Assembly: GCA_949840905.1 (NCBI GenBank)
Contig: CATKXW010000002.1
Location: 62,001 to 126,000 of the forward strand
Direction of reading: 5' to 3'
Length of the DNA: 64,000 nucleotides
Source: an uncultured Eggerthellaceae bacterium
Lineage (GTDB): Bacteria; Actinomycetota; Coriobacteriia; Coriobacteriales; Eggerthellaceae
Shown: positions 1 to 64,000 of the stretch, piece after piece
Layout: the number at the start of each line of letters is the position of its first letter
Position numbering within the stretch: position 1 is the first letter of the stretch
The notes under the pieces: generated by a model
Seen by the model: the letters and a program-made list of their open reading frames with translations, nothing else
Database searches by the model: none
Told to the model about the DNA's origin: nothing
Made by a program: the position numbers and the translations under genes

Positions 1-239
1 GGATGAAGCGCATCGTGGAGGCGTGCGCCGCCGGAGAGAGGGAGCGGGCCCATGCAGAACATATGGCGCTGCTTCCCTTGATGAACGGGCTGTTCGAGAC
101 ATCGAATCCCATCCTCGTAAAAGAAGCGCTCAAGCTCGTCGGCTTCCCGGTAGGCGGCGTGCGCTTGCCCCTGGTGGATGCTACCGAGGAGCAGAGCGCG
201 CGATTGCGTCTCATCATGGAAGAGACGGGCGTGCTCTGA
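1..239 (+). CDS. dapA: 4-hydroxy-tetrahydrodipicolinate synthase, C-terminal end (partial)
   Basis: Only the last ~79 codons are present; the gene begins before the window and ends in TGA at 237-239. The visible part has the DapA C-terminal signature: a FETSNPILVKEAL block followed by a conserved RLPL strand. The enzyme condenses pyruvate with aspartate semialdehyde, the first committed step of the diaminopimelate/lysine pathway, in the cytosol; the catalytic Lys and Tyr lie outside the window. Its place just before RNase J and FtsK matches the dapA-rnjB-spoIIIE order of Bacillus. Two later-acting pathway genes, dapF and dapL, lie ~17 kb downstream. Confidence 0.85.
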   Translation, partial: MKRIVEACAAGERERAHAEHMALLPLMNGLFETSNPILVKEALKLVGFPVGGVRLPLVDATEEQSARLRLIMEETGVL

Positions 240-267
240 GCGCATATACCCGAAGAGAAAGGCCTTT

Positions 268-2226
268 ATGGCTACCAATGAACAAACGACGCCGGATCGC
301 GGACGCGAAGAGCGCAGCGATCGGCAAACGAAGCAGACCGATCAGTCTCAGAACGGATCGAAGCGATCCAAGAACCAAGACCAGAAGAAGAGCGGCCGCA
401 ACCGCCGCCGCTCCAACGATCGCAACGCGAAGAAGACGTCTACCTACAAGCATGTGGAGCTCGATCGCGAGCGTCCGCAGCTCTCCCGCGATGGCGGCGC
501 TGCCGCGGCCAATGACGCGCCGAAGCAGAAGAAGCGCAAGAGCCGCAAACCCGGCAAGCGACGCGACCCGAAGGCTGCTTTGGAGGTCATACCTTTAGGC
601 GGCCTGGATGCCATAGGCATGAACATGACCGTGTTCGAATGCGGTAACGATATGATCCTTGACGATGCGGGCATCATGTTCCCTGATGACGATCACCCCG
701 GCGTCGACCTCATCCTGCCCGATTATACTTACGTGCTCGAGAATGTCGACAAGCTGCGCGGCATCGTGGTCACCCACGGACATGAGGACCATGTGGGTTC
801 GCTGCCCTACCTTCTGAAGGACCTGGGCCGCACGGTGCCGATCTATGCCACTAAGCTGACGCTGGGCCTGATCGAGGGCAAGTTCAAAGAGCACAAGATC
901 AAAAACGCCAAGCTCGTCGAGATCAAGTCGGGCGACAAGGTGAAGCTGGGCTGCTTCGACGTGGAGTTCTTCTCGGTGAACCACTCCATCCCCGGTGCGG
1001 TGGGCGTGTTCATCCAAAGCCCGGCTGGAAACGTGCTGCACACCGGCGACTTCAAGCTCGATCAGACCCCGATCGACGGCGTCCATACCGATTTCGCGGC
1101 GTTGGCACGCTTTTCGGATATCGGCGTGGACCTCATGATGAGCGACTCCACCAATGCCATGAACCCGAACTTCACCAAGAGCGAAGCGGAGGTGGGCAAG
1201 GTGCTCGCCGACATCATCGCGCGGGCGAAGGGGCGCGTCATCATCGCGTCGTTCGCGAGCCATATCCACCGCATGCAGCAGATATGCGACGCCGCGGTGG
1301 CCAGCGGGCGCAAAGTGGTGGTGACGGGTCGTTCCATGATCCAGAACACCGACATCGCCCGCCGTCTGGGCTATCTGAACATCGCCGACTCCGACCTCAT
1401 CGACGCTTACGAGCTGAAGGGCATCCCCTCAGAGCAGGTGGTCATCATGTGCACGGGCAGCCAAGGCGAGCCCCTTTCGGCCTTGGCGCGCATCGCCAAC
1501 GGCGAGCACAAGACCATCGACATCGAAGAGGGCGATACGGTCATCATCTCCGCCACGCCGGTGCCTGGCAACGAGAAGGCGGTCACTCGCGTGGTGAACT
1601 CGCTGGCTAAGATCGGCGCCGACGTGTATGACAAGTCTCGTGCGCAAGTGCACGTATCGGGTCATGCGGGCTCTGAAGAGCTCAAGATCATGCTCACCAT
1701 GGTGAAGCCCAATGCCTTCATGCCGGTGCATGGCGAGGCGAGCCATCTGCGAGCCCATGCGAAGCTGGCCGAGGCTACAGGCGTGGAGGCTGAGAACATC
1801 TTCGTCATGGAGAACGGCGATTCCCTCATCGTGTCGGCCGATGGCTACGAGCTCGGAGAGGGCGTGCAAAGCGGCGTGGTCTATGTCGACGGTCTGTCAG
1901 TGGGAGACACCTCCCAAGACGTGCTGGACGAGCGCAACGCCCTCGGCAGCCAGGGATTCGCCTCCATCGCCATCGCGCTATCTTTCAGCAAGCATAAGAT
2001 GGTGGGTCGTCCACAGGTGGAGATGCACGGCATCACCGGCGGAGACGACAGCCATCTCATCCGCGAGGCCACAGGTGCGGTAGAAAATGCGGTCAAGCCC
2101 GTGATCGCGAAGGGCAACGCCTCCATGCGCGACGTGCGCAAGGCTGCCCGCGACACGCTGCTGTCCCTTTTGTGGGCGCGCACCAAACAACGGCCCATGG
2201 TCATCGTGAACCTGCTCGAGGTGTGA
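268..2226 (+). CDS. rnj: Ribonuclease J
   Basis: A 652-residue metallo-beta-lactamase/beta-CASP nuclease with 5'-3' exonuclease and endonuclease activity in mRNA decay and rRNA processing. The zinc motif HGHEDH lies near residue 170, and later beta-CASP histidines (HTGD, ASHIHR, PVHGE) are visible. The first ~110 residues are an Arg/Lys/Gln-rich, low-complexity extension absent from Bacillus RNase J1 (about 555 residues) but common in actinobacterial homologues; it probably binds RNA. The ATG at 268 is chosen because frame upstream of it overlaps dapA and has no family homology. The ftsK start follows 4 bp after the stop. RNase Y is also encoded in this window. Confidence 0.95.
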   Translation: MATNEQTTPDRGREERSDRQTKQTDQSQNGSKRSKNQDQKKSGRNRRRSNDRNAKKTSTYKHVELDRERPQLSRDGGAAAANDAPKQKKRKSRKPGKRRDPKAALEVIPLGGLDAIGMNMTVFECGNDMILDDAGIMFPDDDHPGVDLILPDYTYVLENVDKLRGIVVTHGHEDHVGSLPYLLKDLGRTVPIYATKLTLGLIEGKFKEHKIKNAKLVEIKSGDKVKLGCFDVEFFSVNHSIPGAVGVFIQSPAGNVLHTGDFKLDQTPIDGVHTDFAALARFSDIGVDLMMSDSTNAMNPNFTKSEAEVGKVLADIIARAKGRVIIASFASHIHRMQQICDAAVASGRKVVVTGRSMIQNTDIARRLGYLNIADSDLIDAYELKGIPSEQVVIMCTGSQGEPLSALARIANGEHKTIDIEEGDTVIISATPVPGNEKAVTRVVNSLAKIGADVYDKSRAQVHVSGHAGSEELKIMLTMVKPNAFMPVHGEASHLRAHAKLAEATGVEAENIFVMENGDSLIVSADGYELGEGVQSGVVYVDGLSVGDTSQDVLDERNALGSQGFASIAIALSFSKHKMVGRPQVEMHGITGGDDSHLIREATGAVENAVKPVIAKGNASMRDVRKAARDTLLSLLWARTKQRPMVIVNLLEV

Positions 2227-2230
2227 GCTC

Positions 2231-5038
<2,808 letters not shown>

Positions 5039-5083
5039 TGGGACGCAACGGAAACCGCGGGAAGAGATAGGAGGGGAGCGGCC

Positions 5084-6517
5084 ATGGCACGAGGTTCGTC
5101 ATACGGCGAGACGTTGCGCGAAGCGCGTATGCGGAAGGGCATGGACCTTCCGAGCGTCGCGCGACGCTTGCGCGTGCGCGCCGACATCCTCGCCGCCATC
5201 GAAGAGGCGGACTTCGCCGCACTGCCCCCTTCCGGCTACACCCGCAACATGATCAACGCCTATGCGCGCTTGGTGGGAGCCGATCCGCGGGAAGTGTCTT
5301 CGCGCTACCTCGATGAGTTGCACCTGTTCGAGACGGGGCGGACCCGCATGAGCCGGGAGCGAGCTGTGGCAGCTGGTGATCCGATGGCTCACCGAGGCAG
5401 CGCCCACCCCTCTCGCACCATTCGCTCGCGCCCCCCGATGCCCCATCGGCGTCCCACCACCGCCACGCGATCAGCCGCCGAAGGGGCGTCGGGAAGGCCC
5501 GTGCCCTTGCAGCGCGCCCATGCCCCGGCACCCTCGCGCAGCTACAACCTGCCGTCCAACCGCTACCGCGAGCGCTATGGCGCCGAAGGTCGAGAGCCTT
5601 ACGGAGCCGCGAGCCGAGCGCTGCCAGCACCGGATCGGGCCTACGGTGGCTATGACGCTCATATGCCGCAACAGCGATACCCTCAGCGGATGAGCCGCTC
5701 TTACGGAGCGCCCCCCCAACGACCCTATGGGGAGCCCCGCTCCTATGGGCGCGACACCTTGCGCGCCTACGACTCCTACGCGTTCCGCCCAGACGAGCCG
5801 CGCCCCGAGCGCAGCGCGCCCGCTTCCCGCAATCGCGCGCTACCGGCCAGCGAATACGCCACGAGCCCCTATGCGGGCCTCTATTCTCGTCGCGATCATA
5901 GCCAGAAGGCCACCGTGGGCGACGTGGTCGGTGGCAGCATCAACGCTATCATCCAACGACTGCCCCTCGTCATCGGCGTGGTGGTGGTCATCGTGGTCCT
6001 CATCCTCATCGTCTCGTTCATCGGACGGGGAGGAGAGCCAGCACCTGACGAAACGCCCACCATGCCCATCTCCGGCCTCACCGACACCTCCACCCAGAAC
6101 GCCGATGCCTACAACATGAGCGCTACCGAAACAGCGCCCACCAACGCGAAGTTCTCCGTCGAGGTGGCCAGCGGCGGTCGTTCCTGGATGGAGCTGACGG
6201 TGGACGATGCCTCGACGCCCGAGATAGATGGCGTGATGGACGGTCCGATGACCAAGGAGGTGGAGTTCACCGAGTCCATCTCGTTCAGCTGCGGCAACGT
6301 CTCGCCGGTCACCATCAAGCTCGACGGCAAAGAGGTGAAGCCGACGAAGTCCTCTGGAGATGGCGAGTACGTCTACACGGTCACGTTTTCCTCCATCCTG
6401 AGCGAATGGCAGCGGGCCCATCCCACCGCTCCGGGCATCGCTTCGGGCTCCTCTTCGTCTTCTAGCGCCTCCGGTTCCTCCTCTTCGAGCTCTTCCTCGG
6501 CTTCTTCGAGCCGCTAG
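5084..6517 (+). CDS. RodZ-like membrane protein with HTH domain and Tyr/Arg-rich linker
   Basis: A 477-residue protein with RodZ/YmfM architecture. An N-terminal HTH_25 domain (residues ~5-85) is followed by a cytoplasmic linker, one transmembrane helix (residues ~290-315, rich in V and I), and an extracytoplasmic beta domain resembling the RodZ C-terminal DUF4115 region. It ends in a run of Ser residues. RodZ links MreB to the elongation machinery in rod-shaped cells; that role is inferred here. The linker (residues ~95-280) is unusual: dominated by Tyr, Arg, Pro, Gly and Ser with repeated RYG, SYG and PYG units. A strong AGGAGGGG lies 5-12 bp before the ATG. YmfM occupies a similar place in Bacillus. 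Confidence 0.8.
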   Translation: MARGSSYGETLREARMRKGMDLPSVARRLRVRADILAAIEEADFAALPPSGYTRNMINAYARLVGADPREVSSRYLDELHLFETGRTRMSRERAVAAGDPMAHRGSAHPSRTIRSRPPMPHRRPTTATRSAAEGASGRPVPLQRAHAPAPSRSYNLPSNRYRERYGAEGREPYGAASRALPAPDRAYGGYDAHMPQQRYPQRMSRSYGAPPQRPYGEPRSYGRDTLRAYDSYAFRPDEPRPERSAPASRNRALPASEYATSPYAGLYSRRDHSQKATVGDVVGGSINAIIQRLPLVIGVVVVIVVLILIVSFIGRGGEPAPDETPTMPISGLTDTSTQNADAYNMSATETAPTNAKFSVEVASGGRSWMELTVDDASTPEIDGVMDGPMTKEVEFTESISFSCGNVSPVTIKLDGKEVKPTKSSGDGEYVYTVTFSSILSEWQRAHPTAPGIASGSSSSSSASGSSSSSSSSASSSR

Positions 6518-6621
6518 GCCCACCGATGCTCGCGCGAGCGTAGCGCAGTGTCGTACCATGGTCGGAACCGACGAACGCGCATGTGCGCCTTTCGAGAGCA
6601 TGAGAGAGAGGACGTCTTCCC

Positions 6622-7119
6622 ATGGCTAAGGAATCGAGCTTCGATGTGGTATCCGTGGTCGACATGCAAGAGGTCGACAATGCCTATCAGCAGGCGAAGA
6701 AGGAGATAGCTCAGCGCTACGACCTGAAGGACTCCGGCGCTGAGATCAGCCTCGACAAGGGAGGTCAGACCATGACCGTGGCCGCGCCCAGCGATTTCGT
6801 CGCAGGCCAGGTGATCGACGTCATCGGTTCGAAGCTCATCAAGCGCGGCATCGAGCTTTCGGCCGTGAAATGGGGCAACAGTGAAGATGCCAGCGGTGGC
6901 AGCGTGCGCAAGCAGGCCACCATCATCAACGGCATCGACAAGGATACCGTCTCGCGCATCAACAAGGACATCAAGGCTCAGAAGCTCAAGTGCAAGACCC
7001 AGATCGAAGGTGACAAGCTGCGGGTGAGCTCAGCATCGCGCGACACGCTGCAAGAAGTGATCGCTTTTCTGAAAGAGCAGGACTACGGCCAGCCGTTGCA
7101 ATACGTGAACTATCGCTGA
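6622..7119 (+). CDS. YajQ family nucleotide-binding protein
   Basis: A 165-residue protein, the normal YajQ length, opening with the family signature (SSFDVVSVVDMQEVDNA). It then shows the two ferredoxin-like halves, including ISLDKGGQTMTV and the closing FLKEQDYGQPLQYVNYR. Family members bind nucleotides, nucleic acids or cyclic-di-GMP; in Xanthomonas a homologue is a c-di-GMP receptor. Its function here is not known. It lies ~100 bp after the RodZ-like gene and 41 bp before rimO, in the same direction. Assignment to the family is secure; ligand and role are not. Confidence 0.9.
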   Translation: MAKESSFDVVSVVDMQEVDNAYQQAKKEIAQRYDLKDSGAEISLDKGGQTMTVAAPSDFVAGQVIDVIGSKLIKRGIELSAVKWGNSEDASGGSVRKQATIINGIDKDTVSRINKDIKAQKLKCKTQIEGDKLRVSSASRDTLQEVIAFLKEQDYGQPLQYVNYR

Positions 7120-7160
7120 TCGGCTCGCGAACGCCGACCTTTTCATCGAGAGCAGGACCT

Positions 7161-8483
7161 ATGCAGGATAACGGAGCGGCTTCGGGCCGTCTGATGCGGG
7201 GTGCCGTGAGCTTCGTCACGCTCGGTTGCGCCAAGAACGAGGTGGACACCCGTGATATGAAGGGCCGGCTGCGAAAGGCGGGCTTTCAGGTGGAAGCGGC
7301 ACCTGATTCGGCCGATGCCATCGTGGTCAACACCTGCTCGTTCATCCAAGCCGCCACCGAGGAGAGCATCGAGGCAGTGCTGGATGTGGCCGAGCTGGAC
7401 GGGGTGGCGAGCGGGGAGGTGCCGCTGATCGTGGCCGGCTGCATGCCGGCGCGCTACGGCGAGGAGCTGACCCATGAGCTGAGCGAGGTGCGCGCCTTCG
7501 TGCCGTGCTCTCGCGAGGACGACATCGTGGCCGTGGTGGAGGCAGCGCTCGGAGAGCGCGCGGGCCGTGGGGCGCCCGAAGAGGAACGGACTCCACAGGT
7601 TCCGTTCGCCTATGTGAAGATAGCCGACGGCTGCGATCGGTTCTGCTCGTACTGCACGATCCCCTTCATCCGCGGTCGCTATCGTAGCTTTCCCTATGAG
7701 GAGGTGCGCGACGAGGTGGCCGCTCGCGCCGCCGATGGAGCCCGCGAGGTCGTGCTGATCGCTCAAGACACGGGGCGCTACGGACGCGATCTGGCGGAAC
7801 CTTCCACTCTCGCGCAACTGCTCGAGCGCCTGGCGCAGGAGTTCCCGACGCTATGGTTCCGTGTCATGTACCTGCAGCCGGAGGGCATCACCGACGAGCT
7901 GCTCGATACCGTGGCCGCTCATGCGAACCTTTGCTCCTATTTCGACATCCCGCTGCAACACATAGATCCGCTCATCCTTCGCGCTATGAACCGCAGCGGA
8001 TCGCCCGAGGAGCTGATGGCGCTACTGAAGCGCATCGAGGAGCGCGTTGCCGACGTCACGTTGCGCACCACATTGCTGTGCGGCTTTCCGGGCGAGACCG
8101 AAGAGCAGTTCGAGGCGCTGTGCGACTTCGTGGAGGAGGCACCTTTCGACTACATCGGCGTGTTCGCCTACTCCCGCGAAGAGGGGACGGCCGCCTACGA
8201 CCTGCCCGAGCAGCTCGACGAGGAGGTGAAGGCCGAGCGCGCCCAGCGCTTGCGCGATCTGGCTGATGCGGTATGCTCCGCTCGCATCTCCCGTCGCATC
8301 GGTCGTTCCATGGCCGTGCTGGTGGAGGGACGGGAAGAGGACGGGCAGCTCTACGGGCGCGCCCAATGCCAGGCACCTGAAGTGGATGGCGTCACCTACG
8401 TGGATGAGGGCGAGCCGGGCGGGGTGGTGTCGGTGAGCATCATCGATACGCTGCTCTACGAGATGGAAGGGGAGCGCTCATGA
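7161..8483 (+). CDS. rimO: Ribosomal protein uS12 methylthiotransferase RimO
   Basis: A 440-residue radical-SAM methylthiotransferase that modifies an aspartate of ribosomal protein S12. It has the N-terminal UPF0004 domain with cysteines in the LGCAKNEVDTRDM, NTCSF and AGCMPARY motifs, then the radical-SAM cluster motif CDRFCSYC (CxxxCxxC) near residue 158, and a C-terminal TRAM-like segment. LGCAKNxVD and CxRxCSYCxIP favour RimO over MiaB; a separate MiaB is encoded at 14979. The last four bases (ATGA) overlap the start of the PgsA-CinA fusion gene, implying coupled translation. Confidence 0.95.
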   Translation: MQDNGAASGRLMRGAVSFVTLGCAKNEVDTRDMKGRLRKAGFQVEAAPDSADAIVVNTCSFIQAATEESIEAVLDVAELDGVASGEVPLIVAGCMPARYGEELTHELSEVRAFVPCSREDDIVAVVEAALGERAGRGAPEEERTPQVPFAYVKIADGCDRFCSYCTIPFIRGRYRSFPYEEVRDEVAARAADGAREVVLIAQDTGRYGRDLAEPSTLAQLLERLAQEFPTLWFRVMYLQPEGITDELLDTVAAHANLCSYFDIPLQHIDPLILRAMNRSGSPEELMALLKRIEERVADVTLRTTLLCGFPGETEEQFEALCDFVEEAPFDYIGVFAYSREEGTAAYDLPEQLDEEVKAERAQRLRDLADAVCSARISRRIGRSMAVLVEGREEDGQLYGRAQCQAPEVDGVTYVDEGEPGGVVSVSIIDTLLYEMEGERS

Positions 8484-9715
8484 GCGGCTTTGACGGCCGG
8501 CCTCAGAAGGCTGCCCAGACCGAGCGGTTGCTCACCCCCGCGAACGTGGTGACGTTCTGCCGCATCCTCCTGGTGCCGGTGTTCGTGGTGGCCTTTCTGA
8601 GCCCATGGCCCGAATGGTTCGGCATCGCCGATCTGACGGCCGAGTGGAAGTCCCTCATAGCGGCGGCCATCTTCATCATCATCTCCTGCACCGACTGGGT
8701 GGACGGCTATCTCGCGCGCTCCCGCGGGGAAGTGACCGATTTCGGCAAGTTCATGGATCCGCTGGCCGACAAGATACTGGTGGCCGCTGCGCTGTTAGCC
8801 CTAGTGGAGCAACAGGTGCTGCCTTCCTGGCCCGTGCTCATCATCTTGGCTCGGGAGTTCATCGTCTCAGGCGTGCGCATGGTGGCGGCCAGCAAAGGCG
8901 AGGTCATCGCCGCCAGCTGGTATGGCAAGGCCAAGACGGTGCTGCAGATCCTCGCCATCATCCTGTTCCTCGTCAAGGACTTCTTCTTCCCGCCCCAGGG
9001 AGACGATGCCATCCATAATCCTCTCTATCTGGTCTCTTGGGCGGTCATGCTGACGGCGCTCGTCCTTACCATCGCGTCGATGGTCGACTATCTGGTGAAG
9101 GCTCGCGGCGTCCTCGGCATCGGCAGAGGAGCGAGAACGGGATCTTCCGATGGGCTTCCCGAGACCACGGTGGAGCGATCCAGGAGGCTCTCTACCGCTC
9201 CGTTCGAGGAGCAGAGCTATGCTCTGGCGGCTTCGGTGGTGGAGCGGGCCAGCGAGCGTGCCTTGACGGTGGCCACGGCCGAGAGCTTGACCGGCGGCAT
9301 GATCGCCTCAGCGCTGACGGCCGTTCCGGGCAGCTCGGTCGCGGTGCGCGGTGGCGTGGTGAGCTATGCCACTGCGGTGAAGCATGAAGCGCTCGGAGTC
9401 GACGATGAGCTCCTTGCCCAGGCAGGGCCAGTGGACGAAGAGGTCGCCTTGGAGATGGCACGGGGAGCGCGTCGAGCGCTCTTGAGCGATGTGGCCGTGG
9501 CGGTGACCGGCATCGCCGGGCCGGGAGGTGCCGAGCCGGGAAAGCCGGTGGGCACCGTATGGATGGCCCTGAGCTCTCCTTGGGAAGAGCGCGCCGAGCT
9601 CTTCTGTTTCGAAGGGGACCGTGCCGAAGTGCGCGAGCAGACCGTCCGGGCGGCTCTGGAGGGCCTCTTCGAGGTATGCGACGGGGCGGCTTCCGCCATC
9701 TGCCCCTTCGACTGA
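8480..9715 (+). CDS. PgsA-CinA fusion: CDP-DAG-glycerol-3-P phosphatidyltransferase / NMN amidohydrolase domain
   Basis: One uninterrupted 411-codon frame encodes two proteins that are usually separate. Residues ~18-205 are a membrane CDP-alcohol phosphatidyltransferase with the full DG-x2-AR-x8-G-x3-D-x3-D motif (DGYLAR...GKFMDPLAD) and several hydrophobic helices, expected to make phosphatidylglycerophosphate. After a Ser/Arg/Gly-rich linker (~206-238), residues ~240-405 are a complete CinA C-terminal domain (AESLTGG, VVSYA, VTGIAGPGG, KPVGTVW), which in other bacteria deamidates nicotinamide mononucleotide. The CinA N-terminal domain is absent. In Bacillus pgsA and cinA are adjacent separate genes, so fusion by stop-codon loss is the simple inference. 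A second PgsA-like gene is at 34384. Confidence 0.92.
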   Translation: MSGFDGRPQKAAQTERLLTPANVVTFCRILLVPVFVVAFLSPWPEWFGIADLTAEWKSLIAAAIFIIISCTDWVDGYLARSRGEVTDFGKFMDPLADKILVAAALLALVEQQVLPSWPVLIILAREFIVSGVRMVAASKGEVIAASWYGKAKTVLQILAIILFLVKDFFFPPQGDDAIHNPLYLVSWAVMLTALVLTIASMVDYLVKARGVLGIGRGARTGSSDGLPETTVERSRRLSTAPFEEQSYALAASVVERASERALTVATAESLTGGMIASALTAVPGSSVAVRGGVVSYATAVKHEALGVDDELLAQAGPVDEEVALEMARGARRALLSDVAVAVTGIAGPGGAEPGKPVGTVWMALSSPWEERAELFCFEGDRAEVREQTVRAALEGLFEVCDGAASAICPFD

Positions 9716-9898
9716 GAGGGGCGGAGAAGGGGTCTTTCAAGGGGCTTACGACGCGGCCCTTCAGAGGGTCATCGAGAGGGACCGATAGCGACCCTCCTCG
9801 CGATGTTCCTGCCGACCTCGATGCCCTATGATCCCAAGAGGGGATGTTAGCACGACCGTACGAATGTGCGCAGCGAACGATTTTTCGCAAGATTTCCC

Positions 9899-9926
9899 TT
9901 GACTTGCATACAAGCGTTCGTAAAAT
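9899..9926 (+). promoter_or_regulatory. recA promoter with degenerate LexA box in the spacer
   Basis: TTGACT (9899-9904) and TAAAAT (9921-9926) are separated by 16 bp, a good sigma-70-type promoter 55 bp before the recA ATG. The spacer contains CATACAAGCGTTCG (9907-9920), which matches the Gram-positive LexA site CGAACNNNNGTTCG perfectly in the right half and at three of five positions in the left. SOS control of recA through this site is an inference. The remaining sequence between 9716 and 9898 shows nothing I can assign. Confidence 0.6.
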
Positions 9927-9981
9927 GGGAACCAGAGGATCGCTGAGGCGGCCGGATGGCCGTTTCCGAAAAGGAGCAGAG

Positions 9982-11037
9982 ATGAACCCTGATAAACAGA
10001 AGATGCTACAAGCTACCACCGACCAGATCGAGCAGAAGTTCGGGCGCGGTGCCATCATGAAGCTGGGAGAGGGAGGGGCTGATCTCAACATCGGCGTCAT
10101 CCCTACCGGTGCGCTGCCCCTCGATGCCGCTCTCGGCATCGGCGGCGTGCCGCGCGGCCGCATCATCGAGATATACGGCCCTGAATCCAGCGGCAAGACC
10201 ACGCTGTCGCTGCAGATCATCGCCGAGGCTCAGGCCATGGGCGGCGTGGTGGCCTTCATCGACGCCGAGCATGCCCTCGACCCGGTCTATGCGGCTCGGC
10301 TCGGCGTGGTCATCGACGAGGTGCTCATCTCCCAGCCTGACACCGGCGAACAAGCCCTTGAGATATGCGATATGCTCGTGCGCAGCGGGGCGGTGGATTG
10401 CGTGGTCATCGACTCGGTGGCCGCCTTGGTGCCCCGTGCCGAGATCGAAGGCGAGATAGGCGACACCACCGTGGGCCTGCAAGCGCGCCTGATGTCCCAG
10501 GCTCTGCGCAAGCTGGCCGGTTCCCTCTCGAAGTCGAACACCACCTGCATCTTCATCAATCAGCTGCGCGAGAAGATCGGCGTCATGTTCGGCAATCCGG
10601 AGACCACCACCGGCGGTCGCGCCCTCAAGTTCTTCTCCAGCGTGCGCATCGACATCCGTCGCATCGACTCCATCAAGGTCAACGGAGAGGTGGTGGGAAA
10701 CCGCGTACGCGCCAAGGTGGTCAAGAACAAGGTGGCGCCCCCGTTCCGTCAGGCAGAGTTCGACCTCATGTACGGTGAGGGCATCTCGCGAGAGGGCTGC
10801 ATCGTGGACATGGCTGTGGAAGCAGGCGTGGCCAAGAAGAGCGGTGCTTGGTACACCTACGGCGAAGAGCGCTTGGGCCAGGGTCGCGAAGCGGCGAAGG
10901 AGACGCTGCGCCAGAATCCCGATCTGCGTCAAGAGCTGGAGACGAAGGTGCGGGAAGCCTACGAGATCCCGATCTTGGAAGCGAACTTGGACGAAGCGGC
11001 TGCCACGCCGGCACCCAAAGACGCCAAAAAGCGATGA
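9982..11037 (+). CDS. recA: Recombinase RecA
   Basis: A 351-residue DNA-strand-exchange ATPase and SOS co-protease of normal length. It opens with the N-terminal helix, then Walker A ([10 protein letters not shown], near residue 67), Walker B ([11 protein letters not shown]), and the DNA-binding loops including [20 protein letters not shown]. The ATG at 9982 is chosen because AAGGAG lies five bases before it and the protein then aligns with RecA from its first residues; the open frame upstream contains the promoter. No intein or insertion interrupts it. Its stop overlaps the recX start (ATGA), so recA and recX form one operon. Confidence 0.98.
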
Positions 11038-11519
11038 CGACGATCGAGCTGTCTGACGAAGAACGCGCGTTCCAGCGCGTTCTTCGGATGCTCAACGCGA
11101 GCGAGCAGTCCTCGCAGAAGGTGCGACGCAAGCTCGAACATGCAGGCTACGAAGAGGTGACCATCGAGCGAGCGCTCGATCGCGCCCGTTGCTGCGGCAT
11201 CCTCGACGATAGGCGCTATGCAGAGATGCTCGTACGCTCCGCTCTCTCGCAGAACAAGGGCTTTCGCTCAGTGAGCATCGAGCTCGAAGAGCTCGGCATC
11301 TCCCTTGAGGAGGTGAGCACCTATCAGGAGCACCAGCGACGAGGGGACGAAGACCCGCTCGCTACCGATGTCATGCGGGCACGGGAGGTGCTGAGGGCTC
11401 ATCCTCCTCGGGCGAAGAACGTTCGCGACGCTGCGTTCCGCAAGCTCTTGGCCAAAGGCTACGACACCGATGTGGCATGCGAGGTGGCTCGCTGGTGGTC
11501 GGAGAACCATGGGCGCTAG
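11034..11519 (+). CDS. recX: Regulatory protein RecX
   Basis: A 161-residue basic, helical protein of RecX type, with repeated three-helix units ([24 protein letters not shown] and related segments). RecX binds RecA filaments and limits their activity. The ATG at 11034 overlaps the recA stop by four bases. A perfect 11-bp inverted repeat lies within codons ~9-18 and could reduce the amount of RecX relative to RecA (see the separate entry). The gene is followed by a 223-bp gap holding a candidate structured RNA. Confidence 0.9.
11058..11085 (+). repeat. Perfect 11-bp inverted repeat inside recX
   Basis: GAAGAACGCGC (11058-11068) and GCGCGTTCTTC (11075-11085) are exact reverse complements around a six-base loop, giving a very stable GC-rich stem 24 bases after the recX start. 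The left arm plus loop also spells GAACGCGCGTTC (11061-11072), a match to the LexA core GAACNNNNGTTC. No T-tract follows, so it is not a canonical terminator. A role in lowering recX translation or in transcriptional pausing is inferred. Confidence 0.65.
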
Positions 11520-11532
11520 AGGGGATTCACCG

Positions 11533-11560
11533 CTGAAACCGCGGTCGCCTTTGCTATACT
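11533..11560 (+). promoter_or_regulatory. Promoter with extended -10 before the rny leader RNA
   Basis: CTGAAA (11533-11538), 16 bp, then TATACT (11555-11560) preceded by TGC, an extended -10. Transcription would begin near 11567, just before the structured segment. This would give rny a promoter independent of recA-recX. Confidence 0.55.
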
Positions 11561-11566
11561 ATCCTT

Positions 11567-11690
11567 CATGCCTTTAGCAATAACGATCCCCCCTCACGGG
11601 GGTTTCGATAGAGATCGTCCGAACTGCATAACAAGGATTCATCTACAGCGCTTATTGCTCTAGGGCCGGCTATTCATGCCGGTATTTTTA
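11567..11690 (+). ncRNA. Candidate structured leader RNA or small RNA upstream of rny
   Basis: The segment folds into nested helices visible by eye. AGCAATAA (11576-11583) pairs with TTATTGCT (11652-11659) as an outer stem. ACGATC (11583-11588) pairs with GATCGT (11613-11618). Inside it five C (11589-11593) pair with five G (11598-11602) around a TCAC loop. The remaining 11619-11651 is unpaired or forms a junction. An intrinsic terminator follows directly. With its own promoter this could be a ~120-nt small RNA, or a riboswitch-like attenuator controlling RNase Y. I do not recognise it as a known riboswitch, 6S, SRP or tmRNA. Confidence 0.5.
11665..11690 (+). terminator. Intrinsic terminator between the structured RNA and rny
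   Basis: GCCGGC (11665-11670) pairs with GCCGGT (11678-11683) around TATTCAT, followed by ATTTTTAT. It lies 52 bp before the rny start. Either it ends a small RNA or it is a regulated attenuator; readthrough is needed if rny uses the promoter at 11533. Confidence 0.65.
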
Positions 11691-11742
11691 TGCTCATGAA
11701 CGAGCTTGAAAGCTCAACGATCGAAGAAGGAGGGTGCAAACC

Positions 11743-13272
11743 ATGGAGTTCATCTGGCTCATCGTCGGCGCCGTGGTCGGCATAGCCCTCGGTTTCGTCA
11801 TCACGCGCGTCATCTCTCGCAATGCTCAGCGCACCGCTGAGCGTACGGCGAGCGACCTGATCGAGGACGCGAAGCGCACCGCAGACAACGTGCGCCGTGA
11901 GGCCGATATCGAGGCGAAGGACAAGGCGCTCAAATACAAGGAGAAGGTGGAGGCCGAGAATAAGGAGCGCCTGCGCGAGGTGCGCCAGGCGGAGAACCGC
12001 CTGTCCCAGCGTGAGGAATCCCTCGACAAGCGCGCTGATTCCCTCGACGCCCGCGAACATCAGCTCTCTTCCCAGCAGGGGCAAGTGGAGCGCCGCGAGA
12101 AGGACGTGGCTGCGGCCGAGAAGGAGGTGGAGAGCCGTCTGGAGCGCGTGGCTGGCATGACGCCGGAGGAGGCGAAGACCGAACTGCTCGACACCCTGCG
12201 CGATGAGGTGTCCCACGAGTCGGCTAACATCATCCGTGAAGCGGAGGCGCGCACGAAGGCCGAGGCCGATAAAAAGGCCCGCATGATCTTGAGCCTCGCC
12301 ATCCAGCGCGTGGCGGCCGACCACTCTTCGGAGAACACCGTCTCCACTATCCACATCCCCACCGATGAGCTCAAGGGCCGCATCATCGGTCGCGAGGGCC
12401 GCAATATCCGTTCCTTCGAGCAGTTGACAGGGACGAACCTCATCATCGACGACACCCCGGAAAGCGTGACCATATCCTGCTTCGACCCGGTGCGTCGCGA
12501 GATCGGTCGCGTCACCATGGAGAACCTCATCGCTGACGGCCGCATCCATCCGGCGCGCATCGAAGAGATGTACGACAAGGCATCGAACCTCGTGAACCAG
12601 CGCGTTCAAGAGGCAGGCGAGGAAGCAGCTTTCGATACCGGCATCCATGACCTGCATCCTGAGCTCATCCACACCTTGGGACGGCTGCGCTATCGCACCT
12701 CTTACGGTCAGAACGTGCTCAACCATTCCTTGGAAGTCGCCTATCTGGCAGGGGTCATGGCCTCTGAGCTTGGGCTTGATCCCTATCCGGCCAAGCGCGC
12801 CGGTCTTCTGCACGACCTCGGCAAGGCAGTCGACCACGAGATCGAGGGCTCCCATGCTGTCATCGGTGCCGACCTGGCCCGTCGCTTCGGCGAGAGTCCC
12901 GAGATCGTTCATGCCATAGAGGCTCATCATGCCGATGTCGAGGCGAACACCGTGCTCGACGTGCTGATCCAAGCCGCTGATGCTGTTTCCGCTGCTCGCC
13001 CCGGAGCGCGCAAGGAGACCCTCGACGCTTATATCAAGCGCCTTGAGAAGCTAGAAGAGATCGCCAACGGTCACAAGGGCGTCGAGCGCACCTTCGCTAT
13101 CCAGGCGGGTCGCGAAGTGCGCGTGATGGTGGAGCCGAACGAGATCGATGACGCTCAAGCCACCGTGCTGGCTCACGATATCGCCCATGAGATCGAGAGC
13201 AGCATGCAATATCCCGGTCAGGTGAAGGTGGTCGTGGTGCGCGAGAGCCGTGCCGTCGACTACGCGAAATAG
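11743..13272 (+). CDS. rny: Ribonuclease Y
   Basis: A 509-residue membrane-anchored endoribonuclease that initiates mRNA decay. It has an N-terminal transmembrane helix (residues ~3-23), a long charged coiled coil (~30-190), a KH domain with GREGRN (near residue 220), and an HD domain with the metal motif [10 protein letters not shown] (near residue 358) plus downstream conserved histidines. The ATG at 11743 is chosen because AAGGAGG lies nine bases upstream. The preceding RNA/terminator suggests regulated expression. The stop overlaps the GTG of the next gene by one base. Length and domain order are normal. Confidence 0.96.
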
Positions 13273-14405
13273 TGCCCGAGAACGGACATGATCTCGTCGC
13301 GTTCGTCGACGAGGTATGCGAGACCGCCCCGTTGAGGATCGAGACCGACCTCGGGGGCGGTTTCGTGCGCTTGCGCACGAGCGAAGCGGAGAAGCGCCAG
13401 GCCGCACAGGACATCCGCAGCAGCGAGGATATCGTGATAGAGCTCCTTCGCAACGCGCGCGATGCTCACGCCCGTCACATCTTCTTGGCGATGCAGCGCG
13501 ACGAGGGAGTCCGCACTCTCACGATGATCGACGATGGAGACGGCATCCCCGAGGCCATGTTCGAGCGCATCTTCGAGTCTCGCGTCACCTCCAAGCTCGA
13601 TACGGCCCATATGGACAAGTGGGGCATGCACGGGCGCGGCATGGCGCTCTATTCCATCGCCGCCAACGCTGAAGAAGCCTACGTGAAAACGTCGGAGGTG
13701 GGCTGTGGCACCGCATTGGTGGTGCGGACCGACCTGCAGGCGCTCGGCGAGCGAACGGACCAATCGACCTTCCCACACTTCGAACAGAAGGCCGATGGAG
13801 TGCTCGCCATGCGCGGCCCTCGAAACATCTTGCGCGTGTCCGCCGAGTTCGCTCTCGAATGCAAAGGGAGCTGTGCGGTATATGTAGGAACGTCCACCGA
13901 GATAGCTGCTACGCTCTACGGCTTCGGCATGGCCACCACCACGCCAGCCGCTCGCGCCTTCGGGCGCAGCAGCCATGAGGGAGGGGGATCCTCGCTGCTC
14001 CAACGCCTCGCTTTCGCCGTCGACGATGTCGATCTAGCCCGTCGCGCGAGCGAGCTGGGCCTCGACCTGTCGCCGCGCTCAGCACGACGCATCATGAACG
14101 GCGAGATAAGCACGGCGACCGATCTGTACGAGCGCCTCCAGACCGAGAGCATGGGAACAGCGGTCCCGGCAGCGAGCGCAAGCCGTCCGCGACAACGCAA
14201 GGAGCCTAAGCCCACCACCACGAGCGCTGATGTTCGCGTTCGCGGCATGCGCCTGAGCGAGGAAGAGCGCCGAGATCTGGCCGAGCGCATGCAGGAGGCC
14301 TTCGCGCCCATCGCGGCTGCCTACTTCCTCGAGGAGACCGTAGAGCCTGAGGTCGCGATACGGGACGGGCACCTGGTCATCTCGGTGCCACTGCTGCGGA
14401 CCTGA
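13272..14405 (+). CDS. GHKL-type ATP-binding protein of unknown function
   Basis: A 377-residue protein with a GHKL ATPase fold: ELLRNARDA (N-box), IDDGDGIPE (G1), and GMHGRGMALYSIA (G2), closest in style to MutL/Hsp90 N-domains. No histidine-kinase phosphoacceptor or HSP90 middle domain is seen. Residues ~300-330 are a Pro/Arg/Lys-rich linker, and ~330-377 form a small C-terminal domain. The GTG start shares one base with the rny stop, so translation is coupled to RNase Y, and spoVS follows. Bacillus has the phosphodiesterase gene ymdB in this position; the two proteins are unrelated. A function in RNA turnover, repair or development would be a guess. Confidence 0.75.
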   Translation: MPENGHDLVAFVDEVCETAPLRIETDLGGGFVRLRTSEAEKRQAAQDIRSSEDIVIELLRNARDAHARHIFLAMQRDEGVRTLTMIDDGDGIPEAMFERIFESRVTSKLDTAHMDKWGMHGRGMALYSIAANAEEAYVKTSEVGCGTALVVRTDLQALGERTDQSTFPHFEQKADGVLAMRGPRNILRVSAEFALECKGSCAVYVGTSTEIAATLYGFGMATTTPAARAFGRSSHEGGGSSLLQRLAFAVDDVDLARRASELGLDLSPRSARRIMNGEISTATDLYERLQTESMGTAVPAASASRPRQRKEPKPTTTSADVRVRGMRLSEEERRDLAERMQEAFAPIAAAYFLEETVEPEVAIRDGHLVISVPLLRT

Positions 14406-14418
14406 GCTCTCCGCAACC

Positions 14419-14447
14419 TTGATAAGCCCCTTCCTTTTCGATAGAAT
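14419..14447 (+). promoter_or_regulatory. spoVS promoter
   Basis: TTGATA (14419-14424) and TAGAAT (14442-14447) are spaced by exactly 17 bp, placing a start of transcription near 14454, ~66-93 bases before the spoVS start candidates. This suggests spoVS-miaB can be expressed separately from rny. Confidence 0.65.
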
Positions 14448-14519
14448 ATCACTGCTTTGCTCGGGTTTCATGGCATCCATGAACGCTCGGACCACCACAC
14501 GCACCACTCAGATGAAGCA

Positions 14520-14930
14520 ATGAACACGCGAATAGAGGATGCATCCGTGCCTACCACTCAAACCGATACCGTCATCGAAGAGCGCGCCGAGATCGGCTGT
14601 TTGAAGGTCTCTTCCAAATCGTCTCCCGCCTCTGTGGCCGGTGCCATCGCAGGCATGATCAAAGACGGCGCGGTCGTCGAGATCCAAGCTGTGGGCGCTG
14701 GGGCGGTGAACCAAGCGGTGAAGGCAATCGCCATCTCGCGCGGGTTCCTCTCTCCCATAGGCATCGAGATCGTCTGCGTCCCCGCTTTCGCCGACATCGT
14801 CATCAACGGCGAATATCGCACCGCCATCCGCTTTTCCGTCGAGCCGCGCAGCAAGGGTGCTGAGCGCGTTGCGGCTCCAGCGATGGAAGAGGCGTGCGAA
14901 GAGGTGTTCGCCGATATGGCGAGCGCCTAG
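14520..14930 (+). CDS. spoVS: Stage V sporulation protein S (SpoVS) family protein
   Basis: The core from about residue 28 matches SpoVS: LKVSSKSSPASVAGAIAG, an Alba-like segment (AVGAGAVNQAVKAIAISRG) and the closing IVINGEYRTAIRFSVEPR. SpoVS is a small Alba-fold protein needed for late sporulation in Bacillus, but it also occurs in non-spore-formers where its role is unknown. Two starts are possible: ATG at 14520 without a clear ribosome site, or GTG at 14547 with GAGGA seven bases upstream; the second is better supported by ribosome binding. The ~25-residue C-terminal tail beyond the core is not typical. Confidence 0.88.
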   Translation: MNTRIEDASVPTTQTDTVIEERAEIGCLKVSSKSSPASVAGAIAGMIKDGAVVEIQAVGAGAVNQAVKAIAISRGFLSPIGIEIVCVPAFADIVINGEYRTAIRFSVEPRSKGAERVAAPAMEEACEEVFADMASA

Positions 14931-14978
14931 CGCGCTCAGCGTTCCTTTCGGTCCAAGCGAAAGAGGGCTCCTTCCATC

Positions 14979-16340
14979 ATGGCATCACCTTTGCAGGATC
15001 GCGCGTTCCATGTGCAGACGTTCGGCTGTCAGATGAACAAGCACGACACCGAGCGCATCGTAGGGATGCTGGAGAGCCTGGGCGCTCACGAGGTGTCCAC
15101 GGTCGAAGGATCCGAGATCATCATATTCATGACCTGCTGTGTGCGCGAGGCTGCCGATGTGCGCCTCCACGGCCAGGTCGCTTCCCTCAAGAACATACCG
15201 CTGCCCCCCGACAGCCCGCTGCCCAAGCGCCTCGTGGCCATCGGCGGCTGCATCGGTCAACGTGATGGCGAAAAGCTCCATGAAGCGCTTCCTCATGTGG
15301 ATGTGGTGTTCGGCACCCACAATCTCGGCTCGCTGCCCGCACTGCTCAGCGCCGCCATCGAAGAGCGCGCCTTCCAGGTGGAGGTGCTCGACAGCTCCAC
15401 CGGCTTTCCCACCGACCTTCCCACCGCTCGCGAGCATGCCTTCGCGGCATGGCTGCCCATCGCCATCGGCTGCGACAACTTCTGCACCTACTGCATCGTG
15501 CCCCATGTGCGCGGTCGCGAGAAGTCGCGTCCTCTCGAAGCCATCGTGGAGGAGGCGGAAGGCTATGTGGCGGCCGGCGTGAAGGAGATAACGCTGCTCG
15601 GCCAGAACGTGAACTCTTATGGTCGCGACCTTTACGGCGAACCTCGCTTCGCTGATGTGCTCGACGCTATCGATGCCACGGGCATCGAGCGGCTGCGCTT
15701 CGCGACCAGCCATCCGAAGGATTTGAGCGATGCCGTGATCGACCGTATCGCCCGGCTACGGAGCGTGCAGCCCTCCCTGCATCTGCCCGTACAGTCCGGC
15801 TCTGATGCCATCTTGCGCGCCATGAACCGTCGCTATGACAGCACCCGCTACAAGGCCCTGGTGGCCTCTTTGCGAGAAGCATGCCCCGATATCGCCCTTT
15901 CCACCGATGTCATCGTGGGATTCCCAGGCGAGACCGAAGAGGACTTCCGTGCCACCTACGACCTGATCGACGAGGTCGGTTACAACCAGGTGTTCACGTT
16001 CATCTACTCGAAACGTGAGGGGACCCCCGCCGCTACTTGGGACGATCCCACTCCCCGCGAGGTCATCCAGCGACGTTTCGACTCCCTGGTCGACCTGGTA
16101 CAGAAGCGCGCCTTCGAGATGAACCAGGCTTGGAAGGGGAGGGAAGTGAGCGTGCTGGTGGAGGGCACTTCGAAGCGAGATGAGACCGTCATCGCCGGTC
16201 GCAGCCCCCACAACCTCACCGTCCACGCTCCGCTTCCCTCGAATAGAACGGCGACGGACCTGGTAGGTCGCTTGGTGACCGTGCGAGTGGACGAGGCGCG
16301 CACCTGGTATCTGCAAGGCGACGTCGTCAGCATCCTATGA
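14979..16340 (+). CDS. miaB: tRNA-2-methylthio-N6-dimethylallyladenosine synthase MiaB
   Basis: A 453-residue radical-SAM methylthiotransferase that adds the 2-methylthio group to i6A37 of tRNAs reading U-starting codons. It has FGCQMNKHDTE, the N-terminal cluster cysteines (TCCVRE, GGCIGQ), the radical-SAM motif CDNFCTYC near residue 165, and a C-terminal TRAM domain. VRGREKSRP after the cluster is typical of MiaB. It overlaps miaA by four bases (ATGA). MiaA acts first on the same adenosine, so the two enzymes work in sequence. Confidence 0.96.
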   Translation: MASPLQDRAFHVQTFGCQMNKHDTERIVGMLESLGAHEVSTVEGSEIIIFMTCCVREAADVRLHGQVASLKNIPLPPDSPLPKRLVAIGGCIGQRDGEKLHEALPHVDVVFGTHNLGSLPALLSAAIEERAFQVEVLDSSTGFPTDLPTAREHAFAAWLPIAIGCDNFCTYCIVPHVRGREKSRPLEAIVEEAEGYVAAGVKEITLLGQNVNSYGRDLYGEPRFADVLDAIDATGIERLRFATSHPKDLSDAVIDRIARLRSVQPSLHLPVQSGSDAILRAMNRRYDSTRYKALVASLREACPDIALSTDVIVGFPGETEEDFRATYDLIDEVGYNQVFTFIYSKREGTPAATWDDPTPREVIQRRFDSLVDLVQKRAFEMNQAWKGREVSVLVEGTSKRDETVIAGRSPHNLTVHAPLPSNRTATDLVGRLVTVRVDEARTWYLQGDVVSIL

Positions 16341-17275
16341 GGTGCCCCCCGGTCGTCTGCATCGTCGGGCCCACGGCTTCGGGCAAGAGCGATCTTGCCC
16401 AGGATCTCGCCGAAGCTTTGGGCGGCGAGATCGTCAGCGCGGATGCCATGCAGGTCTATCGCGGCATGGACATCGGTACCGGGAAGGTGCCGTGCGCAGA
16501 GCGCCGCGTGCCCCATCTCGGGCTCGACCTGATCGACCCGGGCGAGCCGTATTCGGCCGCCCTCTTTCAGACCTATGCGCGCACCTGCTTCGACGAGATA
16601 GAGGAGCGAGGCCATCGCGCCTTCCTCGTCGGTGGCACCGGCTTCTACGTGCGCGCCGCCATCGATGCTTACGACTTTCCCGCTGGCGAGCAGGAGAACA
16701 ACCCGGTGCGAGAGCGTTGGCAACGCTTCGCTGACGTCCATGGCGGTGACGCTTTGTGGGAAGAGCTGCGCGCCTGCGACCCGCGGAGCGCAGAGGTCAT
16801 CCACCCTCACGAGGTCAAGCGTGTCGTGCGCGCCTTCGAACTGCTCGCCGAAGGGGAGAGCTACGCCCGTCAGCGCGAGCGGCTCCAACAGCTGCCCCAA
16901 GCGGTGGAGGCAGTGTTCATCGGCCTGGCCGTAGATCCGTCCCTGTTACGGGAGCGCATCGAGGCCCGGGTGGACGCCATGATGGCCGCAGGATTGGTGG
17001 CCGAGGTGGAAAGCCTGCTCGATCGCGGCCTGCGCGAGGGCATCACCGCTCCGCAGGCTATCGGCTACAAGGAGATCGTGGCCGCTCTCGACGGGAGGAT
17101 CGCCCTCGAGGAGGCTGTCGAAGCCATCAAGGTGGCCACGCGCCGCTACGCGAAACGCCAGCGCACTTGGTTCCGCAAAGACGAGCGCATCCATTGGCTC
17201 GACGCCGACGCCATCACCGAGAACGCTGCCCGTAAAAAGCTCGTTTCGGATGCCCTGGCCATCATCGAACCGTGA
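16337..17275 (+). CDS. miaA: tRNA dimethylallyltransferase MiaA
   Basis: A 312-residue enzyme that transfers dimethylallyl from DMAPP to A37 of tRNA. Visible signatures are the P-loop GPTASGKSDLA at residue ~9, the DAMQVYRGMDIGTGK segment, VGGTGFYVRA, and the C-terminal QAIGYKE and ATRRYAKRQRTWFRKD motifs. Start and stop overlap the neighbours in the normal way: ATGA with miaB, and a 53-bp gap to dapF. The product is the substrate of MiaB encoded immediately upstream. Confidence 0.96.
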   Translation: MRCPPVVCIVGPTASGKSDLAQDLAEALGGEIVSADAMQVYRGMDIGTGKVPCAERRVPHLGLDLIDPGEPYSAALFQTYARTCFDEIEERGHRAFLVGGTGFYVRAAIDAYDFPAGEQENNPVRERWQRFADVHGGDALWEELRACDPRSAEVIHPHEVKRVVRAFELLAEGESYARQRERLQQLPQAVEAVFIGLAVDPSLLRERIEARVDAMMAAGLVAEVESLLDRGLREGITAPQAIGYKEIVAALDGRIALEEAVEAIKVATRRYAKRQRTWFRKDERIHWLDADAITENAARKKLVSDALAIIEP

Positions 17276-17328
17276 TAAGCTGATTCGATACCGTTTCCCA
17301 CGAAGGAGAAAGGGGGAGCGCACCTCCC

Positions 17329-18258
17329 ATGGAACTCGAGTTCGTCAAGCTTCACGGCCTCGGCAACGATTTCGTCTTCATCGACGATCCGGCCAAGGAG
17401 ATAGAGCTATCGGCAGCCGCGGTCGCATGGCTGTGCGACCGCGCCTTTGGCATCGGTGCTGACGGGGTGATCCTCGTGCGCCCCAGCGAGAGGCCCGAGT
17501 GCGCTGGCTACATGCACTACATCAACAGCGACGGCACATTGGCCCAGATGTGCGGCAACGGGGTGCGCTGCTTCGCGAAGTACCTCGTCGATCGCGGCCG
17601 TGCAGGCGATGATACGGGCAAGTTCATAGCAGACACCCTCGCCGGTCCCAAGCCGATCAGCTTCGAGGTCGATGGCACAGGATCGCTCGTGCGAGCGACC
17701 GTGAACATGGGCGCCCCTATCCTCGCGCCCGCCGCCGTGCCCACCACCCTCGAGGCGAACGCAGAGCGCGATGGGGCTCCTTGCGTGCTCGATGCGGCCG
17801 TCGCGTCCCCCTATGGGACGTTCCGCTTCTCCTGCATATCCATGGGCAATCCCCATGCGGTCTGCTTCCTCGATGATATCGCGGCTCTTCCCGATGAACT
17901 GTTCAGCGACTTCGAGAACAAGGCCCTCGAGACCTTGCGGCTCGACATGGTAGGCGCGTATTTCGAGAGCGCTCCGGAGTTCCCCGAGAAGACCAACGTG
18001 GAGTTCGCTGAAGTGCGCGACGGGGCGATAGCCATGCGCGTCTACGAGCGCGGCTGCGGCGAGACCCTCGCCTGCGGCACGGGCGCTTGCGCGACCCAGG
18101 TGGCGGCTCATCTCACCGGTCGCGCACCGCGCGAGGGCGATGTGACCCTTCGCGGCGGTACGCTCCATATCGTCCTCGACGATGGGGGCGAGGTGCTTAT
18201 GACAGGGCCGGCCGAAGAGGTGTTCTCCGGTACCGTCTCTATCCCTGACGACCTCTGA
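17329..18258 (+). CDS. dapF: Diaminopimelate epimerase
   Basis: A 309-residue cofactor-independent epimerase that converts LL- to meso-diaminopimelate for peptidoglycan and lysine. Both catalytic cysteine motifs are present: MCGNGVRC (near residue 73) and ACGTGAC (near residue 251). HGLGNDFVFID at the N-terminus is typical. It precedes dapL, whose product is its substrate, so the pair forms a pathway unit. The ATG at 17329 follows a purine-rich GAAAGGGGGAGCG. Confidence 0.96.
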   Translation: MELEFVKLHGLGNDFVFIDDPAKEIELSAAAVAWLCDRAFGIGADGVILVRPSERPECAGYMHYINSDGTLAQMCGNGVRCFAKYLVDRGRAGDDTGKFIADTLAGPKPISFEVDGTGSLVRATVNMGAPILAPAAVPTTLEANAERDGAPCVLDAAVASPYGTFRFSCISMGNPHAVCFLDDIAALPDELFSDFENKALETLRLDMVGAYFESAPEFPEKTNVEFAEVRDGAIAMRVYERGCGETLACGTGACATQVAAHLTGRAPREGDVTLRGGTLHIVLDDGGEVLMTGPAEEVFSGTVSIPDDL

Positions 18259-18320
18259 GCCCTTCTTCGCATCTGATCCGCAAGACCTTATCCCCTCGAT
18301 TCGAAAGGACCCATCCACCA

Positions 18321-19478
18321 ATGCAAAAGGCCGAATGCTTGAACCATATGGCACCGTATCTGTTCGCCCAGATCGATAAGAAGCGCGATGCGCTCACCTC
18401 CCAAGGCATCGACGTCATCTCCTTGGGTATCGGCGATCCGGACATGCCCACCCCGGCCCACGTGGTGGACGCCATGGCCGAAGCGATCCGCAAGCCAGCG
18501 AACCATCAGTATCCCGACTACGCCGGTTCGCTGGCCTACCGCGAAGCCTGCGCCTCTTACTTGAAGCGCCGCTTCTCGGTGGACGTCGACCCGAAGACAG
18601 AAGTGCTCGCCCTCATCGGCTCCAAGGAGGGCATCGCCCATCTCATCACGGCGTTCGTCAACCCGGGTGAATACGTGCTGGCGCCCTCCATCGGCTATCC
18701 GGTCTATTCCGGCGGCACGACGCTGCAGAGCGCCCATACCTACTTCATGCCCATGACCGAAGAGAACGGCTTCCTCGCTGACTTCGACCATGTGCCCGCT
18801 GACGTGCTGGCTAAGGCGAAGATCATGTTCCTGGGGTATCCGAACAACCCCACCGGTGCCATCGCCACCGACGAGTACTTCGATCGCGCCATCGCCTTCT
18901 GTCGCGAGCATGACATCCTGCTCGCCCATGACAATGCCTACTGCGACCTCACCTATGACGGTTACGTAGCACCCTCCATCTTGGAGCGGCCTCATGCGAA
19001 GGACTGCTGCATCGAGTTCTTCAGCCTGTCGAAGCCCTATAACATGACCGGCTGGCGCATCGCCTTCGCAGCGGGCAACGCTTATGCCATCGAGGCGCTT
19101 GGCACCGTGAAGAACAACCTCGACTCTGGCCAGTTCACAGCCGTCCAGGAGGCGGCCATCGCGGCGCTGACGGGCGATCAGCAGTGCGTGGCTGACATGT
19201 GCGAACTCTACCGACAGCGTCGCGACCTGCTGGTAGAGGCGCTGCGGGGCATCGGTATGGACGTAGAGGCACCGAAGGCGACCATCTATATCTGGGCGAA
19301 GGTGCCGCAAGGGGAGACCTCCGAGTCGTTCGCCACGAAGCTTCTGGAGACGGCCCATGTCATCGTGACCCCCGGCAACGGCTATGGCCCCGATGGCGAG
19401 GGCTATGTGCGCATATCTCTCACCACTCCTGATGAGCGCATCCTCGAGGCGGTGCGCCGCATCAAGGAGACGATGTAG
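18321..19478 (+). CDS. dapL: LL-diaminopimelate aminotransferase
   Basis: A 385-residue class I/II PLP aminotransferase. The PLP lysine lies in FFSLSKPYNMTGWR (near residue 237), with GYPNNPTGA and the terminal GEGYVRIS arginine motif. It resembles the DapL group that converts tetrahydrodipicolinate directly to LL-diaminopimelate, bypassing succinylated or acetylated intermediates. Its position right after dapF and the presence of dapA in the window support DapL over a general aromatic or alanine aminotransferase, though substrate cannot be read from sequence alone. AAAGGA lies about ten bases before the ATG. Confidence 0.88.
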   Translation: MQKAECLNHMAPYLFAQIDKKRDALTSQGIDVISLGIGDPDMPTPAHVVDAMAEAIRKPANHQYPDYAGSLAYREACASYLKRRFSVDVDPKTEVLALIGSKEGIAHLITAFVNPGEYVLAPSIGYPVYSGGTTLQSAHTYFMPMTEENGFLADFDHVPADVLAKAKIMFLGYPNNPTGAIATDEYFDRAIAFCREHDILLAHDNAYCDLTYDGYVAPSILERPHAKDCCIEFFSLSKPYNMTGWRIAFAAGNAYAIEALGTVKNNLDSGQFTAVQEAAIAALTGDQQCVADMCELYRQRRDLLVEALRGIGMDVEAPKATIYIWAKVPQGETSESFATKLLETAHVIVTPGNGYGPDGEGYVRISLTTPDERILEAVRRIKETM

Positions 19479-19480
19479 GC

Positions 19481-20812
19481 TTGACCTGCGTATTTTCCAG
19501 CGTCACATCCGACGAGGTCGCGGTAAGAGGAGCCGCCACCTCGTCGGTGCCTCTGCGCGAGAAGGCCGTGCTCGTGGGCGTGGAGCGTCCTTCGATGGCC
19601 TATGGGCTCGAGAGCTCCCTCGCCGAGCTCGAACGCCTTGCTGATACCGCTGGAGCCGATACGGTGGCGGTGACCACCCAGAAGCTCTCGTCTATCAATC
19701 CGCGCACCTTCGTCGGTAGCGGCAAGGCAGAAGAGATCGCCGAACTGGCGCGCGCTTTCGAGGTCGATATGGTCATCTTCGACGATGAGCTGACCCCTTC
19801 CCAACAATCGAACCTCGAGCGTATCGTCGACCGGGACGTGAAGGTCATCGATCGTACCGCCCTCATCCTTGACATTTTCGCCCTGCACGCCACCAGCAAA
19901 GAAGGGCGTCTTCAGGTACGCCTCGCCCAGAACCAGTATCTCTATCCGCGCTTGCGCGGCATGTGGGCCCATCTGGCCTCCAATCGCATGGGCGGCGGTG
20001 TAGGATCGCGCTTCGGCGAGGGTGAGAGCCAGCTGGAGGTGGACCGGCGCATGGTGCGCAAGCGCATCACCAGCATCAAGCACGAGCTCGCTCATCTGCA
20101 GAAGGTCCGCGAGCTGCAACGAGAGCGCCGCTATGAGGACGGCATCTTCAAAGTGGCCCTCGCAGGCTACACCAATGCCGGGAAGTCATCGCTGATAAAC
20201 CGCTTGACGGGTTCGGATGTGCTCGCCTATGACAAGCTGTTCGCCACCCTCGATTCCACCACGCGCAGGCTGACATTGCCCTATGGGCGCGAGGTGACCA
20301 TCACCGATACGGTAGGCTTCATCCAGAAGCTGCCCACCACGCTGGTGGAGGCATTCCGTTCCACCCTCGACGAGATCACCGGCGCGGATCTGATCCTCCA
20401 CGTCATCGATGGGTCATCTGAGGGCTCGAGCGGCCAGATCGAGGCCGTTCACCAGGTACTCGACCAGATCGGTGCCCAGAAGATACCGCTCATCGCGGTG
20501 TTCAATAAGATCGACCTCCTCGATGATGGACAGCGCGCGGCCTTAGCTTCGCGATATCCGCAGGCTCAATTCGTCTCAGCCGAAAGCGGGGAGGGGATCG
20601 AAGAGCTCGTAGAGCGCATCGACCGAGCGGCCGGCAGCGTGGACACCCTCATGGACGTGATGGTCCCCTACGACCGGGGCGATCTGGTGTCGCTCGCCCA
20701 TGAGCGCTGCTCCATCGTGAGCGAGCGCCATGAAGAAGAGGGCACCGCGCTGATGCTACAGGTGCCCCCCGAATACGTCGTGCGGTTCTCGCCCTATCTC
20801 ACAAGCGCCTGA
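19481..20812 (+). CDS. hflX: GTPase HflX
   Basis: A 443-residue ribosome-associated GTPase that splits stalled ribosomes. The N-terminal HflX domain (residues ~25-200) includes GSGKAEEIAEL and a helical RRMVRKRI segment. The G domain follows with G1 GYTNAGKSSL, G3 DTVGFI and G4 NKID. The proposed start is TTG, two bases after the dapL stop with AAGGAG about eleven bases upstream; the first ~25 residues are weakly conserved, so a later start is possible. Its 3' end overlaps lexA by 14 bp on the other strand. Confidence 0.93.
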   Translation: MTCVFSSVTSDEVAVRGAATSSVPLREKAVLVGVERPSMAYGLESSLAELERLADTAGADTVAVTTQKLSSINPRTFVGSGKAEEIAELARAFEVDMVIFDDELTPSQQSNLERIVDRDVKVIDRTALILDIFALHATSKEGRLQVRLAQNQYLYPRLRGMWAHLASNRMGGGVGSRFGEGESQLEVDRRMVRKRITSIKHELAHLQKVRELQRERRYEDGIFKVALAGYTNAGKSSLINRLTGSDVLAYDKLFATLDSTTRRLTLPYGREVTITDTVGFIQKLPTTLVEAFRSTLDEITGADLILHVIDGSSEGSSGQIEAVHQVLDQIGAQKIPLIAVFNKIDLLDDGQRAALASRYPQAQFVSAESGEGIEELVERIDRAAGSVDTLMDVMVPYDRGDLVSLAHERCSIVSERHEEEGTALMLQVPPEYVVRFSPYLTSA

Positions 20813-21431
20813 AGACCGCGACCACCTTGCCAGCGATGGAGCAATCGTTCACGATGATGGGATCCATGAACGTGTTCTCGGGCTGAAGGCGAATATGGCC
20901 CCGCTCGCGATAGAAGCGCTTCACCGTGGCGCCGTCGTCGACGACGGCGACGACGATGTCGCCATTGTTCGCGATGCTCTGCTCTTTGACCACCACGTAG
21001 TCGCCATCATTGATGCCGATGTCGATCATGGAATCACCACGTACGGCCAACATGAAGGAGGGGGCATCGCCCACGATCTCCACCGGCAGCGACATATGGT
21101 CGGTGATGTTCTCCTCGGCCAGGATCGGCTCACCGGCAGCCACGTCTCCCACTAGCGGCACCGTGATGTTGGAGCTGAACGTGTCGATGGAGCCGGCGAA
21201 CACTGCGCCATCGAGGGGATAGGTGAGCGCTATGGAGCGGGATTTCAGCGGATCGCGCTTGATGAGCCCCTTCTCCTCCAGTGCTTTCAGGTGCACGTGC
21301 ACGGTGGAAGGGGAGGACAGCCCGAGGGTCGTGCATATCTCGCGCACCGTAGGGCCATAGCCCTTTTCGCGGATGTATTCCTCGATGCAATCGAGCACTG
21401 CTTGCTGGCGCCGGGTCACTTTCTCGGACAT
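20799..21431 (-). CDS. lexA: LexA repressor
   Basis: A 210-residue SOS repressor/protease. The N-terminal winged helix (residues ~1-70) contains PTVREICTTLGLSSPSTVHVHLKALEEKG split over the recognition helix. The linker carries the Ala-Gly cleavage site (DVAAGEP), and the C-terminal S24 peptidase domain has the Ser in GDSM and the Lys in ATVKRF. All residues for RecA-stimulated self-cleavage are present. The ATG is preceded by GGAAGGAAG. Two LexA boxes cover its promoter, so it is autoregulated. Confidence 0.97.
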   Translation of the reverse strand: MSEKVTRRQQAVLDCIEEYIREKGYGPTVREICTTLGLSSPSTVHVHLKALEEKGLIKRDPLKSRSIALTYPLDGAVFAGSIDTFSSNITVPLVGDVAAGEPILAEENITDHMSLPVEIVGDAPSFMLAVRGDSMIDIGINDGDYVVVKEQSIANNGDIVVAVVDDGATVKRFYRERGHIRLQPENTFMDPIIVNDCSIAGKVVAVFRRL

Positions 21432-21483
21432 GGTGCGCTTCCTTCCTCTGCCGCTTCGTCGCGCAAGGCGCGATCGGGGGCGT

Positions 21484-21529
21484 GAACCTATGTTCGTTCC
21501 ATTATATCCACGAACATAGGTTCTTGCAA
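21484..21529 (-). promoter_or_regulatory. lexA promoter with two mirror-image LexA operators
   Basis: Read on the minus strand, TTGCAA (21529-21524), 17 bp, and TATAAT (21506-21501) form a near-consensus promoter. Two 12-bp LexA cores flank the -10. GAACATAGGTTC at 21512-21523 (plus strand) lies in the spacer, and GAACCTATGTTC at 21484-21495 covers the predicted transcription start. Each site is the exact reverse complement of the other, 28 bp apart, so the whole region is one large palindrome. Confidence 0.88.
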
Positions 21530-21653
21530 TAGAGAAACGGCTTCGCGGAAGGCGGAAAGCGCGCCTTCGACGGCCGCTCTGGAAGGCCTAGGAGCTCTTC
21601 AACCACCATATGTTGTATGATGGAGGCCATCATCGACCGAAAAGGAGCGTTCC

Positions 21654-22100
21654 ATGCGTTGTCCCGTATGCGATCATGGCGAGTCGAAGGTGGTGGACTC
21701 TCGGCCGGCCGACGATGGCGATTCCATCCGGCGTCGCCGCGAGTGCTTAGCCTGCGGCCATCGATTCACTACCTACGAGCGTTTGGGCGAGGTACCCGTC
21801 ATGGTCATCAAATCGGATGATTCCTCGGAGGTCTTCGACCGGGACAAGATAACTCGCGGCCTGCTCACCGCCTGTGCGAAGCGGCCCATCGCGCCCGACC
21901 GCATCAACGCGCTCATCGACAGCATCGAAGGCGAGCTGCGTACCCTGCCACGGGGCGAGGTGACCTCGCGTGCCCTGGGCGACATGGTGCTCGATCGTCT
22001 GGCCACCCTCGATGACGTGGCCTACATTCGCTTCGCGAGCGTATACAAGGACTTCCAGAGCGTAGAAGAGTTCGCCTCGGCCCTGAAGGATGTGCGCTGA
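21654..22100 (+). CDS. nrdR: Transcriptional repressor NrdR
   Basis: A 148-residue regulator of ribonucleotide reductase genes. It has an N-terminal zinc ribbon (CPVC...CLACGHRF) and an ATP-cone domain beginning near residue 48 (VIKSDDSSEVFDRDKI) that senses dATP/ATP. Length is typical. AAAAGGAG lies seven bases before the ATG. It runs divergently from lexA with 222 bp between them, and its last base overlaps the start of dut, so regulation of dNTP supply and dUTP removal are in one unit. Confidence 0.95.
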   Translation: MRCPVCDHGESKVVDSRPADDGDSIRRRRECLACGHRFTTYERLGEVPVMVIKSDDSSEVFDRDKITRGLLTACAKRPIAPDRINALIDSIEGELRTLPRGEVTSRALGDMVLDRLATLDDVAYIRFASVYKDFQSVEEFASALKDVR

Positions 22101-22558
22101 TGGACGGGACTAGGGCGCTGCATCTGACGGTGCGCCTGCTCGATGAGAGCGTCGAGGCACCGGCCCATGCCCATGAAGGGGATGCCGGTCTGGACCTGCG
22201 GGCGGCCGAGACCGTCACGTTGCAGCCGCGCCAGCGAGCCGTGGTGCGCACGGGGCTTGCCATAGCGGTGCCCGAGGGCCATGGCGGCCTCGTGCTCCCG
22301 CGCAGCGGCCTCGCATCGAAGCACGGCGTGACGGTGGTCAACGCACCCGGCCTCATCGACAGCGGTTATCGCGGCGAGCTGAAGGTGGCGCTCGTGAACC
22401 TGGATGAAGCGATGCCGTTCACCGTGGAGCGGGGCATGCGCATCGCTCAGCTTCTGGTGGTAGAGGTGCCGCGTGTTGAAGTGGAGGTCTGCGAGAGCCT
22501 CCCTGAGGCCCCAGATGAACGGGGCGTGGGCGGATTCGGGAGCAGTGGTGTAGCATGA
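22100..22558 (+). CDS. dut: dUTP diphosphatase
   Basis: A 152-residue trimeric dUTPase that hydrolyses dUTP to dUMP and keeps uracil out of DNA. The conserved motifs are present: DAGLDLRA (motif 1), PRSGLASKHG (2), GLIDSGYRGEL (3), GMRIAQLL (4), and the C-terminal RGVGGFGSSG lid (5). The ATG shares one base with the nrdR stop and the gene overlaps the next by four bases, indicating a tight operon. Confidence 0.97.
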   Translation: MDGTRALHLTVRLLDESVEAPAHAHEGDAGLDLRAAETVTLQPRQRAVVRTGLAIAVPEGHGGLVLPRSGLASKHGVTVVNAPGLIDSGYRGELKVALVNLDEAMPFTVERGMRIAQLLVVEVPRVEVEVCESLPEAPDERGVGGFGSSGVA

Positions 22559-23001
22559 AAGACTATAAGAGCATACAGATGTTGGCCAGCATCAGCATGA
22601 TCGGAGGGCCAGTGTCGCTATTGGTCGGCGGCGTGCCGCTCAGTGCGGCAGCCGTGATATGCGGCATCATCGCACTGGTGATGTTGCGCAAGGGCAAAGA
22701 AAGTCCTCCCAGCGATGAAGAAGGTCCTTTCTCTAACGGACCGGCCATCGCGCAGAACCTCATGCGCCAGGCCATTATCGGCACGGCAGTATCGGCCGTG
22801 GCGCTCATATTGAACGGTGCGGCCTTGGCGAGCATCATGCCGGCGATGCTCGAGGCGATCCAGACCGGTGATTACTCATCGCTTTGGAACGCCACCGATC
22901 CGTCAGCATCGAGCTCTTCGGCAGCGGGCAGCGCTTTCGGCGGTGGCTCGAGCGCGGCGGACCAGGGCGGTTCCGCGAGCTCCGGTTCCATATGGGGCTA
23001 G
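22555..23001 (+). CDS. Small two-helix membrane protein of unknown function
   Basis: A 148-residue protein whose start overlaps the dut stop (ATGA). Two hydrophobic segments are visible: residues ~8-44 (probably a hairpin of two short helices) and ~80-105. Between them is a charged Lys/Glu/Asp/Ser loop, and the last ~30 residues are nearly all Ser, Ala and Gly. The arrangement resembles DUF4190-like small membrane proteins, but I cannot assign it to a family with confidence. The Ser-rich tail resembles that of the RodZ-like protein in this window. Confidence 0.6.
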   Translation: MKDYKSIQMLASISMIGGPVSLLVGGVPLSAAAVICGIIALVMLRKGKESPPSDEEGPFSNGPAIAQNLMRQAIIGTAVSAVALILNGAALASIMPAMLEAIQTGDYSSLWNATDPSASSSSAAGSAFGGGSSAADQGGSASSGSIWG

Positions 23002-23074
23002 AGATCGCTTCTTGTGCCATAGGTTCTATTGATAATATATGTTATGTAAAGTTGATGAAAAGGATGCACTGGTC

Positions 23075-23698
23075 ATGACAGTAGACGGTTCCGCAGCCTT
23101 CCGCGTCGCCTCTCCCTCCTGCGTCGAAGGCCCTCGCTCGTTCGCAGCACGCTGCGCAGCCGTGGCGCTGAGCCTCCTTCTGGCTCTCGTCGGGCTTGCG
23201 GGATGTGCGGGCGGCACGGGTGAAGAGGTTATCTCCAACACTCTCACCGGCGAACTGGACAAGGTGAAGGCCCTCGATGGTGAGCTCATCGCGAAGGTGG
23301 CCTCCAACATGGACGTGGATCGTTTCAACGATTACGGCATCGACAGCTCCACCTTCATCAGAGCCTACTTCGACGGTTTCGACTATGCCATCGACTCCAT
23401 CGACGTCGATGAGGGCTCGGCCCGAGCGCAGGTGACCCTCACCTGCAAGAGCTTCAGCGATTTTCGCACGAAGCTCAAGGAATCGAGCGATGCCATGGCG
23501 GCCAACGCCGACGAGTACGCGTCCAAGAGCCGCGAAGAGATCGCAGCCATCTACGGTGCTCTGCTCATGGAGACCCTTCAGCAGGTGAGCCTCGCTCCCA
23601 CCAAGCCGGTCGCTTTCACCTTCGAGCTTGTGGACAACACCTGGCGCATGAAGGAGAACTTCGAGAGCACCATCGCCTCTTCCCTGCTCACGAACTGA
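23075..23698 (+). CDS. Predicted lipoprotein, DUF5105-like
   Basis: A 207-residue secreted lipoprotein. After a somewhat long N-region, a hydrophobic stretch (AVALSLLLALVGLAGC, ending near residue 47) carries a lipobox LAGC. The mature part contains a DUF5105/DUF4878-like alpha+beta domain with YFDGFDYAIDSIDVDEG and VAFTFELVDNTWRM. I chose ATG 23075 because AAAAGGA lies ~11 bases before it; an in-frame ATG at 23039 has no ribosome site. An AT-rich stretch at 23023-23045 probably holds its promoter. Function unknown. Confidence 0.65.
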   Translation: MTVDGSAAFRVASPSCVEGPRSFAARCAAVALSLLLALVGLAGCAGGTGEEVISNTLTGELDKVKALDGELIAKVASNMDVDRFNDYGIDSSTFIRAYFDGFDYAIDSIDVDEGSARAQVTLTCKSFSDFRTKLKESSDAMAANADEYASKSREEIAAIYGALLMETLQQVSLAPTKPVAFTFELVDNTWRMKENFESTIASSLLTN

Positions 23699-23734
23699 TG
23701 CTTCGCTCTGCCCGTTCGAAAGGCCGACCATATC

Positions 23735-24664
23735 ATGCAGAACCCCACAGAACCCTTCTCGTTGAAGCTCGCCTGGCAGCTCGCAGCTCCGCAGACCTGG
23801 CCAGCGGCTCTCATGCCGGGCATCGTGGCCATCGCCTTGGCGGTTGCGGTGCGCGGCACCGTGGATATGGCGCTGGCAGCGGTATTGCTGGTCATCTGCA
23901 TCCTCATGCAGTCGGCCGCGAACATGCTCAACGATTATCTCGATTTCGTGAAGGGAACCGATTCGGCCGCCGACAACGTAGAGATGGACGACGCGGTGCT
24001 GGTCTATCATGCCGTTGACCCCAAAGCAGCGCTCTATACCGGCATCGGTCTTTTGGTGGCGGCATTCTTGCTGGGCATATATCCGATCCTGGTAGCAGGA
24101 TGGGTGCCCTTCGCCTTGGCCTTGGTCGGTGCGGTGGTGGTGGTGTTCTATTCTTGCGGAAAGACCCCGGTGTCCTATCTTCCCATCGGCGAGCTCGTCA
24201 TCGGCGTGGCCATGGGTGGCCTCATGGCGCTCGCCTGCTGCTACGCTCTCACGGGCGTCTTTTTGCCCGCGTACATCATCGGCGTGGTGCCGTGCATCTT
24301 CGGCGTCGCGCTCATACTGCTCACGAACAACACCTGCGATATCGAGAAGGATCGCATGGCCGGGCGCAAGACCCTCTCGGTGCTCATCGGACGCGATCGC
24401 GCTCGCACGCTCTACCACGGCCTTCTGGCTCTATGGCTCGCGAGCGTGCTGATAGTGGTGTCCCTTTGGTTCGCGGGCAGCCTCTTTCTGCTGCCCTTCA
24501 TGTTCCTCGCGCTACTGCCCACCTTGCAAGCCCTGGTGAGAAGCCCTCTCGATAGCACCGTCCGCATCGGCGCCATGGCTCAGATATGCACCTTGAACGT
24601 GATGGTGGGGGCATTCTATGCGGCAGCGATATTCGCAGGGAGCATCCCTTCCCTCACGCTGTGA
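23735..24664 (+). CDS. menA: 1,4-dihydroxy-2-naphthoate polyprenyltransferase (MenA)
   Basis: A 309-residue UbiA-family membrane prenyltransferase with about eight hydrophobic helices. The two Asp-rich motifs that bind prenyl diphosphate via Mg are clear: NDYLDFVKGTD (near residue 66) and CDIEKDRMAGRKTL (near residue 200). NTxDIExDxxAGRxTL is typical of MenA, which attaches the isoprenoid tail in menaquinone synthesis. No other men genes are in the window, so another UbiA substrate is formally possible. Its 3' end overlaps gluQ on the opposite strand by 11 bp. Confidence 0.85.
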   Translation: MQNPTEPFSLKLAWQLAAPQTWPAALMPGIVAIALAVAVRGTVDMALAAVLLVICILMQSAANMLNDYLDFVKGTDSAADNVEMDDAVLVYHAVDPKAALYTGIGLLVAAFLLGIYPILVAGWVPFALALVGAVVVVFYSCGKTPVSYLPIGELVIGVAMGGLMALACCYALTGVFLPAYIIGVVPCIFGVALILLTNNTCDIEKDRMAGRKTLSVLIGRDRARTLYHGLLALWLASVLIVVSLWFAGSLFLLPFMFLALLPTLQALVRSPLDSTVRIGAMAQICTLNVMVGAFYAAAIFAGSIPSLTL

Positions 24665-25631
24665 ACAGGATGCGACGCTCCCCTGCCAGGCGATCCACCA
24701 GGCTCTCTAATGTGAACCGTTCCAAGAGCTCTTCTGGAGCGAGCGGTTCCTCTTCGTCGATGAGACCACAGAGCGCGCAGATATGGCCGATGATCGCCTC
24801 TGGCATACGATAGCGACCATAAAGCTCCTCAAGCGAAGCGCTTTGGTGGCGCTTCGCGAGCCGAACGCCCGCTTCATCCACGAGCAGTGGTATATGGCCA
24901 TAATGAGGGGTCGCGAGGCCGAGAAGCTGCTGAAGATGCATCTGCTGCGGCGTCGAGGAGAGCAGGTCGCATCCGCGAACGACCAGGTTCACCCCTTGTT
25001 CATCATCATCTACCACCACGGCGAGCTGATAAGACGCCCCGCCATCGGAGCGTCTGACCACGAAATCGCCGCACTGCCTCGTCAGGTCATAGGCGACCCT
25101 TCCCTGGAAGAGGTCGTCGATGACGATGGTGCGCTCATCGCATCCCACCCGTAGCGTCGGCTCATAGGCGACTGCAGCCGCATTCGAGCGATCACGACGG
25201 CGCCCTTGCAGCCGCATCGCTCGCTCCTCTATGCTCAGATAACGGCAGGTGCCCCTATAGACCTGGTTCTCTCCCTCATGAGGGGCCGAGGCGCTGCGAA
25301 GGTCGGCCCGAGTGCAGAAGCAAGGGTAGAGCGCTCCCGCTTCATCGAGCGCATGGAGCGCCTCGCGATACCGCTCGCTGCGATCGGATTGGAAATAGGG
25401 GCCCTCATCCCATGAGAGCCCCAAGGCCTCAAGATCGACCATGATCTGCTCGGCGTATTCGGGGCGAGACCGCTGCGCATCCAGATCCTCGATGCGCAGC
25501 ACGATGCGACCATCTTGCAGCCTCACCGCCAACCAGCAGACCAACGCCGAGAAGATGTTCCCTGCATGCATGCGCCCCGTAGGCGAGGGAGCGAACCGGC
25601 CGACCACCGGAGGAAGGGACGCCTCTCCCAT
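24654..25631 (-). CDS. gluQ: Glutamyl-Q tRNA(Asp) synthetase
   Basis: A 325-residue truncated glutamyl-tRNA synthetase-like enzyme that charges glutamate onto the queuosine base of tRNA-Asp. The class I signature is PSPTGRMHAGN (HIGH region), and the KMSKS-like loop is RLAKRHQS. The zinc ligands typical of GluQ are visible (CFC near residue 104, then YRGTC). There is no anticodon-binding domain, which separates it from GltX. It is the last gene of the ior-ACT-paaK operon, starting one base into the paaK stop; the functional link is not evident. Confidence 0.92.
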   Translation of the reverse strand: MGEASLPPVVGRFAPSPTGRMHAGNIFSALVCWLAVRLQDGRIVLRIEDLDAQRSRPEYAEQIMVDLEALGLSWDEGPYFQSDRSERYREALHALDEAGALYPCFCTRADLRSASAPHEGENQVYRGTCRYLSIEERAMRLQGRRRDRSNAAAVAYEPTLRVGCDERTIVIDDLFQGRVAYDLTRQCGDFVVRRSDGGASYQLAVVVDDDEQGVNLVVRGCDLLSSTPQQMHLQQLLGLATPHYGHIPLLVDEAGVRLAKRHQSASLEELYGRYRMPEAIIGHICALCGLIDEEEPLAPEELLERFTLESLVDRLAGERRILFTA

Positions 25632-27022
25632 CAGCGGCGGTCGTCGACGTGCTTCGCCTTGCCAGCCGTGCGCTCGATGCCGCCCGGCTCCACCAGACGA
25701 ACGTCCACGCCTACCAATAGCGTGCCCTTCAACCGCTCGGCGATGCGGGCGCGCAGAGCATCCATCTGCTCGAAGGAGTCGCTGAACGCCTCAGCACGTA
25801 GCTCCGTCTCCACGGTCAGATGGTCCATGCCACCGCGCGTCTCCACCACGATATGGTAGAGCGGCGTGACTTCCTCGATGCCGCAGAGCACATCTTCGAT
25901 CTGGCTGGGGAAGACGTTGGTGCCGCGGATGATGAGCATGTCATCGCAGCGCGATCGCACCTTCTCCATGCGGGCATGGGTGCGACCGCACGCGCAAGGC
26001 TCCGTATGGACGCGGGTGAGGTCATGGGTGCGATAGCGGAGCACGGGGATCCCCTGCTTGTCCAGAGGTGTCAGAACCAGCTCGCCTTCCTCCCCTTCCC
26101 CTACCGGCTCACCGGTCTGCGGGTCCACCACCTCCCATAGGAAGTGATCCTCGGCGATATGCTGTTGGAATCGCTCGGCGAGGCATTCTCCTGACACACC
26201 TGGGCCCATGACCTCGGTCAGCCCATAGTTGTCGGTGCACACGATGTGCATGCGCCGCTCTATCTCCTCCTTCAGCGCAGGCGGGCACGGCTCGCCACCG
26301 AATAGGCCGACGCGCAAAGGCGAGCTCTGCCAATCATAGCCCATGCGCTCTCCCACCTCGCAGATATGCATGGCGTAAGAGGGCGTGGCGATGAGCACTG
26401 TCGTGCCATAGTCCTCGATCATCTGGATGTGCCGCTCGGTATTGCCCGAGCCAGCGGGGATCATCATGCACCCGAGCTTCATCAGACCGTAATGAAGGCC
26501 GAAACCGCCTGTGAACATGCCATAACCGAAGGCCATCTGAGCCCGATCGCCTGGCACCACGCCGGCCATCTGCACCAGGCGTGCGATGCAGTCGCTCCAT
26601 ACGTCCATGTCGGCCTGGGTATAGCCCACCACGATGGGCTTTCCGGTGGTGCCCGAAGAGGCATGCAGCTCCACGATGCTATCGAGGTCGACGGCGAACA
26701 AGCCGTAAGGGAAGGTATCGCGCAGCACGCTCTTGTCGGTGAAGGGCAGCTTGCGCACATCGGCGAGGGTGCGGATATCGGAAGGCGTGACGCCCATCTC
26801 GTCCATCTTCTCGCGATAGTGGGGCACGTTATCATAGGTGTAGGCCACCTGCTGCTGCAGCTTCTGTAGCTGTAGCGCTTCGAGCTGCGAGCGTTCCATG
26901 CACTCGACGGCCGGCGCATAGATGGGCAGCTCCGAGAAGCGCCCTGCAGCTGCCAACGCCAGCGCGGTGCCCTTCGTCTTGATATTGGGGGATGTGGTCG
27001 ATGGCTCGCTGGTCACGTTCAT
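25631..27022 (-). CDS. paaK: Phenylacetate-CoA ligase family protein
   Basis: A 463-residue adenylate-forming enzyme that joins arylacetates to CoA. The P-loop-like motif SSGTTGKPIVVGYT (residues ~120-133), DNYGLTEVMGPGV, and the hinge region GRTHARMEKVRSRCDDML are visible, with the C-terminal AMP-binding subdomain and the KAKHVDDRR end. I placed the start at ATG 27022; frame upstream of it overlaps the ACT gene. It follows iorA, iorB and an ACT-domain gene, a set found in anaerobes that ferment aromatic amino acids. It may run toward arylacetyl-CoA activation or the reverse ATP-forming direction. Confidence 0.9.
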   Translation of the reverse strand: MNVTSEPSTTSPNIKTKGTALALAAAGRFSELPIYAPAVECMERSQLEALQLQKLQQQVAYTYDNVPHYREKMDEMGVTPSDIRTLADVRKLPFTDKSVLRDTFPYGLFAVDLDSIVELHASSGTTGKPIVVGYTQADMDVWSDCIARLVQMAGVVPGDRAQMAFGYGMFTGGFGLHYGLMKLGCMMIPAGSGNTERHIQMIEDYGTTVLIATPSYAMHICEVGERMGYDWQSSPLRVGLFGGEPCPPALKEEIERRMHIVCTDNYGLTEVMGPGVSGECLAERFQQHIAEDHFLWEVVDPQTGEPVGEGEEGELVLTPLDKQGIPVLRYRTHDLTRVHTEPCACGRTHARMEKVRSRCDDMLIIRGTNVFPSQIEDVLCGIEEVTPLYHIVVETRGGMDHLTVETELRAEAFSDSFEQMDALRARIAERLKGTLLVGVDVRLVEPGGIERTAGKAKHVDDRR

Positions 27023-27080
27023 CACCTTGTCATAGTCGGTCGGGGGTCCCTGTCGAAAAGAGAGGAGCACGAAGGCTCGC

Positions 27081-27503
27081 TCAAGCGCGCAGATGGGGGA
27101 TATCGTCTTGGGTCGCGCATTCCACCGGCTCGTTGCTGAGCAGCTCTTCGGCATGCTCCACATCGGAGACGGAGAGCACGATATAGGTCGAGATCATCGA
27201 ATAGCTGTAGATGACGTTGATGTCGCACGCGGCGAGCACGCCCATGACGCGAGCGAGCTCGCCCGGTTCGTCCTTCAAGCGAAGGCAGAGCACCGGCGTG
27301 CTCGCACAAGCACAATTGTTCCGCTTCAGAGCGGCCATGGCATCTTCGGGCCTATCGACGATGAAGCGAACGATGCCGTATTCGCCGGTATCTCCCGCCG
27401 AGAAGCCCCGTACGTTGATGCCCTCTTCGCCGAATAGCTCCAGGATGCTGCTCACATGCCCCGGCTTGCTCTCAGCGAACACGCTGATCTGTTGGATCGT
27501 CAT
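27081..27503 (-). CDS. Tandem ACT-domain amino-acid-binding protein
   Basis: A 140-residue protein made of two ACT domains: residues ~3-68 (QISVFAESKPGHVSSILELF) and ~70-135 (LRLKDEPGELARVMGVLAAC). ACT pairs bind amino acids and regulate neighbouring enzymes or act as sensors. It lies between iorB and paaK, an arrangement seen in other anaerobes, so it probably responds to an aromatic amino acid or aryl product. No enzymatic domain is attached. Ligand cannot be read from the sequence. Confidence 0.85.
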   Translation of the reverse strand: MTIQQISVFAESKPGHVSSILELFGEEGINVRGFSAGDTGEYGIVRFIVDRPEDAMAALKRNNCACASTPVLCLRLKDEPGELARVMGVLAACDINVIYSYSMISTYIVLSVSDVEHAEELLSNEPVECATQDDIPHLRA

Positions 27504-27595
27504 AGCGGATGCGCCCTCTCTTCCCTCTCGAACGGCTCAGAGACCTCGCTCGTCGTTCGTAGCTTCTATCTCTATATGCATAGGAGCTGACACCA

Positions 27596-28207
27596 TCAGT
27601 GAGCGAGACCGATGAAATCGGCTCCCGCCCGGAACGCCTTGAGGTTCGCCTCCAAGAAGCGCTCCGGCACGCGCGCGCGGATGGCCGCATCCCATGGCTC
27701 AGCGTCCATCGCCATCGAACGCGAAAGAGCACCGAGCAGGGCGATGTTGGCCGCCTTCGCGTTGCCAGCTTCGCTCGCTAGAGCATCAGCCGGCACGAAG
27801 AGCGCGCCGAGGGACTCGAGGTCTTGGTGGATGCGCGGCGGCATCTGGGCCTTGGCCGTGAGCACCGATTGTGGCAGGATGGTCTCGTCGTTCACGATGA
27901 GCACGCCCCCCTCTTTCAGAGCAGGAGCATTGCGCATGGCCTCGGTGGTCTCGAACGCCACCACGTAGTCGGCCGATGCAGGAGAGCACACCATGGAACG
28001 GACCTGCTCGCCGAAGCGCACGACCGTGGTGACGGCCCCGCCACGTTGAGCCATACCGTGGATCTCTGACACCTTCACGTCATGACCAGCTTCCATGAGG
28101 CTGTGGGCGAGCACGTCCGCTGCTAGGATGGTGCCCTGGCCGCCGACACCGCACAACAGCACGGTCTTGGTGTTGCCTTCGCTCATGATACGGTTCATCT
28201 CTTCCAT
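27596..28207 (-). CDS. iorB: Indolepyruvate:ferredoxin oxidoreductase beta subunit
   Basis: A 203-residue gamma-type domain of the 2-oxoacid:ferredoxin oxidoreductase family, with the glycine-rich VLLCGVGGQGTILAADVLA and the SEIHGMAQRGG motif typical of IorB. It partners with IorA to oxidise indolepyruvate and other aryl-pyruvates to aryl-acetyl-CoA, CO2 and reduced ferredoxin. The ATG at 28207 follows GAGGG about ten bases upstream; later in-frame ATGs at 28198 and 28186 are possible. It starts 28 bp after iorA. Confidence 0.93.
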   Translation of the reverse strand: MEEMNRIMSEGNTKTVLLCGVGGQGTILAADVLAHSLMEAGHDVKVSEIHGMAQRGGAVTTVVRFGEQVRSMVCSPASADYVVAFETTEAMRNAPALKEGGVLIVNDETILPQSVLTAKAQMPPRIHQDLESLGALFVPADALASEAGNAKAANIALLGALSRSMAMDAEPWDAAIRARVPERFLEANLKAFRAGADFIGLAH

Positions 28208-28234
28208 AGCTCCGGATCCCTCTCCTTCAAAGCC

Positions 28235-29971
28235 TCATTCGGCCCGCTCGATGGCACCGAAGTTGCAATATTGAGCGCATTGGCCACATCCGACGCACAT
28301 ATCTACGTCGACAGAGGAGCAGCCAGTAGTTGCATCTTTATGGATCGCAGGACAACCGATGGTCGCACACACCCCACAACCAGTGCATTTCCCATTCACG
28401 ACGAACGGCGTATCATGCTTTCTCTCGAGGAGGATGCACGGAGCCTTGAATATGAGCACCGACAGTCGATCGCGTGCGCCCGTAGCTTCCTTCAAAGCTG
28501 AACGGACCGCTTTCACATCGTAAGGGTCGATCGTGTGCACATCGGCGATACCACAGGCTCTCACCACCGCCTCCATATCGAGCTCATGGGCGCTGCGATC
28601 CTGAAGGCCCACGCCGTTGAAGGGGTTGCCTTGACGACCCGTCATGGCGGTGGTTCGATTGTCGAGGATGCACACGGTGCCACCCCCACCGTTATACTGC
28701 GTGGAGATGAGGGAGCTCAGACCTGAATGAGCGAAGGTGGAATCCCCGATGACGGCCACCACCGGTCGCGATGTCTCCGCGCCCAGCACGAGCTCGAACC
28801 CGTGGGCCATGGACACCGACGCTCCCATGTCCACCACCGAGTCCATAGCCGAGAGCGGCGGCAGAGCGCCGAGGGTGTAGCAGCCGATATCGCCGGTCAC
28901 GATAGCGCGCATGCGCCCTAGCTCCTTGAACACCACGCGATGAGGACACCCCGCACACAGCGCCGGGGGTCGCGCAGGAAGTCCGGGATAAGGCTGCATC
29001 TGCGGCATCTCAGCCCGACCGAAGGCTACTGCGATGGCCAGAGGGTCGAGCTCCCCTTCCGCGCTCAGCGCAACGGTCGGCTCGCTCACTGCGATACCGC
29101 AAGCGCTCACAGCATCTCGAAGATAGGTGGAAGCCTCCTCCACCACATAGACCTCATCGACGCTCTGCGCGAATCGTCGCAGCTTCTGCTTCGGCAGCGG
29201 ATAGGTCAGCCCCAGCTTCAATATGCTCGCCTGAGGAAGCGCCTCGCGCACATGCTGATAGACGGCCCCAGCGCACACCACGCCGATGGCACCGTTCCCT
29301 TCGATCAGCTCGTTGTAAGAGCATTCCTCGGCCCACTGCTCCAATGCGGCGATGCGATCGAGCTGCACGCTGCGCCGGCCCTTGGCGTAGGCAGGCATCA
29401 TCACCCATTTCGCTGGGTCGGTCTCATAGGAGGGCAGTTCGCGCTGCTGACGCTCGTCGCTCGGCTCCACAAGGGTCTTGGTGTGGGAGATGCGCACTGT
29501 GGAGCGGATCATCACCGGCACGTCGAAGCGCTCGGAGAGCTCGAAGGCGTCACGCGTGAACGAGAGGGCCTCGGCAGAATCGGCAGGGTCGAGGCATGGC
29601 AAGTGAGCGGCCATGGCATAATAATGAGAGTCCTGCTCGTTCTGGGATGAATACATACCCGGATCATCGGCGGCCAGCACCACCAGACCGCCCCCCACGC
29701 CGGTATAGCCAGCCGTGAACAGCGGGTCAGCCGCGACGTTGACCCCGACATGCTTCATGGTGGCCAACACTCGGGCTCCAGCCGCTGATGCGCCCACGCC
29801 CACTTCCACCGCCACCTTCTCGTTCACGCACCACTCGGCGTACACGCCGTCCTTCTGCGCGAACGCTTCCAAGGTCTCAGTGGAAGGCGTGCCCGGATAC
29901 GCCACGCCGATGGTGGCTCCGGCCTCCCATGCGCCCTGGGCGATGGCCTCGTTGCCCGACAGAAGCTCCAT
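28235..29971 (-). CDS. iorA: Indolepyruvate:ferredoxin oxidoreductase alpha subunit
   Basis: A 578-residue thiamine-diphosphate enzyme. The N-terminal half resembles the pyrimidine-binding domain (GNEAIAQGAWEAG; TMKHVGVNVAADPL), the central part the TPP-binding domain (GDSTFAHSGLSSL, NRTTAMTGRQGNP), and the C-terminal ~60 residues a two-cluster ferredoxin domain (CTGCGVC, GCPAI, CVGCGQCAQYC). It reduces ferredoxin while decarboxylating aryl-pyruvates formed from Trp, Phe and Tyr. GGAGGAG lies ~8 bases before the ATG. Electrons could pass to the Ech hydrogenase encoded ~5 kb away. Confidence 0.95.
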   Translation of the reverse strand: MELLSGNEAIAQGAWEAGATIGVAYPGTPSTETLEAFAQKDGVYAEWCVNEKVAVEVGVGASAAGARVLATMKHVGVNVAADPLFTAGYTGVGGGLVVLAADDPGMYSSQNEQDSHYYAMAAHLPCLDPADSAEALSFTRDAFELSERFDVPVMIRSTVRISHTKTLVEPSDERQQRELPSYETDPAKWVMMPAYAKGRRSVQLDRIAALEQWAEECSYNELIEGNGAIGVVCAGAVYQHVREALPQASILKLGLTYPLPKQKLRRFAQSVDEVYVVEEASTYLRDAVSACGIAVSEPTVALSAEGELDPLAIAVAFGRAEMPQMQPYPGLPARPPALCAGCPHRVVFKELGRMRAIVTGDIGCYTLGALPPLSAMDSVVDMGASVSMAHGFELVLGAETSRPVVAVIGDSTFAHSGLSSLISTQYNGGGGTVCILDNRTTAMTGRQGNPFNGVGLQDRSAHELDMEAVVRACGIADVHTIDPYDVKAVRSALKEATGARDRLSVLIFKAPCILLERKHDTPFVVNGKCTGCGVCATIGCPAIHKDATTGCSSVDVDMCVGCGQCAQYCNFGAIERAE

Positions 29972-29993
29972 TGCACCACTCCTCCATGGTCAT

Positions 29994-30029
29994 AAGGGCG
30001 ACGAGCGCCCTTCGGTCTCTCGCAGTATA
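29994..30029 (-). promoter_or_regulatory. Candidate ior operon promoter and leader hairpin
   Basis: On the minus strand TATACT (30029-30024) is a good -10 without a convincing -35. It is followed by a perfect 7-bp hairpin, AAGGGCG/CGCCCTT (30012-30006 with 30000-29994), before the iorA ribosome site. The hairpin lacks a T-tract; it may end FHA-operon transcripts weakly or structure the leader. Confidence 0.4.
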
Positions 30030-30053
30030 GGGAAATATGGCTCCTCCGCTCCC

Positions 30054-30497
30054 TTACTCCTCTTCGTAGAGAAGGGAGAAGGAGCCTATCTGGATGAAAT
30101 CGCCCGATCGGAGCGCCTTGGATTCGACGTTGCAGTTGTTCACCCACACTCCGTTGAAGGAGTTCTCATCATGGATGATGTATGCGCCGCCTTCACGCTT
30201 GAGGGTAGCATGCAACCGCGATACGGTCATATCGTTGAGGAAGATGGAACATTGAGGCATCCGCCCGATGGTGAGGTCATCGCCGGCCATCTTGAATATG
30301 ATACCCGCTCGCGGCCCGCGCACTACCTGCAAGGTGGCATCATGGGTGCTCGGCAGCGCATCGACGATAGCGTTGCGATCGACCGGATAAGGCTTGAACC
30401 CCTCGGTGTTGCCGCTCAGCTTGAAGCCGCAGCGCGGGCACTCCGCCTCTCCCCCTTGCAAGGGCGCAAGGCAGACTGGGCATGTTTCCTCATCCAT
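30054..30497 (-). CDS. Zinc-ribbon and FHA-domain protein
   Basis: A 147-residue protein with an N-terminal zinc ribbon (CPVC...CPRC, residues ~6-23) and a C-terminal FHA domain (~60-145) including TIGRMPQCSIFL, SRLHATL and NSFNGVWVN, the residues that read phosphothreonine. It is a likely adaptor for Ser/Thr-kinase signalling in envelope growth, inferred from its place after the D,D-carboxypeptidase gene. No kinase gene is present in the window. Confidence 0.85.
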   Translation of the reverse strand: MDEETCPVCLAPLQGGEAECPRCGFKLSGNTEGFKPYPVDRNAIVDALPSTHDATLQVVRGPRAGIIFKMAGDDLTIGRMPQCSIFLNDMTVSRLHATLKREGGAYIIHDENSFNGVWVNNCNVESKALRSGDFIQIGSFSLLYEEE

Positions 30498-30564
30498 CTT
30501 CTTCCTCGGTCTTCCTGATCTCGAGCGCGCCGCAGCGCGGCGCGACAGTGCGAATCACTGGCTC

Positions 30565-31971
30565 TTAGATGAAACCAGCGACCTGCTTATTATATATGAG
30601 CGGCGTCTCGTTGATCACCGTAGGAGATGCTTCGGTGGCCACGCCCGAGAACACGGCCGTGAACCGTTCCCAAGCGATAGAGGCGATCTCGAACAGCTCC
30701 GGAGCCGCGAGCGCCTCGCAAGCTACCAGATCGGCCGTGGCGATGAGCTCGTTGGCCTGGAAGAACTCCGCACGCCCCATCTTCTGTCCCACCTCGATGG
30801 CACCGGTCACCCTGTCGAAGGCGAACCGCTGGCTGACGTTGCCGTTCAGCGTGAACACCTCCACCGTCTCTTGGGTCTCGGCGAAGGTCACCTTCACGGT
30901 CTTGTCCAGCCAGCTCGCCGCTGGCGCATAGGCCACGACAGGCACCTCTTGGGTCGCACCGGCGAAGGTCATCATGGCTTTCTCATCAGAATGGGCGAGC
31001 GGATAGGCCACATGATTGTCATAGACCCACTCCCACAACGTGCGCGTATCGAGGAAGCGCTGCAGCTCGGTAGGCGAATGCAGCACGATGGCGAACAGAT
31101 CGACCCCATCGCGGTGGCACACACCAGCGAAACAGGCCCCTGCCTGGTCGGTGAAGCCGGTCTTGATGCCGCATGCCCCGTCGAAGATGCCGATGAGCTC
31201 ATCGGTGCTGACCAGCGGAAGCTCCAAGGGTTGGCCGAACCGCTCTATTACCAAGGTGGCCTCGGGTTGGGCCACGATCTGACGGAACAGTGGGAAATGC
31301 TCCATAGCATAGCGCGACATGGTGGCCACGTCCGCCGCCGTGGAGTACATCTCGCCCTCATGACCATCGGAATCGAGGCCGTGAGGATTCGCGAACAGCG
31401 TGTTGGTCATGCCGAGCCGCGCTGCCATCTCGTTCATCTTCGCCACGAAGGCCGCTTCCGCGTCGTTGGCACCCGTCTCCGCCATGAAGCGCTCGCCCAA
31501 GGTCTCGGCGATGGCCACGGCCGCATCGTTGCCGGAAGGCACGAGCAGACCCTGCAAGGCCATCTCGAGGGTCATCACATCGCCCTCCCATAGACCTGCC
31601 GTCGACTCGCCGGTGGCCACAGCCTTGGCCGACACCGTGACCGGCTGGGAGAGCGTGCCGTTCTCCAATGCCACGATGGCCGTCATGATCTTGGTGATGG
31701 AGGCGATGTGGGTGCGCTCGTTCACGTTGCGCTGGAAGTAGACCGTGCCCTCGCTATCGACCACCATGACATGGTCGGCATCGACAGAAGGAGCCGCCGT
31801 CGCGGGGATGGAACGCTCCTCCACCGTTTCGGCCATGATGCGGTCGTTCTTGCGCACATCAGCTGCCGCCGGATCGACCCCCCAAAACGCCATGACCACC
31901 GCCAGCACCGCTGCGATCAGGATCGACGATGCCCGCGATGGGTGCCGGGCCGCTCCCTCATTCATCCTCAT
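30565..31971 (-). CDS. Serine-type D-alanyl-D-alanine carboxypeptidase (PBP5/DacF type)
   Basis: A 468-residue S11 peptidase that trims peptidoglycan pentapeptides outside the membrane. It has an N-terminal signal/anchor segment (residues ~16-38), and the three penicillin-binding motifs: SITK (SxxK, near residue 90), SGND (SxN, near 150), and KTGF (KTG, near 258). A C-terminal PBP5-type beta domain follows, ending with residues that may contact the membrane. Its start overlaps vanW-like by 14 bp, so it is in the same operon as the phosphatidyltransferase and FHA genes. Confidence 0.93.
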   Translation of the reverse strand: MRMNEGAARHPSRASSILIAAVLAVVMAFWGVDPAAADVRKNDRIMAETVEERSIPATAAPSVDADHVMVVDSEGTVYFQRNVNERTHIASITKIMTAIVALENGTLSQPVTVSAKAVATGESTAGLWEGDVMTLEMALQGLLVPSGNDAAVAIAETLGERFMAETGANDAEAAFVAKMNEMAARLGMTNTLFANPHGLDSDGHEGEMYSTAADVATMSRYAMEHFPLFRQIVAQPEATLVIERFGQPLELPLVSTDELIGIFDGACGIKTGFTDQAGACFAGVCHRDGVDLFAIVLHSPTELQRFLDTRTLWEWVYDNHVAYPLAHSDEKAMMTFAGATQEVPVVAYAPAASWLDKTVKVTFAETQETVEVFTLNGNVSQRFAFDRVTGAIEVGQKMGRAEFFQANELIATADLVACEALAAPELFEIASIAWERFTAVFSGVATEASPTVINETPLIYNKQVAGFI

Positions 31972-34387
31972 CGTCTTCCTTCACATGCTTCCGCGTCACC
32001 TTCTCGCGGCCCTCCTCCACCTCTATCTCGGTATCGGGACCTGCGATGACGATCTTGTCGATGGGGTTGTAGGTGGAATTGAAGGTGGCCTCGCGCAGGC
32101 GGTTGCCCTCCCGGTCATAGACCGTGCGCACCACCGTTATCTCACGACCGTCGGTGCCCACAGTGTCGGTCTTGTGCCACCCCGTCTCCTTGGTGTCATC
32201 CACCTCCACGATGACGCGGAACTTCTTGCCCTCTTGCCACTCACCAGTGGAGGTCTTCACCGTGTAACCCGGATCCACGCCGTAGAGCGCCACCGTGACC
32301 GAGGTGTCGGTATAGCTCGTGCGCACGATCACGTCAGAAGCGCTGTCGTTCTGCCAGACCAGATCGAGGTTAGGATAGTTCACCGCTGCATCGCGACCCG
32401 CCTCGTAGCTCGCCATATAGAGGGAATGGGGAGCGCGCTTCAGCACCGGGAATCCTGACTCGTATACGGCGTTGAACATGGTGGTGGCCACCTGGCAGAT
32501 GCCGCCACCGGCCTCGTCGATGTACTTTCCCTCTCGGATAGCGCCCGCAGCCAAAAACCCCGCTTCCTCGTTACAATCGCCGGTGGTGTCGTTGAACGAC
32601 CAGGTGCCCCCGTCAGCCGTACAGATCGAATCGTTCAGAAGGTCGGCCGCCAGATGGATGTTGTGGTTACGGTTCTTGGTCGCCGAAGTGGAGGTATAGT
32701 TCGTCGTATAGCTGGCGATGCGCCCGATCACGCCGTAGTCGCACGCCTCGTCGAAGGAGAGCGAACCGGAATAGCGGTAGGTGTCGATAGGGATAGGATC
32801 GAGGGTGGCGGGCGCTGCGCTCCCACTATCGGTGCGGAAGGGCCCGAGCAGCTGACCATCGAGCTGCGCGAGCGCCTCGTTCAGCAACGGCAGCAGTATC
32901 TCGCTCTGGGTGACCACCATCACCTCGTCTTTGAACTTCTGGAACGTGATGGCCAGATCGCCGCCGTTCGCGGTCTTGGTGTTGGCGGCCCCGCTCTGAT
33001 TCATCAAGGAGATGAGCGCTGGCTGGGCCACCTCCTCGTCGATAAGGGGCAACAGGCGATAGGTGCCGTTGACCTCCTTCACCTCGGTGCTGATCCACTC
33101 CCCCAGCTGCGCGCCGTCGACCTCCACTGTGCCGCCTTCGTGGGTGAAGCTGACGGGGATCTGCAGCATCCCGTTCACTGCGTCGCAAGTGACCTGGGCC
33201 TGCTCTCGTTCGATGCGCAACGGCGCGTACTCGGCACGGGCCACGAACGAGCCGGTCGCGCTCTCAGAGCGCAGCAGTATCTCGTCGAGCTTATCGCGCA
33301 GCGCTGCGCGATCGATCATCGCTCCGCTATGGCCTTCGGTCACCGTCGCTACGCCGTCCTCTATGGCGATGTCGAAGTCGACCCGCGGCTCGCCGATGGC
33401 GGTGTCGATGTCGTGAGCGAGGCTCTCCAGCTCCTCTTCGCCGTAGTCGCCGCGCACCTCGATGCTACGACCGCCGAACAGCAGCGCCGCTCGGGTGAAG
33501 AAGCCTCCGTCCTCCCGGCCCACCGCCATGGCCTGCCTGGCTAGTTCCGCCGCCGGCAGCTCGGCCCGCACGCTCGGGCCCGTTGCCACCCACAGCTGCT
33601 TGTTCTGCTGCGCTTCCTCGTAGGAGAGCTGCTCGGAGAGCTCCTCCCCTTCGATGATGCCGTCGGTGGAGACCAAGGAGTTCGCCGTCTCTTCGTTGGC
33701 GAACACGAACATCTGGTGATCATCGAGGCGCTCCTCGTAGGTGGCGCGGATGGCGTTCTCCGCCTCAGTGATCGTCTTGCCGGAGAGGTCCACGGTGCCC
33801 ACGGACACGCCCTGGTGCACCTTTCCCCACGAAAGCCCGGTATCCACCAGTCCCACCGCGCACACCAGCACCAGCACCACCGAGACGATGGCGAAGGTGC
33901 GACTGCGCTTGAAGGTCTGGACGAACGCATGGCCCACCGCGCGGAAGGGAGCTCCGAGCATCGAGAGGACCTTGTTGCCGCCCGAAGGCTTCGCAGCCGT
34001 GCGCCCACCGCTCTTCGCGCTCCCCCGTCGGCCATCGCCCGTCCGGGGAATCGCGCCGCTGCTATGGCTCGCACGAACGCGTCGGTCTTGGAGCATCCGC
34101 TCTTCCCGCATCCTGGTGCGCCCCTCGGCCACCGTCGAGCGCGAAGGACGACGCTCCTGCGGAGCTACCGACCCCGAAGAGGACGCAACGCGACCCCGAG
34201 CAGGAGCCGACGCAGAGCGGCTGCGAGAAGAGGGACGCTGGACTGTGGCACCGGAGCCATGGGCAGGACGACGAGCCGCAGAGCTCGATGAGGAACGAGG
34301 GGTCTGCGGCGCGCTCGTCCGTGCCGGGCGCCTCCCGCCCCCCCGGCCGCTATCACGATATGCCCTCGGATCCTGAGCGCGGTTCAT
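31958..34387 (-). CDS. VanW family protein with peptidoglycan-binding-like repeats
   Basis: An 809-residue membrane protein. The first ~165 residues are a very basic Arg/Ser/Ala/Pro cytoplasmic region, followed by one transmembrane helix (residues ~168-190). Next come two PG_binding_4-like domains (GVSVGTVDLSGKTITEAENAIR begins the first) and a VanW domain (FNDTTGDCNEEAGFLAAGAI, GGGICQVATTMFNAVYESG). A G5-like segment and an acidic Lys/Glu/Asp tail end it. VanW-type proteins are linked to the cell wall, but activity is unknown. The ATG at 34387 overlaps the upstream stop by four bases. Confidence 0.87.
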   Translation of the reverse strand: MNRAQDPRAYRDSGRGGGRRPARTSAPQTPRSSSSSAARRPAHGSGATVQRPSSRSRSASAPARGRVASSSGSVAPQERRPSRSTVAEGRTRMREERMLQDRRVRASHSSGAIPRTGDGRRGSAKSGGRTAAKPSGGNKVLSMLGAPFRAVGHAFVQTFKRSRTFAIVSVVLVLVCAVGLVDTGLSWGKVHQGVSVGTVDLSGKTITEAENAIRATYEERLDDHQMFVFANEETANSLVSTDGIIEGEELSEQLSYEEAQQNKQLWVATGPSVRAELPAAELARQAMAVGREDGGFFTRAALLFGGRSIEVRGDYGEEELESLAHDIDTAIGEPRVDFDIAIEDGVATVTEGHSGAMIDRAALRDKLDEILLRSESATGSFVARAEYAPLRIEREQAQVTCDAVNGMLQIPVSFTHEGGTVEVDGAQLGEWISTEVKEVNGTYRLLPLIDEEVAQPALISLMNQSGAANTKTANGGDLAITFQKFKDEVMVVTQSEILLPLLNEALAQLDGQLLGPFRTDSGSAAPATLDPIPIDTYRYSGSLSFDEACDYGVIGRIASYTTNYTSTSATKNRNHNIHLAADLLNDSICTADGGTWSFNDTTGDCNEEAGFLAAGAIREGKYIDEAGGGICQVATTMFNAVYESGFPVLKRAPHSLYMASYEAGRDAAVNYPNLDLVWQNDSASDVIVRTSYTDTSVTVALYGVDPGYTVKTSTGEWQEGKKFRVIVEVDDTKETGWHKTDTVGTDGREITVVRTVYDREGNRLREATFNSTYNPIDKIVIAGPDTEIEVEEGREKVTRKHVKEDDEDE

Positions 34388-35058
34388 GAACGCTCGCATC
34401 CGCCATCGCCGCCCGCAAGGCGCTCGCGCTCGGACAGGGCGCGAGCGGCAGCGAGGCAATAATGGACGGTGGTCGCCACGGCTAGCACCAGCCCTCCGTA
34501 GACGGACCAGATGCCCCACGAGACCGCTTGGTCTGTGAAGCCTGGCAGCCACGCAAGATCGACGAGGCCGAGCCCGGGCACGAGCGGCCAGTTCAACAAC
34601 AGACCAGCGAAGCCGACGAACAGCAGCGTCGTGGCCACCTTACCGGGATAGACCACCGGTATGCGGATGTCGTAGCGCTTGAGCAGCACGGCCCCGCCAC
34701 CCAACATGAGCAGGTCACGAGCCACCACCACCACGATGATCCACAAGGGCACACGGCCCACCAAGAACACCCCCAGCACTCCCGACACCATCAAGACGCG
34801 ATCTACCGCTGGGTCGAGCAGCTGGCCGAGCTTGGAGACGCTATGGGTGCGACGAGCCACCTGCCCATCGACGAAATCGGTGCTCGCCGCTACGGCGAAC
34901 ACGAGGGTAGCTGCGATGTCGAAGCCTTGGAAGAGCAGGACGAAGAACACCGGTACGAGGCACAGGCGCAGAAACGAGATCACATTAGGCAACGTGAGGA
35001 TCCGGTCGCTCACCGGTTCCTGTTCATGCTGCGCAGAAGGCTCATAGGCTCGATCCAT
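34384..35058 (-). CDS. CDP-alcohol phosphatidyltransferase family protein (second PgsA-like)
   Basis: A 224-residue membrane enzyme with the complete motif DG-x2-AR-x8-G-x3-D-x3-D (DGQVAR...GQLLDPAVDR) and about five hydrophobic helices. It is a paralogue of the PgsA half of the fusion at 8480. In actinobacteria such second copies often make cardiolipin or phosphatidylinositol-phosphate; substrate cannot be told here. The ATG at 35058 has GAGGT ~12 bases upstream and family homology begins ~20 residues later. It is first in the envelope operon with vanW-like, D,D-carboxypeptidase and FHA genes. Confidence 0.85.
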   Translation of the reverse strand: MDRAYEPSAQHEQEPVSDRILTLPNVISFLRLCLVPVFFVLLFQGFDIAATLVFAVAASTDFVDGQVARRTHSVSKLGQLLDPAVDRVLMVSGVLGVFLVGRVPLWIIVVVVARDLLMLGGGAVLLKRYDIRIPVVYPGKVATTLLFVGFAGLLLNWPLVPGLGLVDLAWLPGFTDQAVSWGIWSVYGGLVLAVATTVHYCLAAARALSERERLAGGDGGCERS

Positions 35059-35104
35059 GGAAAAGACTACCTCGAAGAAGCATCCGGACATATATTCGTT
35101 CGCT

Positions 35105-35113
35105 ATTCTAGCA
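35105..35113 (-). promoter_or_regulatory. Extended -10 promoter of the envelope operon
   Basis: On the minus strand TGCTAGAAT (35113-35105) is an extended -10, 47 bp before the phosphatidyltransferase start and directly in the tail of the ech terminator. No good -35 is visible. Confidence 0.5.
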
Positions 35114-35144
35114 AATAGGCCCTCCATGAGGGTATGGAAGGGCC
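35113..35144 (-). terminator. Intrinsic terminator of the ech operon
   Basis: On the minus strand GGCCCT-T-CCAT pairs with ATGGAGGGCC (stem 35144-35118, one bulged T) and is followed by TATTT. It ends the hydrogenase transcript ~75 bp after echF. Sequence between it and echF (35145-35217) shows no further feature. Confidence 0.75.
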
Positions 35145-35217
35145 GTTCGCTTCACCAGATATGCTGAATTGCTTAAGGTTCGCGATCGACCGAAGAGTGG
35201 TGGATCGCAGGGGCGTC

Positions 35218-35595
35218 CTAGCCTTCGGCGACCACCGCTTCGGTGACCGCCTTCGGGTCGGGCACCGTACGTTCGGTGCGATACTTCTCGACGGTGATGG
35301 CCGTGGAGGCAGCATCCATGATAAGGCAATCCTTCGGGCACGCCCGCACGCAAGCACCGCACTGCACGCAGCGGAACGGGTCGATGGCCCACAGCCGCTC
35401 CTTCTTCTCCACCGTGATGGCATCGGCCGGGCATCCCTTCTGGCAGATGCCGCACAGGATGCACAGCTCCACCTCGTTGACCACATGCCCCTTCAAGCCC
35501 GCAGGCGCAGGCTTGGTCTCCAACGGATACAGCACCGTCTCCGGCTTCTTGAACAGCGAGCCGAACGTCATGCCGCCCAGTCTGAAACTTCCCAT
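35218..35595 (-). CDS. echF: Ech-type hydrogenase ferredoxin-like subunit (EchF)
   Basis: A 125-residue iron-sulfur protein related to NuoI/HycF. It carries two CxxCxxCxxxCP sets, CILCGICQKGCP and CVQCGACVRACP, for two [4Fe-4S] clusters. It is expected to take electrons from ferredoxin and hand them to the EchC cluster. It is last in echABCDEF, the same order as in Methanosarcina barkeri. The C-terminal ~30 residues are variable. Confidence 0.9.
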   Translation of the reverse strand: MGSFRLGGMTFGSLFKKPETVLYPLETKPAPAGLKGHVVNEVELCILCGICQKGCPADAITVEKKERLWAIDPFRCVQCGACVRACPKDCLIMDAASTAITVEKYRTERTVPDPKAVTEAVVAEG

Positions 35596-35627
35596 GCTCT
35601 TCGCTCCTGTCGCTCACCTATCCCAGC

Positions 35628-36716
35628 TCATCGCTCCGTGCAGCTGACGCACGGGTCGATGGTGAGGATGATCATGTTCACATCGGCCAGATCGCACCCC
35701 TTCAGCGCCGCCACCATACCGGCGAGGTTCTGCGAGGTGGGCGTGCGCATGCGCATGCGCTCCAGATTCTTCGAACCGTTGCCGCGCGCATAGTAGTAGC
35801 ACTCGCCGCGCGGCTGCTCCAGCACATTGGACGCCTGGGACCCGTCCGCAGGAGACCCCTTCACGTCCACGGCGATGTCGCCTGTTGGGATCTTCGCGAC
35901 CAGCTCCTTGATGATGGCGATGGATTGCAGCACCTCGCTGCAGCGCACCTTGATGCGCGCGTAGCAGTCGCCTTGCGTGTCGAGGATGGGCTGGAAGTCG
36001 CTGAGGTCTCCATAGGCACCGCGGCCCAACATGCGGCAGTCATAGTTCACGGCGCTCGCGCGGGCGAAGGGACCCACCATGGAAAGGTCGAGAGCCTCTT
36101 CGTGGGAGATGACGCCCACGCCCACCGTGCGGTTCTTGATGGAAGCGTCGGTCAGCAGCGTGCTCACGATGGTGGCGTATTCCGCCTCCAATCCCTCCAG
36201 CACCGCCACGATCTCGCGCAGCATGGCCCCGTCTATGTCGCGCACGACACCGCCTACCTTCACCACCGACAGGATCACGCGCCCGCCCGTGGTCTTCTCG
36301 AACAGGTCGAGCACGCGCTCTCGCAAACGCCAGCAATGCATGAACAGGCTCTCGAAGCCGAACGCGTCAGCAGCCAGGCCCAGCCACAGCAAATGGGAAT
36401 GGATACGGGAGAGCTCGTGCCAGATGACGCGCAGATATTCGGCGCGCTTGGGCACCTCCACGCCCATCAGCTCCTCCACCGTCTCGGCGTAACCGAGGGA
36501 ATGGCCCATGGCGCAGATGCCGCAGATGCGCTCCGCGACGTAGATGAACTGGTTGTAATCGCGCTTCTCCACCAGCTTCTCCAAACCGCGATGGATGAAG
36601 CCTATCTGGGGCAAGCAGTCGATGACGGTCTCGTCCTGCACCACCAGGTCGAGATGGAGCGGCTCGGGCAGCACCGGATGCTGCGGGCCGAAGGGGATGA
36701 CGGTCGCCTTTCCCAT
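35628..36716 (-). CDS. echE: Ech-type [NiFe] hydrogenase large subunit (EchE)
   Basis: A 362-residue catalytic subunit of group 4 [NiFe] hydrogenase, homologous to NuoD. Both nickel-binding motifs are intact: ERICGICAMGHS (near residue 66) and the C-terminal DPCVSC (residues ~354-359). This marks it as a true hydrogenase and not a complex I subunit. The protein ends three residues after the last cysteine (TER), so there is no cleavable C-terminal extension, as reported for EchE and CooH. It starts 2 bp after echD. Maturation (hyp) genes are not in the window. Confidence 0.94.
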   Translation of the reverse strand: MGKATVIPFGPQHPVLPEPLHLDLVVQDETVIDCLPQIGFIHRGLEKLVEKRDYNQFIYVAERICGICAMGHSLGYAETVEELMGVEVPKRAEYLRVIWHELSRIHSHLLWLGLAADAFGFESLFMHCWRLRERVLDLFEKTTGGRVILSVVKVGGVVRDIDGAMLREIVAVLEGLEAEYATIVSTLLTDASIKNRTVGVGVISHEEALDLSMVGPFARASAVNYDCRMLGRGAYGDLSDFQPILDTQGDCYARIKVRCSEVLQSIAIIKELVAKIPTGDIAVDVKGSPADGSQASNVLEQPRGECYYYARGNGSKNLERMRMRTPTSQNLAGMVAALKGCDLADVNMIILTIDPCVSCTER

Positions 36717-36718
36717 GG

Positions 36719-37312
36719 CTACTCCCCTCCCTTCTTGGCTCTCGCCTCCATGGCGGCGCGCACCTTGGCCGCCTTCTCCGGATCCATCGCGGCCAGCTTC
36801 GCTTCCAGCTCAGCAGCCTTGCGAGCTTCCTCATCCTCCGATGGCTTCTCAGCTTCGGCGGCAGCCTCGGCAGAAGCTTCCGCTGCATTCGCAGCCGCCC
36901 GCTCCTTCGCGGCCTTCGCCGCAGCGATCTTCGCGGCCTTCTCGCGAGCCGCCAACTGCTCGGGCGAGATGATGGTCATGGGATATTCCTCGGACACCCG
37001 ATAGAAGTTACCCTCGAAGTCGATGGCGATATCGGTGATCCTCACGCCGAACAGGTCGTGTATCTCGTTCTCGAACACGAACGCAGCCAAGAAGGCATCG
37101 CTGATGGAGGGCACCTCCGCATCGCGAGGCACATCGCTTATCACGCTGTTGACCAGCGCGCCGTTCTTCATGAACGAATACACCAGATCCACGCCATCGT
37201 CCTTGTTCACAGCGAGGGTCTGCACGTAGCGCCAGCCATCCTCTTTGCGGCTCAGCGCGAAGTCGTGGAGCGAGTCGAGCGCGAGGGGCTCGAAGACTTG
37301 GGTGAATTCCAT
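36719..37312 (-). CDS. echD: Ech-type hydrogenase subunit D (NuoC-like) with Ala/Glu/Lys-rich tail
   Basis: A 197-residue subunit. Residues ~1-125 are NuoC/HycE-N-like, with VSDVPRDAEVPSISD replaced slightly as ISDVPRDAEVPSISD and the NEIHDLFGV motif. From about residue 130 to the end it is almost entirely Ala, Glu, Lys and Arg, likely a long charged helix. EchD proteins are usually ~110-130 residues, so the tail is an addition. It may support complex assembly or contact another protein. It has no cysteine clusters, as usual for this subunit. Confidence 0.88.
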   Translation of the reverse strand: MEFTQVFEPLALDSLHDFALSRKEDGWRYVQTLAVNKDDGVDLVYSFMKNGALVNSVISDVPRDAEVPSISDAFLAAFVFENEIHDLFGVRITDIAIDFEGNFYRVSEEYPMTIISPEQLAAREKAAKIAAAKAAKERAAANAAEASAEAAAEAEKPSEDEEARKAAELEAKLAAMDPEKAAKVRAAMEARAKKGGE

Positions 37313-37324
37313 GGTCTGTGCGCC

Positions 37325-37780
37325 CTACCTTTCCTTCTTGGCGGCCCGCTTCTGCTCCTTCAGGGCCGCTTCCTTCTCGTCGAGCACCTTCACGCCGGCC
37401 ACGATGGCGTCGATGAGCGTCTCAGGGCGCACGGCGCATCCGGGCGCGTACACGTCCACCGGTATGGCCTGATCCACGCCGCCGATGACGTTATAGCAGT
37501 CGTGGAACACCCCGCCGGAGCACGCGCATATGCCGCAGGCCACCACCACCTTCGGCTCGACCATCTGGTCGTATATCTGACGGACCACGTCGATGTTCTG
37601 CTCGTTCACCGAACCGGTCACCAGGAAGATGTCAGCATGTTTCGGGTTGCCCGTGTTCACGACGCCGAACCGCTCGCCGTCGAAGCCGGGGCACAGGGTC
37701 GCGAGCACTTCGATGTCGCAACCGTTGCAGCTCGAGCCATCGTAGTGGATGACCCAAGGCGATCTTGATGCGTAGCCCAT
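37325..37780 (-). CDS. echC: Ech-type hydrogenase small subunit (EchC, NuoB-like)
   Basis: A 151-residue subunit holding the proximal [4Fe-4S] cluster. Visible ligands are CNGC near residue 18, a cysteine in ACGICACSG (near 83), and APGCAVRPE (near 113). It is short like EchC and lacks the extra clusters of uptake-hydrogenase small subunits. The last ~15 residues are Lys/Arg-rich. It lies between echB and echD with 12-21 bp gaps. Confidence 0.92.
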   Translation of the reverse strand: MGYASRSPWVIHYDGSSCNGCDIEVLATLCPGFDGERFGVVNTGNPKHADIFLVTGSVNEQNIDVVRQIYDQMVEPKVVVACGICACSGGVFHDCYNVIGGVDQAIPVDVYAPGCAVRPETLIDAIVAGVKVLDEKEAALKEQKRAAKKER

Positions 37781-37801
37781 CTCTTCGAACCCTCCTATCG
37801 C

Positions 37802-38674
37802 CTAGAGGAACGCGAGCACGGCGATGTTCACGCCACCGGCCAGAAGCGCCACCGCCCAGGCCGACTTGAACATGAACTGCCATTTCACGCGTGCGAAATT
37901 GTTGTCGATCCATATCTCGAGGAAGTACACGGCCAGCACCACCACGATGGCGATGACGACCGAGAACCACTGGCCCCATACGAAGAACAGGCCCACCCAG
38001 CCCAAGAACAGCACGGTCTCGCACCAGTGCATGATCTCGACCAGCCCCAAGGTCGGGCCGCTCATCTCGGTGGTCATGCCGCGGACTATCTCCTGATGGG
38101 CATGGTGCGACATGGACAGGTCGAAAGGCGATTTGCGCAGCTTGATGGTGAGCACGAACAAAAGCCCCAGGAATATCAGCCATATGGTGGAGATGACCGG
38201 CGTATCAAGGGCGAACACGGCTTTGGTGTCAAAGGAGCCCGCTGCCATGAAGAAGCCGATGGCCATGAGGATGATCATGGGCTCGTACGACATCACCTGC
38301 ACCGTCTCGCGCGCCGCGCCCACCTCAGCGTAGGGCGAGCGAGTAGAATACGCCGCCATGATGAAGAACAGGCTCGACAGCGTGATGACGAAGATGACGA
38401 ACAGCAGGTTCCCTCCGGTGAAGAAGATGCCGCCGGCCACGCACGCGAAGATGAAGGCGCATACCACATAGCCGTGCTCCACGCTGTTCACCGACACGTT
38501 CTCCTTGCCGAACAGCTTGCGCACGTCATAGTAGGGCTGTAGCAAGGGCGGCCCGACCCGGCCCTGCATCCGCGCCGAGATGATGCGGTCGATACCGGCG
38601 AGAAGGCAACCGATGACAGGCGCTACCAACGCGAACAGCAAAGATCCGATGAGCGTGATGATGATGGTGATCAT
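37802..38674 (-). CDS. echB: Ech-type hydrogenase membrane subunit B (NuoH/HycD-like)
   Basis: A 290-residue membrane protein with about eight hydrophobic helices, homologous to NuoH. RMQGRVGPPLLQPYYDVRKLF near residue 34 and the acidic segment in ...TRSPYAEVGAARETVQVMSYE are typical. It anchors the hydrogenase module and takes part in ion translocation. The ATG at 38674 follows GAGGTTGAG; frame continues upstream without homology. It is second in the operon. Confidence 0.92.
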   Translation of the reverse strand: MITIIITLIGSLLFALVAPVIGCLLAGIDRIISARMQGRVGPPLLQPYYDVRKLFGKENVSVNSVEHGYVVCAFIFACVAGGIFFTGGNLLFVIFVITLSSLFFIMAAYSTRSPYAEVGAARETVQVMSYEPMIILMAIGFFMAAGSFDTKAVFALDTPVISTIWLIFLGLLFVLTIKLRKSPFDLSMSHHAHQEIVRGMTTEMSGPTLGLVEIMHWCETVLFLGWVGLFFVWGQWFSVVIAIVVVLAVYFLEIWIDNNFARVKWQFMFKSAWAVALLAGGVNIAVLAFL

Positions 38675-38700
38675 GGTCGTCTCAACCTCTATCCCTCTGA

Positions 38701-40626
38701 TCAGAGCCCAAGGGGCAGGCCGATGATCGCGCATGCGAGCACGGCCGCCATGAGCACGGAATTGAACACCACCCCGACGAAGGCGATGCGATCCTCGCCG
38801 AAGTACTCCTTCATATACCAGTTGCGCACCGTGGCCTCGGTGGTGCCCGAAAGGGCGTTCTGGAAGCTGCGAGCGCTATCATCGCGGCTCACGCCCGAAA
38901 GATAGACATCCACCCGACGCGCCTTGCTGCGACCCAGACCGCAGAACAGCACGATGACCACCACGGCCACGCAGATGCTCGCCAGCCACAGGTTGCCGGT
39001 GGCGATGTCCTGGCCGAAGAAGCCGTAGACCGACACCACATAGGGCTCGATGAAGAAGTCGGATATGAGCGGGATCAGCACGCAGCCCACTATCACCAGC
39101 ACCGCCATCACCATGATGGCGAACCATTCGCTGCGATGCACTGTCAGCTCAACATCCTCGGGCTGACCAGCGATACCAGCGAGCTTGCCGAGCCACTTCG
39201 CCCAGAACATGAACGTGGCCGCCGACCCGAAGGCCAAGATGATGAGCAGCGCTACCTGGTTCATGTCCACGAAGGACACGATGGCGGCCCATTTCGCGAT
39301 CAACATGCCGAAAGGTGCTATGAACATGCACATGATGCCCAACATCATGAAGCGGGCCAGGCGCGGCATGCGGTCGAACAGCAGGTCCATGGCCTCGATG
39401 TCGCGGCTGCCGATATGATGCTCGGCGGTGCCCACGCACAGGAACAGCAGCGATTTCGCCGCTGCATGGAACAAGATGAGGAACCCGGCGGCCCATACTG
39501 CCTCAGGAGTGCCCACTCCAGCGCACGCCGTGATGAGGCCGAGATTCGCGATGGTGGAGTAGGCCAGCACCCGCTTGGCGTTGGTCTGGGAGATGGCCAT
39601 GAACGAGCACAGCAAGAACGTGATGGCGCCCACCAGCATGACCATGATGGAGGCCAAAGGCGTCACCAGGAACAACGGTGCCAGCTTTATCAGGAGGAAC
39701 ACGCCCGCCTTCACCATGGTGGAGGAATGGAGCAGAGCGCTGGTGGGGGTGGGGGCCACCATAGCACCGAGCAGCCAGGTCTGGAACGGCATCTGGGCCG
39801 CCTTGGTGATGCCCGCGAACGCCAGCGCGATCAAGGCGATCACCGTCAGTTCCGGGTGCGTCATGCCCACCGAGATGAACTCGTTGAACGACAGCGTGCC
39901 CACCGAGATGGCGCTCACGTACAGCGCCACCACGAAGCCGATGCCGCCGGCTAGGTTCATGATGATCTGACGGAAGGCGTTGCGGATGGCCTCAGGGGTC
40001 TTCGTGTAACCGATGAGCAGAAACGAGCACACCGTGGTCACTTCCCAGCCAGTGAACAGCCACTCCATGTTGTTCGAGAACACGATGGCGAACATGGCCG
40101 CCAAGAACAGGAACATCAGAGCGAAGAAGGTGGGGCGCCTATCGCGGGCCCCTTTCGGCTCGTGTGCTTGGAAGTCCTTCATGTATCCGATGGCGTAGAT
40201 GCAGATGCCCGAGCCGATCACGCCGATGATGAACACCATGAGCAGCGTGAGGGAGTCGAAGTACAGCCCGTTAGGGATGTCGATCTCGGCCCCATAAGCG
40301 CTCTCGAAGTAGATCACGGCCACCAGCTGCACCACCGCCAACAGCGCCGCCCAAACGTTGCGGTACTTCACGCAGAACGCGAGGATGGTGACCACTATCA
40401 GACAGCTGATGGCCGTGCACAGGTGGTCGAGCGGCTCCCACGAGAACTCTATGAGCACCTCGCCCGCCCCGATGTTCATGACCACGAAGGCGCAGGACGC
40501 CAGCGCGACCACGATGCCCGAAACCCACACGATCGCGCTCCGTATCCCATCGGAGCGCAAGATGAGCAGCAACGCCGCCACCACGAGCGGGAACATGACG
40601 AGAAATCCGATCATCTGAAGAGCCAC
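38701..40626 (-). CDS. echA: Ech-type hydrogenase membrane subunit A (NuoL/Mrp antiporter-like)
   Basis: A 641-residue, ~16-helix membrane protein of the NuoL/HyfB/MrpA family that moves H+ or Na+. The conserved loop FLFLAAMFAIVFSNNM..LFTGWEVTTVCSFLLIG split around residue 180 and the helix with KAGVFLLIKLAPLF are visible. It has the lysines and glutamates on which ion pumping depends. The start is GTG, with GGGAGGA ~9 bases upstream. It is the first gene of the ech operon, 315 bp from the divergent LysR gene. Confidence 0.93.
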   Translation of the reverse strand: MALQMIGFLVMFPLVVAALLLILRSDGIRSAIVWVSGIVVALASCAFVVMNIGAGEVLIEFSWEPLDHLCTAISCLIVVTILAFCVKYRNVWAALLAVVQLVAVIYFESAYGAEIDIPNGLYFDSLTLLMVFIIGVIGSGICIYAIGYMKDFQAHEPKGARDRRPTFFALMFLFLAAMFAIVFSNNMEWLFTGWEVTTVCSFLLIGYTKTPEAIRNAFRQIIMNLAGGIGFVVALYVSAISVGTLSFNEFISVGMTHPELTVIALIALAFAGITKAAQMPFQTWLLGAMVAPTPTSALLHSSTMVKAGVFLLIKLAPLFLVTPLASIMVMLVGAITFLLCSFMAISQTNAKRVLAYSTIANLGLITACAGVGTPEAVWAAGFLILFHAAAKSLLFLCVGTAEHHIGSRDIEAMDLLFDRMPRLARFMMLGIMCMFIAPFGMLIAKWAAIVSFVDMNQVALLIILAFGSAATFMFWAKWLGKLAGIAGQPEDVELTVHRSEWFAIMVMAVLVIVGCVLIPLISDFFIEPYVVSVYGFFGQDIATGNLWLASICVAVVVIVLFCGLGRSKARRVDVYLSGVSRDDSARSFQNALSGTTEATVRNWYMKEYFGEDRIAFVGVVFNSVLMAAVLACAIIGLPLGL

Positions 40627-40941
40627 TGCGGATTCCTCCCCTCTCTCCTCTGTTACGTCGAAATCGGTCGAAGGGCAGCTCGTCGCGCCCTTTGAAGAGC
40701 GAAGAGAGACGCATCGTCTCCCTTCTCCATGATCCCCACTTTAGCAAAAGGCCTCATCCAGCCTTCTCGCGTCGCAGCGAATCGCCGAATGGGACCTGGT
40801 TGTTTTCGGTGAGGGGCGGCCCTCGGCCTTCCGCCCGCAGCGAGCGGCGGCTCATGTGCCGCGAGCGGTCTGAGGGAGCGGAGAGCGACCCTCGATTATA
40901 ATGATGGCTCACCTCTGAACAGGAAGAAGGGACCGACGCTC
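40627..40941. promoter_or_regulatory. Divergent ech / LysR control region
   Basis: 315 bp without a gene. Two candidate -10 elements face outward. TGCTAAAGT on the minus strand (40746-40738) is an extended -10 for echA, and TATAAT at 40897-40902 on the plus strand lies 39 bp before the LysR start. No convincing -35 goes with either. A LysR site (T-N11-A) is likely in between, but I could not single out one. The rest is GC-rich and shows nothing else. Confidence 0.4.
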
Positions 40942-41865
40942 GTGACGCTCCAACAGCTGCGCTATCTCATCGCCATCGCCAACAGCGGATCCATCAGCGC
41001 GGCCGCCCATGAGCTCTACGTGTCCCAGTCGAGCCTGTCGGTGGCGGTGCGCGACATCGAGCGGGAGTGCGGCATCACCATCTTCGAGCGTTCCAACCGA
41101 GGCATCACGCTCACTACCGAAGGTCTCGAGCTGCTCGGCTACGCCCGGCAGATCATCGAGCAGGCCGACCTCATGGACGCCCGCTATGCCGCCAACGCCA
41201 AGCCGGTGTCCCAGAAGCTGGCTGTCTCTTCGCAGCACTACGCCTTCGTCACCGAGGCGTTCTTGGAGTTCGTGGAGGAATACGAAGGGGAAGGCTACGC
41301 TTTCAGCCTGAGCGAGACGCGCACTGCCGAGATCATCGAGGACGTGCGCGACTTCCGTAGCGATGTGGGAGTGCTCTACCTCTCCTCGTTCAACGAAGCG
41401 GTGCTAACCCGGGCCTTCGAGGATGCGAACCTCTCCTTCACGTCCCTGTTCACCGCACGTCCGCACGTGTTCTTAGGAGAGCATCATCCCTTGGCCGACC
41501 GCGATCGCCTCCATATCGAAGAGCTGGCGGCATACCCGCGCTATACCTTCGAGCAAGGCAACACCAACTCGTTCTTCTATGCCGAGGAGCCCTTCGCCGA
41601 GCTGCCCCACGAGAAACGGATCATGATCCGCGATCGCGGCACGCTATCCAACCTGCTCGCTCACCACAGCGGCTTCACGGTGTCCACCGGCGTGCTCTCC
41701 AGCGAGATGCAATCGGGCATCGTGGCCATACCCTTGAAGACCGACGAGGTCATGACGGTCGGCTATATCGTCCATGACGAGCGGCAGCTGTCGGCCCTCG
41801 CCCTCTCATATATAGAGAAGCTGAAACTGTTCATCGAACGGTTCCAGCTCGCAACGGTGCTCTGA
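40942..41865 (+). CDS. LysR family transcriptional regulator
   Basis: A 307-residue LTTR. The N-terminal winged helix is typical (LRYLIAIANSGSISAAAHELYVSQ split over residues 6-30, then LSVAVRDIERE and ERSNRGITLT), followed by a two-lobe effector domain (~90-300). It starts at GTG, 21 bp after a GGAAGAAGG stretch. It runs divergently from the ech operon, the usual arrangement for a LysR protein and its target, so control of ech is a reasonable inference. Effector unknown. A strong hairpin overlaps its stop codon. Confidence 0.92.
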   Translation: MTLQQLRYLIAIANSGSISAAAHELYVSQSSLSVAVRDIERECGITIFERSNRGITLTTEGLELLGYARQIIEQADLMDARYAANAKPVSQKLAVSSQHYAFVTEAFLEFVEEYEGEGYAFSLSETRTAEIIEDVRDFRSDVGVLYLSSFNEAVLTRAFEDANLSFTSLFTARPHVFLGEHHPLADRDRLHIEELAAYPRYTFEQGNTNSFFYAEEPFAELPHEKRIMIRDRGTLSNLLAHHSGFTVSTGVLSSEMQSGIVAIPLKTDEVMTVGYIVHDERQLSALALSYIEKLKLFIERFQLATVL

Positions 41866-41897
41866 ACGCGGGCCCTTCTTCTAGGAAGGCCCGCGTT
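41865..41897. terminator. Terminator-like hairpin between convergent genes
   Basis: AACGCGGGCC-C-TTC (41865-41878) pairs with GAAGGCCCGCGTT (41885-41897) with one bulged C. It overlaps the LysR stop and lies between LysR and the convergent lipoprotein gene, so it could stop transcripts from both sides. The T-tract is weak. Confidence 0.65.
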
Positions 41898-41917
41898 CGT
41901 CTCTGTGAGGATGCGCC

Positions 41918-42427
41918 TTATTTGAAGGAGGTGACGAAGGTCCAGCGGACCTCATCGCTGGAAGCCAGTCGATGGACATCGGCGCTCTCGGTGGGCATCT
42001 CGCCGTTCACCGTGTAGGTCCATCCGCTAGAAGGGCCCTCGCTGCCGTTAGCGAGACCGTCGATGGCGGTCACGTAGATGCCATAGGCGCTCTCCTCAGA
42101 GGTCACCTCGGCATCGCTCGCCATGAGCGCGTCGAAAGCCGTCGCCCCTTGCGAAAGCCGTACCGTCATCGCTTCCGTGGGGACGAACGCCGCGTTCTGC
42201 TCCGAGAGCTCGCTGCCCTCCTGAACGGCGATGGATATCGTCACTTCCATGGCAGCCGCCTGCGAGGCCTCGCCCGCAGCACTGCCCGTTGCGCTCGTGG
42301 TGGGTGCCCCCGCAGGGCTCGCGCAAGCCGTCAGCGTGAGCGCCATCGCCAGCAGCATCGCGATCGATCCGACGACGATGCGCCCCTGCCATCTCGCTTT
42401 GAAGCTCTTCTCCTCGATCATCTCCAT
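41918..42427 (-). CDS. DUF4430-domain lipoprotein
   Basis: A 169-residue secreted lipoprotein. After a charged N-region, a hydrophobic segment ends in a lipobox (LTLTAC, Cys near residue 33). A short Ser/Ala/Thr-rich spacer precedes the DUF4430 fold (residues ~60-169), with GATAFDALMASDAE, SSGWTYTVNGEMP and SSDEVRWTF. DUF4430 resembles the beta-domain of intrinsic factor/transcobalamin and is common in coriobacterial surface proteins; ligand unknown. ATG 42427 is chosen by AGGAG four bases upstream; ATG 42421 is also possible. Open frame further upstream is the antisense of a tRNA gene and its leader. Confidence 0.82.
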   Translation of the reverse strand: MEMIEEKSFKARWQGRIVVGSIAMLLAMALTLTACASPAGAPTTSATGSAAGEASQAAAMEVTISIAVQEGSELSEQNAAFVPTEAMTVRLSQGATAFDALMASDAEVTSEESAYGIYVTAIDGLANGSEGPSSGWTYTVNGEMPTESADVHRLASSDEVRWTFVTSFK

Positions 42428-42456
42428 CTTTCTCCTCATCCTCTTCGCGCTCCAAC

Positions 42457-42485
42457 GAAAAAAGGTCGCCCGGATGGGCGACCTT
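42457..42485 (-). terminator. Terminator of tRNA-Pro
   Basis: On the minus strand AAGGTCGCCC-ATCC-GGGCGACCTT (42485-42462) is a perfect 10-bp stem followed by TTTT, ten bases after the tRNA 3' end. It is a textbook intrinsic terminator. Confidence 0.93.
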
Positions 42486-42494
42486 CGCATTTCA

Positions 42495-42571
<77 letters not shown>

Positions 42572-42605
42572 ATGTTCCGAAGCGCTGCTCATGAGCAGCT
42601 TGCTC

Positions 42606-42634
42606 ATAGTACCCCAACGAACGCTCGCGTTCAA
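42606..42634 (-). promoter_or_regulatory. tRNA-Pro promoter
   Basis: On the minus strand TTGAAC (42634-42629), 17 bp, TACTAT (42611-42606). Transcription would start near 42599, ~28 bp before the tRNA 5' end. Confidence 0.75.
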
Positions 42635-42655
42635 GATGGAAGAACGAGAAAAGGA

Positions 42656-43084
42656 TCATCGGTCCTTCTTGGAGCACAACAGCAGGATACCGGAGATGAT
42701 CCCCATGAACAGCAGCGTGCACACGCCGAAGGCAACGGTGTTCGCCTTCTTTCCCTTGTAGACGCCCCAGCTGATGACGGTCATGGGGATCATCCAGGCG
42801 AGCGGGATGATGAGGATCGCACAGGCCACCGTGCTGACGACGTTCAGCACGAAGGCGATCAAGCGCAAGGTACGATCGGTATCGGTCATGGGATATATCT
42901 GGCCTTCAGTGCAGCTGCCGTTCGACGTATAGGTGGTCGTAACGGTCGTCTGCTGCACAGGCACCTGCCCCTGGACCTGCGGGTTAGCGGTATAGTCGTT
43001 GGTCCACAGGTGACCGTCGAAATAGCGCAGCTTGGTCACGTCTCCGGACGGATCGGGATACCAACCAGGTTGGGCGTTCGTCAT
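42656..43084 (-). CDS. DUF2510-domain membrane protein
   Basis: A 142-residue protein. Residues ~5-30 are a DUF2510 domain (PGWYPDPSGDVTKLRYFDG, then WT), a short Trp-rich domain common in actinobacteria. A Gln/Thr-rich linker and two hydrophobic helices (~72-105 and ~112-135) follow, and the protein ends in Lys-Lys-Asp-Arg. Function is unknown for such proteins. It is a single gene between tRNA-Pro and the divergent brnQ. Confidence 0.85.
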   Translation of the reverse strand: MTNAQPGWYPDPSGDVTKLRYFDGHLWTNDYTANPQVQGQVPVQQTTVTTTYTSNGSCTEGQIYPMTDTDRTLRLIAFVLNVVSTVACAILIIPLAWMIPMTVISWGVYKGKKANTVAFGVCTLLFMGIISGILLLCSKKDR

Positions 43085-43330
43085 CGTCTCTCCTTCTCGA
43101 TGTTCATGGACTGCAACGGATTATACGCCTCTTCGCCCGCTCCCGTGAGCCACACCGATGACCATGGTCGATGAGACCGCCCAAGCAACGGTTGCGCAAC
43201 GGCTCGCTGTCGCCCCGCTTGCAACCGCCAAGGCACCGCCCCGCGCAGCCACGCTCACCGCTAGACTCACAGACAGGGAGAATGGAGCGTGACGCCTGTA
43301 GGGCGACTACGAGGAAAGGGTGCGACGACC

Positions 43331-44677
43331 ATGGGCTCGGCGGGAAAAGGATCGCTCGTCATCGGATTGGCCATATTCGCCATGTTCTTCGGCGCGGGCA
43401 ATCTGATATTCCCTCCGTTCCTCGGCATGGAGAGCGGCTCTCACTGGCCCATCGGTCTTCTGTGCTTCGTGCTGGTGGATGTGGTCATCGCTTGCGCCGG
43501 CATCTATGCCATGAACGCCGCAGGTGGTGCTCTGGTGGCCATCGAGAGCGCTCTTGGGCACCGAGCGGGCGTGGTGCTCGCCACCGTGGGCGTGCTGCTC
43601 ATCGGCACCTTCATCGCCATGCCGCGCACCGCCGCCACCACCTATGAGCTGGGCGTGGTCCCACTGTTCGGCAAAGGCTCGGGCCTGCTCCCCTTCTCAG
43701 TGATGTTCTTCGTCGCGGTGCTGCTGATGACCTACAAAGAATCGCGGGTGCTCGACATCATCGGCAAGATGCTCACCCCCCTGCTCGTGCTCGGCGTGGG
43801 CATCCTCATCGTCGTCGGCGTGGCGCATCCCATCGGTCCCATAGGCGAGCCCATCACCGCCTCGGCGGCCCAAGACGGCATCAAAGCGGGTTATCAGACC
43901 ATGGACATCCTCGGCGTGGTCGGGTTTTCCATCATCGTGGCCGACACCGTGCGCAGCCACGGCTTCATCGCCCGTGACGCTCGCACGGCTATCGTGCGGC
44001 GGGCCATGGTGGTCGCCGCGATCATGCTCACCATCGTCTACGGCGGTCTGGCCTATCTGGGAGCCACCGCGCGAACGCTCGGGGCCGACCTTTCCCAAGG
44101 AAGCCTCATCATCGCCATGACCCGTCATCTTCTCGGCGATGCGGGCGTCACCATGTTCGGTGCCATCGTGGCCGTGGCCTGCCTCACCACCGCCGTCGGG
44201 CTCGTCAGCTCCACAGCTTCCTACTTCCATCAGCTGAGCCAGGGAAAGCTCAGCTACGAGGCGGCCGTCGCCATCGACTGCATCATCGGCATCGTCATAT
44301 GCAACCTGGGCCTCGACACCATCATCGCCTTGGCCGACCCGGTGCTCGCCGTGGTCTGCCCGGCGTTCATGACCACCATCGTCTTGCTGCTGTTCCGGCA
44401 TCGCATCAGCTCTTCTTCGATCTATCGCGGGGCTGCTCTCGGGGCTACGGTATCCGCCATCGCCATCGCCTTGAACGCCTACGGCGGGCTCTTCCCTCCT
44501 CTTGCGCATCTGCCTCTGCGCAGCGTCGATTTCGCGTGGCTGCCCTTCGCCCTCATCGGCGGCATCATCGGTGCCATCGCGGCCGCCTTGCAGCGAAAGA
44601 GGAGGTCGAAGCAGAAAGGAGCGTCCCGGCGAGCAGGCTCAGAGGTCGCGAGCAGCGTCGAGGATGCGCTCAGCTAG
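43331..44677 (+). CDS. brnQ: Branched-chain amino acid carrier BrnQ
   Basis: A 448-residue LIVCS-family transporter with about twelve hydrophobic helices that takes up Leu, Ile and Val with Na+ or H+. The N-terminal helix GLAIFAMFFGAGNLIFPP is highly characteristic. ATG 43331 fits the family start and has GAGGAAAGG upstream; an in-frame GTG at 43289 with GGGAGA is possible. The 246 bp upstream shows only a weak -10 (TAGACT near 43263). The gene overlaps coaBC by 39 bp on the other strand. Confidence 0.93.
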   Translation: MGSAGKGSLVIGLAIFAMFFGAGNLIFPPFLGMESGSHWPIGLLCFVLVDVVIACAGIYAMNAAGGALVAIESALGHRAGVVLATVGVLLIGTFIAMPRTAATTYELGVVPLFGKGSGLLPFSVMFFVAVLLMTYKESRVLDIIGKMLTPLLVLGVGILIVVGVAHPIGPIGEPITASAAQDGIKAGYQTMDILGVVGFSIIVADTVRSHGFIARDARTAIVRRAMVVAAIMLTIVYGGLAYLGATARTLGADLSQGSLIIAMTRHLLGDAGVTMFGAIVAVACLTTAVGLVSSTASYFHQLSQGKLSYEAAVAIDCIIGIVICNLGLDTIIALADPVLAVVCPAFMTTIVLLLFRHRISSSSIYRGAALGATVSAIAIALNAYGGLFPPLAHLPLRSVDFAWLPFALIGGIIGAIAAALQRKRRSKQKGASRRAGSEVASSVEDALS

Positions 44678-45838
44678 AGCGCGCTTGGACATCTTCGGCC
44701 ACGCGACGGCATCATCAGCGCTCACCAGCCACGCCTCATCATCGTCAGCACCGAACACCGCGCCGCAGCTCACGTCATTGGCCACGATGAGGTCCGCTCC
44801 CTTGCGCACGAGCTTCTCGCGCGCGTTCGCGAGCACATCCTCGGTCTCCGCCGCGAAGCCCACCACCACCTGGCCCTCGCGCTTCGCTTGGGCGAGCGTG
44901 GCGAGGATATCGGGGTTCTCTACCAGCTCCAAAGATCTCAACGCCTCTCCATCACGGCCCTTCTTCAGCTTGCGATCCACCGCGTTGAGGGGCCGCATGT
45001 CGGCCACCGCCGCGGTGAGCACGGCTATGTCGGCATCGGCGAACGCCGCAGCGGCAGCTTCCAGCATCTCGCGAGCAGTGCCCACCGACACCACTGTCGC
45101 GCCCGTCGGAGGCATCAGGGCCACCGGCCCGCTGACCAAGGTCACCCGAGCACCGCGATCGAGGGCCGCCTGAGCCACCGCATAGCCCATCTTGCCGCTA
45201 GAGCGGTTCGAGAGGAAGCGCACCGCATCGATGGGCTCCACGGTCGGCCCGGCCGTCACCAGAACGTGGCGGCCGGCAAGGTCGGCCGGTGGTGTCCCCT
45301 CCAACATCGCGCAGGCAGCATCGACGATAGCCTCCACCTCGGCGAGCCTTCCACGGCCCGTATCACCACAGGCGAGATAGCCCTCGTCGGGCTCCACGAA
45401 GCCCACGCCGCGACGGCGCAGGGTCGCCATGTTCTCTTGGGTGGCCGCAGCCTCGTACATATGCACGTTCATGGCCGGCGCTACCAGCAAAGGAGCCGTG
45501 GTCGCTAGAGCCGTGGTGGTCAGCAGATCATCGGCGATGCCGCAGGCCATCTTCGCCATGACGTTAGCCGTGCACGGTGCGATAAGGAACAGGGCGCACT
45601 CTTCGGCCAACGATATGTGATGGATGGGGTCGGCAGGGCCGTCGAACAGCTTGGTGGCTACCGGCTCGCGCGTGAGCGCTCGGAAGGTCACCGGATCGAC
45701 GAAGCGCGTCCCATTCTCGGTCATGACCACCTTCACGCGATAGCCGCGCTTCTGCAACCCGCGCACGATCTCACAGCTCTTATAGGCAGCTACGCCGCCG
45801 GTCACGCCCAGGAGCACGGTCTTTCTCGGCTCGCTCAC
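44639..45838 (-). CDS. coaBC: Bifunctional phosphopantothenoylcysteine decarboxylase/phosphopantothenate-cysteine ligase
   Basis: A 399-residue two-domain enzyme for two consecutive steps of coenzyme A synthesis. The N-terminal flavoprotein CoaC half (residues ~5-180) has GVTGGVAAYKSCEIVRGL and PAMNVHMYE. The CoaB half (~185-399) has VTAGPTVEPIDAVRFLSNRSSG, the dimerising ATP/CTP-binding signature, and VGFAAETEDV. I place the start at GTG 45838, giving a GTGA overlap with the rluD stop and a GGAGG just upstream; GTG 45850 is an alternative. It is the last gene of ileS-lspA-rluD-coaBC. Confidence 0.95.
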   Translation of the reverse strand: MSEPRKTVLLGVTGGVAAYKSCEIVRGLQKRGYRVKVVMTENGTRFVDPVTFRALTREPVATKLFDGPADPIHHISLAEECALFLIAPCTANVMAKMACGIADDLLTTTALATTAPLLVAPAMNVHMYEAAATQENMATLRRRGVGFVEPDEGYLACGDTGRGRLAEVEAIVDAACAMLEGTPPADLAGRHVLVTAGPTVEPIDAVRFLSNRSSGKMGYAVAQAALDRGARVTLVSGPVALMPPTGATVVSVGTAREMLEAAAAAFADADIAVLTAAVADMRPLNAVDRKLKKGRDGEALRSLELVENPDILATLAQAKREGQVVVGFAAETEDVLANAREKLVRKGADLIVANDVSCGAVFGADDDEAWLVSADDAVAWPKMSKRALAERILDAARDL

Positions 45839-46833
45839 GACGCCCTCCACTCCCTCGTGGGCCCCAGACTGCGGGAAGCGATCCTCCCCAGCGCCTCTTC
45901 TAGGTCATCGGGCAGCTCATCGACGAACGAGAGCGCACGTCCGCTCATCGGATGCTCGAAGGCGAGCCGATAAGAATGAAGGAACTGCCGTTTCAGCCCT
46001 AATGCGGCACCCTCGGCTCTTGGAGCCCGAGCGTCGTACATCGGGTCGCCCACGATGGGATGCTCGGTATATTGCATATGCACGCGGATCTGATGGGTGC
46101 GGCCGGTGAACAGCTTGCAGTCCAGCAGCGAATAACCGTTGTCGTGCGGGCCTGCCTCGAAGCGCTCTAACACCTCGAAGGTGGTGATGGCCTCACGCGC
46201 GGAAGGAGCCTTCCGCACCGCCATGCGCGTGCGCTCTGACGCGTCACGCGCGATCGGAGCATCGATCATGCCCGTGTCATGGACCATCACGCCATGGACC
46301 AAAGCCAGGTAATGACGATCGACCGATCGCAGCCGTATCGCCTCCATGAGCCGTGCGCCAGCCTCGTCGCTCTTCGCAGCCAGCATCAGCCCGCTGGTGT
46401 CGCCGTCAAGACGATGGACGATACCGAGGCGATCATCCTCTCCCTGGACGTTGCAGAGATGGTCGTAGCCGCAGTGATGGATCAGCGCGTTGACGAGGGT
46501 GCCGCTGCGATGGTCGATGGACGGATGGCACACTAGTCCCGCCTGCTTCGACAGCACGATCATATCCTCATCCTCGTAACGGATGTCGAGGGGGATGTTC
46601 TCAGGTCCCACGGGTGCTTCGGGGCGCACCTCTTCCGGTTCGTAGACGATGGCATCGCCCGCGCTCACCACCTGCTTCTTCGCCACGGTGCGCCCACCTA
46701 CCAGCACGCGCCCTTCCTCGATGGCGCGCACGGCTGACGAGCGCGATGGATAGAAGCCCTTGGCCGCCAGCAAAGCGTCGAGCCTTGTTCCTTCATCAGC
46801 GCTACAGGCTACATAACACAGCGAACGGGTCAC
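45835..46833 (-). CDS. rluD: RluA/RluD-family pseudouridine synthase
   Basis: A 332-residue RNA pseudouridine synthase with an N-terminal S4 domain (residues ~15-65) and the catalytic domain holding HRLDGDTSGL, whose first Asp is the nucleophile. It probably modifies helix 69 of 23S rRNA (RluD), but RluA-type targets cannot be excluded. It begins with GTG overlapping the lspA stop (GTGA). In many bacteria lspA and rluD are adjacent, as here. Confidence 0.92.
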   Translation of the reverse strand: MTRSLCYVACSADEGTRLDALLAAKGFYPSRSSAVRAIEEGRVLVGGRTVAKKQVVSAGDAIVYEPEEVRPEAPVGPENIPLDIRYEDEDMIVLSKQAGLVCHPSIDHRSGTLVNALIHHCGYDHLCNVQGEDDRLGIVHRLDGDTSGLMLAAKSDEAGARLMEAIRLRSVDRHYLALVHGVMVHDTGMIDAPIARDASERTRMAVRKAPSAREAITTFEVLERFEAGPHDNGYSLLDCKLFTGRTHQIRVHMQYTEHPIVGDPMYDARAPRAEGAALGLKRQFLHSYRLAFEHPMSGRALSFVDELPDDLEEALGRIASRSLGPTREWRAS

Positions 46834-47498
46834 TGAGCATCATCCTCGTCCTCGAGTTCCGGTGGCGTGATGATGCGCCTCTCACGACGAGGCGGCACCG
46901 GCTCCGTTGCAGGTTCATGATCGGTCGTCTGCGGCCGCTCGAGGCCCTCTTGCTGCTCCGCCTCGGCCGCCAAGCGGACATCGGCCTGCTTCTTCCCTTC
47001 CAACAGATAGGTGAGGAACACGATGACCAGACCGCAGGTCACGCCGATGTCAGCCACGTTGAACACCGGGAACTCGATGAACAGCGGCTCGATGAAGTCG
47101 ACGACGTAGCCGTAAGAGAACCGATCCACCATGTTTCCCAGACCGCCAGCGAACACGAGCCCCAAGCCGATGACCATGGGCACCGATGAACGGGGTGCCA
47201 GCTTCACCAGGTAGAACACCACGAAGGCGCACACGGCGACCGAAAGAGCGCCCAACACCAGCGGAGCGCCTTCGAAAGCGCCGAAGGCACCGCCGGTGTT
47301 ATGAACGAGACGGAAGTCGAACGATCCGAAGAAGGGACCCGCGAACCGCTCGCCCAGCGTGAACCCAGATGCGTAGGCCTTCGAGTAGAAGTCGAGAGCG
47401 AACCAGTCCATAGCCACCAAGAGGAACAGCAGCAGGTTTCGCTTGCGCAGATAGGAGGTGCTGTAGCGGCTCGCCGAGCTCACGATGGCCGCGCTCAC
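46830..47498 (-). CDS. lspA: Lipoprotein signal peptidase
   Basis: A 222-residue membrane aspartic protease that cleaves prolipoprotein signal peptides. Four hydrophobic helices are visible, with the motifs NTGGAFG, GNMVDRF (first catalytic Asp) and FNVADIGV (second Asp). It is longer than the usual ~160 residues because of a hydrophilic C-terminal tail from about residue 165, rich in Glu and Arg. The start is GTG overlapping the ileS stop (GTGA). Substrates in this window include the lipoproteins at 23075 and 41918. Confidence 0.95.
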   Translation of the reverse strand: MSAAIVSSASRYSTSYLRKRNLLLFLLVAMDWFALDFYSKAYASGFTLGERFAGPFFGSFDFRLVHNTGGAFGAFEGAPLVLGALSVAVCAFVVFYLVKLAPRSSVPMVIGLGLVFAGGLGNMVDRFSYGYVVDFIEPLFIEFPVFNVADIGVTCGLVIVFLTYLLEGKKQADVRLAAEAEQQEGLERPQTTDHEPATEPVPPRRERRIITPPELEDEDDAQ

Positions 47499-50359
47499 TC
47501 GCCGGGCTCATATCCGATGGCCTCGAGAGCTGCAGCACAGCGAGCGCACACGTCCGGATGACGGGGGTCGTCGCCCAGCTCACGGACATTCCAGCAGCGC
47601 GGGCACTTCTCCCCTTCGGCCACGCCCACCAGCGCTCCCAGCTCCTCAGCAGCCTCGAAGCTCACCTGCGCCACGATCAATAGCTCCTCGAACACCGCTG
47701 CGTCGTAGCGCTCGCACACCGCCAGCACCTCGGTGGGCGCCTGTACGGTCACGGCCGCTTCCTGGCTCTTATTGATGAGCTTCTCGCCACGCGCCTCCTC
47801 GAGCGCCTTGGTGACCGCCTCGCGCACCGTCATGATGACGGCGAAATCTTCCATGATCGCGTCGGCCTTCTCGGCGTCGGGCAACGCGGGCAGGAAGTCA
47901 TCGGCCTTGGGCCAACCGGCCAGCTGCACGCTCACGGAACGCTCTTCGAACACGCGCATGAGCGGCGGATAGGTCTCCCACACCTCATCGCAGGTGAACG
48001 ACAGGATAGGCGCCAGCACGCGCACCAGCACTTCCAGGATGTTCAACAACACCGCCTGCACCGCACGACGGCGCGGCGAGGCGGGTGCCTCGGAATAGAG
48101 GCGATCCTTCGCCACATCCATGTACACCGACGATAGGTCGTTCACGAAATCATAGACGACGCGGTAGACGCCGTTGAATTTATAGGCGCTATAAGCCGCT
48201 TCCACTTCGACCAACAGGTCACGGGTGCGCACCATCATATAGCGGTCGATGGGCTCGAGCTCATCGAAGCTCGCCACAGCCTTCTCGTCACTGAAGTCAT
48301 CGAGGCTGCCCAGCAGGAAACGGAAAGTGTTGCGGAAGCGACGATAGGCGTCCGACACCTGCTTGAGGATGTTCTCCGAGATGGAGAAGTCCTGAGAGAA
48401 ATCGACGCTAGCCACCCAAAGACGCAGCACGTCAGCGCCGAACTTATCGCAGATATCCGCCGGATCGATGCCGTTGCCGAGCGACTTCGACATCTTGCGC
48501 CCCTCTTCATCCACCGTGAAGCCGCAGTGCATGACGGCCTTGTAGGGCGGCACGCCGTAGGCTCCGATGGAGGTGAGCAGCGAGGACTGGAACCAGCCGC
48601 GATGCTGGTCGGAGCCTTCGAGGTACATGTCGGCCGGGAAGCGCAGGCCCTCGCCCGCGCGATGACGGCAGACGCTGGTATGGGACACGCCGGACTCCCA
48701 CCACACATCGAGGATGTCCTTCTCGGGCAGAAGCTCGGTGCCCCCGCACTTCTCGCACTTCACGGTGCGCGGCAGGTAATCCTTCGGATCCTTGATGAAC
48801 CACGCATCAGAGCCTTCGGTGCGGAACAGCTCTATCACCGCTTCGAAGGTCTCCTCATCGGCCACCGTGGAGCCGCATTTCGCGCACTTGAACACCGGGA
48901 TCGGCACGCCCCAGGAGCGCTGGCGCGAGATGCACCAGTCGGGACGGTCGGCTACCATGGAGCCGATGCGGTTCTTCGCCCAGGCCGGGATCCATTCCAC
49001 CTCGTTCTCGATGGCGTTCAGGGCATCCTCGCGCAGGGAGTTCTTGTCCATAGAGACGAACCACTGGTCGGTGGCGCGGAAGATGACGGGTTGATGGCAG
49101 CGCCAGCAATGAGGGTAGGAATGCTCGATGCGCTTCTCGGCTACCAGCGTGCCCTGCTCGCGCAGCCACTCGATGATGGCCGGGTTCGCCTCGTCCACGT
49201 CCAGCCCCGCGAAGCGCCCTGCCTCGTCGGTGAGACGCCCGTCGTCGTCGACGGGCATGAGCAGCGGGATGTCGAACTCGAGGGCCACCAGGTAGTCCTC
49301 TTGGCCATGACCGGGGGCCGTATGCACCGCGCCGGTGCCGGTATCGAGGGTCACGTGATCGCCGTAGATGACGGTGCCCTTGAGGTCTTGGCGGATGGGA
49401 GCGGTATAAGTGAGGCCGTAGAGCTGCTTGCCAGCGAGCGTCACCGGCTCGCCTTCGGCGGTCTCGACGAAGCCGTAGCCTTCCCAACCAGCCACCTCCG
49501 CCACCGATCCCACCAGCTCACGGGCCATGATGATGTTATCGCCGTTGACCTGTACCATGACGTATTCCGCATCAGGTGCCAAGGACACGGCCGTGTTGGC
49601 CGGCAGCGTCCAGGGTGTGGTGGTCCATATGAGGATGAACGCATCGCCCTCGGCACCGTTGGCCTCGAAGACGCCCGGCATGGCGTCGAGCTTGAACTTC
49701 ACGAAGATGGAAGGCGATACCTCATCAGCGTATTCGATCTCGGCCTCGGCCAGCGCGGTATGGCAGCGCTTGCACCAATGGATGGGCTTTCGGCCGCGAT
49801 AGATCGAGCCCTTCAGGTACATATCGCGGAACAGCTCCACGTTGCCGGCCTCGTAATCGGGCGTGAATGTGAGGTAGGGATGGTCCCAATCCGCATTCAC
49901 GCCGAGGCGCTCGAAGCCCGCACGCTGGATGTTGACGTACTTCTCAGCCCACACGCGGCACAGCTCGCGCAGTTCGGGCTGGGAGGTCTGGGCCATCTTC
50001 TCAGGACCGAGCGTCTTTTCCACCATATGCTCGATGGGCTGGCCATGACAATCCCAGCCGGGCACGTAAGGCGTGAAGAAGCCGCGCTGGGCATGGCTCT
50101 TGTTCACGAAGTCCTTGAGGATCTTGTTGAACGCATGACCGGTATGGATGGGACCGTTGGCATAGGGCGGTCCATCATGGAGCACGAAGGGATTGCCGTC
50201 CTTGTTCTTCTCTAGCACCAGCCCGTAGATGTCCTGCTCCTGCCATTTCTTCAGGCGCTTCGGCTCGTTCTGTGGCAGGTTCCCGCGCATGGGGAACTCC
50301 GTCTTCGGAAGGTTCATGGTGGCCTTGTAGTCGTTCTGGGGCGCTTTATTGTCAGCCAT
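47495..50359 (-). CDS. ileS: Isoleucyl-tRNA synthetase
   Basis: A 954-residue class I synthetase. It has the HIGH-type motif PPYANGPIHTGHAFN (near residue 56), the editing domain with WTTTPWTLPANTA, the KMSKSLGNG loop (near residue 600), the anticodon-binding domain, and a C-terminal zinc finger with CPRC and CARC. It is of the bacterial, shorter type (IleS1). ATG 50359 starts MADNKAP; frame upstream lies in the leader. No T-box leader was seen; the upstream region holds tRNA-Val and a terminator. Confidence 0.97.
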   Translation of the reverse strand: MADNKAPQNDYKATMNLPKTEFPMRGNLPQNEPKRLKKWQEQDIYGLVLEKNKDGNPFVLHDGPPYANGPIHTGHAFNKILKDFVNKSHAQRGFFTPYVPGWDCHGQPIEHMVEKTLGPEKMAQTSQPELRELCRVWAEKYVNIQRAGFERLGVNADWDHPYLTFTPDYEAGNVELFRDMYLKGSIYRGRKPIHWCKRCHTALAEAEIEYADEVSPSIFVKFKLDAMPGVFEANGAEGDAFILIWTTTPWTLPANTAVSLAPDAEYVMVQVNGDNIIMARELVGSVAEVAGWEGYGFVETAEGEPVTLAGKQLYGLTYTAPIRQDLKGTVIYGDHVTLDTGTGAVHTAPGHGQEDYLVALEFDIPLLMPVDDDGRLTDEAGRFAGLDVDEANPAIIEWLREQGTLVAEKRIEHSYPHCWRCHQPVIFRATDQWFVSMDKNSLREDALNAIENEVEWIPAWAKNRIGSMVADRPDWCISRQRSWGVPIPVFKCAKCGSTVADEETFEAVIELFRTEGSDAWFIKDPKDYLPRTVKCEKCGGTELLPEKDILDVWWESGVSHTSVCRHRAGEGLRFPADMYLEGSDQHRGWFQSSLLTSIGAYGVPPYKAVMHCGFTVDEEGRKMSKSLGNGIDPADICDKFGADVLRLWVASVDFSQDFSISENILKQVSDAYRRFRNTFRFLLGSLDDFSDEKAVASFDELEPIDRYMMVRTRDLLVEVEAAYSAYKFNGVYRVVYDFVNDLSSVYMDVAKDRLYSEAPASPRRRAVQAVLLNILEVLVRVLAPILSFTCDEVWETYPPLMRVFEERSVSVQLAGWPKADDFLPALPDAEKADAIMEDFAVIMTVREAVTKALEEARGEKLINKSQEAAVTVQAPTEVLAVCERYDAAVFEELLIVAQVSFEAAEELGALVGVAEGEKCPRCWNVRELGDDPRHPDVCARCAAALEAIGYEPGE

Positions 50360-50413
50360 GGGTCCGCTTTCGACTAATGATCGTACAAAAGGGCGCTTTC
50401 GCAGCATCGGCCA

Positions 50414-50454
50414 GAAATAGAACAGGCCGCCGGATCGAGCATGACCGGCGGCCT
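50414..50454 (-). terminator. Terminator of tRNA-Val
   Basis: On the minus strand AGGCCGCCGG (50454-50445) pairs perfectly with CCGGCGGCCT (50433-50424) around an 11-base loop, followed by GTTCTATTT. It separates tRNA-Val from ileS, which must then be transcribed by readthrough or from a promoter in 50360-50413. Confidence 0.8.
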
Positions 50455-50463
50455 GGATATTTC

Positions 50464-50540
<77 letters not shown>

Positions 50541-50577
50541 GTTCGCTGATGCCGCATGAGCGCGAACACGAGACGAT

Positions 50578-50605
50578 ATTCTACCAGAACCTATCAGCGT
50601 GTCAA
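50578..50605 (-). promoter_or_regulatory. tRNA-Val promoter
   Basis: On the minus strand TTGACA (50605-50600), 16 bp, TAGAAT (50583-50578): a consensus -35 and near-consensus -10, about 38 bp upstream of the tRNA and just downstream of the CDF gene stop. Confidence 0.8.
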
Positions 50606-50614
50606 AGCGGATCC

Positions 50615-51559
50615 TCAAGATGATCCTGTCGACCCTGCCGAAAGGCCGTCCACCTGCCCTTCGCCCTGCCCCTCCCCGTAGGGCTCGATGTGAACGAGCA
50701 CCTCTTTCACCGCCGGATGAGCGCTCTTCACACCCTGCTCCAGCTCGTCTCCAAGGGCATGGGCGGCCCGCACGCTCATGGCAGGGTCCACCAGCAGGTG
50801 CAGATCGCAGTATATCTCCGACTCGGTGCCGCGAGTGCGAATGCGATGGACCTCGCAGATGCCGGGCATGGCTTCGGCGATGACGCGGATGGAGGCAGGA
50901 TCGATGCGCGCATGATCGGAGAGCGTGCGCAAGGCGCGCATGAAGACCTCGATGGCCGATATCAGGATGAATGCCGTCACCACCAGTGCCATGACAGGAT
51001 CGGCCTCCGGGATGCCGAGACGAACGCAGATCAGGCCCACGATGACCCCCACCGACACGAGCACGTCCGATAGGGTGTGAGCCGCATCGGCCCGCAGGAT
51101 GTCGCTGTGAAGCTGTCGGGCGCGCAGCCGCTCATAGACGGTGACGCCCACGTTCACCGCCAAGGTGCCCACCATCACCACGAACGACAGGGCGTTCACC
51201 TCCGCCGTATAGGTGCGCGTAGCGAGCCGCTCCACTGCCCCGCTGCCCACCTCGAAGGCGGCCACGGCCAGCAGCACGCCGATGGCGAGAGAGCCATAGG
51301 TCTCGAACTTGGAGTGGCCGTAAGGATGGGTGTCGTCGGCCGGGCGGGCGGCGACGGCCACGCCCACCAAGGCGATGACGTTTCCCACCGAATCGAAGGC
51401 CGAGTGGATGCCATCGGCTTGCATGGAAGCTGACTGCGATATGAAGCCGTAGACGAGCTTCGCTGCGGCCACCAACAGGTTCAGTCCCAGCACGATCAGC
51501 AGCACGCGACGTACCTCGCCCGTGCGCGAGACCGAGGAACGTGCCGTATCCGTGGTCAT
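50615..51559 (-). CDS. Cation diffusion facilitator family transporter
   Basis: A 314-residue CDF metal/H+ antiporter. Six hydrophobic helices cover residues ~18-205; the metal-site residues are in ADGIHSAFDSVGN (TM2) and DAAHTLSDVLVS (TM5, HxxxD). A C-terminal cytoplasmic ferredoxin-like domain follows (~210-300). Zn2+, Mn2+ or Fe2+ efflux is possible. The second metal-site residues (D in TM2, HxxxD in TM5) lean to Zn/Fe types but do not settle it. ATG 51559 follows GGGAGG closely. It is a single gene between two tRNAs. Confidence 0.92.
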   Translation of the reverse strand: MTTDTARSSVSRTGEVRRVLLIVLGLNLLVAAAKLVYGFISQSASMQADGIHSAFDSVGNVIALVGVAVAARPADDTHPYGHSKFETYGSLAIGVLLAVAAFEVGSGAVERLATRTYTAEVNALSFVVMVGTLAVNVGVTVYERLRARQLHSDILRADAAHTLSDVLVSVGVIVGLICVRLGIPEADPVMALVVTAFILISAIEVFMRALRTLSDHARIDPASIRVIAEAMPGICEVHRIRTRGTESEIYCDLHLLVDPAMSVRAAHALGDELEQGVKSAHPAVKEVLVHIEPYGEGQGEGQVDGLSAGSTGSS

Positions 51560-51594
51560 CCATCCTCCCTTCCGATGCTCGACGCACCATATAG

Positions 51595-51620
51595 AAAAAG
51601 CTGCCCGGATGGACAGCTTT
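51595..51620 (-). terminator. Terminator of tRNA-Leu
   Basis: On the minus strand AAAGCTGTCC-ATCC-GGGCAGCTTT (51620-51597, one G-T pair), continuing TTTCTAT. It lies nine bases after the tRNA 3' end. The loop ATCC is the same as in the tRNA-Pro terminator. Confidence 0.92.
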
Positions 51621-51628
51621 CGAATCTC

Positions 51629-51717
51629 TGGTGTCGGAGGCGGGATTTGAACCCGCACACCCGTTAGATGGGCACTAGCACCTCAAGCTAGCGTGTCTGC
51701 CGTTCCACCACTCCGAC
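51629..51717 (-). tRNA. tRNA-Leu (anticodon GAG)
   Basis: An 89-nt class II tRNA with a long variable arm and encoded CCA. Acceptor GTCGGAG/CTCCGAC, anticodon arm CTAGC-TTGAGGT-GCTAG (anticodon GAG), T arm GGTTCAAATCC. It reads CUC and CUU codons. A -10 (TAGAAT, plus-strand ATTCTA at 51739-51744) lies upstream. Confidence 0.97.
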
Positions 51718-51775
51718 ATGGGTCATGCAGCGACGACCATTCTAACAGAAGGATGGGTCGTTGCCTATGAGAAAT

Positions 51776-52030
51776 CTAGGAGTTGATCGTGCCTTGGGGA
51801 TAGATGACCATGAGCACCAACAACGACACCATGAACACGATGGCACAGATGATGGTGATACGATCGAGGTTCTTCTCGATGATGCTCGTACCCGTCTGGG
51901 TCGAATACATCGAGCTCGCGATCATATCGGAGATGCCCGTGCCCTTGCCGGAATGCATCAGGATGAAGATGATCATGCCGATGCCAGACACCACCAACAG
52001 GATGAGGAAGAGGATGACGAGCCAGCTCAA
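51776..52030 (-). CDS. secG: Preprotein translocase subunit SecG
   Basis: An 84-residue inner-membrane protein with two hydrophobic helices (residues ~3-25 and ~58-78) joined by the typical SecG loop HSGKGTGISDMI. It supports the SecYEG channel. It is the last protein gene of the glycolytic run gap-pgk-tpiA-gpmI, a location seen in many Gram-positives. There is 71 bp between it and gpmI. Confidence 0.93.
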   Translation of the reverse strand: MSWLVILFLILLVVSGIGMIIFILMHSGKGTGISDMIASSMYSTQTGTSIIEKNLDRITIICAIVFMVSLLVLMVIYPQGTINS

Positions 52031-52101
52031 GATCCCACGCTTCTTTCTACTACGATCATATTACAACGCACGAATCATAGATTATACCCAAAGCACACCG
52101 C

Positions 52102-53691
52102 TCAAGCAAGCAGGCATTCTCCGTCCATCTCAGGAGGCACCGTCAGGCCCACAGCCCGCAGCAAGGTAGGGGCGATGTCACACAGGCGCCCCATCCTCTC
52201 CTGCAACCGCAACGGCGCACCGTCCGCCCCGACCCCCACGACGATGAGCGGCACGGGCGCGGTCGTATGGGCCGTATGAGGCGCTCCGCTCTCGTCGAGC
52301 ATCCTATCAGCGTTGCCATGATCGGCCGTGACGAAGGCGATGCCGCCCTTCGCCTCGATGGCCGAGAGCACCTCTCCCACGCCCGCATCCACTGCTTCCA
52401 CCGCTTCGATGGCCGCGTCGATGACGCCGGTGTGGCCCACCATATCGCAGTTCGCGAAGTTCACGATGTAGACGTCGGCCGCATCGGCCTCGATGGCGGC
52501 CACCAGCGCTTCGGTCACCGCAGGAGCGCTCATGGTCGGCTGCAGGTCGTAGGTGGCCACCTTCGGGCTGGCCACCAGCTCGCGATGCTCACCGGACTTC
52601 GGCTCCTCGATGCCGCCATTGAAGAAGAACGTCACATGGGCGTACTTCTCGGTCTCGGCGATGTGATACTGCGAAAGCCCCGCAGCCGCCAGCACATCGG
52701 CCAACACGTTGGCAGGGAACGTCTTCGGGAACGCCACCGGCGCTGCGATGGTCGGATCGTACTCGGTGAGGCACACGACATCGAGCTGAGGATGCACGAA
52801 GCGAACGAAATCGTCGAAATCCTCGTCGACGAGCGCATGGGTCAGCTCGCGAGCGCGATCGGGTCGGAAGTTGAAGAGCACCACCGCATCGCCATCGCAC
52901 ATCACGCGCGGCTCGAACGACACCGGCTCCACGAACTCGTCGGTCACGCCACGGTCATAGGACTCATGAAGGCACGCTACCGGATCTTCCATCCGCAGAT
53001 GATCCAGATCCCAGACCATGGCATCATAAGCGCGCTTGACGCGATCCCAGCGCTTGTCGCGATCCATGGCGAAGTAACGGCCCATCATGGAAGCTATGGA
53101 CAGCTTGGTGGCACCGCCACAGCGCTCCTCGATGGACGACATGCGCTCTTGGAGCTCGCGCAGATAGCGCTCGGCGCTCTTCGGAGGCACATCGCGACCA
53201 TCCAAGAAACAGTGGACGAACACGGACGGAACGCCGGCCGCTGCTGCAGCCTCCATCAGCGCATAGAGGTGACGGTCAGAGGAATGCACGCCGCCGTCGC
53301 TCAGAAGCCCCATGAGATGCAGCACGCCTCCGCGCTCCTTCACCGCAGCGAAGGTCGCGACCAGCACGGCATTGTCCGCCAAGGCGCCATCGGCGCACGC
53401 GCCGTCGATGCGCGTGAGCTCTTGGCGCACCACCCGACCAGCACCGATGTTCAGATGGCCCACTTCAGAGTTGCCCATCTGACCCGCAGGGAGCCCCACG
53501 GCCTCCCCTGACGCTGCAAGCTCCGTCCAAGAGCATTCCGCGAACAACCCGTCGAGCACCGGGGTGGATGCCGCAGCGATAGCGTTGCCCTCCCCTGCTG
53601 GCTGCAGACCGAAGCCGTCCATGATGATGAGACAGGCGGGCAGGCGAAGCTCGCTGGCCGATACGCCAGCGACGCGACCGTCCTCGCTCAT
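52102..53691 (-). CDS. gpmI: 2,3-bisphosphoglycerate-independent phosphoglycerate mutase
   Basis: A 529-residue, two-Mn alkaline-phosphatase-fold enzyme that interconverts 3- and 2-phosphoglycerate. The catalytic Ser lies in GQMGNSEVGHLNIGAG (near residue 73), HCFLDGRDVPP and the metal ligands in NFANCDMVGHTG and TADHGNAD are present. ATG 53691 overlaps the tpiA stop by four bases. Enolase is not in the window. Confidence 0.96.
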   Translation of the reverse strand: MSEDGRVAGVSASELRLPACLIIMDGFGLQPAGEGNAIAAASTPVLDGLFAECSWTELAASGEAVGLPAGQMGNSEVGHLNIGAGRVVRQELTRIDGACADGALADNAVLVATFAAVKERGGVLHLMGLLSDGGVHSSDRHLYALMEAAAAAGVPSVFVHCFLDGRDVPPKSAERYLRELQERMSSIEERCGGATKLSIASMMGRYFAMDRDKRWDRVKRAYDAMVWDLDHLRMEDPVACLHESYDRGVTDEFVEPVSFEPRVMCDGDAVVLFNFRPDRARELTHALVDEDFDDFVRFVHPQLDVVCLTEYDPTIAAPVAFPKTFPANVLADVLAAAGLSQYHIAETEKYAHVTFFFNGGIEEPKSGEHRELVASPKVATYDLQPTMSAPAVTEALVAAIEADAADVYIVNFANCDMVGHTGVIDAAIEAVEAVDAGVGEVLSAIEAKGGIAFVTADHGNADRMLDESGAPHTAHTTAPVPLIVVGVGADGAPLRLQERMGRLCDIAPTLLRAVGLTVPPEMDGECLLA

Positions 53692-54461
53692 CGCATGGCG
53701 TCCTTCACGATAGCCATGAACGACTTGGCGTTCAGCGAGGCACCCCCTATGAGGCCGCCATCGATATCGGCCTCGGCCAGCAGCAGCGCAGCGTTGCCCT
53801 CGTTCATAGAGCCGCCGTAAAGGATGCGGATCGGATCGGCGTTATCAGCACCGAACATATCGTTCAGCGTCGCGCGGATGGCGGCGCACACCTCTTCGGC
53901 CTGCTCGGGCGTGGCCGTGCGGCCCGTACCGATGGCCCAGATGGGCTCATAAGCGATGACGCATTCCTTCGCGGCCCCCTCGTCGATGCCGGCGAGCGCG
54001 GCGCGCACCTGAGCCGTGACGAACTCCAGATAGTTGCCCGCGTCGCGCACCGCCAGCGACTCTCCCACGCAGACGATGGGAGCGATGCCGCCTTCCAGCA
54101 GCGCCTTCACCTTAAGATTGACGTCCTCGTTCGTCTCGCCGAACAGGATGCGACGCTCCGAATGGCCCACGATGCACCAAGAGCAGCCGATCTCCTTCAG
54201 CATGGGAACCGATGTCTCGCCAGTGAACGCACCGCTCGGCTCCCAATAGACGTTCTGGGCACCCAGGCCGATCTTCGTACGATCGAACTCGAAGACCGTC
54301 TTCACCGGTTTCAGGTCGACGAAGGGCGGGCACACCACGCAGTCCACATGGTCGGACCAATCGTTATAGAACTCGTTGGAGATCTCTTGAGCGAGCACCA
54401 CAGCCTCGCCGATGGTGTTGTTCATCTTCCAATTGCCCGCGATGAGCGGTTTGCGTGCCAT
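53688..54461 (-). CDS. tpiA: Triose-phosphate isomerase
   Basis: A 257-residue TIM-barrel enzyme converting dihydroxyacetone phosphate to glyceraldehyde-3-phosphate. GNWKMN at the start, HSERR with the catalytic His, and YEPIWAIGTG with the catalytic Glu and lid are all present. ATG 54461 is chosen because AAAGGA precedes it by ~10 bases and the protein begins at the usual point. It overlaps gpmI by four bases and follows pgk by 34 bp. Confidence 0.97.
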   Translation of the reverse strand: MARKPLIAGNWKMNNTIGEAVVLAQEISNEFYNDWSDHVDCVVCPPFVDLKPVKTVFEFDRTKIGLGAQNVYWEPSGAFTGETSVPMLKEIGCSWCIVGHSERRILFGETNEDVNLKVKALLEGGIAPIVCVGESLAVRDAGNYLEFVTAQVRAALAGIDEGAAKECVIAYEPIWAIGTGRTATPEQAEEVCAAIRATLNDMFGADNADPIRILYGGSMNEGNAALLLAEADIDGGLIGGASLNAKSFMAIVKDAMR

Positions 54462-54495
54462 GAGGGCCATCCTTTCGAAAAACGGTGGAGCTCGA

Positions 54496-55680
54496 TCAGC
54501 GGAGCGCTTCCACGCCGGGCAGCTTCTCGCCCTGCACCAGCTCCATGGAAGCACCGCCGCCAGTGGATATGAAGGTCATTCGATCGGCCAGGTCGAACTG
54601 GTTGACGGCAGCCACCGAATCGCCGCCGCCGATGATGGTGTCGGCCGCATCGTTGGCGGCCACGGCCTCGGCCACCGCTCGGGTGCCGGCCTCGAAGGGC
54701 TTCATCTCGAACACACCCATCGGCCCATTCCAGAACACGCTCGCAGCCTCAGCGATGGCATCGGCGTAGATGCGCGCGGTCTGAGGTCCGATGTCGAGCC
54801 CCATCATGGTCTCGGGCATGGCGTCCACAGGCACCACCTCGGTGTTCGCGTCAGCGGAGAAGGCATCGGCCACCACCACATCCACGGGCAGCAGCAGCTC
54901 CACGCCCAAGGAGCTCGCCTTGTCCATCATGGCCCGTGCGCGCTCCACCCAGTCCTCTTCCTTCAACGAAGAGCCGACCTCGTAGCCTTGGGCCAACAGG
55001 AAGGTGAAGCACATGCCGCCGCCTATGATGAGCGTATCGACCTTGTCGAGCAGCGCGTCTATCACCTTGATCTTGTCGGAGACCTTCGAGCCACCGAGGA
55101 TGGCGACGAAGGGGCGCTTGGGGCTCTCCAGCATACCGGTGAGCGTAGTCACCTCGTTCTCCATGAGATAGCCTGCGTAGGAAGGCAGAAGCGCTGCGAT
55201 GCCGGCGGTGGATGCGTGGGCACGATGGGCCGTGCCGAACGCATCGTTCACATAGGCATCAGCGAGCGAGGCCAGCTCGGCAGCGAACGCCGCATCGTTC
55301 TTCTTCTCGCGAGCATCGAAGCGCAGGTTCTCCAACACGAGCACCTCGCCCTCACCGAGCGCAGCCGCACGGCCCCGAGCATCCTCGCCTGTGATGTCGG
55401 CCGCCAGCACCACCGGAGCGTCGATCAGCTCTCCAAGGCGACGGGCCACAGGTGCCAAGGACAGCTCCTCTTCGAAGCCCGTCCCGGCCGGACGGCCGCG
55501 GTGGCTCATGAGGATCACCTTCGCCCCAGCATCCACCAGATGGCGGATGGTGGGCAGCGCAGCGCGGATGCGGGTGTCGTCGGTGACCATGCCCTCCTGC
55601 ACCGGCGCATTGAAATCGACGCGCACGATGACGCTCTTGCCGGCAGCGTCGAGCGTCTCGATGGTCTTCATGTCAGCCAT
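54496..55680 (-). CDS. pgk: Phosphoglycerate kinase
   Basis: A 394-residue glycolytic kinase making ATP from 1,3-bisphosphoglycerate. The N-domain signature VRVDFNAPV, SHRGRP, FGTAHRAHAS, and the C-domain nucleotide site (GGAKV-like GGSKVSDKI, NGPMGVFE, and TGGGASMEL) are visible. ATG 55680 follows GGGAGGG. It lies 23 bp after gap in the same operon. Confidence 0.97.
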   Translation of the reverse strand: MADMKTIETLDAAGKSVIVRVDFNAPVQEGMVTDDTRIRAALPTIRHLVDAGAKVILMSHRGRPAGTGFEEELSLAPVARRLGELIDAPVVLAADITGEDARGRAAALGEGEVLVLENLRFDAREKKNDAAFAAELASLADAYVNDAFGTAHRAHASTAGIAALLPSYAGYLMENEVTTLTGMLESPKRPFVAILGGSKVSDKIKVIDALLDKVDTLIIGGGMCFTFLLAQGYEVGSSLKEEDWVERARAMMDKASSLGVELLLPVDVVVADAFSADANTEVVPVDAMPETMMGLDIGPQTARIYADAIAEAASVFWNGPMGVFEMKPFEAGTRAVAEAVAANDAADTIIGGGDSVAAVNQFDLADRMTFISTGGGASMELVQGEKLPGVEALR

Positions 55681-55703
55681 GGGTCCCTCCCTCGGTTCGG
55701 CCT

Positions 55704-56801
<1,098 letters not shown>

Positions 56802-57737
56802 TCAGCGGCTCTCGGCCTCTTTCGCCAAGGCCTCCAATCGGCGAACGCGGTGGTACACCGCCGATTTGGACAGCGGCGGATCGCTCGCCTCGCCCAGTTC
56901 CTTGAGGGAGGCGTTCGGATGGGCCACCCGCAGGCGGATGAACTCCTGGATCGCCGGGGGCAACCGTTCCATGCCGTAGTGCTCCAACACGGTGCGGATG
57001 GCGAACAGCTGGCCCACCGCAGCGTTGCTCGCCTTCTGCTGATTGGCGAGCTCGGCGTTGATCATGCGGTTCACGTCGTTTCGCACGCTCTTCACCACGC
57101 GCTCCTCCTCCATGAGCAGCGCACCGTGATGGGCTCCCACGAAGGCGAGGAACTCGAGGATGGCCTCTCCGCTCTTCAGATACACCATATAGGAGCTGCG
57201 CCGCTGCATGATGCGCGCGTGGATGTCCTTCTGGGCCATCAGCTCCACCAGATCTGCCGCGAGCTGATCGCTCTCCAAGGTGATCTCGAAATGGAAGTCG
57301 CTGCGCGGATTCGATACGAAGCCGGAGCCGAGGAAGGCCCCTCGCAGATACGCTGCGGCGCAGCACTGCTTCGCCACCAGGTCCTCTTTGATGCCCATCT
57401 CCAGCGACGCTTCCCCCGAGAGCACTCCAAGGTCTTCCAAAGCAGCGACCAGTCCCGGCTGAGCGGGCACCTCGATGAGGTAGTTCGGCGTCTTGTGCAG
57501 CACGCTGCGACGCATGGTGAGCTCGGTCTTGAGCCCATAGAGAGTGTGCAGCAGGCGCACCACCAATCGGGCCGCAGGCGGGTTGTCGGTGGCCACCTCC
57601 ATCCGATAGCGTCCCTTGCCGCTCAGGAACAACGTGCCTTCGATGCGCACGAGAGCGGCTAAGGTGGCCCGCTCGCAATGGGAGCACGTGGGCGCTACGC
57701 GCGCTATCTCGTCTTTGACATCAGCGGTGAACGACAC
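56802..57737 (-). CDS. whiA: DNA-binding protein WhiA
   Basis: A 311-residue regulator with an N-terminal LAGLIDADG-homing-endonuclease-like domain (catalytic residues absent, as in all WhiA) and a C-terminal HTH (LKELGEASDPPLSKSAVYHRVRRL split near residues 270-295). In Streptomyces it triggers sporulation septation; in other Gram-positives it influences division and chromosome segregation. It starts at GTG 57737. The order uvrC-rapZ-yvcK-whiA is conserved in actinobacteria. Confidence 0.95.
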   Translation of the reverse strand: MSFTADVKDEIARVAPTCSHCERATLAALVRIEGTLFLSGKGRYRMEVATDNPPAARLVVRLLHTLYGLKTELTMRRSVLHKTPNYLIEVPAQPGLVAALEDLGVLSGEASLEMGIKEDLVAKQCCAAAYLRGAFLGSGFVSNPRSDFHFEITLESDQLAADLVELMAQKDIHARIMQRRSSYMVYLKSGEAILEFLAFVGAHHGALLMEEERVVKSVRNDVNRMINAELANQQKASNAAVGQLFAIRTVLEHYGMERLPPAIQEFIRLRVAHPNASLKELGEASDPPLSKSAVYHRVRRLEALAKEAESR

Positions 57738-57783
57738 GGGAAGGACGCTCCTTCGGAAACGGGCGGAAGCGGACGGAAACGGA

Positions 57784-58935
57784 TCAGTGGCCCATGCGGG
57801 CCTGGGACAGCTTGAGAACCTGGAGGAACGATTCGGTGAGGGCGCGGGAGGAATGCCAGGTGGGATGTCGTTCCGACACCAGGTCGCGCGCGATGACGAT
57901 GGGGCCCATGGCCTGGATGGCCATCATGTCGGCATGGTCGATGGCCACCGGCCGCACATCGCCGGCAAGGCGGAACTCCTCCACGGCAGTGGTGGTGGCA
58001 TACTCCGAATCATCCCCGGTCACGGCATTGAATCGCCCTGTGGCCGGGCTATCGGCCCGCAGGGGCACCGGCGTGTGCACCAGCACGTAGTCGAGCAGCG
58101 ACTCCATGCCATGGGCCATCAGCGCCTCCACATGCTCGCGCGCCGTGAGCCCCCAGGTCTCCCCTTGGCTGTCAGCCAAAGAGCACACGAACAGCACCCG
58201 GCCGCGCGAGGCGGCGATAGCCTCCACGATGCCGGGCACCAGCAGGTTCGGGATGATGGAGGTGAACAGCGAACCAGGACCCAGCACGATGAGGTCGGCT
58301 TCCCGGATGGCGTCGAGGGCAGGCTCGTAGGGCTCGATGGGCCGGCTCGCGTCCGCCCCGACGAGCCGCACCGATTCCAGCGCCGTCTTCGAATGGCACG
58401 CCACAGCCTGACCATCGAGCTCGCGACCGTCCCGGGTGCGGGCCAGCAGCGTCACATGGTCGAGAGTTGACGGATGCACATGGCCCTGAGCGTCCAACAA
58501 TCGCTCGCACACCGCGATGGCCTCAGGAAACGACCCGCACGCATCCTCTAAGGCCGCCAACATGAGATTGCCCAGCGCATGGTCGCGCGCCACGGCCAAA
58601 CGGTACTTGAACGCTCTCACCAACGGGTCGCGCGGATCACGGGCGAAAGCGGCGATGCACTTGCGTATGTCGCCCGGAGGGGTGACATCGGCCTCTTCTC
58701 GCAGGATGCCGGTGGAGCCGCCGTCATCGGCCATGGCCACCACTGCGCTCGTGCTCACGCCCAGCGACAGCAGCGCGCGGATGGACATGGGCGCACCAGT
58801 GCCGCCGCCGATGACCACGGCTTTGAGCTTGGAAGCGTCCACATCGCCGTAATCGAGCTCGGAGACGCTGTGGGCCAGCTCCGCGAAGGAGATGGTCGCC
58901 GATGAATCTATGCGGAACGGATGGGATAGCGCCAT
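57784..58935 (-). CDS. YvcK/CofD-family protein (gluconeogenesis factor)
   Basis: A 383-residue CofD-like protein. The dinucleotide-type motif VVIGGGTGAPMSIRALL (near residue 40), ADDGGSTGILR, GDIRKCI and LGPGSLFTSIIPNLLVPGI are diagnostic of the YvcK group, which binds UDP-GlcNAc and is needed for wall homeostasis under gluconeogenic growth in Bacillus. The N-terminal ~35 residues are extra. It lies between rapZ and whiA with ~50 bp gaps. Confidence 0.93.
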   Translation of the reverse strand: MALSHPFRIDSSATISFAELAHSVSELDYGDVDASKLKAVVIGGGTGAPMSIRALLSLGVSTSAVVAMADDGGSTGILREEADVTPPGDIRKCIAAFARDPRDPLVRAFKYRLAVARDHALGNLMLAALEDACGSFPEAIAVCERLLDAQGHVHPSTLDHVTLLARTRDGRELDGQAVACHSKTALESVRLVGADASRPIEPYEPALDAIREADLIVLGPGSLFTSIIPNLLVPGIVEAIAASRGRVLFVCSLADSQGETWGLTAREHVEALMAHGMESLLDYVLVHTPVPLRADSPATGRFNAVTGDDSEYATTTAVEEFRLAGDVRPVAIDHADMMAIQAMGPIVIARDLVSERHPTWHSSRALTESFLQVLKLSQARMGH

Positions 58936-58986
58936 GGTCTCTCGCGATTCGCTTCTCGTCGGTAAGGATCGGATAGAAAGCCGCGC

Positions 58987-60033
58987 TCAGCGAGCCGCAT
59001 GCTTGGGACGCCGCACGCCGCTGCCGTCTTCGGCGCTGCGGACGCCCTCGGCCAGCTTCAGGTCGCGATGGGCCACCGAGACGCGATAGCCCTTCGACTT
59101 CAGGTAGTCGCCGGTCGATTCGGCCAGGGCCACCGAACGGTGCTGACCGCCCGTGCAGCCCACGGCTATGGCCAGCTGTTGCTTGCCCTCGGCCACGTAA
59201 CCGGGCATCAGCACGTCGAGCAGCTCGTCCCAGCGCTTGTTGAACTCGATGGTCTCCTCTCGCAGCATGACGAAATCGCGCACCGGCGCATCGAGACCGG
59301 TCAGCCCGCGTAGGTCGGGATCATAGTAGGGATTCGGCAAGAAGCGCACGTCCATGACCAGGTCGGCATCGAGAGGCGCTCCGTGCTTGAAGCCGAAGGA
59401 GTACACCGTCACCGACAGCCCGCGCCGCTCTGCGCCGGTGGCGAACAGGCTACGGATGGTGGTGCGCAGCTTCTGGGGCAGCATATCGGTGGTGTCGATC
59501 ACGTGATCGGCGCTATCGCGCAGATCCATCAGCAGGTGGCGCTCGCGCTGTATACCCTGGGCGATGGTGGAGCCGTCGGAGCACAACGGATGGCGACGGC
59601 GCGAGGACTTGTAGCGCGAGACCAGCTTGTCGTCATCGGCGTCGAGGAACACCATCTTGTAGTCGATGCCGCGATCCCTCAGAGCCTGCAGCTGATCGAC
59701 CAAGGTGCCGAAGAAATCACGGTTGCGCGCATCGCACACCACGGCCAGCTTGCGCGCTTCATCCTCACCTTGAGCCGCCTCTGCGCCCACGGCCTGCTCG
59801 TTCAGATCGACCAGGTTTCCGATCAGGCTCGACGGCAGATTGTCCACGCAGAAATAGCCTAGATCCTCGAACACGTGCATGGCCTCGGTACGGCCCGCAC
59901 CGCTCATGCCCGTCACGATCACCAAAGGCGGCATGGCCGCTGTGACGTCAACCTCTTCCTCGCTGGCGAAGGCCTCCATATCCTCCGGTGCGCCATAGGC
60001 GTCCCGACGCTTTCCCACGTATCTCTCGCTCAT
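58987..60033 (-). CDS. rapZ: RNase adapter RapZ family protein
   Basis: A 348-residue P-loop protein. Walker A reads GMSGAGRT with Arg where Lys is canonical, a change also seen in other actinobacterial members. DLGYFCVDNLP, SFGFKHGAP and the C-terminal GCTGGQHRSVALAE are typical. In E. coli RapZ binds the sRNA GlmZ and senses glucosamine-6-phosphate; here it more likely connects to YvcK and wall precursor supply. The ~35-residue N-terminal extension is acidic. It overlaps uvrC by four bases (ATGA). Confidence 0.93.
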   Translation of the reverse strand: MSERYVGKRRDAYGAPEDMEAFASEEEVDVTAAMPPLVIVTGMSGAGRTEAMHVFEDLGYFCVDNLPSSLIGNLVDLNEQAVGAEAAQGEDEARKLAVVCDARNRDFFGTLVDQLQALRDRGIDYKMVFLDADDDKLVSRYKSSRRRHPLCSDGSTIAQGIQRERHLLMDLRDSADHVIDTTDMLPQKLRTTIRSLFATGAERRGLSVTVYSFGFKHGAPLDADLVMDVRFLPNPYYDPDLRGLTGLDAPVRDFVMLREETIEFNKRWDELLDVLMPGYVAEGKQQLAIAVGCTGGQHRSVALAESTGDYLKSKGYRVSVAHRDLKLAEGVRSAEDGSGVRRPKHAAR

Positions 60034-62102
60034 GCGCTCTCACCTTCGGATGTCTCATCGGTCACCGGGACCACTGCATGGTCGACGATCTCCGTTCTGC
60101 TCTCCTCATTATACTGCGCCAGCACCCGATGGAGCTCCTCGGCCACCTCGGCAGGCACCACCTTGGCCGCCTTCAGCTCGGCCAAGGTAGCGGCCCGCAG
60201 GTTCTTGAACGACTTGAAGTGCCGCATGAGCGCCTTCTTGCGCACCGGGCCCAAGCCTGCCACGCCATCGAGCACAGACGCGGTCATGCCCTTGCCGCGC
60301 AGCTCGCGATGGAACGTGATAGCGAAGCGGTGGGCCTCATCGCGCACCTGCTTCACCAGATACAGCGAGGCCGAACCGCTCGGCAGCACCACCGGGCCCG
60401 TGTCCTGCCAAGGCACGAACAGCTCCTCGTCGCGCTTGGCGAGACCGGCGATGGCGACATCGTCGATGCCCATCTCTTCGAACATCGCCAGCGCCGCGCT
60501 CAGCTGCGGCTTGCCGCCGTCGAGGATGATGAGGTCGGGCTTGCTGCCGAACCGCTCATCAGCCATGCGCTCGGGGCTATAGCGACGGCGCATGACCTCC
60601 TGCATGCTCAGAAAGTCGTTGGCCTCCTCGAGCTTCGTGCGTATCTTGAAGCGACGGTACTGGTTCTTATCGGGCTTGCCCGCGGTGAACACCACCATGG
60701 ACGCCACGGTGTAGGAGCCATGGATGGTGGAGATGTCGAAGCATTCGATGCGCATCGGAGGCGCGTCGAGGGCCAGCGCGCTCTCCAACTGCAGCAGCGC
60801 CGCGTTGATGCGCTTGTCGTCGTAGTTGGTGCGCACCTTGTAGCGCATGAGGGTGTGCTGGGCGTTGGTCTCGGCCATGGATACCAGCTCGGCCTTCTCC
60901 CCTTTCTGCGGCGCGGTGAAGCGCACCTTGGCCCCATGGGCGCTGTCCAGCTTCTCGGTCAGCCAGCTGGCCATCACCTCCGCATCCTCGGGCACCGCCC
61001 GCACGATCACCTCGTGGGGGATGGAGGTGGTGGTATCGTAATAGCGCAGCAGGAAGTTATGGAGCAGGTCCTGGTCGGGCACATCAGTACCCTTGTTCAG
61101 GATGAACTCGTTGCTGTTGATGATGCGGCCCTCGCGCACCATGAGCACGTGCACGCCGGCCACGGTCTCTTCGCGGAAGAAGCCGATGACGTCTGCATCG
61201 AGGTTACGGGACGACACCGCATGCTGCTTGCTGGCGAGCGAACCGATGGTGTCGATGCGGCTCTTGATACGACCCGCCCGCTCGAAGTCCAGCTCGGCTG
61301 CGGCTGCGGCCATCTCCTCTTGCAGCTCTTCCACGAACTCGCGATGGTTGCCGCCCAAGAACCGCTCGATGCGGCGCACGTGCTCCTCGTATTCCGCAGG
61401 CGTTATCTGACCGCAGCACGCCCCCGGACCCAGGCCCACATGGGCGTCGAAACAGGGCTTGATGGCACCGTCTTTGGTGAGGAACGCATCCAGCGAGAGC
61501 TCGACGCCCTTGTCCTTCGCCTTGGCGAGCCGTCGCTCCAATGCCCGCCAATCGGCGCAGGCCGCCGAGCACAGCGGCACCACGCGCCGAGCGATGTCGA
61601 TCATGCGCCGCGCCGCGCGGCTGTCGGTATAGGGACCGAAGTAGCGCGTGTTCGCCTTGTGTTTCTCGCGCGTGTACTTGATGGCGGGGAACACATCCCC
61701 TTTGGTCAGGGCGATGAACGGGTAGCTCTTATCGTCTTTGTAGTCGGCGTTGAAGAAGGGGTAGTGCTGGTTGATGAGGTTCTTCTCGAGCACGAGGGAT
61801 TCATGCTCGTTGTCCACCACGATGTACTCGAAAGAATGTATCTGCTCCACCAGAAGCGGTATCTTCGCGCGCTCGTCTTGGAAGTTCACGTACTGGCGCA
61901 TGCGCGCCCGCAGCTGCTTCGCCTTGCCGACATAGATGACCTCGCCCTCGGCGTTCTTCCATAGATACACCCCTGGAGCCGCGGGCACCTCGGCGAGCTC
62001 TCGCTTGATGCGCGCGATCTTCTCCTGCTGACTCTCCCCTTCGACCCCTCCTGCTTCTACCGGAGCCGCCTCGAGGACATCATCTGTGCGCTCTTCGCTC
62101 AT
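60030..62102 (-). CDS. uvrC: Excinuclease ABC subunit C
   Basis: A 690-residue dual-incision nuclease of nucleotide excision repair. It has an N-terminal GIY-YIG domain (PGVYLW...EVIYVGKA, residues ~40-115), a cysteine cluster region, a UVR motif (EMAAAAAELDFERAGRIKSRI, near residue 270), the RNase H-like endonuclease domain (ECFDISTIHG, ILDGGKPQL), and C-terminal HhH motifs. The ATG has no ribosome site; a promoter directly abutting it predicts a leaderless mRNA. No LexA box was seen. Confidence 0.96.
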   Translation of the reverse strand: MSEERTDDVLEAAPVEAGGVEGESQQEKIARIKRELAEVPAAPGVYLWKNAEGEVIYVGKAKQLRARMRQYVNFQDERAKIPLLVEQIHSFEYIVVDNEHESLVLEKNLINQHYPFFNADYKDDKSYPFIALTKGDVFPAIKYTREKHKANTRYFGPYTDSRAARRMIDIARRVVPLCSAACADWRALERRLAKAKDKGVELSLDAFLTKDGAIKPCFDAHVGLGPGACCGQITPAEYEEHVRRIERFLGGNHREFVEELQEEMAAAAAELDFERAGRIKSRIDTIGSLASKQHAVSSRNLDADVIGFFREETVAGVHVLMVREGRIINSNEFILNKGTDVPDQDLLHNFLLRYYDTTTSIPHEVIVRAVPEDAEVMASWLTEKLDSAHGAKVRFTAPQKGEKAELVSMAETNAQHTLMRYKVRTNYDDKRINAALLQLESALALDAPPMRIECFDISTIHGSYTVASMVVFTAGKPDKNQYRRFKIRTKLEEANDFLSMQEVMRRRYSPERMADERFGSKPDLIILDGGKPQLSAALAMFEEMGIDDVAIAGLAKRDEELFVPWQDTGPVVLPSGSASLYLVKQVRDEAHRFAITFHRELRGKGMTASVLDGVAGLGPVRKKALMRHFKSFKNLRAATLAELKAAKVVPAEVAEELHRVLAQYNEESRTEIVDHAVVPVTDETSEGESA

Positions 62103-62108
62103 GCCGTC

Positions 62109-62138
62109 ATTATATCGCGGGCAGAAGGAGGGATATCG
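62109..62138 (-). promoter_or_regulatory. uvrC promoter predicting a leaderless transcript
   Basis: On the minus strand TCGATA (62138-62133), 18 bp, TATAAT (62114-62109). The predicted start of transcription, six to seven bases on, falls at 62103-62102, the A of the uvrC ATG. No Shine-Dalgarno sequence is present between. Confidence 0.6.
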
Positions 62139-62491
62139 ACGAAGGACATACTCGAGCGGTCATGCCGGTGCCCGCCGCTGTCATTCCGCAGCTACGCAGC
62201 ACCCGAACGACGGATCGCACCACCGAGCACCCAGTTCCTCTCACGGCCTGAAAAGACGTGCTCGCTCCTTGCGAAGCAGTATCGAGAAGAGGATGGCGCC
62301 ACAGAATGACATCACCACCCCCTCTCACACCCCTTCCTTTCCCTTTTGAGGACCTCTTGAGAACGCCCCGTCGAGTCCGCAGGAAGGTTCCCTTCGCAGG
62401 ATCGGCGCGCATCCACGAGGATGACCCCCTGTCCTCCCCTCGACACCCAAGCGGCGATGCAGCAGATGGCACAGGACCGGAAATCGCAGTC
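62139..62491. repeat. Gene-free gap with possible small inverted-repeat element
   Basis: Between uvrC and the repeat-protein gene lie 353 bp without a convincing gene. TGTCATTC at 62179-62186 and GAATGACA at 62304-62311 are exact 8-bp inverted ends of a 133-bp segment, similar to small non-autonomous repeats that begin TGTCATTC in many bacteria. The interior has short imperfect repeats only. Pyrimidine-rich runs at 62315-62348 have no assigned role. Confidence 0.35.
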
Positions 62492-64000
62492 TCAGAACCT
62501 CTCGTTCACGAGCCCGGTGAGATCCACTGTGAACACGATGCGGGCGATAGGCTCGCTAGTGACATCAGCGGTGGGCATCGCGAGCACGTCGAAGCCAGGG
62601 AGCAGCTTCATGGCGTAGGTCAAGGGAAGCTCCCCTACCCGCGCGAGATTGCCGAGGGCGTCAGTGGTCACGTCGTCCCCTGCGCTGCCTGCCGCGACGG
62701 GCGTGGCTGCAGGGATCGCGAGGGAGGAACCCGCTTCAGGCGTCCACTTCATGGAAGCTCCGCTCGCGTCATGCAGGGAAAGGAGCGCCTTCGCGGAGGA
62801 GCCCGCCGTCACCTCCACTGCGCACTTATCGGGATTACCCTCCCCAAGGATGCGCGTCGCTGAAAGCGTGTCGTCGGCATCCTTCAGAGCTTCCAGTTCG
62901 ATCGAGGCCACGGGCACCTCTTGAGGAATCGAAGAGCGCAGGGTGCCTGACATGATGGGTCCTGCCTGGGCGCCTGCTGCGTCATCCCCTATGACCGTCG
63001 CACGATCGATGCCCAAGGTCACCGTCCCAGGAGCCGATACCGGTACCTCGAGGTTGGCCATGAGCGTCCAGCAAGCATAGAGGTCGACATCAGATGCATC
63101 CTTCCAGACGGAATCTCTGACGTAGTTCCCGTCCTCGTCGAAGTAGAGCTCTCCTTTGGTGCCGTCCGGGTTCTTGGTCCAATACCCTGAGAAGGCATGG
63201 CCGTATCGCTTGGGAACGGATGCGGAGGGTACCGCCGCATCGAAGGTGACGGCGTGCTCCACCGTATCCCCGAGGCCTCCCTCTCCTGTCCCGTCGTTGG
63301 CATGAAGATGTGCGGTGTAGGGGTTGGCGGAGAAGGAGGCTGCGTATGAGAAGGTCTCCCCATCGTCTTTGCCCTCCAGCATCGAGCTCGTTATCGTGAA
63401 GGACTTCGAGCCTGCCGCTATCCCCGTGCCCGACCAGCCTTGAAAGGTATAGCCCGCATCAGGGGTCGCAGCCATCATCGCTATGGGGCAGTCCTCCACC
63501 GTGAAGTCGCTCGTGCGGTTGGCATGCGTTCCATGGGATGTGCTCCACGAGAGGTGGTAGGTGTTAATGGTCCATTTCGCCTTGGCGGTGAGGTTGCCGT
63601 AGGTGCCCTTCTTCACGGTGACGTTGGTGGTGCCGTTGCCTGTGATGCCGATACCGGATGCTCCTGTCACGTCCCACCTTGCGAAGGCGTAGCCCGTCCT
63701 CGTTCCGGTGGCGGGCAAGGTGAAGTCGGCTGTCTCTACGTTGTACCCGGTCGTCTTGCCAGTGAACGTCCCGCCTCCGTCATCGTAGATTATCGTGTGA
63801 GCAGTAGGCGTCCACCGTGCGTAGAGCGTGGTGTTGGCCGTCTTGTTCCAGGTTCGCGCGCTCGCGCAGGAGGCGGTGTAGTACTGCGCCCCTCCGCTCG
63901 ATGCGCTCGTGTCGTACCAGCCTGCGAAGGTATAGCCTGCACGAACGGGCTTGGTGGTGGAGATGGCCGGCATGGCCGCATCATAGGTGGCGGTAACGTT
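62492..64000 (-). CDS. InlB B-repeat (Flg_new) surface/secreted protein, C-terminal part (partial)
   Basis: The frame is open to the window edge, so only the last ~502 residues are present. Visible are at least four InlB B-type (Listeria-Bacteroides) repeats, each with a GYTFAGWY, GYAFARWD, GYTFQGWS or GHAFSGYWT core and a closing YARW/KAKW-type strand. The last ~190 residues form a different, beta-rich domain (from about MANLEVPVSAPGTV, ending IVFTVDLTGLVNERF) that I recall from other coriobacterial surface proteins. There is no LPxTG motif, transmembrane anchor or SLH domain at the C-terminus. The signal peptide is outside the window. Probably a secreted adhesin-like protein. Confidence 0.85.
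   Translation of the reverse strand, partial: NVTATYDAAMPAISTTKPVRAGYTFAGWYDTSASSGGAQYYTASCASARTWNKTANTTLYARWTPTAHTIIYDDGGGTFTGKTTGYNVETADFTLPATGTRTGYAFARWDVTGASGIGITGNGTTNVTVKKGTYGNLTAKAKWTINTYHLSWSTSHGTHANRTSDFTVEDCPIAMMAATPDAGYTFQGWSGTGIAAGSKSFTITSSMLEGKDDGETFSYAASFSANPYTAHLHANDGTGEGGLGDTVEHAVTFDAAVPSASVPKRYGHAFSGYWTKNPDGTKGELYFDEDGNYVRDSVWKDASDVDLYACWTLMANLEVPVSAPGTVTLGIDRATVIGDDAAGAQAGPIMSGTLRSSIPQEVPVASIELEALKDADDTLSATRILGEGNPDKCAVEVTAGSSAKALLSLHDASGASMKWTPEAGSSLAIPAATPVAAGSAGDDVTTDALGNLARVGELPLTYAMKLLPGFDVLAMPTADVTSEPIARIVFTVDLTGLVNERF

Follow-up and report, generated by a model that had tools for sequence, protein, structure and literature searches.

Organisation of the locus

The window, by which we mean the whole stretch of 64,000 nucleotides that was analysed, contains a gene in which a phosphatidylglycerophosphate (PGP) synthase domain, PgsA, is followed in the same frame by a CinA domain, PncC. 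This gene lies between rimO and recA, and the features of the locus are the following:

7161-8483, forward strand: rimO, the upstream neighbour, scoring over the TIGR01125 cut-off; its last 4 bases (ATGA) are shared with the fusion gene
8480-9715, forward strand: pgsA::pncC fusion gene, 411 amino acids in one open frame
8480-9115, forward strand: PgsA module (residues 1-212) with six membrane helices, assigned by Pfam, NCBIfam, the AlphaFold2 model and the match to 7drj/7drk
8693-8770, forward strand: CDP-alcohol phosphotransferase motif D-x2-D-G-x2-A-R-x8-G-x3-D-x3-D (residues 72-97)
9116-9202, forward strand: linker (residues ~213-241), modelled at low confidence, unconserved and devoid of a strong ribosome-binding site
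9203-9697, forward strand: PncC module (CinA C-terminal, NMN deamidase; residues 242-406), assigned by Pfam CinA, TIGR00199 and the fold match to 2a9s
9284-9286, forward strand: Ser269, the counterpart of catalytic Ser31 in A. tumefaciens CinA (2a9s alignment, mutagenesis in PMC5384747)
9380-9382, forward strand: Lys301, aligned with catalytic Lys63 of the same enzyme (same alignment and mutagenesis)
9982-11037, forward strand: recA, the downstream neighbour, with MNPDKQ as its probable start rather than 9844

The fusion frame begins with ATG, ends with TGA and has no stop inside, and the calculated mass of its product is 43.7 kDa. In the Pfam scan, CDP-OH_P_transf covered residues 20-198 far above its cut-off (E 1.6e-44) and CinA (PF02464) covered residues 248-399 (E 8.5e-52, 175.3 bits vs a cut-off of 23.5). 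Additionally, the NCBIfam model for pgsA, TIGR00560, was matched at 164.9 bits (curated equivalog cut-off 109.1) and PncC_domain, TIGR00199, at 136.1 bits (cut-off 68.9). The single 411-codon frame with two domains, claimed in the preliminary description, was thus confirmed. The models for full-length CinA were not reached (PRK00549, 151.7 vs 379 bits; TIGR00200, 97.5 vs 243 bits) because the COG1058 half is missing from the fusion protein, the Pfam scan of which contained no PF00994 (COG1058/MoCF) domain. Judged by these profiles, PgsA is joined to only one half of CinA, namely PncC (NMN deamidase).

Regarding recA, the open reading frame is too long at its 5' end (9844-9990), and TIGR02012 matches from residue 50 of this longer frame. 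Between the fusion gene and recA, consensus matches revealed a LexA-box-like site (9874-9887) and a promoter-like site (9899-9926), so that recA probably has its own promoter, apart from that of the fusion gene. In the case of lexA (20802-21431, reverse strand), two near-perfect LexA-type boxes, TGAACCTATGTTCG and CGAACATAGGTTCT, lie upstream at 21483-21524, in keeping with autoregulation.

Several other features of the window can be mentioned. RNase Y, a HATPase-domain protein and a SpoVS protein are grouped together at 11734-14930; to our knowledge, sporulation is not known in the lineage to which the window belongs. A second CDP-alcohol enzyme (34384-35127, reverse strand) is closest to the cardiolipin synthase ClsA, below the ClsA cut-off, and overlaps the 5' end of a VanW-domain frame (31958-34552) whose start is probably further in. 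Finally, a cluster at 35631-40626 (reverse strand) codes for subunits like those of the complex I 49-kDa/NiFe hydrogenase, 30-kDa and proton antiporter families, and may represent a membrane-bound hydrogenase or a respiratory complex.

Active sites and selection

Both sets of active-site residues are conserved. The CDP-alcohol motif of the window protein reads DWVDGYLARSRGEVTDFGKFMDPLAD, and the fixed residues of this motif are invariant in an alignment of 88 distinct fused proteins. The same is true of E268, S269, T271, S286, Y296, K301, G344 and R381 in PncC (88 of 88), while T343, which is present in the window protein, is conserved to 94%. The alignment with 2a9s and the residues described in PMC5384747 identify S269/K301 as the catalytic dyad and S286, Y296 and R381 as phosphate-binding residues; mutagenesis of A. 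tumefaciens CinA indicated that the equivalent of T343 matters for efficiency (PMC5384747). Both motif sets are therefore intact, as had been noted earlier. The position of the oxyanion residue Cys32 is occupied by Leu in the window protein and in most fused members, so that the rate of NMN deamidation may differ; the C32A variant of the A. tumefaciens enzyme retained ~72% of its efficiency (PMC5384747), and some CinA homologues are inactive (PMC3855486).

The dN/dS values of the four closest pairs were 0-0.09 for PgsA, 0.11-0.19 for PncC and 0.22-0.55 for the linker; only these pairs are quoted, as the 18 pooled pairs are blurred by saturated ones and leave the linker mean undefined. By this measure both enzymes are under purifying selection and the linker is under weaker constraint. 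At the level of sequence, the fusion protein would possess both PGP synthase and NMN deamidase activity.

Structure and comparison with known proteins

The AlphaFold2 model (mean pLDDT 87.8, pTM 0.67) displays two confident domains, and pLDDT falls under 50 at residues 219-229. The low model confidence agrees with the flexibility previously proposed for the linker, although its bounds have to be moved from 206-238 to ~213-241. The charge pattern of the PgsA part, with six transmembrane helices, keeps the positive-inside rule if both ends are cytoplasmic. In this topology PncC would be tethered to the membrane on the cytoplasmic face, where NMN would be met.

Like S. aureus PgsA (TIGR00560; 7drj/7drk), the fusion protein has a complete domain that passes the cut-off with its motif intact, with a TM-score of 0.81-0.82 by target length; it differs by bearing an extra cytoplasmic enzyme domain at the C-terminus. 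A weak structural match was obtained with the archaeal IPCT-DIPPS (4mnd), in which a CDP-alcohol phosphotransferase is likewise joined to a soluble enzyme domain. The two enzymes of IPCT-DIPPS carry out consecutive steps of one pathway and its soluble domain is N-terminal, whereas PgsA and PncC come from unrelated pathways and the soluble domain is C-terminal.

With the single-domain PncC of A. tumefaciens (CinA, 2a9s; TIGR00199), the C-terminal half shares a complete domain, the Ser/Lys dyad and the phosphate-binding residues (TM-score 0.90-0.93 by target length). In contrast to it, the PncC of the fusion is anchored to a six-helix membrane enzyme and carries Leu at the Cys32 position. The full-length CinA of T. 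thermophilus (COG1058-PncC, 4ct8) likewise joins two enzymes in one chain with PncC at the C-terminal end, but there PncC is paired with an ADP-ribose pyrophosphatase belonging to the same NAD cycle, whereas in the fusion protein it is paired with a lipid enzyme and lacks COG1058. In many genomes full-length cinA adjoins pgsA and recA (for recA, see also PMC3680494), as the pncC part of the fusion gene does. Since the CinA proteins of A. tumefaciens and T. thermophilus are dimers (PMC4246079), a 2:2 assembly of the fusion protein is conceivable by analogy.

According to PMC3855486, fusions of CinA with other domains occur now and then; that paper sets them aside. In the literature searched we found no paper describing a PgsA::PncC fusion, although domain-architecture databases may list it. 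It is a new domain architecture built from known families, undescribed in that literature.

Distribution of fused and separate genes

The preliminary description had treated the fusion as a feature of one genome. Instead, it is family-wide, in a family that inhabits the gut, and has been toggled at least six times. In a search of 398 genomes of Coriobacteriia, in which families were labelled f1, f2 and so forth (f1 being that of the window), single matches across both domains were found in most of f1 and in several other families. In a second genome collection the fusion was also found in Adlercreutzia muris and Slackia equolifaciens (Eggerthellaceae) and in Senegalimassilia anaerobia. Because the aligned domains of the A. 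muris locus are identical to those of one f1 genome, f1 most probably corresponds to Eggerthellaceae.

Frames were walked across the fetched loci, and 129 genomes were resolved, with uneven sampling of families, many represented by one genome. In f1, 60 of 61 resolved genomes were fused and one was split. Family f6 had ten fused and one split, and every resolved genome of f5, f7 and f10 (five in total) was fused. Conversely, f2 had 2 fused vs 11 split, and f3, f4 and f8 were split throughout. In most outgroup families a separate, full-length cinA (COG1058-PncC) comes after pgsA and can be recognised by a gap of ~740-810 nt before the PncC domain, while in other families of the order pgsA adjoins a stand-alone pncC. 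The earlier statement that pgsA and cinA are separate adjacent genes in Firmicutes is borne out by the comparative loci. Among the candidates fetched in a phylum-wide search, which is a sample, no fusion was found outside the class.

Single loci deserve comment. L165 (genome G053, outgroup family f18; 1447-3447, reverse strand) codes for a three-domain PgsA-COG1058-PncC chain of 667 codons, confirmed by Pfam. L120 (G322; 1315-3153, reverse strand) is a fused homologue with a low-complexity linker of ~200 residues and a more divergent PncC domain. L191 is fused, whereas in G048, where equal open-frame values had suggested a fusion, the genes are split by a stop. Neither L127, masked with N over the CinA region, nor L125, which reaches the contig end, was counted as a loss of CinA. 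Some fused homologues seemed to contain a stop (‘1 TAG’ etc.), but in those that were checked the frame walk gave one open frame through both domains.

Evolution of the join

A tree of both domains (IQ-TREE, 97 rows, bootstrap not wholly converged) requires eight changes between the fused and split states, at least six of them forced by well supported branches; a larger FastTree tree gave a similar picture. As the root was not inferred, single steps cannot be assigned with certainty as gain or loss. In the case of G385 and G376, both draft genomes, split genes are nested within fused clades, and pncC has its own ATG at or just past the PgsA stop, so that they look like real fissions. The three-domain protein of G053 is a convergent fusion.

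In the proposed origin, pgsA and cinA would be old neighbours. From pgsA|cinA, the loss of COG1058 would have led to pgsA|pncC, and the loss of the stop between them to PgsA::PncC. This order, deduced from the distribution, is likely.

Metabolic setting and interpretation

The genome has one CinA domain and also codes for LigA, a source of NMN, NadD and NadE. For the other CDP-alcohol enzyme of the genome, ClsA gave the highest score, yet no cut-off was reached, that of pgsA included. Two PF00994 matches lie on another contig, one of them in a frame with a MoeA-like N-terminal region. With the sole CinA domain and the sole pgsA over the cut-off, the fusion probably supplies both the PGP synthase and the NMN deamidase of the cell.

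Altogether, we consider it probable that the gene produces one chain with two independently catalytic modules, which originated when the stop between two adjacent genes of an operon was lost. The PgsA module, an essential lipid enzyme, would act in the membrane, converting CDP-diacylglycerol and glycerol-3-phosphate to phosphatidylglycerophosphate. The PncC module, on a floppy cytoplasmic tether, would deamidate NMN to NaMN, from which NAD would be rebuilt by NadD and NadE; one source of the NMN would be the NAD-dependent DNA ligase. As a result of the join, PncC would be translated together with PgsA in equal numbers and kept at the membrane, with no transfer of metabolites between the sites.

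The reactions of PgsA and PncC have no substrate or product in common, and channelling is therefore not expected. Substrate channelling or regulatory coupling between the halves is accordingly unsupported, and the modules would presumably be functionally uncoupled. The family-wide retention may nevertheless reflect selection for coupling, beyond mere tolerance. What is selected could be the membrane tether, an obligatory joint assembly of two dimers, or a control in which pyridine nucleotides act on phosphatidylglycerol synthesis or are acted on by it. The near-constant fusion in f1, the convergent origins (the three-domain chain with COG1058 and another in a genus of f2) and the active sites, which are always both retained, speak for this explanation. 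Against it, the two pathways share no metabolite, two fissions are nested in fused clades, and losing a stop is enough to fuse neighbours that share a frame, even if nothing is gained by it. The linker, moreover, is unconserved in sequence and variable in length among the 88 fused proteins: in one uncurated alignment the distance from the last membrane helix to the PncC active-site motif ranged from 18 (L114) to 214 residues (L120), which argues against a fixed geometry between the domains. As a whole, we regard selection for coupling as unlikely. By the same token, of the earlier proposal that the fusion tethers NAD-salvage chemistry to the membrane, the deamidase at the membrane holds with the predicted topology, but its importance for NAD salvage is unsupported, given the lack of a shared metabolite, the unconserved linker and two lineages in which the genes are again separate. 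The membrane tether is thus a likely consequence of the join; as its purpose, it is unproven.

The fusion might also exist in the DNA only, two proteins resulting if translation started anew within the frame or if the linker were cleaved. The long, disordered and variable linker would be open to proteases, and in-frame GTG codons occur at residues 231 and 253-254. However, the best in-frame starts near PncC in fused genes had a mean ribosome-binding energy of only -4.2 kcal/mol, compared with -6.2 kcal/mol for the starts of split pncC genes and -6.9 kcal/mol for the pgsA starts of the fused genes, and 9 of the 88 fused genes had no in-frame start near PncC. In the window fusion, the candidate sites reached only -3.0 to -4.8 kcal/mol. 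Stretches inside the domain gave -6.6 kcal/mol, stronger than the fused linkers, but with more candidate codons. Conserved internal initiation, which the preliminary description had named as a refuting case, hence appears unlikely from these signals. Since ribosome-binding signals like those before split pncC genes are missing from the fused linkers, the fusion gene probably yields a single chain, and we hold two separate proteins to be quite improbable.

A further idea is that the fusion is selected for keeping CinA at the membrane to serve a purpose outside metabolism, either holding RecA or NMN-releasing repair there or tying phosphatidylglycerol synthesis to NAD turnover. It draws on recA being the next gene and on a CinA-RecA complex that has reportedly been proposed for pneumococcus. 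A 2024 study, in which pneumococcal CinA had no role in transformation or MMS tolerance (PMC11708029), counts against it, and we judge this role to be very improbable. Finally, removal of a stop or a frame shift by sequencing or assembly error, conceivable in a 44-contig assembly, has a negligible probability, since the same in-frame join recurs at ~90 other loci in independently assembled genomes, some of them single-contig and some from named isolates such as S. equolifaciens, S. anaerobia and A. muris, which excludes chance or misassembly.

If both halves of the single chain are active, the only PGP synthase of the genome over the model cut-off carries a housekeeping enzyme of NAD recycling, and annotation, knock-outs or inhibitors aimed at either activity would strike both. 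If coupling were true, it would be an unexpected tie of phospholipid synthesis to NAD salvage in bacteria. The class displays four states, namely pgsA|cinA, pgsA|pncC, PgsA::PncC and PgsA::COG1058::PncC, and as such offers a natural repeated experiment in which operon neighbours turn into one protein.

Follow-up and report, generated by a model that had tools for sequence, protein, structure and literature searches.

The closest described counterpart to the protein end considered here is the WxL domain (PF13731) of the large WxL proteins of Bacillota. This is a domain of about 160-190 residues, in small and large versions, that ends secreted multi-domain proteins, always lies at the C-terminus and is defined by two conserved W-x-L motifs (PMC9772566). 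Two further points of reference are the sortase cell-wall sorting signal, which consists of an LPxTG-type motif, a helix and a basic tail, and the InlB B-repeat or Listeria-Bacteroides repeat proteins (PF09479, TIGR02543). The domain that we describe resembles the WxL domain in layout, since it too stands at the end of secreted multi-domain proteins, and it shares its protein body with the InlB B-repeat proteins, but it lies outside all of the repeat models. The sortase signal ends other InlB-repeat proteins of the same family and appears to fill the same place as the domain; the domain proteins, in contrast, lack the succession of motif and helix, and the unit is a whole domain rather than a short signal.

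The gene in question lies at the edge of a window of 64,000 nucleotides (the whole stretch of DNA that was analysed) from an uncultured Eggerthellaceae bacterium. Its open reading frame is genuine and extends past the window edge, with the last 502 residues visible; its source in the assembly is a complete gene for a protein of 1266 residues. This protein, whose sequence begins MVRSSVAAFCERSISLLFALALVVGLMPAAAFA, starts with a typical Sec signal peptide, which is followed by InlB-type repeats and then by a C-terminal domain of 192 residues. The features in the window are these:

62492..64000, minus strand: C-terminal 502 residues of the secreted 1266-residue InlB-repeat protein, whose gene extends past the window edge (G000:C2:124492-128292)
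62495..63070, minus strand: 192-residue C-terminal domain (WTLMANLEVPV ... NERF) of an undescribed family
63818..63991, minus strand: best visible stretch of InlB B / Listeria-Bacteroides repeat (PF09479), residues 4-61 of the visible reading frame
63386..63475, minus strand: divergent InlB repeat (PF18998), below threshold (20.5 against 23.6 bits), residues 176-205 of the visible reading frame
62705..62716, minus strand: IPAA motif within the domain; I-P-x-A is invariant in 19 rows from genus g1
62519..62545, minus strand: final stretch ARIVFTVDL, called as strand; the majority pattern is A-x-L-x-Y-T-V
60030..62102, minus strand: neighbouring UvrC-like reading frame of 690 residues, an ordinary context

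The repeats satisfy the models for InlB B-repeats, with 102 bits for PF09479 against a cut-off of 27 and 105 for TIGR02543 against 20.95. In Pfam, PF09479 matches four stretches of the visible part (2.3e-14) and five stretches over the whole protein (1.9e-29). The original prediction for this gene, an InlB-repeat protein with a C-terminal domain of about 190 residues, is thus borne out by PF09479 matches followed by 192 uncovered residues, as is its observation that the protein ends without LPxTG, SLH or membrane helix (by inspection of the sequence and, for SLH, by Pfam). The downstream neighbours, which we take to be a UvrC-like and a RapZ-like gene, form an ordinary context.

The C-terminal domain is undescribed in Pfam and NCBIfam, where no family covers its 192 residues, and in PHROGs and the PDB sequences, where it has no match (the best E-value of the domain profile against the PDB being 5.5). 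Plasmid sequences contain no relative at E<=0.01, and no publication on the domain was found in the literature searched, a statement that holds for that literature alone. Across 45 aligned copies (profile A9) the domain is 134-225 residues long, and most rows have in common the W closing the preceding repeat, a V-x-V-P step, an S within the strand-like stretch after it, a turn resembling IPAA and, at the end, a stretch of the form A-x-L-x-Y-T-V. Net charge is acidic in all 45 copies, ranging from -1 to -21. The earlier description of the domain as beta-rich is weakly supported: alignment-averaged Chou-Fasman propensities give 19% strand and 8% helix, and the single-sequence AF2 model, with a mean pLDDT of 35.4, is unusable. 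The domain is under purifying selection, dN/dS being 0.16-0.34 for 10 pairs of copies from the window bacterium's own genome and 0.24-0.45 for 21 pairs from G001. It is not uniquely the constant part of its proteins, however, because the N-terminal regions are almost equally conserved (0.39-0.61, against 0.50-0.79 for the domain, in the six pairs formed by four paralogs of the own genome).

A search of the own genome with the domain residues of the window returned 10 places, five of them whole and five cut by contig ends. The profile built from the five whole copies (A2) recovered 17 further copies (E 6.1e-8) in G001, which alone represented the rest of the genus in that draw, and none in the 39 other relatives. 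Profiles were widened stepwise from A2 through A3, A4 and A5 (36 rows) to A9 (45 rows). With the G001 rows added (A3), the search reached two further genera of the same family (G287, 4.6e-6; G299, 7.7e-5), and among the matches listed 4 of 395 genomes of the order were positive. Also among the matches listed, a widened profile found the domain in 6 of 99 family genomes at E<=0.01, the class draw gave 4 positive genomes of 149, and a family draw at E<=1e-3 gave 10 of 129. At most 8, 24, 18 and 29 candidates per genome were scored in the order, class, phylum and family draws, respectively, so that the high counts in the family draw are lower bounds: at least 25 matches in the own genome (G000), at least 29 in G001 and at least 28 in G295, followed by 15 in G287, 8 in G017, 6 in G252, 5 in G310 and one each in G253, G292 and G299. 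Some genomes carry about 25 to 38 copies, mostly as the C-termini of large secreted InlB-repeat proteins. As a control, 20,321 reversed reading frames gave no match, while the real frames produced 122 match lines.

Searches outside the family used profiles A3 and A5. Among the matches listed, 2 of 198 genomes in the phylum draw were positive, one of them (G617) from outside the family; this sequence looks like a different type of membrane protein, and we reject it as a false match. The order, class and phylum draws thus contain, among the matches listed, no true copy outside the window bacterium's family, and as far as sampled the domain is confined to one bacterial family. The domain is not unique to the window protein; uniqueness would have counted against the original prediction. 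The spread among coriobacteria on which that prediction depended is borne out in part: the domain recurs within a single lineage, but its presence in 10 of 129 family genomes shows that coriobacteria do not carry it generally. When seven G001 rows are compared profile to profile with the G287 and G299 rows, the result is significant (Prob 90.6, E 1.3e-6), whereas direct comparison of the window subfamily (A2) with the G287/G299 profile (A6) is not (E 0.053, Prob 1%). The likely homology of these two subfamilies rests on the chain of profiles A2-A3-A4-A5-A9.

Several domain genes lie close together. In G017, two reading frames of 802 residues (L121; G017:C29:162065 and 170385) have equal scores and identical domain sequences and are 8.3 kb apart, through either recent duplication or a repeat in the assembly. 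Domain genes, mostly giant (up to 3157 residues), form clusters with a common orientation at G287:C2:1831-1902 kb and G310:C1:843-887 kb. Contigs C4, C5, C7, C11, C14, C16, C17, C24, C25 and probably C19 of the own genome end inside genes of the family; the repeats probably broke this assembly, so domain copies may be fragmented or overlooked.

With the last profile and the HMMER filters off (--max), 120 reading frames carry the domain in the fetched loci, which omit G252, G253 and some G001 and G295 places. Three are cut by contig ends before the stop; in 111 of the remaining 117 the domain lies 0-24 residues from the stop, and in six it is internal. Eleven of the 120 are shorter than 100 residues, nine being contig-end pieces and two whole short reading frames that are probably remnants. 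By a crude rule, a signal-peptide-like start is present in 51 of the 60 domain reading frames that have a stop at each end, and the nine others include short or truncated ones. On both counts, terminal position and signal-like start, the earlier supposition that the domain ends secreted proteins is supported.

The internal copies comprise one in a 3050-residue reading frame of the own genome (G000:C14; a weak match, 6.8e-5, over 129 of 153 positions), one at G001:C151 and four in G287 (one) and G295 (three); in these last four, another module, 251-259 residues long and ending in PCFC[LF], comes after the domain. In this the domain departs from WxL, which shares the C-terminal position but is presented as always C-terminal (PMC9772566). 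Internal positions had been named beforehand as evidence against a sorting role. They occur in 6 of 117 proteins, so that this objection applies in part, and they argue against a strictly C-terminal sorting signal, which is unlikely; the original prediction is partly supported.

A related question concerns dedicated machinery. Type IX secretion uses C-terminal domains, and the present domain, mostly C-terminal, found in one lineage among the matches listed and carried by many secreted proteins, might similarly direct its proteins to a dedicated machine for export or sorting. We regard this as very improbable, given the internal copies, the presence of Sec-type signal peptides, alignments with no obvious cleavage motif and the occurrence of genomes with a single match, which fit poorly with a dedicated machine.

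Do the domain proteins carry a conventional anchor as well? Among 100 domain reading frames that have a stop and at least 100 residues, a hydrophobic run was flagged once, and the 14 matches to a loose LPxTG-like pattern in no case precede a membrane helix; the combination of motif, helix and basic tail that marks sortase substrates is absent from these 100, and we reject that assignment. SLH anchoring is likewise rejected, as a Pfam scan of six own-genome proteins and 36 domain rows contained no SLH. We also read, frame by frame, the ends of 40 InlB-repeat reading frames taken from part of the matches in 10 genomes other than the own; since they were picked because their ends were not yet known, the resulting ratios are no census. 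Two are cut, which leaves 38. The domain is present in 12 of these (11 terminal and one, L256, internal), 21 end in a membrane helix (accompanied by an LxxTG motif in 12, the helix only in nine) and five have other ends; domain and C-terminal helix occur together in none.

In the own genome, 23 InlB-repeat reading frames are listed, six of them cut by contig ends. The 17 whole ones end in a clear domain copy in 11 cases, in a borderline copy in two (C33, 0.028; C4, 0.048) and in a sequence similar merely by eye in two (C22, C35); the C14 protein has its internal copy and another end, and the C8 protein has a sortase-type end. The latter (L208), an InlB protein of 2843 residues, finishes with LTATG, a membrane helix and RR, the motif being unusual for a sortase-type end. 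Sortase matches above the cut-off are present in 12 of 12 genomes tested, which together with the C8 end indicates that two kinds of C-terminus coexist.

Because the domain occupies the place of an anchor in related proteins, it may represent a new mode of surface holding. Our preferred explanation, put forward tentatively and at somewhat less than even chances, is that it is a sortase-independent surface-retention module. The domain proteins would be exported by the Sec route and their signal peptide removed; the C-terminal domain would then hold the protein on the surface non-covalently, through a wall component or another surface protein, and the repeats and N-terminal parts would extend outwards from the cell. 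In this the domain would act like a WxL domain, though it is not one, and the WxL-like layout may be read as a hint at how it works. Membership in the WxL family itself is rejected on four grounds. Two W-x-L motifs are found in none of the 45 rows of A9; PF13731 is detected in none of 12 genomes at E<=0.1, with a positive Lactococcus lactis control; PF13731 is absent among the families matched by the 36 A5 rows at E<=1; and hhalign of A5 against 10 annotated WxL sequences gives Prob 0.1 and E 0.71. Other marks of WxL proteins are a gene cluster with DUF916/DUF3324 and binding to peptidoglycan; the downstream neighbours of the window gene are the UvrC-like and RapZ-like genes. Two of the 10 real WxL rows are as acidic as the new domain. 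That all copies are acidic weighs slightly against attachment to an anionic wall by simple electrostatics.

The beginning of the domain bears on a different explanation. It usually coincides with the W at which an InlB repeat closes (tlYAxW, then the domain), also in the internal L256 copy, as expected of a structural cap that closes the InlB-repeat stack, shields the C-terminus from proteolysis or nucleates folding, in which case the proteins would simply be secreted or otherwise held. Proteins released in this way would also show no other C-terminal anchor, as is the case here. Against this, the 21 of 38 InlB-repeat reading frames from related genomes with sortase-type or membrane ends are capless, and there is a stand-alone secreted copy without repeats (L244:105-761; a weak match, 6.7e-4). 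We consider the cap unlikely, though it deserves serious attention. The stand-alone protein, at L244:105-743 (G017:C28), is a domain-like protein of 213 residues and lies downstream of an InlB-domain gene.

Gene order in two genomes adds a further element. Genes for domain proteins shorter than 700 residues have, immediately upstream, a gene for a protein with a PCFC[LF] end in 13 of 15 cases in G295 and in 3 of 3 in G287 (16 of 18 together). The arrangement is as follows:

L294-L313 (G295 and G287): two-gene unit with the PCFC[LF] gene upstream, for example L301:1754-4801 followed by 4805-5692

The three partners scanned at full length (L301, L304, L313) all contain LRR_5, and DUF6273 (PF19789) reached the Pfam cut-off in one of five scanned proteins with a PCFC/FFCF end. 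DUF6273 is the C-terminal module of a G287 partner that also holds an internal domain copy; it is a different domain and merely a neighbour of the new one. Elsewhere, a PCFC-type neighbour accompanies one of 10 longer or 5'-cut domain reading frames in G017, and none of 25 C-terminal domain reading frames in the own genome, of 37 in G001, of five in G310 or of the single ones in G292 and G299, where the upstream DNA is often short. The position of short domain genes directly behind a DUF6273-type gene in two genomes suggests that the domain may also act as the retaining subunit in a complex of two proteins.

Short domain proteins at L294, L298, L301, L305, L310, L312 and L313 contain, a little downstream of their signal peptide, an LGIRVTDSS-like motif, often in tandem, in a region with no Pfam match in the two proteins scanned. 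The DUF6273-type paralogs vary before PCFCL. A diversity-generating retroelement behind these variable partner ends was considered and rejected: third codon positions vary too, and one G287 and one G295 partner copy share PSNNGSASAPGG, so no signature of such an element was seen.

The same pairs are what one would expect of an adhesive or assembly module that binds host, glycan or a sister subunit and builds fibres or complexes rather than anchoring to the wall. At least 25 copies in each of three genomes, the 16 of 18 short proteins behind a PCFC[LF]-type gene and the four PCFC-type partners that themselves hold an internal domain copy all agree with such a role. The near-fixed terminal place and the lack of any other C-terminal anchor, on the other hand, suit retention better than a host-facing function, and we consider an adhesive or assembly role rather unlikely.

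Taken together, recurrence, near-terminal position, signal-like starts, purifying selection and the lack of a co-occurring sortase-type or membrane C-terminus speak for surface retention. The internal copies, the non-significant A2-A6 comparison, the nearly equal conservation of the N-terminal regions and the near-restriction of the PCFC-type pairs to two genomes speak against it. A structural cap or an adhesive tip would give most of the same pattern, and the two-gene units are compatible with both retention and assembly; the cap and the assembly or adhesive module are therefore serious rivals. A broader version of surface retention is possible but doubtful: a family-specific, sortase-independent display in which large proteins would be held by their own domain, short InlB-domain proteins would hold the LRR/DUF6273-type partner encoded upstream, and one kind of module would display dozens of repeat proteins per cell.

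Even as a mere cap or assembly part, this would be a recurrent domain that Pfam and NCBIfam lack. If surface retention is correct, the domain is a small, testable module, more than 110 reading frames could count as surface-displayed, and the display of dozens of giant repeat proteins without a recognised anchor would be explained.
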